The notes under the pieces were generated by a model. That model was not told the DNA's origin, ran no database searches, and saw only the letters and a list, made by a program, of their open reading frames with translations. Below, one piece after another: positions 1 to 32,756 of a DNA stretch of 32,756 nt; the first letter of the stretch is position 1, and each line of letters starts with the position of its first letter. This DNA comes from Alphaproteobacteria bacterium (GTDB lineage Bacteria; Pseudomonadota; Alphaproteobacteria; SHNJ01). The position numbers and the translations under genes were made by a program. The stretch is from contig SHNJ01000016.1 in NCBI GenBank assembly GCA_004295055.1, positions 1 to 32,756 of the forward strand, given 5' to 3'.

Positions 1-403
1 TAACTTCAGATTCAAAGTAGGCATCGCCGCGAATCCAAGCGACAACGAAATCAGCTTGAATTTGCGTGGCATCAATACCAAAGCACTGGGTTTGAATGCC
101 GCTACTATCAGCACCCAAGCCCGCGCGGATGCCGCTTACGCCGCCGCCGGTATCGCCATCGACTTGCTCTTGACCTTCCGCGCCGAAGTCGGCGCCGGCC
201 AGGCCCGCATGGAATCAACCGCAACCAACGTCGATATCGTCATCGAAAACATGGAAGCCGCCCGCAGCGCTTATATGGATCTCGATGTCGCCCAGGAAAT
301 GTCGATGTTCACCAACAAACAGATTCTGCAACAGGCCGGCGTCGCCATGATCGCCCAAGCCAACCAGTTGCCGCAAAATCTGTTGCGCTTGTTCCAACAA
401 TAA
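1..403 (+). CDS. Flagellin, C-terminal part (5' truncated by window edge)
   Basis: This is the C-terminal end of a flagellin, the secreted subunit of the flagellar filament. The reading frame is open from base 2, so the gene begins outside the window; a TTG at 56 is internal and not a start. The visible 133 residues contain a stretch before the C-terminal domain (FKVGIAANPSDNEISL) and the conserved D1/D0 C-terminus. That includes RAEVGAGQARMEST, IENMEAARSAYMDLDVAQEM and the terminal QILQQAGVAMIAQANQLPQ followed by LLRLFQQ. The terminal hydrophobic heptads pack in the filament core. The gene lies 25 bp upstream of fliS, the flagellin chaperone gene, which fits a flagellin-fliS pair. A second, very different flagellin starts at 31011. 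Confidence 0.95.
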   Translation, partial: NFRFKVGIAANPSDNEISLNLRGINTKALGLNAATISTQARADAAYAAAGIAIDLLLTFRAEVGAGQARMESTATNVDIVIENMEAARSAYMDLDVAQEMSMFTNKQILQQAGVAMIAQANQLPQNLLRLFQQ

Positions 404-428
404 GTTCAGACGTTATAGGAGAAAAACC

Positions 429-863
429 ATGAATATTTTCAACGTAGCATCCGAAGAATTAGAACAAACCGTTCTAAAAGCTTCCCCAACCCGGCTGGTT
501 GTAATGACCTATGACGGCGCGATTAAATGCCTGGAATCGTCGATCGATATGATTGGCAAAGGCGATATTGAAGGCCGCTGGCGTTCGGTAGAAAAAGCCA
601 CCGACTTGATTTCCGATCTGTATATGAATCTGGATCACGATCAAGGCGGCGAAGTGGCTCAGAACCTGGGTTGCTTATATGGTTTCATTTTGTCGAATTT
701 ACCAAGAATTAATTTTTACAACGACAAACAAACCGCGTTGGACGCCATTTCCATTTTGAAACGCTTGCGCGATTCATTTGACGAACTGGATCACCAAATC
801 GCTGCGAATGCGGATGTTGCTATTTCCGGCAACTCCGGTGCAAACGCCAGCGTTGCCCTGTAA
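429..863 (+). CDS. fliS: Flagellar export chaperone FliS
   Basis: FliS binds the C-terminal D0 region of flagellin in the cytosol, prevents premature polymerisation and delivers it to the export gate. The 144-residue product is the usual FliS size plus a short Ala/Ser/Asn-rich tail. It has the family signature near the N-terminus (residues about 14-31: TVLKASPTRLVVMTYDGA) and the helical-bundle segments around LYMNLDHDQGGEVAQNL and LKRLRDSFDEL. The ATG is preceded by TAGGAGAAAAACC, a good ribosome site. It lies directly after the flagellin gene. Confidence 0.93.
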   Translation: MNIFNVASEELEQTVLKASPTRLVVMTYDGAIKCLESSIDMIGKGDIEGRWRSVEKATDLISDLYMNLDHDQGGEVAQNLGCLYGFILSNLPRINFYNDKQTALDAISILKRLRDSFDELDHQIAANADVAISGNSGANASVAL

Positions 864-892
864 TTCCAATCCAAGGGCGATCTAAAGCAAAA

Positions 893-952
893 TTTTCCAA
901 AAACTCAGGCAAGAAATTCCGTAACGTCAAAATTGCCTAGTTCCTTGGAAAA
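893..952. promoter_or_regulatory. Nested imperfect dyad, candidate activator site upstream of the fliK promoter
   Basis: TTTTCCAA (893-900) is repeated inverted as TTGGAAAA (945-952). Inside it AGGCAA (907-912) is inverted as TTGCCT (933-938), giving a two-tier dyad of about 60 bp. No T-run follows on either strand, so a terminator is unlikely. It lies 42-100 bp upstream of a sigma-54 promoter, where an enhancer-binding protein such as FlbD would bind. The site assignment is inference. Confidence 0.4.
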
Positions 953-993
953 ACAAAATGATGATTTTGCAAATAATTAGATCGCTCGACCGA

Positions 994-1010
994 CTGGCCC
1001 AAGACTTGCA
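994..1010 (+). promoter_or_regulatory. Sigma-54 (-24/-12) promoter of the fliK-flgD-flgE unit
   Basis: CTGGCCCAAGACTTGCA matches the sigma-54 consensus YTGGCACGRNNNTTGCW. The GG and GC cores have correct spacing, and the departures are C for A at position 6 and A for G at position 8. It ends 43 bp before the fliK ATG. The gene for a sigma-54 activator of FlbD type lies in the same cluster (8762-10168), which fits late flagellar expression. Confidence 0.75.
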
Positions 1011-1053
1011 TATTCGAATCTGATTTGAACTAACTTTTTAAAAGAAAATAACA

Positions 1054-2343
1054 ATGGATCTGGGTACGATCAACATAACAACGCTAAAGCCTGAAACGGG
1101 ATTGATCCGTCCTGTTCTTCCGCAAGCAAAAGATTTTGCGGATGTAAACGACAGCCTGGCTATTGATCCTGCCCGTGTCGATTTCGATCAAATCAAGGTC
1201 GAAGAAACCGCGAAACCGGAAGAAAAAGCAGCCGTAACCGATACCGCAGACGAATCGGAAGTTTTAGATACCGAAACAGCCGAAGTCGCCTCGAATATTC
1301 CAATCGTGACGCCATTGCTGGCCGCGCCAGTTGCCGTTCAAATTGCGGAAACAACGGCAGCAACTGCGCCGGCGGATCAAGGCATCGTAATTTCCACCAA
1401 TGATATTTTCAATATTGCCGTAGATAAAGCTGTGATTCCTGCGACTAACACCGCTTCTATCGGAACCGTAGACGCCAGCGCCAATCCTGATGCATTAGCA
1501 TTATCATTGGCCGGCGAACAAGCCGCCGCCGCAACCGACAATGGCATTGCGGATCCAAACTTACAGAATTTAATCAATAAAAATCTGTCCGCCCCAGCAG
1601 CGCAAAAGCCGATGGCAAAAGCTGCTGCGACTTCGGACAATTTGACCAAAACTCCTGCCGCAGACAGTCCCCTCCCCCTTAATCCATCTTCCCCCAAAGA
1701 TGCGGCAGGAGACCCCAATTTAGACACATCCACGCGTCTGTCGAGACAAGTCCCAGTAGATGGAAAAGACTTGGCGCCGACGAAAGTGGAAACGAAAATC
1801 GAAGCTTCTGCTCCGCAGGCTTTACCGGCAGGCAGCCAGCCAATTCAAATTCAAACCCAAGCTCCGGTAGATTATAAAAATATTCAGGCTGCGGTTGTGG
1901 CGCAACCGGTAGCCGAACAAGTTGCGGTCCACATTGTGAAAGCCGCCAAAGATGGCGTCGATAAAATTAAAATTCAATTGACCCCAGAGGCTTTAGGCCG
2001 CGTGGAAATCCGTTTGGAAATGGATAAAGATGCCTTGGTCAAAGCGGTTATTGCCACCGACAAGCCGGAGGCCGCCGAATGGCTGGCTAGAGACGCCAAA
2101 CAATTGGAACGCGCCTTGCAAGATGCCGGCATCAAAGCCGACACCAGCAATATGGAATTTCAGAACCGCAATCAATCGACTTCGCATAATTTCGCCGGTC
2201 AATTTTCGGATAATTACAATAACGGTCCAGCCGCCCATAAATATTATGGCGCGAAAAACGGCATGGCCGATCTAAATACGGATTCTAACGTTATCGTCAA
2301 GAACCTGTACGTCCGCGACGGCGGCGTCAACATAATGGTTTAG
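1054..2343 (+). CDS. fliK: Flagellar hook-length control protein FliK
   Basis: FliK is a secreted molecular ruler. It measures the hook and triggers the FlhB-dependent switch from hook to filament export. The 429-residue product has the typical layout. A long low-complexity N-terminal and central part (about residues 1-280) is rich in Ala, Pro, Thr and Gln. A folded C-terminal hook domain follows (about 290-375), with the family core IKIQLTPEALGRVEIRLEMD and a helix around EAAEWLARDAKQLERALQDAG. The first gene after the sigma-54 promoter, it is followed 10 bp later by flgD and then flgE, its functional partners. The SD is weak (AAAAGAAAATAACA before ATG). Confidence 0.88.
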   Translation: MDLGTINITTLKPETGLIRPVLPQAKDFADVNDSLAIDPARVDFDQIKVEETAKPEEKAAVTDTADESEVLDTETAEVASNIPIVTPLLAAPVAVQIAETTAATAPADQGIVISTNDIFNIAVDKAVIPATNTASIGTVDASANPDALALSLAGEQAAAATDNGIADPNLQNLINKNLSAPAAQKPMAKAAATSDNLTKTPAADSPLPLNPSSPKDAAGDPNLDTSTRLSRQVPVDGKDLAPTKVETKIEASAPQALPAGSQPIQIQTQAPVDYKNIQAAVVAQPVAEQVAVHIVKAAKDGVDKIKIQLTPEALGRVEIRLEMDKDALVKAVIATDKPEAAEWLARDAKQLERALQDAGIKADTSNMEFQNRNQSTSHNFAGQFSDNYNNGPAAHKYYGAKNGMADLNTDSNVIVKNLYVRDGGVNIMV

Positions 2344-2353
2344 GGAGAATAAC

Positions 2354-3025
2354 ATGGTCGCACCAGTCGGCAATAACAGCACAGCCAACAATGCCAATAC
2401 CGGCACCGGCATCGCCAGCAATTTTGACCAGTTCTTGTTCATCTTAACGCAACAATTGCGCAACCAGGATCCTACTCAGCCGATGGATACCGCTGCGTTC
2501 ACCAATCAGTTGGTGCAATTCGCCAACGTCGAACAAAGCATTAAAGCCAACGAAAACTTACAAAACCTGATTTCCTTGCAACATGCCAATGCCAGCGTTG
2601 CCACATTGAATTACATCGGCAAGGAAGTCGAAGTGGTTGGCGATAACATCCCGCTGGAAACCGGCGGCACCGCAAAATTCAAATATGCCTTTGGCGAAAA
2701 AGCCGATGTATTGACCATCCAAATCAAAGACAAAGACGGAAACGTCGTCCGCGATTTGACCGGCAGTTCGGATGCCGGTCCGCATGAAATTACCTGGGAC
2801 GGCAAAAATAATAGCGGCCAAGCCGTTGAAGCCGGCACCTATAAACTTGAAGTGAAAGCCTTGAAAAACCAAGCCAGCGGCGAACCCAAAACCCTGGAAA
2901 CCTATACTTCGGTCATTGGCAAAGTTAACGGTGTCAACACCAGCAACGGATTGCCAAGCATCTTGATCGGAAATGTTGCCTTTGCGCTCGATAACATCGT
3001 TAGCGTGCGTGAAGTGCGTCCTTAG
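2354..3025 (+). CDS. flgD: Flagellar hook assembly (capping) protein FlgD
   Basis: FlgD sits at the tip of the growing hook and directs FlgE polymerisation, then is discarded. The 223-residue product has the N-terminal family motif (about residues 24-62: FDQFLFILTQQLRNQDPTQP, then TAAFTNQLVQFANVEQ). A C-terminal tudor/FnIII-like region carries the FLG-type element IKDKDGNVVRDLTG followed by HEITWDGKNNSGQAVEAGTYK. The ATG follows TAGGGAGAATAAC, a good ribosome site, 10 bp after fliK. Confidence 0.95.
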   Translation: MVAPVGNNSTANNANTGTGIASNFDQFLFILTQQLRNQDPTQPMDTAAFTNQLVQFANVEQSIKANENLQNLISLQHANASVATLNYIGKEVEVVGDNIPLETGGTAKFKYAFGEKADVLTIQIKDKDGNVVRDLTGSSDAGPHEITWDGKNNSGQAVEAGTYKLEVKALKNQASGEPKTLETYTSVIGKVNGVNTSNGLPSILIGNVAFALDNIVSVREVRP

Positions 3026-3041
3026 TCTTATAACCAAATAA

Positions 3042-3060
3042 GACGCGCACGAAGCGCGTC
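3042..3060. other. Perfect hairpin in the flgD-flgE gap
   Basis: GACGCGC and GCGCGTC form a perfect 7-bp stem around an ACGAA loop. No T-run follows, so it is not an intrinsic terminator. In an RNA leader it could attenuate or stabilise message between flgD and the abundantly needed flgE. The role is unknown. Confidence 0.35.
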
Positions 3061-3100
3061 GGATTAACCGTCAGGCAGATATAACACAGGAGAGTTTACT

Positions 3101-4474
3101 ATGAGTGTGTTTAGCGCCCTTGTCACCGGTGTGTCTGGATTAAATGCCCAGTCTCAAGCCTTGGCAACTATTTCCGATAACATCGCTAACGTGAATACGG
3201 TTGGTTATAAACGCGTTATTACGCGCTTTTCAACCTTGGTTACGCAATCCAACGCACGCGTCCACTCTCCTGGCGGTGTCAGCTCGAACCCGATGCACTT
3301 GACCACCGCGCAAGGCTTGTTGCAAGCAACCGGCGGCGAAACCGATGTCGGCATCGAAGGCTCCGGTTTCTTCGTCGTCAATAAAAGCAGCGTCCCCGCC
3401 GCCGGCGATGAATATTTATTCACCCGCGCCGGACAATTCGTTCCCGACAGCGAAGGTTATTTGAAAAATACCGCGGGCATGTATTTGCAAGGCTGGATAT
3501 TGGATGCAAGCGGTAACTTGCCGACAAACACCAGTAACGTGACCACATTATCCACCATTAATTTATCCAACATTACCGGCGCTGCCCGCGCTACGACCGC
3601 GGTTTCCATGGGCTTAAACTTGCCTGCGAACGCAACCACCGGCCAACAGCAAACATCGCAAGTTACGATGTACGATTCACTTGGCGTTGCGCGCAGCGTA
3701 ACCTTGAACTGGACCAAGACTTCAACGAATAACCAGTGGGAATTGACCTTTACCACCCCTGGCGGTTCGATGGCCGGTTTATATTCCGAAGATGCCACCA
3801 CATTTAACGCTAACAACCTTGATGGTTCTGGCGTGTCGCCTGCCAACCGTGTCATGGTAACCTTTGACAGCAGCGGCAATCTGAACAACATGACTTACGG
3901 CGGTACATCCGTAATTGCCAACGAAGGAACCAGCTGGGAAGGTAAAGTCAGATTCCGCTTTAACTATAGTGCCAGCGGCGCTTCCGCCACCCAAAACATC
4001 GACTTTAATTTTGGCGCCGCAGTCGCAGAACCTGTAACTCCGGCATTGACATCTCAGGTAACCCAAGTCGGTACCGAATTCGATCCGCGCTTTGCCAACC
4101 AAGACGGCGTTGCCCCGGGCTCCTATAGCGGTATCAACATTACCGCCGACGGAACTTTGTTCGCCCTGTTCAGCAACGGTGAAACCAGACCGGTTTATCG
4201 CATCGCTTTGGCAAATTTCCCAGCCGCCACCGCTCTGGAAGCAAAAAACGGCAACGCCTATGCTCAAACCGCTAACTCTGGCGCTTATATTCTCAGCGTT
4301 CCGGCATCGGGCGGTTATGGACGAATTGCAGCGAACAGCTTGGAAGCTTCTAAGGTGGATATCGCCGAAGAATTCTCCAATATGATTCTGACGCAGCGTG
4401 CCTATTCGGCGAACACCAAAGTTATCAGTACCGCCGATAACATGCTCGAAGAGCTGATCCGCACAATTTCGTAA
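3101..4474 (+). CDS. flgE: Flagellar hook protein FlgE
   Basis: FlgE is the structural subunit of the flexible hook. The 457-residue product begins with the rod/hook-family D0 motif (MSVFSALVTGVSGLNAQSQ, then LATISDNIANVNTVGYKR). It continues with IEGSGFFVV typical of FlgE/FlgG-like proteins. The C-terminal D0 helix reads LEASKVDIAEEFSNMILTQR and ends TKVISTADNMLEELIRTI. The central part (about 140-330) is Thr/Ser/Asn-rich surface-domain sequence. The SD is clear (CACAGGAGAGTTTACT before ATG). The gene closes the fliK-flgD-flgE unit and is followed by an intrinsic terminator. Confidence 0.95.
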   Translation: MSVFSALVTGVSGLNAQSQALATISDNIANVNTVGYKRVITRFSTLVTQSNARVHSPGGVSSNPMHLTTAQGLLQATGGETDVGIEGSGFFVVNKSSVPAAGDEYLFTRAGQFVPDSEGYLKNTAGMYLQGWILDASGNLPTNTSNVTTLSTINLSNITGAARATTAVSMGLNLPANATTGQQQTSQVTMYDSLGVARSVTLNWTKTSTNNQWELTFTTPGGSMAGLYSEDATTFNANNLDGSGVSPANRVMVTFDSSGNLNNMTYGGTSVIANEGTSWEGKVRFRFNYSASGASATQNIDFNFGAAVAEPVTPALTSQVTQVGTEFDPRFANQDGVAPGSYSGINITADGTLFALFSNGETRPVYRIALANFPAATALEAKNGNAYAQTANSGAYILSVPASGGYGRIAANSLEASKVDIAEEFSNMILTQRAYSANTKVISTADNMLEELIRTIS

Positions 4475-4515
4475 GTTTTTAAAGCCAACCTCTAAGTTTC
4501 TACTCCCCCCTAGAT

Positions 4516-4546
4516 CCCGACCCTTAAAAAAGGTCGGGGTTTTTTT
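4516..4546 (+). terminator. Rho-independent terminator after flgE
   Basis: CCCGACC (4516-4522) pairs with GGTCGGG (4532-4538), followed at once by a G and a run of seven T (4540-4546). The stem can extend through CTT/AAG with one bulged C. It lies 41 bp after the flgE stop, ending the hook transcript. Confidence 0.88.
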
Positions 4547-4855
4547 AATTTTGTATAGAAATTGCATATATATAAGTATGTATGTGCAAGTAAGAGATGA
4601 AGCTGTGCGTTCTATGTCAGACTGTATTCCAACCTATTGATATAGAAGCGTAATATTGAGTTGCACATTTAACACGTTTTCATCGCTATTGGCTGTATTG
4701 GGAAAAAAACTCCAGCCAAAGTAGGCAAATTTTGCCCGATGTTAACTTTTTGTTCATTATACTGGAGCTAAGAATAAGAAAAGAGGCCGGGATTTTAACC
4801 AAAGTAAATTGGTTAAGATTACAGGTCTTAAGAATTTGAATTGGGAGTATTGTCC
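4547..4855. other. Upstream region of the fliF operon with several dyads
   Basis: I see no gene in this stretch between flgE and fliF. It carries three symmetric elements. TTGGCTG/CAGCCAA (4689-4719) has a 17-nt loop. GGCAAA-T-TTTGCC (4724-4736) is a compact dyad. A longer palindrome lies at 4795-4816 (separate entry). TTAA-N7-TTCA (4742-4756) is a 7-of-8 match to the CtrA box. No sigma-54 consensus is visible. In Caulobacter the corresponding fliF promoter is under CtrA and FlbD control; applying that here is inference. Confidence 0.45.
4795..4816. promoter_or_regulatory. Perfect palindrome TTAACCAA-N6-TTGGTTAA before fliF
   Basis: Two perfect 8-bp arms are separated by AGTAAA and end 39 bp before the fliF GTG. 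Each arm contains a TTAACC-type CtrA half-site, but the half-sites point inward with 14 bp between TTAA cores, unlike the direct TTAA-N7-TTAA arrangement. It could be an operator for CtrA or another dimeric regulator, or an RNA hairpin in the leader. Confidence 0.4.
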
Positions 4856-6532
4856 GTGAGCTTCGCTGGTACCCTTCGCAACCTAGGCCCTTCCCGTTTA
4901 GCCCCGATCGGCCTTGTCATGATCGGCCTTGTGGCGTTTTTCGTCTACATGGCTTCGCGCTTTACGACACCCAACTTGCAACTTCTTTATAATGATTTGG
5001 ATCCCAAAGATTCAGGTTCGATTGTTGCCAAGTTAGAAGGCATGAATATCCCGGTGCAAATTAAAGGCGATGGGACTCAAATATACGTTCCAGGCGATCA
5101 AGTCGCAAAGCTCCGTATGCTGTTGGCGCAAGAAGGCCTGCCCCGTGGCGGCAGCATGGGATATGAAATTTTTGATAAGACCGACGGCCTGTCCACCAGC
5201 AGTTTTGTACAAAATATAAATTTAGTGCGCGCGCTGGAAGGCGAATTGGCCCGTACAATTTCCTCTTTAGGCCCAGTAAAATCCGCGCGGGTGCATTTGG
5301 TGCTGCCACAACGCGAAGTATTCAGCCGCCAAAAACAAGAGCCAAGCGCTTCGATCGTTTTGCAAATGCGTTCCGGACGTCTGGAAAGTTCTCAGGTCGC
5401 AGCCATACAGCATTTAGTCGCCGCAGCAGTTCCCGGATTGAAACCAACTCAAATTTCAATTATCGACGATAAGGGCACTTTGCTTGCCAGAGGCGGTGGA
5501 GATGAATCTTACAGCTCCAGCCTAAGCAGCGCCGAAGAAGCCCGCGTATCGTTGGAACGCCGTATGTCCGGCGAAATTGAATCGCTGCTTGAAAAATCGA
5601 TTGGCCCCGGCAAGGTTCGCGCCGAAGTAACGGCGGAAATGGATTTTGACCGCATTACCATGAATTCGGAAATTTACGATCCGGAAAGCCGCGTGGTGCG
5701 TTCGCAACAAACCGAAGAAGAATCCGGCCAAAGTCAGGAAGGCAGCGCTGGCGGAACCGTCAGCGTCGCCAATAATATTCCAAACGGCGCCCCTGCCCCA
5801 GGCACCGAAGCCGCCGGTTCGAACAGCAATAAAAACAACCGCACATCGGAAACCATCAATTATGAAATTTCTAAAACCGTCAAACAACAGGTCAAAGAAA
5901 GCGGCCAAGTAAAAAAATTGTCGGTCGCGGTTTTGGTTGACGGTACTTATACCAAAAACGACAAAGGCGAAGAAACTTATGCCCCGCGCAGCGAAGACAA
6001 TTTAAAGCAATTGGAATCGTTGGTCAAAACCGCGATCGGATTTAATGAAGAACGTGGCGACGTGGTGCAAGTGGTCAATATGCAATTTGTATCCCCCGTT
6101 ACATCCGGCGAAGGCGTTTCTTCGGACGAAGCCGCAGGCGGCATGATGGGATTCAGCAACGCAGAAATCATGAAACTGGTTGAAACCGTGGTTATGGGAC
6201 TTGTCGGCATTCTGGCTTTGCTGCTTGTTGTTCGCCCGATGATGATGCGCGCGCTGGAACCTGCCGGTGCTGGCGGCGCCAGGATCGCCCGTGGCGGCGG
6301 TCTCCCGCAATTGACCGGCCCGATGGGTGGCGGCGATGGCGGCGGCGATATGCCGGAAATGGAAATCAAAAATTCCGAACTTGAGGAAATGATCAATATG
6401 AAGCAGATCGAAGGCCGTATTAAGGCTTCTTCCTTGAAACGGATCAGCGAAATCGTTGAAAAGCATCCAGAAGAAACTTTATCCATTATCCGTACCTGGT
6501 TATACCAAGGCAAACGGGATCATAACGAATAA
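4856..6532 (+). CDS. fliF: Flagellar MS-ring protein FliF
   Basis: FliF forms the MS ring in the inner membrane, housing the export gate and anchoring the FliG switch. I chose GTG at 4856 because GGGAG sits 8 bp upstream; an in-frame TTG at 4841 overlaps that ribosome site. The product is then 558 residues, the usual FliF size. A first membrane segment lies at about 17-33 ([17 protein letters not shown]). Ring-building periplasmic domains contain [18 protein letters not shown] and [14 protein letters not shown] Gly/Ser/Asn-rich loop sits around 300-325, a second membrane segment at about 440-462 and a charged FliG-binding C-terminus. It is the first gene of fliF-fliG-fliH-fliN-flbD. Confidence 0.95.
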
Positions 6533-6543
6533 GGGCGCGAGCA

Positions 6544-7548
6544 ATGTCTGAACAAAGAACCTTAAACGGTCCGGAAAAAGCAGCCTTGCTGATGCTAACC
6601 ATCGGCGAGGAAAACGCGGGCAAGCTGTTTTCGATGATGCATGACGACGAAATTCGGGAATTGTCGCAACACATGTCTTCCCTTGGGTCGGTTGGATCAA
6701 ACGTAACCGAAAAACTGGTTATGGAATTTGCCGAAAACTTTTCAACTGCTGGCGCCGTTGGTTCGTACGAAACAGCCGAACGTTTGCTTGGCAAGGTTCT
6801 GGATAAAAGCCGCTTGGACAACATTATGGACGAGATCCGGGGTCCCGCCGGCCGTACATTGTGGGACAAGCTGGATAACGTTAATGAAAACATTCTTGCC
6901 AACTATTTGAAAAACGAATATCCGCAAACAGTGGCGGTTGTTTTATCCAAGGTATCCCCTCCTCACGCCGCCAAGGTGTTGGGCGTTTTGCCGGAAAACT
7001 TTTCGATGGAAGTCATCATGCGCATGTTGCGCATGGAAACCGTGCAGAAAGACGTTTTATCGGACGTAGAAAAAACTCTGCGTTCCGAATTTATGAGCAA
7101 CTTGGCCCGTTCATCGCGCCGCGATCCGCACGAAGTTATGGCCGAGATTTTCAACAGCTTCGACCGCAATACCGAAGCGCGGTTCATGGGCTCGCTCGAA
7201 GAACGGCATCGCGACGCCGCCGATAAAATTAAGGCATTGATGTTCACCTTCGACGATCTGGCCCGCTTGGATGGCGGATCGATCCAAACCTTGCTGAAAG
7301 TGGTGGAAAAAGACAAATTGCCACGCGCCTTAAAAGGCGCCTCTCAAACGATTCGCGATCTGTTTTTCAGCAATATGTCGGAACGCGCCGCAAAAATCAT
7401 GAAAGAAGATATGGATGGCCTTGGCCCCGTGCGTTTGCGCGAGGTTGACGAGGCGCAAATTTACATCGTTACTGTCGCCAAAGATTTGGCCGCCAAAGGC
7501 GAAATCGTCATCGCAGCCGAAGGCGGAGACGATCAACTGATTTACTAG
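6544..7548 (+). CDS. fliG: Flagellar motor switch protein FliG
   Basis: FliG is the rotor protein that joins the MS ring to the C ring and receives torque from the stator. The 334-residue product has all three regions. The N-terminal domain opens with [17 protein letters not shown]. The middle domain has the EHPQ-type motif, which here reads EYPQ (125-128). The MFTF hinge is at 233-236. The C-terminal torque domain contains [17 protein letters not shown] and [12 protein letters not shown]. The His-to-Tyr change in the EHPQ motif, which contacts FliM in studied species, is a departure worth noting. It follows fliF by 11 bp. Confidence 0.96.
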
Positions 7549-7556
7549 GAACCTTA

Positions 7557-8390
7557 ATGTCCGCAACCGCAGAACAAAAAACCGCGCATAAATTCATCTT
7601 CGAAACCAGTTTCGACGATCCCGCCAGCGCGGCCCAGGACGACAAACCGAACGAAGCACTGGAAGCGCTGAAAAAACAAGCTTTTGCGGCCGGCCAACAA
7701 GCGGCCCTGCAAAGCATTGAACGCCAAACCGGCGAGATTTGCGCCCATGTTTTAAAGCATATGCAGCATATCACATCGCAATATGCCTCAACTCAAGAAG
7801 CATTGATGTACAAATCGCTGTCGGTTGTCCTGTATTCCCTGCAAAAATTAATACCCGACTTGCTTAGCATGCAGGCCGAGGAACAAATTGAATCCACCGT
7901 AAAACAATGTCTGCGTTTCGCGCTGGATATGCCAAAATTGACCATCAAAGTATCGGATCAAATTTACGGTTCGGTGCAACCCCGTCTGCAAAGCATCTTT
8001 GCTGAATCCGGCTTTCAAGGCAAAGCCTCGATTACCGCCGATCCAACCTTGAAAATGGGCGATTGCCGCGTGGAATGGGGCAATGGCGGCATGGAAACCT
8101 TGCCGTCGCACATTTGGCAGCACATTCATAATATGTTGTATGAATGCTTGCCGAAAAACGTGGCTGAATCGATTCCAACCGATCTACAAGATCCACTGCC
8201 GCCAGAACCGGAACCAGAACCTGTTATCGAGGCTGCTGCCGAACCTATGGAGCAACCGCCGGAACAGACCGAAACATCCGAACAAAATATCGAAGCGGCG
8301 CCAGAATCCACGGAGCAACCGGCGGAAAATGAATCTTCGCCAGAACAACCAGTAACTGAACAAACTTCAATTGATGATGGGAGCAAATAA
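7557..8390 (+). CDS. fliH: Flagellar assembly protein FliH (FlbE-type)
   Basis: FliH dimerises and holds the export ATPase FliI, bringing substrate to the export gate. The identification rests on position (between fliG and fliN, as flbE in Caulobacter), the helical centre (about 40-110, EALKKQAFAAGQQAALQSIE) and a FliH-like C-terminal domain (about 150-190, ITADPTLKMGDCRVEWGNGG). Odd here is an extra tail after about residue 205. It is roughly 70 residues of Glu/Pro/Gln-rich low complexity with repeated EPxEQP-like units. The ATG follows TAGGA, 8 bp after fliG. The stop overlaps the fliN start by one base (TAATG), implying translational coupling. Confidence 0.82.
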   Translation: MSATAEQKTAHKFIFETSFDDPASAAQDDKPNEALEALKKQAFAAGQQAALQSIERQTGEICAHVLKHMQHITSQYASTQEALMYKSLSVVLYSLQKLIPDLLSMQAEEQIESTVKQCLRFALDMPKLTIKVSDQIYGSVQPRLQSIFAESGFQGKASITADPTLKMGDCRVEWGNGGMETLPSHIWQHIHNMLYECLPKNVAESIPTDLQDPLPPEPEPEPVIEAAAEPMEQPPEQTETSEQNIEAAPESTEQPAENESSPEQPVTEQTSIDDGSK

Positions 8391-8734
8391 TGGCTGATAA
8401 TAACGATTTAAATTTAACGGAATTGCAAGAAGGCGGCGCAGCCCCTGCTGGCGGCGCCGAAGACGGATCTCGTGTGGCGCAATCCGCCCGCGATCTCGAG
8501 GCAATCGGATTAATTCCAGTCAAAGTTTCGGCCGTGTTGGGCCAGGCCACCATGCAGGTCAACCAATTGCTGAAACTTGGCCGTGGCGCGGTTGTGGAAT
8601 TGGATCGCCGCGTCGGCGAAGCCATCGATATTTATGTCAATAACCGCCTGGTCGCGCGCGGCGAGGTTGTGATCGTCGATGACCGCCTGGGCGTAACCAT
8701 GACCGAGATTATCAAATCGGAGCAATCCAGCTAA
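8390..8734 (+). CDS. fliN: Flagellar motor switch protein FliN
   Basis: FliN forms the base of the C ring and docks FliH/FliI. The 114-residue product has a disordered Ala/Gly-rich start (residues about 14-25). The SpoA domain follows: IPVKVSAVLGQATMQVNQLL, then LGRGAVVELDRRVGEAIDIY, VNNRLVARGEVVIVDDRLGV and TMTEII. These are textbook FliN features. The ATG shares its A with the fliH stop, with GGGAG upstream. No fliM is present in the window. Confidence 0.96.
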   Translation: MADNNDLNLTELQEGGAAPAGGAEDGSRVAQSARDLEAIGLIPVKVSAVLGQATMQVNQLLKLGRGAVVELDRRVGEAIDIYVNNRLVARGEVVIVDDRLGVTMTEIIKSEQSS

Positions 8735-8761
8735 TTTCGCGAGTAAGAGAGAGTAAGACCA

Positions 8762-10168
8762 ATGAGATTGTTAATTATCGGCAGCCTGAACGGGCACACA
8801 TCAACAGCGGGAAAGATCGCGATCGAACGCGGCGCCAAAGTGTCCCATGTTGAAGACATCGATGCTGGCCTAACCGCCTTGCGCAATGGCCAAGGCGCGG
8901 ATTTGATTATGATCGATGTCAAATTGAATGTTGGCCGCCTGATCAACGCGCTTAAAACCGAACGGATTCACCTGCCCGTGGTCGCCTGCGGCATTGGTAA
9001 CGACACCAATGGCGCGGTTCAGGCCATTAAAGCAGGCGCGAAAGAATACGTGCCGCTGCCCGCCGACCCGAAATTGATTGCCGCGGTGTTGGAAGCGGTT
9101 ACCGAAGAAACCACCAATATGATTTACCGCGATCCGGTTATGGTGCGCACCCTCGCCCTGGTCGATCAGATCGCAAGTTCCGATGCCAGCGTGCTGATAA
9201 CCGGCGAATCGGGTACCGGCAAAGAAGTCATGGCCCGTTATATCCATGGCAAAAGCAAACGCATCGGCCAAAAATTTGTTTCCATCAATTGCGCCGCGAT
9301 TCCGGAACATTTGCTGGAATCGGAATTGTTCGGCCATGAAAAAGGCGCCTTTACCGGCGCGGTGGCCCGGCGGATCGGCAAATTCGAAGAAGCTGACGGC
9401 GGCACCTTATTGCTGGATGAAATCAGCGAAATGCATCCAAATCTGCAAGCCAAGTTGCTGCGCGCGATCCAAGAACGCATGATCGACCGGGTTGGCGGCA
9501 CCACCCCGGTAAAGGTCAATATTCGCGTAATCGCGACATCCAACCGCAACATGGAACAAGAAGTGCGCGAAGGTAAATTCCGCGAGGATTTGTATTTCCG
9601 ATTAAACGTCGTCAATGTCCGTTTGCCATCGTTGCGCGAACGGCCAACCGATATTGAATTATTGGCCAATCATTTTATCAAAAAATATGCAGCGGCCAAC
9701 GAAATGCCGGTCAAACCCTTGTCCGACGATGCGCGGCAAAAATTGATTTCACATGTCTGGCGCGGCAATGTGCGCGAGCTGGAAAACACTATGCACCGCG
9801 CCGTATTGCTGGCCGGCGGCCCAACCATCAACTCGGAAGCGATCGTGTTGAATATGAGCGCGGCCATGGCTGGCGGCATGCCGGAAAACATGATCGGCGG
9901 CTCAATCCCGGCGAAATTGTCTCCCGCCTCGCCCACGTCGCACAATAGCGGCGGCGAAGCTCCTCCTATGGTGGGCCGCACCGTCGCGGATGTGGAACGG
10001 GATTTGATTATTCAAACCTTGAACCACTGCCTGGGCAATCGCACCCATGCCGCGAATATTTTGGGAATTTCGATCCGCACTTTGCGGAATAAACTAAAAC
10101 AATATAATGATGAAGGGATTGCCGTTCCGCCATCCGGCGAGAATGAGCGGGCCAGCGTTAACTCCTAA
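8762..10168 (+). CDS. flbD: Sigma-54-dependent flagellar transcription activator, FlbD type
   Basis: This enhancer-binding protein opens sigma-54 promoters of late flagellar genes. The 468 residues contain a degenerate receiver-like domain (1-110), a complete AAA+ core and a Fis-type helix-turn-helix (about 425-455, NRTHAANILGISIRTLRNKL). The AAA+ core has Walker A GESGTGKE (148-155), the sigma-54 contact loop GAFTGA (195-200) and Walker B GGTLLLDEI (213-221). The receiver keeps an Asp at 52 but lacks the paired acidic residues of the phosphorylation pocket at its start (MRLLIIGS). Control by ordinary phosphorylation is therefore doubtful, as is known for Caulobacter FlbD. The position after fliF-fliG-flbE-fliN matches that of Caulobacter flbD. 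Confidence 0.93.
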   Translation: MRLLIIGSLNGHTSTAGKIAIERGAKVSHVEDIDAGLTALRNGQGADLIMIDVKLNVGRLINALKTERIHLPVVACGIGNDTNGAVQAIKAGAKEYVPLPADPKLIAAVLEAVTEETTNMIYRDPVMVRTLALVDQIASSDASVLITGESGTGKEVMARYIHGKSKRIGQKFVSINCAAIPEHLLESELFGHEKGAFTGAVARRIGKFEEADGGTLLLDEISEMHPNLQAKLLRAIQERMIDRVGGTTPVKVNIRVIATSNRNMEQEVREGKFREDLYFRLNVVNVRLPSLRERPTDIELLANHFIKKYAAANEMPVKPLSDDARQKLISHVWRGNVRELENTMHRAVLLAGGPTINSEAIVLNMSAAMAGGMPENMIGGSIPAKLSPASPTSHNSGGEAPPMVGRTVADVERDLIIQTLNHCLGNRTHAANILGISIRTLRNKLKQYNDEGIAVPPSGENERASVNS

Positions 10169-10188
10169 TAGGTTAAGTCTATAGTCCT

Positions 10189-12288
10189 ATGGCGGATGCC
10201 ACCACTACGCAGAACCCAGCTTCTGCCGATTTTATGAATAATTTCTTCAAGCGCGGCGATATTGCGCTGGCGCTGGGCATTGTCTTTATTCTTAGCGTTT
10301 TAATTCTGCCGATGCCGACCTGGCTTTTGGACATCATGTTGGCTTTTTCCTTTAGCTTCTCGGTTTTGATTTTGATGACGGTTTTATTCATCAACCGTCC
10401 GCTGGACTTCAGCTCATTCCCTACCGTTATCTTGGTTTCCACGCTTTTACGCCTGTCGCTGAACCTGGCCTCGACCCGTTTGATTCTGGCGCATGGCCAT
10501 GAAAGCACATCCGCCGCCGGACACGTTATCGAAGCATTCGGCAATTTCATTATGAGCGGGAATTTTGTCATTGGATTGATCGTGTTCTCGATCCTGGTGC
10601 TTGTAAACTTTGTCGTTATTACCAAAGGTTCCGGGCGTATTGCCGAGGTTTCCGCGCGTTTTACCTTGGATGCGATGCCCGGCAAACAAATGGCGATCGA
10701 CGCGGATTTATCTTCCGGTTTGATCACCGAGGATGAAGCGCGGAAAAAACGCAAAGAAATCGAACAGGAAAGCGGATTTTACGGCGCCATGGACGGTGCG
10801 GCAAAATTCGTGCGTGGCGATGCGATTGCCGGCCTTATCATTACCGTCATTAATATTGTCGGTGGCATTATCATCGGCACCGCGCAAATGGGCCTGGATC
10901 TTAACCAAGCGACGCACAGTTACACTTTGCTGACGGTCGGCGATGGTCTGGTATCGCAAATTCCGGCGCTGATCGTTTCAACCGCATCCGGTTTGCTTGT
11001 CACCAAGGGCGGCGGCACCACCGGCTCTGCTGAAAAAGCCTTATTTTCGCAATTGGGCGGCTATCCCGCTGCGCTGGGATTGAGTTCGTTTTTAATGCTG
11101 ACCATGGCTGCCCTGCCCGGCGTACCGTTCCTGCCATTTCTAATCTTAGGCGGAGGAATGGGCGGCTTGGCCTATATAGTCAATGAGAAAATTACCGAAC
11201 AAAAAGTTACCGAAGAACGCAAGGCGGTAGAGGCTACAAAAACTCCTGTTTCCGAACAACCTATCGCTGCATCCTTGCAAATAGATTTAATCCGACTGGA
11301 ATTGGGTTATGGACTGCTTAGCTTGATCAACAAGGATCGCGGCGTGGTGTTGACCGATCAGATCAAGGCTTTGCGCCGCCAACTGGCCAGCGAAATGGGG
11401 TTTGTATTGCCGTCCGTGCGCATTCAGGACAATTTGCAATTGGCCGCCAACAATTATGTGATTCGCATCAAAGAAATTGAGGCCGGACGCGGTGAAGTTC
11501 GCCCCAACATGTTTATGGTTATGGACCCGCGCGGCGAACCGATCGGCATGCCGGGCGAGGCCACCACCGAACCAACGTTTGGTTTGCCAGCCATGTGGAT
11601 CAATGAAAATCTGAAAGAAGAAGCGCAATTCAAAAATTATACCGTGGTTGATCCCGCCACCGTCATCACCACGCATGTCACGGAACTGGTCAAAGATTAC
11701 ATGCCGGAATTGCTGTCCTTTACCGAAACCCAGAAATTACTGGACGAATTGGACAAAGATCAGCAAAAACTGGTTGCGGAAATCACCCCGGCGAAAATTT
11801 CCGTCGGCGGCATACAGCGCGTCTTACAAATATTGCTGGGCGAACGGATCAGCATCCGCGATCTGCCGACTATTTTGGAAGGCATTGCGGAGGCAACCGG
11901 CACATCGCGCAACGTGGCCACCATCGCCGAACATGTGCGCCATCGCCTTTCCCGTCAAATCAGCGAAGCCAACGTCAACATGGCCGGAATTATCCCGATC
12001 ATGGCCCTTTCGCCGGAGTGGGAACAAGCATTCAGCGAGTCTATTATCGGCCAGGGCGACGAACGCCAATTGGCAATGCCGCCAAGCAAGTTGCAACAAT
12101 TTATCGGCGATGTCCGGTCGAACTTTGACCGGATGGCGATGATGGGCGAAATGCCGGTATTGCTGACCAGCCCGGCGATCCGCCCATTCGTGCGTTCCAT
12201 CATTGAACGGTTCCGTCCGCAAACGGTAGTATTGTCACAATTGGAAATTCATCCGAAAGCGAAAATTAAAACCTTGGGTCAAATCTGA
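10189..12288 (+). CDS. flhA: Flagellar export gate protein FlhA
   Basis: FlhA is the large export-gate subunit; its cytosolic ring receives chaperone-substrate complexes. The 699-residue product has a hydrophobic N-terminal half (about 20-330). The FHIPEP-family core is GRIAEVSARFTLDAMPGKQM, then AIDADLSSGLI, followed by GAMDGAAKFVRGDAIAGLII. A soluble C-terminal domain (about 350-699) includes GMPGEATTEPTFGLPAMWI and RHRLSRQI. The start is not backed by a strong ribosome site (AGGTT is 15-20 bp upstream), so the exact N-terminus is less certain. The stop overlaps the flhF ATG by one base (TGATG). Confidence 0.96.
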   Translation: MADATTTQNPASADFMNNFFKRGDIALALGIVFILSVLILPMPTWLLDIMLAFSFSFSVLILMTVLFINRPLDFSSFPTVILVSTLLRLSLNLASTRLILAHGHESTSAAGHVIEAFGNFIMSGNFVIGLIVFSILVLVNFVVITKGSGRIAEVSARFTLDAMPGKQMAIDADLSSGLITEDEARKKRKEIEQESGFYGAMDGAAKFVRGDAIAGLIITVINIVGGIIIGTAQMGLDLNQATHSYTLLTVGDGLVSQIPALIVSTASGLLVTKGGGTTGSAEKALFSQLGGYPAALGLSSFLMLTMAALPGVPFLPFLILGGGMGGLAYIVNEKITEQKVTEERKAVEATKTPVSEQPIAASLQIDLIRLELGYGLLSLINKDRGVVLTDQIKALRRQLASEMGFVLPSVRIQDNLQLAANNYVIRIKEIEAGRGEVRPNMFMVMDPRGEPIGMPGEATTEPTFGLPAMWINENLKEEAQFKNYTVVDPATVITTHVTELVKDYMPELLSFTETQKLLDELDKDQQKLVAEITPAKISVGGIQRVLQILLGERISIRDLPTILEGIAEATGTSRNVATIAEHVRHRLSRQISEANVNMAGIIPIMALSPEWEQAFSESIIGQGDERQLAMPPSKLQQFIGDVRSNFDRMAMMGEMPVLLTSPAIRPFVRSIIERFRPQTVVLSQLEIHPKAKIKTLGQI

Positions 12289-13205
12289 TGCGTATGCGGT
12301 CTTTCATAGCAGCCTCTGTCCCCGAAGCGATGGATATCGTCCGCCGCGAAATGGGCGATGACGCAGTTATCATTTCGCAAGGCCCGTCGCCCAACGGCAA
12401 GGGCGTCCAAATCACCGCTGCATCCGATAATGCTCCGCAGAATGAGCCCGTTTATCAAAACCCCGTCGATGTCATTGGCGAGGCATTGGACAAACACAGC
12501 ACGCCGCGCAAATTGCAGGATAAAATTCTTACCCTTGTCGAGCGTTTGGAACTTGATGATCCGGTGATGGCGCTTGCCGGTGCATTCGACAGCCTATTCA
12601 AATTCAATCCGATTGCAAATAATCCCAAAGATAAGCCATTATTGCTGATGGGAGTGCCGGGCGTCGGCAAAACCGTTACTGTGGCAAAACTGGCTTCGCG
12701 TGCAGTTATGGAAGGCGCAAAGACAATTTGCATTACCACCGATGCGGAACGCGCTGGCGCGGTCGAGCAGCTCGAAGCATTCACGCGGATTTTGAAAATT
12801 GATTTGCTGCAGGTTAAAAAACCGGCCGAAATAAAAGATGCTTTGGCGGCCTGCCCCACAGATATTTCTATTTTTATCGACACCGCTGGCGTCAATGTTC
12901 TTCGCCCGGAAGATTTAGACAATATAAAACAAATTGTCAGCCTGTCCGGGGCCGAACCGGTATTTGTTTATGCCGCCGGCGGGGATGCCGCCGATGCAGC
13001 CGAAATAGGCACCATTTTCAAGGACATAGGAGCCAAACGGATTTTAATAACAAGAATGGATATGACTCGCCGTTATGGTAGCATTTTGGCCGCAGCCGAT
13101 GCCGGTCAATTCCAGTTTTGTAATGTTAGCATTACCCCCCATATTGCAAATGGTTTAAGCTCTATTAACCCTTTATCGCTGGCAAGGATTTTTTTACCAA
13201 TTTAG
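12288..13205 (+). CDS. flhF: Signal-recognition-type GTPase FlhF (short form)
   Basis: FlhF marks the site of flagellar assembly, usually a pole, and is countered by FlhG. The 305-residue product has the family start (MRMRSFIAASVPEAMDIVRR, then EMGDDAVII). The SRP-type GTPase motifs are G1 GVPGVGKT (122-129), TDAERAGAVEQL, DTAG (198-201) and a G4-like TRMD where TKxD is usual. It is clearly shorter than many FlhF proteins because the linker between the N-terminal basic part and the NG domain is brief. It overlaps flhA by one base and is followed by flhG. Confidence 0.92.
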   Translation: MRMRSFIAASVPEAMDIVRREMGDDAVIISQGPSPNGKGVQITAASDNAPQNEPVYQNPVDVIGEALDKHSTPRKLQDKILTLVERLELDDPVMALAGAFDSLFKFNPIANNPKDKPLLLMGVPGVGKTVTVAKLASRAVMEGAKTICITTDAERAGAVEQLEAFTRILKIDLLQVKKPAEIKDALAACPTDISIFIDTAGVNVLRPEDLDNIKQIVSLSGAEPVFVYAAGGDAADAAEIGTIFKDIGAKRILITRMDMTRRYGSILAAADAGQFQFCNVSITPHIANGLSSINPLSLARIFLPI

Positions 13206-13241
13206 CAGTATAATAGTTCATCCCCCTGTAAGGAATTATTA

Positions 13242-14051
13242 ATGAATACAACAACTTCAACCCCTACCCCGAATGCGGAAAATCAAGCGCAACCAGGGCT
13301 GAAAATACCAAAAATTATCGCCGTTGCATCTGGCAAGGGCGGGGTTGGTAAAACATGGTTTTCAATCACCCTTAGCCACGCGCTGTCGACCTTGCGCAAA
13401 AAAGTTTTGCTGTTCGATGCCGATTTAGGATTGGCAAACGCGGATATTCAATTGGGTTTAATGCCGGAAAAAGATATCAGCCACGTTATTTCGAATAATT
13501 TGGCTTTGGAAAAAGTGGTTACGCGCTATGAAATAGGAAAATTCGACGTGATTGCCGGCCGGTCCGGTTCCGGTCAACTGGCCGCCCTGCCCGCCAGCCG
13601 GTTAAGCCAGTTGCGCACGGAATTGACGGAACTTGCCAACAAAAATTATGATCATGTGATTATCGATCTGGGCGCCGGCATCGAACGCTCGGTTCGTGCC
13701 GTATCGATGGATTGCGATTGCTATTTGGTGGTTTGCACCGACGAACCAACATCGCTGACCGATGCTTATACATTCATCAAAGTGACATTGGCCGAAAAAC
13801 CGGATACCGATTTCCGCATTGTTTGCAACCAGGCGCAAACCAAACTGGACGGCGAGAAAACTTACAATACCCTGTTAAAAGCCAGCAAAGGTTTCTTGAA
13901 ATACGCGCCGCAGCTTGCCGGGATTGTCCGCCGCGACCGCCGTGTCAGCGAAAGCATCCGTCACCAGACGCCGATTCTGATCCGCTATCCGAACAGCGAA
14001 GCCGCGGTCGACGTTATGGCGATTGCCCGTCAACTGACCGGCGACAAATAA
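13242..14051 (+). CDS. flhG: MinD/ParA-type ATPase FlhG (FleN/YlxH)
   Basis: FlhG limits flagellar number and regulates FlhF GTPase activity in polar flagellates. The 269-residue product has a 20-residue Thr/Pro/Gln-rich start and the deviant Walker A GKGGVGKT (31-38). The MinD switch region DADLGLANADIQLGL follows. A third family motif is VIIDLGAGIERSVRA, where an Asp-Leu-Gly-Ala replaces the more common DTGAG. The ATG follows TAAGGAATTATTA, a good ribosome site, 36 bp after flhF. Confidence 0.92.
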   Translation: MNTTTSTPTPNAENQAQPGLKIPKIIAVASGKGGVGKTWFSITLSHALSTLRKKVLLFDADLGLANADIQLGLMPEKDISHVISNNLALEKVVTRYEIGKFDVIAGRSGSGQLAALPASRLSQLRTELTELANKNYDHVIIDLGAGIERSVRAVSMDCDCYLVVCTDEPTSLTDAYTFIKVTLAEKPDTDFRIVCNQAQTKLDGEKTYNTLLKASKGFLKYAPQLAGIVRRDRRVSESIRHQTPILIRYPNSEAAVDVMAIARQLTGDK

Positions 14052-14058
14052 GGGTGCG

Positions 14059-15717
14059 GTGGTGGCGGACATCCGCGTTCCCCCCGAAGTTCAACCAATA
14101 AGATCCGTTATCAATCCCATTGCCGCGCATATCGTCAATGCGACCGAGGCCGTGCAAAAAATGGCGATTGGTCAAATCATTTCCGGACAGGTGATTGGCA
14201 AAAACTCCGCCGGCCAGATCGAAGTTAAAACCGATTTAGGCGTTTTAAAAATTCAAACGACGCAAGCCCTGATTCCAGGCAAAGCGATTCAAATCGCCAT
14301 TCAGCAAAATGGGCCGCAACCGCAAGTCCAGATTCAAACGGTCGCGCAACAAACCGCCGTCCTGACAGAAGGCGCCAAGCACGCCGATGTGTCGGACCAA
14401 ATTCGCAGTTTGATTGCCCAATTGGCGCCGCCGGATATAGATGTGGCGGAACACCCGTCTATGATTATGCCTGGCCTGATTGCCAAGGCGATTTTCATGC
14501 GGCTTAAATCCGATTTCTGGACTCCGGGAAGCGATACATCGGACGGCATAGTGATTGGCGGCAAAGTCATCCAGGCCGCCAATGGAAAAATTCAGGTGCA
14601 AACCCAATTTGGCGCCTTGGAAGTAGAATCCCAGCAACCTTATAAACCGGGCGATTCCGTACAACTGCAATTGCCTCGCGAAGGCAATAAACAGCCGATT
14701 ATTGTACCGCAAGGTCAATCACCATCCCCGCCTGCGGCCACGACACGCGCTTATGCCACGCCCAGCAATCCAGCGATGGTCTATGCCCAAGCGGCGGATA
14801 AAATCCCGCGCCCGCAAAATGTAAGCATTACATTTGTCGGCCCCGAACACATGGAAGACGGCATCATCCCCATCCCCGCCAAAGTCATTCATGTCAGCAA
14901 TAATTACATCGCAACCTTACGCATTCCGACCGGCATCCTTACATTGCAATCGCCATTCCAATTGAATGTGAATGACGATGTTTTAATTTCCCTGAACTTA
15001 AACGACCCGTTGGTTGCCGCCGAGGCCGCAATTAAGGCGTCAACCACCCCATCCGCCTTGCCGTTAGGCGGCAAGACTTTACCCAATCTTGATGAATTGA
15101 TCGATTTATGGCGTACCCAGACCAACACCCCATTATCGCAATTCATAAAAACCGTACTGCCAAACACCGACGGGCGATTTGTCAATCAAGCGATCATGTA
15201 TTTTGTGGCCATGACCGCCGGCGATGCGAAATTCTGGCTGGGCCCAAAATTGCTGAAAGAATTGGAAAAAGATAAGGCCGATATCACATCGAAATTATCC
15301 GACGAATTCCGTTCCATTCAGAAATCGGCCGATGAGACCAGCGCCGCGCCATGGCGTCATTTGCCGTTGCCGGTGTTCGACGGACAGCAATTGCATTATG
15401 TACAATGTTATTTCCGCAACCACCATGACGAAGGCGAAGAAAGCCAAGGCCAGCGTTTTGTAATCGAAGCCAATTTGTCTCGCCTTGGCGCTTTGCAGTT
15501 GGACGGTTTTATCCGCGAACAAACTTTTAATTTAATGGTACGCACGGTGGACGCCTGGCCCAACAGCGTACAACAGAATGTGCGGCAGATTTTCCAAGAT
15601 TACATGGATATGTCCGGATGGAATGGGCAAATCAGCTTTCAAACCACGCCGGTTTTTCCAATGAAACCGGGCGCCGAAAACCTGGCAGCGACTGGGCATT
15701 TGGGGACAAAAATTTAA
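14059..15717 (+). CDS. Large flagellar-locus protein with three internal beta repeats; FliK-like C-terminus
   Basis: I cannot name this 552-residue protein with confidence. Three related segments of about 50 residues each follow the pattern V-I-x3-x-G-x-I-x-V-x-T-x-x-G-x-L, then a proline/glycine turn and a last strand. They lie at about 38-82 (GQVIGKNSAGQIEVKT), 160-212 (GKVIQAANGKIQVQTQFGAL) and 264-316 (AKVIHVSNNYIATLRIPTGI). The C-terminal part (about 430-530, RFVIEANLSRLGALQLDGFI) resembles the core of the FliK hook domain. A second hook-length-type protein is therefore likely. GTG at 14059 or 14062 may start it; AAGGG at 14050 slightly favours 14062. Its last four bases overlap the oppositely transcribed fliJ. 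Confidence 0.65.
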   Translation: MVADIRVPPEVQPIRSVINPIAAHIVNATEAVQKMAIGQIISGQVIGKNSAGQIEVKTDLGVLKIQTTQALIPGKAIQIAIQQNGPQPQVQIQTVAQQTAVLTEGAKHADVSDQIRSLIAQLAPPDIDVAEHPSMIMPGLIAKAIFMRLKSDFWTPGSDTSDGIVIGGKVIQAANGKIQVQTQFGALEVESQQPYKPGDSVQLQLPREGNKQPIIVPQGQSPSPPAATTRAYATPSNPAMVYAQAADKIPRPQNVSITFVGPEHMEDGIIPIPAKVIHVSNNYIATLRIPTGILTLQSPFQLNVNDDVLISLNLNDPLVAAEAAIKASTTPSALPLGGKTLPNLDELIDLWRTQTNTPLSQFIKTVLPNTDGRFVNQAIMYFVAMTAGDAKFWLGPKLLKELEKDKADITSKLSDEFRSIQKSADETSAAPWRHLPLPVFDGQQLHYVQCYFRNHHDEGEESQGQRFVIEANLSRLGALQLDGFIREQTFNLMVRTVDAWPNSVQQNVRQIFQDYMDMSGWNGQISFQTTPVFPMKPGAENLAATGHLGTKI

Positions 15718-16133
15718 CTTTTCTTCTTCCGCTCGAACGCGGCGATAGTGGTATCGTCGGTTTCCGCTTGTTCCTTGCGCGTGGCTTCCAGTTTTTCGCG
15801 CGCGGCCTGGCGTTCGGCCGTGACCTCGTATTTTTTCAATTCCTGATAGGCCATTTGCACGACCAGCTCGGCTTTTTCTACCTCGATCTTTAAATGTTCG
15901 AGTTCCTGTTCCAATTTCTGGCGCCGCGCAATGAATTTTTTGGAATAGCCGTGATAGGTCATGCCCAGTTCGATGGCTTGAGCGGCGGTTTTTTGTTCTT
16001 CCGCCAGCTCTTTATCTAAGTTCAGACGCGCATCCATGGTACGCTGCATCTGTTCTTCAATAGCCACCAGCGCGCGACGCTTCTCATCAAGCTCGAACTT
16101 ATACATTCGGATCAAGGTCGCGATTTTTTTCAT
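15714..16133 (-). CDS. fliJ: Flagellar export stalk protein FliJ
   Basis: FliJ is the coiled-coil central stalk of the FliI ATPase and couples it to FlhA. The 139-residue product is almost wholly charged heptad sequence. It begins MKKIATLIRMYKFELDEKRR, and its middle reads AIELGMTYHGYSKKFIARRQ, then KLEQELEHLKIEVEKAELVV. Size, composition and its place downstream of fliI support the assignment. It is separated from fliI by 171 bp that hold a structured repeat, unusual for this tight pair. It ends in a 4-bp convergent overlap with the preceding + strand gene. Confidence 0.86.
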   Translation of the reverse strand: MKKIATLIRMYKFELDEKRRALVAIEEQMQRTMDARLNLDKELAEEQKTAAQAIELGMTYHGYSKKFIARRQKLEQELEHLKIEVEKAELVVQMAYQELKKYEVTAERQAAREKLEATRKEQAETDDTTIAAFERKKKS

Positions 16134-16146
16134 TAATATTACTTAT

Positions 16147-16292
16147 ACCCTCCCCTTGAGGGAGGGTCAAAGCCGCGAAGCGGGTTTGGGGTGGGGATAT
16201 TATTGTATAAATGAAAAAAGGTGCAAATTTATAGACTAAATCCCCACCCCAAAATCACTATGTGATTTTGACCCTCTCTCAAGGGGAGGATA
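16147..16292. repeat. Long structured inverted repeat, copy 1 (inside the fliI-fliJ unit)
   Basis: Arms of 53 bp at 16147-16199 and 16240-16292 are inverted copies with about 43 matching positions. Each arm holds a hairpin of CCCTCCCCTTGAGGGAGGG type, then a second small hairpin, then TTGGGGTGGGGAT. The small hairpins differ in sequence (AAAGCCGC/GCGGGTTT on the left, AAAATCAC/GTGATTTT on the right) but both remain base-paired. The loop between arms is 40 bp and A/T-rich. The same outer design recurs at 19382-19519. No coding frame is seen. It looks like a dispersed palindromic element that inserted between fliI and fliJ. Confidence 0.8.
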
Positions 16293-16304
16293 GCATTATT
16301 AATT

Positions 16305-17624
16305 TTACTTCAAAATGTCCGCCAATTGCCGGTATCCGTCGGCAAACCGGCTGGATTCATGCTCGCTTTGTTTTAAAAAACTTTCCAGCGCCGGATAATA
16401 CCGGATCGCTTCGTCAATTTTTGGGTCGCTTCCGGCGCGGTAAGCTCCTAGACGAATCATTTCGCCCATATCTTCGTATGTGGCCAGCAATTCGCGCGCG
16501 CGATTAATCAGCGCATTTTCCTGATCCGTATTGCAATCCGGCAAGGTCCGCGACACGCTTTTTAAAACGTTGATTGCGGGATACCGGCCGCGATCGGCGA
16601 TGGCGCGGTCCATTACAATATGCCCATCGACAATGCCGCGCACCGCATCCGAGATAGGCTCGTTCGTGTCGTCGCCTTCGACCAGCACGGTAAATAATCC
16701 CGGAATCGATCCCTGCCCTTTGGCGCCTGGACCGGCGCGTTCCAACAATCTTGGCAATTCCGCAAACACGGTTGGCGTATATCCTTTGCTGGTTGGCGGT
16801 TCGCCAGCCGACAATCCGATTTCCCGCTGCGCCATCGCGAAACGAGTGATGGAGTCCATCAGACACAAAACATCTTTGCCCTGATCGCGGAAATATTCGG
16901 ATACGCTTAAGGTTAAATAGGCTGCCTGGCGGCGCATCAATGGCGATTCATCCGATGTAGCGACGATGACAACGCTGCGTTTCAAGCCTTCTTCGCCTAA
17001 ATCGTCTTGTAAAAATTCTTGCACTTCGCGGCCACGCTCGCCCACCAAACCAATCACCGATACTTGCGCCGATGTATATTTGGTCATCATCGAAATCACG
17101 GTCGATTTGCCGACGCCGGAACCCGAAAAAATTCCCATACGCTGTCCACGGCAACAGGTGAGAAACGTATTGATCGCACGAACACCCAGATCCATCTTCT
17201 CGCCGACACGCTGGCGCGAATGCGCGGGCGGCGGCGATGCGCGCAATGGGTAAGGCAACGGGCCTTGCGGCAACGGACCTTTATCGTCGATCGGCTGGCC
17301 AAAGGCATTGATTACGCGGCCAAGCCACGCTTCGGATGGGTGAACGACGGGATCGGCGGATTCAGCCATCGCCTTGGTGCCTAATCCAACGCCTTCTAAA
17401 TTATGGAACGCCATCGCCATTGCGCGGTCGTTTTTAAATCCGACTATTTCGCAAGCGATCATTTTGTTCTGGCGGTTTTGTAAATAGATCCGATCCCCGA
17501 CCGATAAATGGGTCTCAATGCCCCCTATTTCGACCAGCATGCCCAATATGCTCGTGACCTTGCCAAAGTACCTTGTGGGGCTTAAGCGGTTAATTTCATC
17601 GTTAATGGCGCCGATCAATTCCAA
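16305..17624 (-). CDS. fliI: Flagellum-specific ATPase FliI
   Basis: FliI is the hexameric ATPase that energises substrate unfolding and entry into the flagellar export gate. The 439-residue product has a beta-barrel N-terminus (about 15-95), Walker A GSGVGKST (168-175), GERGREVQEF (about 194-203) and the Walker B region VLCLMDSITRFAMAQREIGL. Next come GEPPTSKGYTPTVFAELPRL and DGHIVMDRAIADRGRYPAIN. Length and order match the FliI/YscN family. The first possible start is TTG at 17624, preceded by GGTGA four bases upstream; an in-frame stop lies 33 bp further upstream, so no ATG is available. It is divergent from ctrA across 213 bp. Confidence 0.95.
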   Translation of the reverse strand: MELIGAINDEINRLSPTRYFGKVTSILGMLVEIGGIETHLSVGDRIYLQNRQNKMIACEIVGFKNDRAMAMAFHNLEGVGLGTKAMAESADPVVHPSEAWLGRVINAFGQPIDDKGPLPQGPLPYPLRASPPPAHSRQRVGEKMDLGVRAINTFLTCCRGQRMGIFSGSGVGKSTVISMMTKYTSAQVSVIGLVGERGREVQEFLQDDLGEEGLKRSVVIVATSDESPLMRRQAAYLTLSVSEYFRDQGKDVLCLMDSITRFAMAQREIGLSAGEPPTSKGYTPTVFAELPRLLERAGPGAKGQGSIPGLFTVLVEGDDTNEPISDAVRGIVDGHIVMDRAIADRGRYPAINVLKSVSRTLPDCNTDQENALINRARELLATYEDMGEMIRLGAYRAGSDPKIDEAIRYYPALESFLKQSEHESSRFADGYRQLADILK

Positions 17625-17753
17625 GATTTCACCAAATATCTGAAAACAAAAGACAATTTAAGAATCGAGACATTTTTACCATGCCTATGTTGTGTCTCGG
17701 TGTCAACAAATAACAACCTTGTTGCGTAAAATTGTTAATCTTTATTAAAGTAG

Positions 17754-17768
17754 TTAACGTATAATTAA
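17754..17768. promoter_or_regulatory. CtrA box TTAA-N7-TTAA overlapping a TATAAT element before ctrA
   Basis: TTAACGTATAATTAA matches the CtrA recognition sequence exactly and overlaps TATAAT (17760-17765), a perfect -10 hexamer. It lies 70 bp upstream of the ctrA ATG in the region shared with divergent fliI. Further TTAA half-sites at 17735, 17745, 17786, 17792 and 17796 lack the 7-bp spacing. Overlap with a -10 suggests autorepression, as at Caulobacter ctrA P1; that comparison is inference. Confidence 0.7.
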
Positions 17769-17837
17769 GAAATATAAAATAAAAATTAAAGTTAATTAAC
17801 GCGAGTTATTAGGTTTTATTAATAGGGAGTTTCAGTT

Positions 17838-18551
17838 ATGCGCATTTTACTTGTCGAAGACGATCCATCCATGGCCAAAAGCATCGACACGATGCTTAAA
17901 TCCGCCAATTATATCGTCGACCTCACCGATCTTGGCGAAGACGGTCTCGAAATCGGCAAATTATACGACTATGATTTAATCATTCTGGATTTGATGTTGC
18001 CGGATATCGACGGCTATGAAGTATTGCGCCGTCTGCGCGCATCCAAAGTCGAAACCCCTATTCTGATTCTATCGGGTCTGTCGGAATTGGATAACAAGAT
18101 CAAAGGTCTGGGTTTCGGCGCCGACGATTATTTGACCAAGCCATTCGACAAACGCGAATTGCTGGCCCGTATCCAAGCCATCGTGCGCCGTTCCAAAGGC
18201 CACGCCGAATCGATCATTCGTTGCGGCCGCTTGCTGGTGAATTTGGATTCGCACATGGTGGAAATCGATTCCAAACAAGTGCACCTGACCGGCAAAGAAT
18301 ATGGCATTTTGGAATTGCTGGCTTTGCGCAAGGGTTCCACCCTGACCAAAGAACAATTCTTGAACCATTTATATGGCGGCATGGACGAGCCAGAGCAAAA
18401 AATTATCGACGTGTTCGTTTGCAAACTGCGTAAAAAATTGCAGGATGCTTCCGGCGGTTTAAATTATATCGAAACCGTCTGGGGCCGCGGATATGTATTG
18501 CGCGATCCGGATTCCGAAGCAGCAAAACAAGCCGCCGTCGCCAATGCCTAA
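17838..18551 (+). CDS. ctrA: Cell-cycle response regulator CtrA
   Basis: CtrA is the OmpR-type master regulator of alphaproteobacterial cell cycle, motility and replication control. The 237-residue product has a full receiver: acidic pocket E7-D8-D9, phospho-acceptor D51 in [16 protein letters not shown], and K101 in YLTKPFD. The winged-helix DNA-binding domain contains [20 protein letters not shown], then [20 protein letters not shown] and FVCKLRKKL. The last segments are the CtrA-specific signature that separates it from other OmpR members. The ATG follows TAGGGAGTTTCAGTT. The gene is divergent from fliI and convergent with chpT, its phosphodonor gene. Confidence 0.96.
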
Positions 18552-18570
18552 GATTTGAATGCTCCTAAAC

Positions 18571-18600
18571 AAAAACCCCGCAATTGCTTGCGGGGTTTTT
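18571..18600. terminator. Bidirectional terminator between ctrA and chpT
   Basis: A perfect 13-bp stem AAAAACCCCGCAA / TTGCGGGGTTTTT surrounds a TTGC loop. T-runs exist on both strands, so it can end ctrA (+) and chpT (-) transcripts. It lies 19 bp past the ctrA stop and 16 bp past the chpT stop. Confidence 0.92.
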
Positions 18601-18616
18601 TATAAATCTCAATTTT

Positions 18617-19258
18617 CTATTCCGAAGCCGATACCTTGCAGGACAAAGTCACTATGTCCGTACCTTCTTCGAATTTCAAACCGCTGCCCGCATGCTTGGC
18701 GATGACCGCGGTGAAATAAGAATGCACGGTGCGCGGATCTAAACGTTCCGAAGATACGCTCATACCCATGGCCTCGCCCACGCCTTCCGCCAAACGGGCG
18801 CCCTGGCCCTTGGCCTGCATGGTTACAACCATGTCCGCGCCGGCTTGTTCGACGCCAACATGCAACGTGCCGCCACGCGGCAAAGTTTCGGCCGCGCAAA
18901 TCGACATATTCAAAATGCATTTAATGGCGTTACGGCCGACATGCACGGCTGGCATTTTGTTATCCGGCCATTCCAGAACGATTTTTCCGCCATCCAGAAA
19001 TTCGGCAATCAGGCTGCGCAAATCGCCAAGCGAGGAAATCGCCGCGCCAGCCGCCATGCCATAAGCCACACGATATACACGCAAACGGCGCGAAGCAACC
19101 CGCGCGCTGCTGCCGAGCAAAGTGATCGCTTCGTCGGCCATCTCGCCGCCAAATTCTTCGAGCAGTTCAACGCCGTTGACCGCGGCGCCAACCGGGCCGA
19201 CCAGATCATGGCACATACGGGAAAACAGTAATTCGACAACGCGGAAATCTAGATTCAT
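18617..19258 (-). CDS. chpT: Histidine phosphotransferase ChpT
   Basis: ChpT passes phosphate from the hybrid kinase CckA to CtrA and CpdR. The 213-residue product has the dimerisation/phosphotransfer helix with acceptor H17 in SRMCHDLVGPVGAAVNGVEL. A degenerate ATPase-like C-terminal domain (about 85-205) lacks ATP-binding motifs, as in the family. The final segment GMSVSSERLDPRTVHSYFTA also fits. It lies convergent to ctrA, so the donor and receiver of the phosphorelay are direct neighbours. The ATG has only a weak ribosome site. Confidence 0.92.
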   Translation of the reverse strand: MNLDFRVVELLFSRMCHDLVGPVGAAVNGVELLEEFGGEMADEAITLLGSSARVASRRLRVYRVAYGMAAGAAISSLGDLRSLIAEFLDGGKIVLEWPDNKMPAVHVGRNAIKCILNMSICAAETLPRGGTLHVGVEQAGADMVVTMQAKGQGARLAEGVGEAMGMSVSSERLDPRTVHSYFTAVIAKHAGSGLKFEEGTDIVTLSCKVSASE

Positions 19259-19381
19259 AGGACACCATATTGAGAAACGGAATTATGGCTTACTATAGCC
19301 GCAACTGCCCGGAAAATGCCAATATTTTTGTGTGGATGGGTTAAAATTGTTTCGGGGATTGCTAATAACTACCCCCCCTAA

Positions 19382-19519
19382 CATCCCCCTCCCCCTTGTG
19401 GGGAGGGTTGGGGTGGGGGTAAAAATATCATAGATAGACTTCTCCTCTACCCCCATTCAAGAAATCTAAGCGCCAATCAGCGCTAAGATTTTCTATCCTT
19501 CCCCACAAGGGGGAAGATA
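19382..19519. repeat. Long structured inverted repeat, copy 2 (between chpT and clpA)
   Basis: The left arm (19382-19421) holds a hairpin of CCCTCCCCCTTGTGGGGAGGG type and TTGGGGTGGGGGTA. The right arm (19448-19519) is its inverse, but with an extra hairpin inserted between the two blocks: AAATCTAAGCGC / GCGCTAAGATTT with a CAATCA loop and one mismatch. The outer design matches the element at 16147-16292, whereas the inserted hairpin is unrelated in sequence. The 277-bp gap around it (19259-19535) has no gene. It sits just downstream of clpA on the - strand and may also act in RNA 3'-end formation. Confidence 0.78.
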
Positions 19520-19535
19520 ATTTAGATGGATATCT

Positions 19536-21857
19536 TTAAACCAATTCCGAATCTTTGCGGTTCGGCAGGTCATCGGCGGGGTCCATGCCGGTCAAATCCC
19601 GCTCGATAAATTCAAAGGTCAATTCCTTATCCCGGCTTTCAATCCGCACCACGCCGCCCTTACGCAATTTGCCGAACAGCAGCTCGTCGGCCAGCGGTTT
19701 TTTGATTTTCTCTTGAATCAACCGGGACAATGGACGGGCGCCATTGGCGGCATCATATCCATGTTCCGCCAAATATTTACGGGCTTCGGCGGAAATTTCG
19801 ATAGTGACATGCTTGTCGGCCAACTGGGCTTCGAGTTGCATCAGGAATTTATCGACGACTTTTTCAACCACTTCCATCGGCAATGGCGTGAATGGAATAA
19901 TAGCATCTAAGCGATTACGGAATTCCGGGGTGAATTGGCGTTTAATCGCCTCCTCATCTTCGCCAAAACGGTGGGTGCGTTCGAATCCAATCGCGGTTTT
20001 AGATAATTCCGATGCGCCGGCGTTGGTGGTCATAATCAAAACCACGCTACGAAAATCGACGGTTTTGCCGTTATTGTCGGTCAATTTGCCGTAATCCATC
20101 ACTTGCAACAATAAATTGAACAAATCTGGATGCGCTTTTTCAATTTCATCCAACAACAAGACCGCATGCGGCGTTTGATCGATTGCATCGGTCAGCAACC
20201 CGCCCTGTTCGAATCCTACATAGCCTGGCGGCGTGCCGATCAGTCGGGACACGGAATGTTTTTCCATATATTCGGACATATCGAAGCGGATCAATTTCAA
20301 TCCCATGGTATGCGCCAATTGCCTTGCGACTTCGGTTTTGCCGACGCCGGTCGGGCCGGAAAATAAATAGCTGCCAATCGGCTTTTCCGGTTCGCGCAAT
20401 CCGGCACGGGATAATTTTACCGACGACGCCAAAGCCTCAATCGCTTTGTCCTGACCGAATACCACGCGTTTCAAATCGCGCGACAGGTTTTGCAGGGTTT
20501 GCTTGTCGTCTTGCGATACGGCTTTGGATGGAATGCGCGCTATCTTCGCTACGACATCCTCGATATCCTTGACTTGAATCGTCGTTTTGCGGTCTTCGGG
20601 CTTGCGCAGTTTTTGAATCGCGCCAGCCTCGTCAATCACGTCAATGGCTTTATCCGGCAATTTGCGGTCGCCGATATACTTGGCGGACAATTCCACCGAT
20701 GCTTTGATCGCCGCATCGGTATAATTCACGCCATGGTGTTTTTCATAAATGCCTTTTAATCCGCGCATGATTTTAATCGCGTCGTCCAGCGCGGGTTCAT
20801 TTACATCGACCTTTTGGAACCGGCGCAGCAAGGCGCGGTCTTTTTCAAAATGATTGCGATATTCTTTGTACGTGGTCGATCCGATGCAGCGAATCGTCCC
20901 ATTGGACAAGCCTGGTTTTAAAATATTGGATGCATCCATCGCACCATTGCTGGTCGCGCCGGCGCCGATGATGGTGTGAATTTCATCAATGAACAATACC
21001 GCATGCGAATCTTTTTCCAGCTCCGCGATCACGCCCTTTAACCGTTCTTCGAAATCGCCGCGATAGCGCGTTCCAGCCAGTAGCGCGCCCATATCCAGGC
21101 TGTATACTGTCGCCGGTTTTAAAACTTCGGGCACATCGCCTTTGACGATGCGCAACGCCAAACCTTCGGCGATGGCGGTTTTGCCGACACCGGGATCGCC
21201 AACCAAAATCGGATTGTTTTTGCTGCGGCGGCACAGAATCTGAATAACCCGTTCCAATTCTTCATCGCGGCCGATCAAGGCATCGATCTTGCCTTCGGCG
21301 GCTTTGCGATTCAAATTGACGCAATAAGCGGATAACAAACTGGCGCCTGTGGCGTTGGCTGCCTGCGCTTCGGCGGATTCTTCGTCCGATGTGCCGCTTG
21401 GGCGGCGATATTGATTGCGGCCCGGAACTTTGGCGATGCCATGCGACAAATAATTTACCGCATCGAACCGGTTCATGCCTTGTTGATTCAGGAAATAAAC
21501 CGCAAATGACTCGCGTTCGTTAAACATCGCCACCAGCACGTTGGCGCCAGTGACTTCGGCGCGGCCGGCGGATTGCACATGGATTACCGCGCGTTGAATG
21601 ACGCGCTGGAAACGGGCGGTGCCTTTGGCTTCGACGGCGGTTTGCGAAGTTAAATTGTCTAGGGTGGTGCTAAGATGCTCGATCAATTCTTTTTGCAACA
21701 ATACAATATCGACGCCACAGGCTCTCATCACCGCGACCGCGTCGCTGTCTTCGGTTAGGGCCAACAACAAATGTTCCAGGGTGGCAAATTCGTGCCGGTA
21801 TTCGCCCGCCGTATCGATGGCGCGGTGTAAGGTACGTTCCAGATGTTTCGATAACAT
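19536..21857 (-). CDS. clpA: ATP-dependent Clp protease ATP-binding subunit ClpA
   Basis: ClpA is the AAA+ unfoldase that feeds ClpP, taking N-degron substrates from ClpS. The 773-residue product has the N-terminal Clp repeat domain ([20 protein letters not shown], then [12 protein letters not shown]). The first AAA+ module has Walker A GDPGVGKT (near 222) and [12 protein letters not shown]. The second has GPTGVGKT (near 502) and [20 protein letters not shown]. The C-terminal Clp D2 domain follows. The absence of a long ClpB-type middle coiled coil and the adjacent clpS identify ClpA. The start ATG follows AGGGGAAGCAT, 9 bp after clpS. Confidence 0.96.
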
Positions 21858-21866
21858 ATGCTTCCC

Positions 21867-22199
21867 CTATTCCTTTTCCATCGTACATTGCAATGGATGT
21901 TGATTGGCCCGGGCATAGTCCATCACCATGCCGACTTTGGTTTCGGCAACCTCATGCGTGAATATACCGCATAGTCCAACGCCACGCGTGTGTATTTCCA
22001 GCATGATTTGCGTCGCGCTTTCCCGCGGCATCTGAAAAAACCGTTCCAGAATATGCACCACGAATTCCATCGGCGTATAATCGTCGTTTAAAAGCAAGAC
22101 TTTGTACATCGACGGCTTTTTGGTTTTTGGCCGCGTTTTTAAAATTAGCCCCGGCGAAGATGGATGGCCGGGTTCATTATGGTTTGGATGATCAGGCAT
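21867..22199 (-). CDS. clpS: ClpA adaptor protein ClpS
   Basis: ClpS recognises proteins with N-terminal aromatic or Leu residues and hands them to ClpA. The 110-residue product has a flexible Pro/His-rich start (1-30) and the core [20 protein letters not shown], whose NDD/TPMEFV residues form the N-degron pocket. AtxI-type helix sequence and [19 protein letters not shown] follow. The gene is directly upstream of clpA in one operon. In alphaproteobacteria ClpS/ClpA contribute to turnover of cell-cycle regulators, consistent with nearby ctrA and chpT, although that link is inferred. Confidence 0.96.
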
Positions 22200-22306
22200 A
22201 GAATAAACTTTTGAATACCCTATAGTATCACACTGGAATTATTAATAAAGTTTTAGCCCGGCCCCCACCCCGCGCATAATGTTTATGTAGTGCTTATTTG
22301 GCCAAT

Positions 22307-22334
22307 AAAAAAGGCCCGGAAACCGGGCCTTTTT
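22307..22334 (-). terminator. Rho-independent terminator after the phasin gene
   Basis: A perfect 12-bp stem AAAAAGGCCCGG / CCGGGCCTTTTT has a 3-nt loop, lying 25 bp past the phasin stop on the - strand and followed there by a T-run. A short C-rich piece at 22262-22271 resembles one block of the palindromic repeats but is too short to call. Confidence 0.9.
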
Positions 22335-22358
22335 CAACTTAAGTATTTGAAATCGCTA

Positions 22359-22829
22359 TTAGGCGGCTTTCCAAACTTTTTCGATGGTGGTGTTTACACA
22401 CTCACGAACCGGTTCGAAAGCTTCGTTTGCTACGCGAGCAGACAATTCCGACAGACGGGAACCTTCGTTCACGGCATCTTCAAAAAAGCTGCGGGCATAG
22501 GCGGTTTGCAGTTCCATTGCTTCTTGCAAGGATTTGCAGCCCATCAATTCTTTTGCGGCGTTAACGCCGGTTTGCAGCGATTGTTGGGCAAAACCCATCC
22601 AAGCGTTGCTGATTTCTTGGCAGCCTTGAGCCAACAAATTGCTGGATTCCAATACTGCATCCAGATTTTGCTTACCATAGGCGGTTGCTTCTTCCATGTT
22701 TTTCGCATTGAAAAAGTTTTCGAAGCTTTTCGCGGCGGATTCAAAGCCGTTTTTGCCGTTGGTATACGCATCGTTAAACGATTTGGCGGACGATTTCGCC
22801 GATTTCGTGCTTGATTTTGCTTTAGCCAT
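22359..22829 (-). CDS. Phasin-family protein
   Basis: Phasins coat polyhydroxyalkanoate granules; some members have wider stress or membrane roles. The 156-residue product starts with a Lys/Ser/Ala-rich segment (MAKAKSSTKSAKSSAKS) and continues as amphipathic helix. Phasin-type sequence includes ENFFNAKNMEEATAYGKQNL, SNLLAQGCQEISNAWMGFAQ and LQEAMELQTAYARSFFEDAV. Expression is likely strong: a near-consensus sigma-70 promoter lies upstream (22923-22951), the ribosome site is TAGGAG, and a strong terminator follows. No PHA synthase gene is in the window. Confidence 0.88.
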   Translation of the reverse strand: MAKAKSSTKSAKSSAKSFNDAYTNGKNGFESAAKSFENFFNAKNMEEATAYGKQNLDAVLESSNLLAQGCQEISNAWMGFAQQSLQTGVNAAKELMGCKSLQEAMELQTAYARSFFEDAVNEGSRLSELSARVANEAFEPVRECVNTTIEKVWKAA

Positions 22830-23144
22830 GATAAACTCCTATTCCAAAGCCTGTTAATAACTCTAATCCTAAAAACCTTAAATTCCAAGGGTTTTTGATA
22901 GTTTTTGCATCGCAATAATATCTATATAATTATACTTCAATGGGTTGTCAAGCGTATTTTTGCAGTGCAGCAAAAAATAATTTTATTACGTGTGGCTTGT
23001 ATGCTATAGCCAGCATTTGAAACAATATCCTCAACTAAGTTTTGGAAATTATTAAGATTATTATTCTAGAATAGATTTAAAATGGGTAAACTAGATTGAG
23101 TGGTACTTCGCTGTCTCAATCCCTAGATGTTGTGTTTCTTAGAA
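22830..23144. other. Divergent intergenic region, phasin / carboxypeptidase
   Basis: I see no gene here. It is A/T-rich and holds the phasin promoter and the dyad TTTTTGC-N6-GCAAAAA (22957-22976). Toward the carboxypeptidase gene I found no convincing -35/-10 pair. Confidence 0.5.
22923..22951 (-). promoter_or_regulatory. Sigma-70 promoter of the phasin gene
   Basis: Reading the - strand, TTGACA (22951-22946) is separated by exactly 17 bp from TATATA (22928-22923). It lies 94 bp before the phasin ATG. A dyad TTTTTGC/GCAAAAA (22957-22976) sits just upstream of the -35 and could bind a regulator. Confidence 0.75.
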
Positions 23145-24455
23145 ATGATTGAAAAAACAAAGAAATTAGCCTTTTTGCGCGCTTTGCCAATACTATTAGT
23201 ATTGCTTGTTGCCTTCTCTGCAACCCCTGCGCAAGCCCGTTATTCCCATATTATTTTCGATGCTTACACCGGAAAAGTGCTGGATGAGAAATATCAGCAC
23301 GAACAACGCAAGCCAGCATCGCTGACCAAAATGATGACCGCGTATTTGACTTTTGATGCGATTAACAAAGGCAAATTGACCTGGGATCAACAATTGTCCG
23401 TGTCAAAACGCGCCGCGCGTCAACCGCCATCTAAATTGGGATTGAATCCTGGCGACACCATTTCCGTACGCAATGCGTTGCTCGCGATTATTACCCGTTC
23501 CGCAAATGACATGGCCGTTGTCTTGGCCGAAGGCATTGCCGGAAGCGAGGCAAAGTTCGCATCGCAAATGACTTCGCAAGCCAAAAAATTGGGCATGACC
23601 CGCACCGCATTCAAAAACGCATCGGGCCTCCCGGCACGCGGCCAAGTCACCACCGCGCGCGATATGGGCGTGTTGGGCCAAGCTTTGATTCGCGATTTTC
23701 CATCCAATTATAAAATGTTCAACACCGAACAATTCGTTTATCGCGGCGAAGTCATCAATAATCACAACCATCTTTTGGGCAATTACCCAGGCCTGGATGG
23801 TATTAAAACCGGCTATATCCGCGCATCCGGGTTCAATCTGGTTGCATCCGCCGAACGCAGCGGCCGCCGTTTGGTTGGCGTTGTAATGGGCGGCAAATCC
23901 GCCAACTGGCGCGACATTCAAATGCAACGGCTGCTGGATAATAATTTTGAAAAAATCGGCGTGGCGCGCGCTTATGCATCTTACCCGGTACCTACCGCCA
24001 TGATTAGCTCCCGTTCCGACAGCGAGGATATGCCTGACCGCATTGCCAACGAAGATTATACCGCCGCCAATGAACCGGCTGGCGATGCCGCTGATACTCC
24101 AGCGCCGATCAACCCCGCAAAACAAGTCAGCGCCCTTGCGCCCGTCAATTACCCTGCGCCCGTATCGGAACCTTCTTCCATTTCCGACAGTTCCAATAGC
24201 TGGGGAGTACAAGTAGGTGCCTTCAATTCTATGAGCAAGGCTAAAACCGCAGCCGCAAAAGCACAACGTTTGCATGCCTTGCTGAAGGTAGCTACCGTTG
24301 ATGTAGCACCCCTTGCCAAGGGCAAAAAACGCGTCTACCGCGCGCGTTTGATCGGCTTGACGGAAAATGATGCCAATACCGCCTGCTCCACCCTGAAAAA
24401 GCAAAAACGGGAATGCCAGATCGTTTCGCCAGAAAAACTCGCCGCCAACTTCTAA
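23145..24455 (+). CDS. D-alanyl-D-alanine carboxypeptidase with C-terminal SPOR domain
   Basis: This penicillin-binding peptidase (S11 family, DacA-like) trims the terminal D-Ala of peptidoglycan stem peptides in the periplasm. With ATG at 23145 the protein has 436 residues and a clean signal peptide (MIEKTKKLAFLRALPILLVL, then cleavage near TPAQA-RYS). An in-frame ATG at 23127 would add six residues that spoil it. Catalytic motifs are SLTK (S59, K62), SAN (119-121) and KTG (221-223). A Pro/Ala/Ser-rich linker follows (about 290-350), then a SPOR domain (WGVQVGAFNSMSKAKTAAAK), which binds denuded glycan at division sites. A septal role is therefore likely. Confidence 0.93.
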   Translation: MIEKTKKLAFLRALPILLVLLVAFSATPAQARYSHIIFDAYTGKVLDEKYQHEQRKPASLTKMMTAYLTFDAINKGKLTWDQQLSVSKRAARQPPSKLGLNPGDTISVRNALLAIITRSANDMAVVLAEGIAGSEAKFASQMTSQAKKLGMTRTAFKNASGLPARGQVTTARDMGVLGQALIRDFPSNYKMFNTEQFVYRGEVINNHNHLLGNYPGLDGIKTGYIRASGFNLVASAERSGRRLVGVVMGGKSANWRDIQMQRLLDNNFEKIGVARAYASYPVPTAMISSRSDSEDMPDRIANEDYTAANEPAGDAADTPAPINPAKQVSALAPVNYPAPVSEPSSISDSSNSWGVQVGAFNSMSKAKTAAAKAQRLHALLKVATVDVAPLAKGKKRVYRARLIGLTENDANTACSTLKKQKRECQIVSPEKLAANF

Positions 24456-24565
24456 ACGATTTCCACTTCGAAACAGTATTGTCCTAGTCTGCCGGCGCAA
24501 TCTTTACCATCTGCTAACTATTCTGTCCTAGAGTAAAGGTCCAACCTTTTATTCCTTCCTCTATT

Positions 24566-25465
24566 ATGGCTTCTGTAACCTATATCAAACGATATGACGA
24601 AGACGGATTTTGGTCAGATTCCAACGACCAATATCGCGGCAACCCGCCTATGATTCGGGCCATGGATAATGGCGCCTGGGTAGGAGTTGGCGTATTCGAC
24701 AGCGCACGATCTTTCGAAGGTGTAGTTCCGGATCTGGACTTGCATTGCCAGCGGTCCATTCTATCCACGCAGCGTCTGCGCCTGACCCCGCCGGTGGATG
24801 CACAATATGCGATTGATATTTGCCATAAATCCATCGCCAAATTTCCCAAAGACGCGCTGCTTTATATAAGACTGGAATTCTGGGCCGCCGAAGGAATTAT
24901 TCCCGCCAATCAAAGCAAAATCAATTTTGCGGTCGTTACCACCGAAGTGCCCTGGGCCGGCGATACTTTTACGGCTTGCGTTTCTTCGTACCGCCGTCCC
25001 GATCCGCGCACCGCGCCAACCAATGCCAAGGCGAACGCGCTTTATACCAACATTCACCTTGCCGGCGTCGAAGCCAAGGAAAAAGGATTCGATACGGCAT
25101 TAATGCTGGATCTGAATGACAATGTTTGCGAATTTGCGGTAGCGAATTTGATTTATGTCAAAGGCACAACCGTCTATACGCCGAAACCCAGTGCTTGTTT
25201 TTTAAATGGGATTACGCGCCAGCGCGTCAGCGGGTTGCTGGCCGATGCCGGATATAGAATCGAAGAAAAAGTCACGAAATTGCAGGATTTGATGGAAGCG
25301 GATGAAGTATTTTCCACCGGCAATTTATTCAAAATCCGCGCCTGCACAAAATTGGAAGATCGTTTATTCGATCCGGCCCCTGGCCCCGTTGCCGCGCACG
25401 CGAAGAAATTATATTGGGATTTCGCCCATGGGCGAATCCAATCGAAAGCCAAAATTATTATCTAG
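24566..25465 (+). CDS. Class-IV PLP aminotransferase (branched-chain type)
   Basis: The protein belongs to the fold-type IV aminotransferases that include IlvE and D-amino-acid aminotransferase. It probably transaminates a branched-chain or related amino acid with 2-oxoglutarate. In the 299 residues I see the N-terminal GVFDSARSFEG strand, the PLP lysine (K155) in TNAKANALYTN and the family segment DTALMLDLNDNVCEFAVANL, where Glu supports the PLP ring nitrogen. LNGITRQRV and EVFSTGNLFKI follow. IlvE-like is the best fit; D-amino-acid or aminodeoxychorismate specificity cannot be excluded. The stop overlaps the convergent oxidoreductase gene by 3-4 bp. Confidence 0.85.
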   Translation: MASVTYIKRYDEDGFWSDSNDQYRGNPPMIRAMDNGAWVGVGVFDSARSFEGVVPDLDLHCQRSILSTQRLRLTPPVDAQYAIDICHKSIAKFPKDALLYIRLEFWAAEGIIPANQSKINFAVVTTEVPWAGDTFTACVSSYRRPDPRTAPTNAKANALYTNIHLAGVEAKEKGFDTALMLDLNDNVCEFAVANLIYVKGTTVYTPKPSACFLNGITRQRVSGLLADAGYRIEEKVTKLQDLMEADEVFSTGNLFKIRACTKLEDRLFDPAPGPVAAHAKKLYWDFAHGRIQSKAKIII

Positions 25466-26589
25466 GCGCAGGCTTTTTTGCCGCTGCAATCCATCGTTGG
25501 ATAATCGGTATAGCCTTTTTCCGTGCCTCCATAAAATGTATCGCGGTCATATGGCGTTAATTTTGCGCCAACCTTAAACCGATCAGCCAAATCGGGATTG
25601 GAAATAAGCCAACGGCCAAACGCAACCGCATCGGCCACCCCGCTGGCAATAGCCCGATTCGCGGTTTCTTGGGTATGTCCGCCGGCAGCGATCAAACAAG
25701 TTTCCGGTCCAATTAATGGTTTAAACCGGTCCAATTCTATATCTGTTTCACTACTCGGCTTATCGCTGGAACCTTCCGTGCGGGGTTCGACCAGGTGAAT
25801 ATAGGCCAAATGATATTCGCGCAACCGTTCGACAACATACGAATACTGGGCCCAGCGATCGGAAGGATGAATATCGCCAAACGTGCCGGATGGCGATAAA
25901 CGTATGCCAACCTGGCGGGAATCCCATTCGCGCAACACGGCGCGGACGACTTCCAATGTCAGACGCGCGCGGTTTTCAACGCTGCCGCCATAAATATCGG
26001 TGCGGTGGTTGGAACCATCGCACATAAACTGATCCAGCAAATATCCATTGGCCGCGTGAATTTCTACGCCGTCAAAACCGGCCAATTTGGCATTGGCGGC
26101 CGCATGGCGGTAATCTTCGACGATTTGCGGAATTTCATCCAGCGCGAGGGCGCGCGGGGTAACGCGATCCTTCATTCCGTTTGCGGTCGGCGCCTGGCCG
26201 CCCGGAGAGATCGCCGACGGAGCCACCGGTAACGCGCCGCCCGGCAATAAATCCGGATGCGACTGACGGCCGACATGCCATAATTGCAGGAATATTAAAC
26301 CGCCTGCCTTGTGCACGGCGTCGGTTACCAATTTCCAACCTTCGATTTGCTCGGCCGTATGAATCCCCGGCGTCGCATAATACCCGTGGGCCATTGGATT
26401 AATCGGGGTGGCTTCGGAAATAATCAACCCGGCGCCAGCCCGTTGCGCGTAATATTGGGCATTCAATTGCCACGGAATATTCCCGGGCATCTTTGCCCGC
26501 ATCCGGGTCAGTGGCGCCATAATGACGCGGTTTTTTAAATTGAATTTGCCAAGTTGCAGAGGATTTAAAATAGGATTTTGCTGGGTCAT
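25462..26589 (-). CDS. Old Yellow Enzyme-family NADH:flavin oxidoreductase (alkene reductase)
   Basis: This FMN-dependent ene-reductase (NemA/XenB-like) reduces activated C=C bonds, or nitro compounds, using NAD(P)H. I start at ATG 26589, giving 375 residues and the canonical opening LNPLQLGKFNLKNRVIMAPL, then TRMRA. A longer frame from 26646 adds residues without family similarity. Motifs include FMN-site GLIISEATPI, QLWHVGRQSHPDLLPGGALP, substrate-binding HAANGYLLDQFMCDGSNHRT followed by DIYGGSVENRARL, and FGRWLISNPDLADRF near the end. The ribosome site is weak. It is convergent with the aminotransferase gene. Confidence 0.92.
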   Translation of the reverse strand: MTQQNPILNPLQLGKFNLKNRVIMAPLTRMRAKMPGNIPWQLNAQYYAQRAGAGLIISEATPINPMAHGYYATPGIHTAEQIEGWKLVTDAVHKAGGLIFLQLWHVGRQSHPDLLPGGALPVAPSAISPGGQAPTANGMKDRVTPRALALDEIPQIVEDYRHAAANAKLAGFDGVEIHAANGYLLDQFMCDGSNHRTDIYGGSVENRARLTLEVVRAVLREWDSRQVGIRLSPSGTFGDIHPSDRWAQYSYVVERLREYHLAYIHLVEPRTEGSSDKPSSETDIELDRFKPLIGPETCLIAAGGHTQETANRAIASGVADAVAFGRWLISNPDLADRFKVGAKLTPYDRDTFYGGTEKGYTDYPTMDCSGKKACA

Positions 26590-26649
26590 ACATTCAGATA
26601 TATGAGCAACTCTGTAAAATTCAAGCCTTTCCCACAGATGATCCACAGC

Positions 26650-26678
26650 TTTACTGCTTTGTATAAGGCTGCTATTAT
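26650..26678 (+). promoter_or_regulatory. Candidate sigma-70 promoter of lysS
   Basis: TTTACT (26650-26655), 17 bp, then TATTAT (26673-26678), 24 bp before the lysS ATG. Matches are 4/6 and 5/6. Two near-DnaA boxes (TTTCCCACA and TGATCCACA) lie immediately upstream at 26628-26647. Confidence 0.5.
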
Positions 26679-26702
26679 TTGCGGTCTTTATTGGAGTTAT
26701 CT

Positions 26703-28211
26703 ATGAACGCAAAAAATGCCGCCCAAAATGCCACCACCGAAATCCATGCCGAGGATTATCGCGCCGTGCGTTTGGCCAAGGCCGAAAAATTGCGTGAAAT
26801 GGGCATTAACCCCTACCCTTATAAATTCGTGCGCAGCCATACCGCGCAACAATTGCAGGATACATACAAGGATCTGGCCGCCGGAACCGAAACCGCCGAT
26901 GTGGTTCAGGTTGCCGGGCGCATTATGGCGTACCGCAATTCCGGCATGTTTATCGATTTGATGGATGAAACCGCAAAAATTCAAGTCTTTGCGCATAAAG
27001 ATAATTTATCCGCCGATCAACTGGCGATCCGCGATTTACTGGATATCGGCGACATGATCGGCGCTACCGGCACTATCCGCCGCACGCCGCGCGGCGAATT
27101 ATCGGTCAAAGTGCAAACTATTACCGTTCTATCCAAAGCATTGCATACTCTGCCGGAAAAATATCACGGTCTGTCGGATGTCGAAACGCGTTACCGCCAG
27201 CGTTATGTCGACCTGATTATGAATGAAACATCGCGCACAACGTTGCGTAACCGCAGCCGCATCGTATCGGCCATGCGCCGGTATCTCGATGAAAACGGAT
27301 TTATGGAAGTCGAAACGCCAATGCTGCACGCGATCCAGGGCGGCGCGTCGGCAAAGCCGTTTACCACGCATCACAATGCGCTGGATTCCAATTTCTTTCT
27401 GCGCATCGCGCCGGAATTGCATTTAAAACGCCTGATCGTTGGCGGTCTTGCCAATGGCGTGTATGAAATTAATCGCTGCTTCCGCAACGAAGGTATTTCG
27501 ATCAAGCATAATCCGGAATTCACCACGCTGGAATTGTACCTTGCCTATGCCGATTACAACGACATTATGACGCTGACCGAAAATATTATCGCGCATTGCG
27601 CCAATACGGTTCTGGGCACCACCAAAGTGACTTATCAAGGCCGCGAAATCGATTTTAAATCGCCATGGCCGCGCAAATCCATGACCGATTTGGTTAAACA
27701 AGAAACCGGCGTCGATTTCATGACGATCACCGATCCCGCCGCCGCACGCGCCGCCGCCGATAAATTGGGCGTATATGTGGAACCAAAATCCAATTGGGGC
27801 CAAGTGGTCGCCGCCATGTTCGACGCCAAAGTCGAAGCGACCTTGGTGCAACCGACCCATGTGATCGATTTACCAAAAGATATTTCGCCGCTGGCCAAAG
27901 TTCATCGCAGCAATCCCCTGCTGACGGAACGGTTTGAATCTTTCGCCAATGGATGGGAAATCGCCAACGCGTTTTCGGAATTGTCCGATCCGGTCGATCA
28001 ACATGACCGGTTTGCCGAACAAATGAAACAACGCGAGGAAGGCGATGCCGAGGCGCAAATGATGGACGAAGATTATGTCACCGCGCTGGAATATGGCTTA
28101 CCGCCCACCGGCGGACTTGGCATCGGCATCGACCGGATGGTGATGTTGTTGACCGATTCCGCCAGCATCCGCGATGTGATTGCATTCCCGACCCTGCGGC
28201 CGAAGGCGTAA
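26703..28211 (+). CDS. lysS: Lysyl-tRNA synthetase, class II
   Basis: LysS charges tRNA-Lys. With ATG at 26703, preceded by GGAG six bases upstream, the product has 502 residues, the standard length. It contains an OB-fold anticodon-binding domain (about 60-160, [20 protein letters not shown], then [11 protein letters not shown]). Class-II motifs follow: motif 1 [13 protein letters not shown] onwards, motif 2 [20 protein letters not shown] and motif 3 [40 protein letters not shown] is the usual bacterial LysS block. It stands alone between the divergent oxidoreductase gene and a convergent small ORF. Confidence 0.96.
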
Positions 28212-28241
28212 AAATTACCGACAAATAAAACGCTAAATTTC

Positions 28242-28415
28242 CTAGCGGTTATGGGTGCTTTCTCTCCGCAACCAATTTAGCGCCGTGGGATCCACCATAT
28301 CTCTAAGCGGCGGTCTTGTACCGTCATGATAATCCGGCCCAACGTCAGTTTTTTGATGCAACTCTAAACGATAATCTGGGCCTTCAGAATCTGAAGCGCG
28401 AGGACCTTTACTCAT
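28242..28415 (-). CDS. Small hypothetical protein, 57 residues
   Basis: I do not recognise this protein. The case for a real gene is a strong ribosome site (CAGGAG, seven bases before ATG), an intact 58-codon frame and an otherwise unexplained gap. The sequence starts MSKGPRASDSEGPDYRLELH and is hydrophilic with no membrane segment or Cys. GPDY occurs twice (12-15 and 26-29), 14 residues apart, in an EGPDYRLEL / VGPDYHDGT context. It ends with a basic stretch (WLRRESTHNR). A short hairpin CGCTA/TAGCG followed by TTTTATTT (28222-28244, - strand) overlaps the stop and could be a weak terminator. Conservation is untested. Confidence 0.55.
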   Translation of the reverse strand: MSKGPRASDSEGPDYRLELHQKTDVGPDYHDGTRPPLRDMVDPTALNWLRRESTHNR

Positions 28416-28603
28416 CTTTTTCTCCTGTAAAAATTGTTTCTATTATTTTGTTTTTACTATTTTTATTAAAAATGTCATCTGTAAATTTTGCACACCCCGA
28501 TCGATGAAAGATTAGAAGCACTATATTTTATCTTTTATTATCAAATAGTTATTGTGTATATTGAGTGATCTGGGCGAAGCCGGGGAAAAATTAAACAGCA
28601 TGG

Positions 28604-28638
28604 ACAAAAAGAAAGGGGCGCAAACCGCGCCCCTTTCC
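28604..28638 (-). terminator. Rho-independent terminator after groEL
   Basis: An 11-bp perfect stem (GAAAGGGGCGC with GCGCCCCTTTC, 28611-28637) is followed on the - strand by TTTTTGT. It lies about 20 bp past the groEL stop. Confidence 0.93.
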
Positions 28639-28658
28639 GATAACGAATGCAGGTGGAA

Positions 28659-30302
28659 TTAGAAACCCATTCCGCCCATGCCGCCGCCACCGCCGCCATG
28701 ATCATGGCCATGCGCTTCTTCTTTTTTCGGAAGATCCGCAATGACCGCTTCGGTGGTGATCAATTGACCGGCAACGGAAATCGCCGATTGCAAAGCGGTA
28801 CGAACCACTTTGGTCGGATCGATAATGCCTGATTTCACCAGGTCGGTGAATTCGCCTTTGTACGCATCCCAGCCAAAGTTGGAATCTTTGCCTTCCAGCA
28901 CTTTTCCAACGATAACCGAACCGTCTTCACCGGCGTTTTCAGCAATTTTACGCAATGGCGCTTGCAACGCGCGGCGAACGATGTCGATGCCTGCGCGCTG
29001 ATCGTCGTTGCTGATTTTCAAGGAATCCAAAGATTTGGACGCTTGCAACAACGCAACGCCGCCGCCCGGAACGATGCCTTCTTGAACCGCGGCACGGGTT
29101 GCGTGCATCGCGTCTTCAACACGGTCTTTGCGTTCTTTCACTTCGACTTCGGTCGCGCCGCCGACACGGATTACCGCAACGCCGCCAGCCAATTTGGCCA
29201 AGCGTTCTTGCAATTTTTCTTTGTCGTAATCCGATGTGGTTTCTTCGATTTGCGCTTTGATCTGATCTACGCGCGCTTCGATTTCGGCTTTTTTGCCGGT
29301 GCCATCGACGATGGTGGTTTCTTCCTTCGTGATGATCACTTTTTTAGCTTTGCCCAACATGTTCAAGGACACGTTTTCCAATTTGATGCCCAAATCTTCG
29401 GAAATCAATTGGCCGTTGGTCAGAATCGCAATGTCTTCCAGCATCGCTTTGCGGCGATCGCCGAATCCAGGCGCCTTAACCGCAGCGACTTTCAAACCGC
29501 CGCGCAATTTATTGACCACCAAAGTCGCCAAGGCTTCGCCTTCCACGTCTTCAGCAATGACCAATAACGGTTTGCCGGATTGCACGATGGCTTCCAATAC
29601 TGGCAGCATCGCTTGAAGACCCGACAATTTTTTCTCGAAAATCAAAATGAATGGATTTTCCAGTTCGCAGGTCATTTTTTCGGCGTTGGTGACGAAATAC
29701 GGGCTGATATAGCCCCGATCGAACTGCATGCCTTCGACGACATCCAATTCGGTTTCCATCGATTTCGCTTCTTCGACGCTGATTACGCCTTCATGGCCGA
29801 CTTTGTCCATGGCTTTGGCCAGCATGTCGCCGATTTCTTTATCGCCGTTCGCCGAAATCGTGCCGATCTGGCTGATTTCCTGATTGGTCGATACTTTCTT
29901 CGACATTTTCGATAAACGCTCACACACCGCTTCGGATGCCATATCCAAACCGCGGCGCAGGTCGGTCGCATTCGCGCCGGCCATGATGTATTTCATCGAT
30001 TCTTGCATCAAAGCGCCAGCCAAAACGGACGATGTGGTGGTGCCATCACCGGCCGCATCGACGGTTTTGCTTGCCGCCGCTTTAATCATTTGCGCGCCCA
30101 TATTTTCATACGGATCGGCCAATTCGATTTCTTTGGCAACGGTTACGCCGTCTTTGGTCGACCGTGGGTCGCCAAAGGATTTTTGCAATAATACGGTTCT
30201 GCCGCCCGGTCCAAGCGTGGAAGCGATAGTGTTCGCCGCTTGCAATGCGCCGGATAGCAATTTTTGACGTCCGGCTTGGCCGGAATGAATTTGTTTAGCC
30301 AT
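28659..30302 (-). CDS. groEL: Chaperonin GroEL (60 kDa)
   Basis: GroEL is the double-ring ATP-dependent folding chamber acting with GroES. The 547-residue product has the ATP-site GDGTTT (85-90), [52 protein letters not shown] and [20 protein letters not shown], whose Asp drives hydrolysis. The tail ends in the GGM repeat ([12 protein letters not shown]) preceded by EEAHGHDHG. The first 35 residues are divergent for the family: [11 protein letters not shown] stands where FGxDAR is usual, and [10 protein letters not shown] replaces LGPKGRNVVL. The start ATG has AAAGGAG upstream, 25 bp after groES, so the two form one operon. Confidence 0.97.
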
Positions 30303-30327
30303 TAGGATTCTCCTTTAAATAACGTTA

Positions 30328-30642
30328 TTAGGCGGCTTTTTTCTTGGAACCGGAAGTTTCAATGATGCCCATGATATCGGATTCTTTCATGATCAGATAT
30401 TCGGTGCCATCCATTTTCACTTCGGTGCCGGACCATTTGCCGAACAAAATGCGGTCGCCCGCTTTAACATCCAACGGCACTAATTTGCCGCTTTCATCGC
30501 GGTTGCCGGTGCCAACGGAGACGACTTCGCCTTCCATCGGTTTTTCTTGGGCGCTGTCCGGAATAATGATTCCGCCCGCGGTTTTAGTTTCCGACTCGAC
30601 GCGTTTTACGAGAACGCGGTCATGTAACGGTCTAAATTTCAT
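30328..30642 (-). CDS. groES: Co-chaperonin GroES (10 kDa)
   Basis: GroES is the heptameric lid of GroEL. The chosen ATG at 30642 has AAGGAG eight bases upstream; a GTG two codons earlier is less likely. The 104-residue product starts [20 protein letters not shown], continues with the mobile loop [20 protein letters not shown] and then [20 protein letters not shown], and ends in a Lys-rich GSKKKAA. These are standard GroES features. It is the first gene of the CIRCE-controlled groES-groEL operon. Confidence 0.97.
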
Positions 30643-30712
30643 GAGCACTGCTCCTTTTCGGTAGGTTAAGAATGAATTAAAAGCATACGGTAATAGGGCT
30701 TTTGGAGAGTTT

Positions 30713-30739
30713 TTAGCACTCCGCCCAAACGAGTGCTAA
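30713..30739. promoter_or_regulatory. CIRCE operator (HrcA-binding) of groESL
   Basis: TTAGCACTC-N9-GAGTGCTAA is a perfect match to the CIRCE consensus. It lies 71 bp upstream of the groES ATG and just downstream of the predicted -10. HrcA would repress groESL here and release it on heat stress. hrcA itself is not in the window. Confidence 0.97.
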
Positions 30740-30740
30740 A

Positions 30741-30769
30741 CATTTAGGAAACAAAATTACTAGTGTCAA
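30741..30769 (-). promoter_or_regulatory. Vegetative promoter of groESL
   Basis: On the - strand TTGACA (30769-30764) is followed after 17 bp by TAAATG (30746-30741), directly before the CIRCE operator. The -35 is perfect and the -10 is weak. Confidence 0.65.
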
Positions 30770-31010
30770 TGGCTCAAACCAAAAAAATACGTAATATTGT
30801 TTCTTTTTTTCGTATCTACAAAGGATTATCCACAGATATGGCTAATTCATTGTAAAATATAGATTGTTACTGTAACAAATCTCCCTTCTTAAGCAATTTT
30901 TATCCTTTTAGCGTCATACTATACGATAGGGTCAAAGTATGAACCCATTTTTGTGCACAGACAAATTATGTTTGTGCGCGAGACACTTATAGACGCAGGA
31001 GGTGTCCCGA
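30770..31010. other. Divergent intergenic region, groES / FG-GAP flagellin
   Basis: There is no gene in this stretch. It holds a perfect DnaA-box nonamer TTATCCACA (30826-30834), a perfect dyad TTGTTAC-T-GTAACAA (30864-30878) and a near CtrA box (separate entry). No sigma-54 -24/-12 pair is visible, unlike before fliK. Confidence 0.5.
30889..30925 (+). promoter_or_regulatory. Candidate CtrA-dependent promoter of the FG-GAP flagellin
   Basis: TTAA-N7-TTAT (30889-30903) matches 7 of 8 positions of the CtrA box. It sits 16 bp before a -10-like TATACG (30920-30925), the geometry of a CtrA-activated promoter with the box over -35. It is 86 bp before the flagellin GTG. The evidence is weak and untested. 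Confidence 0.35.
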
Positions 31011-32756
31011 GTGTCGATGACGGTCAACAGTAACCAAGCCGCAAGTATTGCCTTGCGGTCGCTGCAGCGGTCGCAGAACGCGATGGAGCGCGCGCTGACA
31101 CGACTGTCGACCGGACAAAATGCACCGAGCGCGCGTTACGATGTTGCCGGTGTCGCCGTATCTTCCCGCATTCGCGGCGAAATAGTTGCCCTGCAAAAAT
31201 ATCAGCAGAACGCGCAACAAGCAGTCAGCATGATGCAAATCGCCGAAGGCACGTATCAGCGCGGTCAGGAAATGTTGACGCGCATGCGCTCATTGTCGGC
31301 ACAGGCGCAAAGCAGCAACTTGTCGCAAGTGGAGCGCGGCATGCTCGATACCGAGTATCAACAAATCAAGGAGGAAATCACGCGTCTAGCCGTTAGCAGC
31401 AGTTTTGGAGGAACGCTGCTGATGGATGTCGGCAATATGAGTTTCGATTTTGCCGGCTTGAGAAGTTACACCGTCAGCAACGGCGCCACAGCCAACGGCA
31501 GCAGCCAACTTGTCGACTTCAACGGTGACGGCATACTCGATGTGCTTTTATTCAACAGTCTTGCCGGTAACGTCACCGTCGCCTATGGCCACGGAGACGG
31601 CAGCTTTGATAACGAAGTCGTATTAACCGCCACTGGCCTATCCAGCCCAACTTCCACCGTTGGCGATTTCGATGGCGACGGAAGAATGGACTTCAGCACA
31701 TACAACGGCGCCACAATTACCATTTGGCGCAATAACGGCGATGGCACCGTTTCCAGCATGAACAGTTTTGCGCTGGGCGCCGTGCCAGCCATGGTCGCGG
31801 GCGACATCAACGGCGATGGCATGGCCGACTTTGTCACCCGCAGCGGTGCCAACATCACCGTCTATACCGCCACCGGAGGAGGCAATTTCTCGACCACATC
31901 CTATACTGCCGGAATCACCGCAAGCAATATCGCGCTGGCTGATATGAACAACGACGGCACTTTGGATCTGATTTTGAATAGCGCAACGCAAGTTCAAATC
32001 ATGAGCAGCAATAGCACCGGCGGATATAGCAACGGCTCGCTGTTCACAACTGGTGCCAACACATTTAACGCACGTGCTGCAATCGCAGATTTTGACGGGG
32101 ATGGATTCCTTGATGTCATTTATGGAAAAACCGGCGGCAACATCGAAATCATTCGTAACCTGGGCAACGGCAATGTGGGCACTGGCGTCACCATCAACGT
32201 TGGGTCCGCAACCGCAATCGGCAACGTTTGCGTCAGCGATATGAATGGCGACGGCATTCTGGATCTATTCACGTCGTCTACCGTCAACTCGTCGGTATAT
32301 TGGATGCAAGGAACCGGTTCGTTCACTTTCGGCGCGGCACAAACGACGTCGATTGCCGGCACATTCAACGTCAATATTATTTACGGCGATCTGAATAACG
32401 ATGGACGTGTCGACATTTTAAACCGCAAACAGCTGAGCATGCAAAGCATTCTAAACAACAGCACCAGCGGACTTGAAAGCACTATCCGTGTCAGCAGCGG
32501 CATTGCAACATCGGATAATATCGGCTTCCGCATCGGCGCCATGCGGTTAAATATGCTGGCGCAAGGTTTGGAATTCAGCATGATCAATTCCATCGGCGGG
32601 GCAAAACGCGCCGAGCAAATGATCAAAGCCGCGCTGAATCAGTTGATTTTATTCCGTACCAGTGTCGGCTCCACAATCAACCGATTGGAAAAAGTTCAGG
32701 ACAATATTTCATCCATGGTCGAAAATCAGGAAGGAGCGCGCAGTTCAATCGCGGAT
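31011..32756 (+). CDS. Flagellin with a central seven-repeat FG-GAP beta-propeller (3' truncated by window edge)
   Basis: The frame stays open to the window end, 582 codons. GTG at 31011 is the best start, with AGGAGG eight bases upstream; ATG at 31017 is the alternative. Residues 1-150 are flagellin D0/D1: ALTRLSTGQNAPSARYDVAG, ALQKYQQNAQQAVSMMQIAE and SSSFGGTLLMDVG. From about 475 a flagellin C-terminal D1 begins (IGFRIGAMRLNMLAQGLEFS, then LFRTSVGSTINRLEKVQDNI). Between them the variable region is replaced by seven DxNxDGxxD calcium motifs of FG-GAP/VCBS type starting at D169, D219, D265, D311, D360, D410 and D460. This spacing predicts a seven-bladed integrin-like propeller exposed on the filament. 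Codon use resembles its neighbours. Adhesion is a guess. Confidence 0.93.
   Translation, partial: MSMTVNSNQAASIALRSLQRSQNAMERALTRLSTGQNAPSARYDVAGVAVSSRIRGEIVALQKYQQNAQQAVSMMQIAEGTYQRGQEMLTRMRSLSAQAQSSNLSQVERGMLDTEYQQIKEEITRLAVSSSFGGTLLMDVGNMSFDFAGLRSYTVSNGATANGSSQLVDFNGDGILDVLLFNSLAGNVTVAYGHGDGSFDNEVVLTATGLSSPTSTVGDFDGDGRMDFSTYNGATITIWRNNGDGTVSSMNSFALGAVPAMVAGDINGDGMADFVTRSGANITVYTATGGGNFSTTSYTAGITASNIALADMNNDGTLDLILNSATQVQIMSSNSTGGYSNGSLFTTGANTFNARAAIADFDGDGFLDVIYGKTGGNIEIIRNLGNGNVGTGVTINVGSATAIGNVCVSDMNGDGILDLFTSSTVNSSVYWMQGTGSFTFGAAQTTSIAGTFNVNIIYGDLNNDGRVDILNRKQLSMQSILNNSTSGLESTIRVSSGIATSDNIGFRIGAMRLNMLAQGLEFSMINSIGGAKRAEQMIKAALNQLILFRTSVGSTINRLEKVQDNISSMVENQEGARSSIAD

Follow-up and report, generated by a model that had tools for sequence, protein, structure and literature searches.

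Flagellins that carry non-flagellar domains are the closest described counterparts of the protein analysed here. In a 2017 survey of 26,587 flagellins, 61 domain types were recorded in the variable region, and the accessible part of that survey gives a top ten that includes metallopeptidase (86), vWFA (21) and sialidase (10) domains and from which FG-GAP repeats are missing (Eckhard et al. 2017, PMC5595980). As far as that part of the survey describes them, flagellinolysins resemble the present case in having a foreign folded domain in the variable region, in its display on the filament and in their patchy spread, whereas their insert is a metallopeptidase and the one found here is a calcium-motif propeller that lacks an enzyme signature and has been tandemly duplicated (PMC5595980). 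The sialidase and vWFA flagellins likewise hold a non-flagellar domain in the same slot, but the sialidase insert is of the Asp-box type, which is a different propeller superfamily, and these proteins are listed rather than characterised in the accessible part of the survey (PMC5595980). Giant and outer-domain flagellins also possess large outer domains that alter the filament surface, although a propeller domain goes unmentioned in the available portions of the two reports (PMC6248924, PMC8931119).

Among propellers, the lectins PVL and AAL2 and the integrin alpha-V headpiece (PMC8023676, PMC3123361, PMC4483166) share with the insert seven blades and a Dx[DN]xDG motif in loop AB, with significant matches to it in profile and fold. 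The calcium sites of PVL occupy loop AB (PMC8023676), as does the calcium site of the so-called "calcium blades" (PMC3123361). Three such motifs are listed for PVL and for integrin alpha-V, whereas the propeller flagellin keeps seven; moreover, the GlcNAc pocket of PVL and AAL2 is absent, and the propeller is here mounted on a flagellin. The preliminary description of this DNA had been aware of no propeller flagellin, and an FG-GAP propeller on a flagellin indeed appears undescribed, since the open-access literature on flagellin together with FG-GAP, VCBS, PD40 or beta-propeller domains yielded no account of this architecture, a search of partial coverage that gives weak evidence. The novelty is nevertheless lowered by the protease-, vWFA- and sialidase-bearing flagellins already catalogued for this slot in the accessible part of the 2017 survey (PMC5595980).

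The window, that is, the whole stretch of DNA analysed, is the entire contig C16 (1-32756; 32,756 nucleotides) of a 1.95 Mb genome in 37 contigs that is 99% complete. The propeller flagellin gene (31011-32756, + strand) is complete at its 5' end and cut at its 3' end by the contig, the frame staying open up to the last position, so that 581 residues are visible. Its start, GTG 31011, was picked through the match to its paralogues, the encoded MSMTVNSNQ resembling MSLTINSNQ of a sister protein, and direct reading places a ribosome-binding site, AGGAGG (30997-31002, +), 8 nt ahead of it; a pattern search found no convincing sigma-28 or sigma-54 promoter upstream of 31011.

The flagellin N-terminal D0/D1 region claimed in the preliminary description was borne out by Pfam Flagellin_N (PF00669; D0/D1 N-terminal helices; 31023-31427, +; E 4e-22), which covers the first ~140 residues of the protein. 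The claimed start of the C-terminal D1 stood in part: the beginning of the D1 C-terminal helix (32577-32756, +), with the first ~60 residues of Flagellin_C, scores 76 bits against a profile built mainly from the sister genes, but the Pfam scan gave no Flagellin_C match in this copy. The domain is reduced to these residues because the contig ends there, and the last ~40 residues, including the D0 C-terminal helix, fall past the end. Hence the 3' end that was to be obtained is seen not in the window gene itself but in its three paralogues on contig C18, in all of which Flagellin_C (PF00700) is complete (E 6e-12 to 2e-16) and which also match Flagellin_N (E 1e-21 to 7e-25); Flagellin_C is found as well in the propeller flagellins of two other genomes, G001 and G054. 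No peptidase family passed the cut-off in the Pfam and NCBIfam scans of the window copy, which gives no sign of the HExxH gluzincin domain of a flagellinolysin (NF033876).

A seven-bladed FG-GAP/VCBS (integrin-like) propeller is predicted at the D2/D3 position (31450-32480, limits approximate, +) by HMMs, profile search, structure models and Foldseek, the Pfam matches in the window copy being FG-GAP_3 (E=1e-52) and FG-GAP (E=3e-21). As had been described, the protein (P0001) has exactly seven DxNxDGxxD motifs at steps of 46-50 residues (50, 46, 46, 49, 50 and 50), whereas shuffling that segment 20,000 times gave a mean of 0.004. From blade 1 to blade 7, all on the + strand, these are DFNGDGILD (31515-31541), DFDGDGRMD (31665-31691), DINGDGMAD (31803-31829), DMNNDGTLD (31941-31967), DFDGDGFLD (32088-32114), DMNGDGILD (32238-32264) and DLNNDGRVD (32388-32414), and they start at residues 167, 217, 263, 309, 358, 408 and 458, respectively. 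Seven motifs per protein are present in all four copies of the source genome (G000) and, with slight variations, in the G001 and G054 proteins. With the motifs intact, the propeller would be expected to bind Ca2+. Apart from the propeller flagellins, the FG-GAP_3 matches found in the genome come from a single protein of 288 aa, encoded on contig C12 (L022:2105-2971, +), in which two FG-GAP repeats match weakly.

AlphaFold2 modelled the 581 visible residues with helices at both ends and four strands per blade, the pLDDT of the propeller being mostly about 80-90 and the mean of the entire model 70.5, and a propeller-only model reached a pTM of 0.77; few flagellin rows stood in the underlying alignments. 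In the models, each blade has its calcium motif in the stretch that leads from the first strand to the second (A to B). The best Foldseek matches include PVL, AAL2, BBS9, KICSTOR, CRTAC1 and integrin alpha-V, and the TM-scores normalised by the query were 0.61-0.70 over 340-420 columns for PVL, AAL2, BBS9 and aldos-2-ulose dehydratase, the end of blade 7 being of low confidence. A profile of five propellers matched PVL lectin (4e-15) and integrin alpha-V (3e-8), as well as PLL/PHL lectins. Shell propellers of Tc toxins, which also occur among the PDB matches, were set aside as mere fold resemblance. A closed seven-blade ring thus agrees with the propeller-like model and the seven-bladed fold matches, yet closure is likely rather than proven, given moderate TM-scores (~0.6-0.7) and a poorly modelled end of blade 7.

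Three further propeller flagellins, each with seven full motifs, lie in tandem on contig C18 (6.5 kb), the first of them missing ~24 N-terminal residues. Adjacent genes meet in TAATG, where the stop codon of one overlaps the start codon of the next, and therefore the tandem genes are probably translationally coupled. Since the window gene is truncated at the 3' end and the first gene of C18 at the 5' end, an order of C16 followed by C18 is plausible, and the join is inferred because the contig comparison found no overlap between the two. Among the four copies, the propellers are 31-39% identical, as against 63-81% for the N-terminal and 54-66% for the C-terminal core, a pattern that would fit a constant assembly core with diversifying surfaces; diversification via tandem duplication is the most likely course. 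In the N+C tree, the four copies cluster (support 1.0) and are joined by the G001 protein (0.998), while the G054 protein is separate. Propeller flagellins make up four of the roughly seven flagellins of the genome, and since about three ordinary flagellins coexist with them, they may be minor subunits.

The order is represented by two genomes, the source genome and G001, and the latter, from another genus of the same family, encodes one 627-aa propeller flagellin with seven blades. The class sample (385 genomes) yielded an FG-GAP flagellin in G054, of another family (L096:2001-4235, +; 745 aa, seven blades and then about 100 extra residues), and none besides this and the family members, while the phylum sample (398 genomes) yielded no propeller flagellin beyond the source genome; in both searches at most three candidates per genome were scored and the best-match loci examined, and rare cases may escape. 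Of 20 other strong FG-GAP loci examined after an FG-GAP_3 search of 190 sampled genomes, none was a flagellin, and no place in a plasmid collection covered most of the query. The proposed search for homologues with both domain types succeeded for the C18 paralogues, G001 and G054.

The blades are in register within the source genome (same-index 86.6 vs other-index 57.3 in an example pair) and between it and G001 (62.9 vs 50.9), but not towards G054 (54.4 vs 54.1), whose blades are strongly alike among themselves (83.7). The seven-blade array was therefore probably established a single time, before the family diverged, and G054 built its own; the G054 sequence suggests a recent blade amplification and an FG-GAP flagellin put together independently. 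A common origin with the G054 protein is unsupported, as the scores hardly change with blade index and the two groups are placed apart in the N+C tree. Taken together, the HMMs, the four paralogues, the relative in a second genus, the independent case in a third lineage, the structure predictions and the fold matches support the reading, already proposed in the preliminary description, of a true flagellin in which a complete predicted seven-bladed FG-GAP/VCBS propeller takes the place of the outer D2/D3 region.

Another kind of propeller was observed in the same slot. A flagellin of G001, cut at its 5' end (contig C18 of that assembly, L065:7107-8819, -), has a PD40/TolB-like middle with seven repeats counted by eye. 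PD40/TolB-like repeats belong to a propeller superfamily different from FG-GAP. In G113, from another family, a 921-aa protein (L154:598-3360, +) combines Flagellin_N (E 6e-8) with PD40 repeats (E 2e-13) and has no Pfam Flagellin_C match; it is possibly a second, divergent PD40 propeller flagellin. The sialidase domain is itself a beta-propeller fold. Unrelated beta-propeller superfamilies thus seem to have reached this position in flagellins on more than one occasion.

The surroundings of the gene are flagellar. The window opens with the C-terminal end of an ordinary flagellin (2-403, +), the 5' part of which lies at the 3' end of contig C11 (the sequence beginning NFRFKVGIAANPSDNEISLNLRG is common to the C11 end and the window start), where fliD, a fliS-like gene and the flagellin are found. 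Contig C16 thus has a flagellin at either end, probably as a result of repeats that interrupted the assembly. A flagellar cluster (429-17624; no strand assigned to the block, its gene list marked as - strand) contains fliS, fliK, flgD, flgE, fliF, fliG, a fliH-like gene and fliN, as well as a sigma-54 activator, flhA, an flhF-like SRP GTPase, a ParA-type ATPase and fliI, some of the names being derived from Pfam domains, and it indicates that the organism is equipped to build flagella. Between the ParA-type and fliI genes lies a 552-aa open frame (14059-15717) without a Pfam match. The groEL and groES genes, located between the cluster and the propeller flagellin, adjoin the latter and are divergent from it; the closest match of GroEL is 1iok, and a perfect CIRCE element, TTAGCACTC-N9-GAGTGCTAA, is present upstream of groES/groEL at 30713-30739. 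In addition, a response regulator gene adjoins a ChpT-type histidine phosphotransferase gene, a pair that we take to be CtrA/ChpT. Together with the GroEL match, this pair points to a probable member of the Alphaproteobacteria.

We consider it somewhat probable (roughly 0.55) that the propeller flagellin gives the filament a calcium-stabilised binding surface that folds after export and has been diversified by tandem duplication. The chain would leave the cell unfolded through the flagellar type III system; the propeller would be unfolded at low cytosolic Ca2+ and would fold outside once the seven loop-AB motifs bind Ca2+. The D0/D1 regions would then polymerise normally, giving one ~50 Å disc per subunit, and the discs might together form a surface for avid binding or adhesion, while the four propellers, whose faces have diverged strongly on conserved cores, could supply a mixed or switchable surface repertoire. 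In several bacteria the flagellar filament itself is reported to have an adhesin role (review PMC8306008), and we infer an adhesion role for the propeller filament, the partners of which might be prey, host or polysaccharide, as the preliminary description had suggested. More tentatively, a Ca2+ fold switch may reconcile a large rigid domain with type III export, some lineages may coat their filaments with several high-avidity propellers, and the FG-GAP, PD40/TolB-like and sialidase superfamilies may repeatedly have taken the same slot.

The axial repeat of a protofilament is ~52 Å. A disc of ~51 Å, the size of AAL2 (PMC4483166), comes close to this repeat, which would suit a structural outer domain whose adjacent discs pack, thicken or stiffen the filament and alter its hydrodynamics, for example in viscous surroundings, without any ligand. 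Available portions of earlier reports describe how the packing of outer domains adjusts motility in viscous media (PMC8931119, PMC10256154) and how giant flagellins form thick filaments (PMC6248924), and the conservation of all seven calcium motifs is as expected for a stabilising role. Pure packing, however, would predict conserved faces, and the propellers are 31-39% identical as against 54-81% for the cores, a difference that is not decisive; we regard the purely structural role as rather unlikely, though deserving some weight. The same divergence, with the four tandem copies varying mainly in their exposed part and relatives carrying an unrelated propeller in the slot, might mean that the propellers are mainly camouflage, offering variable, acidic and exchangeable surfaces by which the filament escapes flagellum-specific phages, predators or host immunity. 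The retention of seven calcium motifs and of the blade register, however, indicates that the entire fold is more strongly constrained than camouflage would require, and makes this role improbable.

The solved propellers that come closest in profile and in fold include GlcNAc lectins, which raises the idea of a PVL/AAL2-type lectin for terminal GlcNAc or chitin with pockets between blades. Yet this fold likeness is also common to integrins, BBS proteins and Tc toxin shells, and equivalents of the AAL2 residues Asn104/Trp112/His117 (PMC4483166) are not repeated across the blades, the counts being just 0-3 Trp and 0-2 His per propeller; such a lectin seems very unlikely, and GlcNAc binding was rejected as the default function on account of the missing Asn-Trp-His pocket. 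That the window copy stops at a contig edge and that flagellin models also cross-match FlgL could hint at a secreted or hook-associated product rather than a filament protein, or at a misassembled locus. Such an explanation is hardly credible given that three paralogues lie on a different contig, that the G001 and G054 cases come from independent assemblies, that the top NCBIfam matches are flagellins and not FlgL, and that contig C7 has a separate FlgL-like gene.

If the favoured reading of a calcium-stabilised binding surface is right, the swimming filament would at the same time be densely studded with integrin-like binding discs, and the propeller flagellin would offer a calcium-stabilised display scaffold. 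The set of four paralogues is a natural test of surface-domain diversification on a constant flagellin core, as well as of the passage of a large folded domain through the type III export channel.
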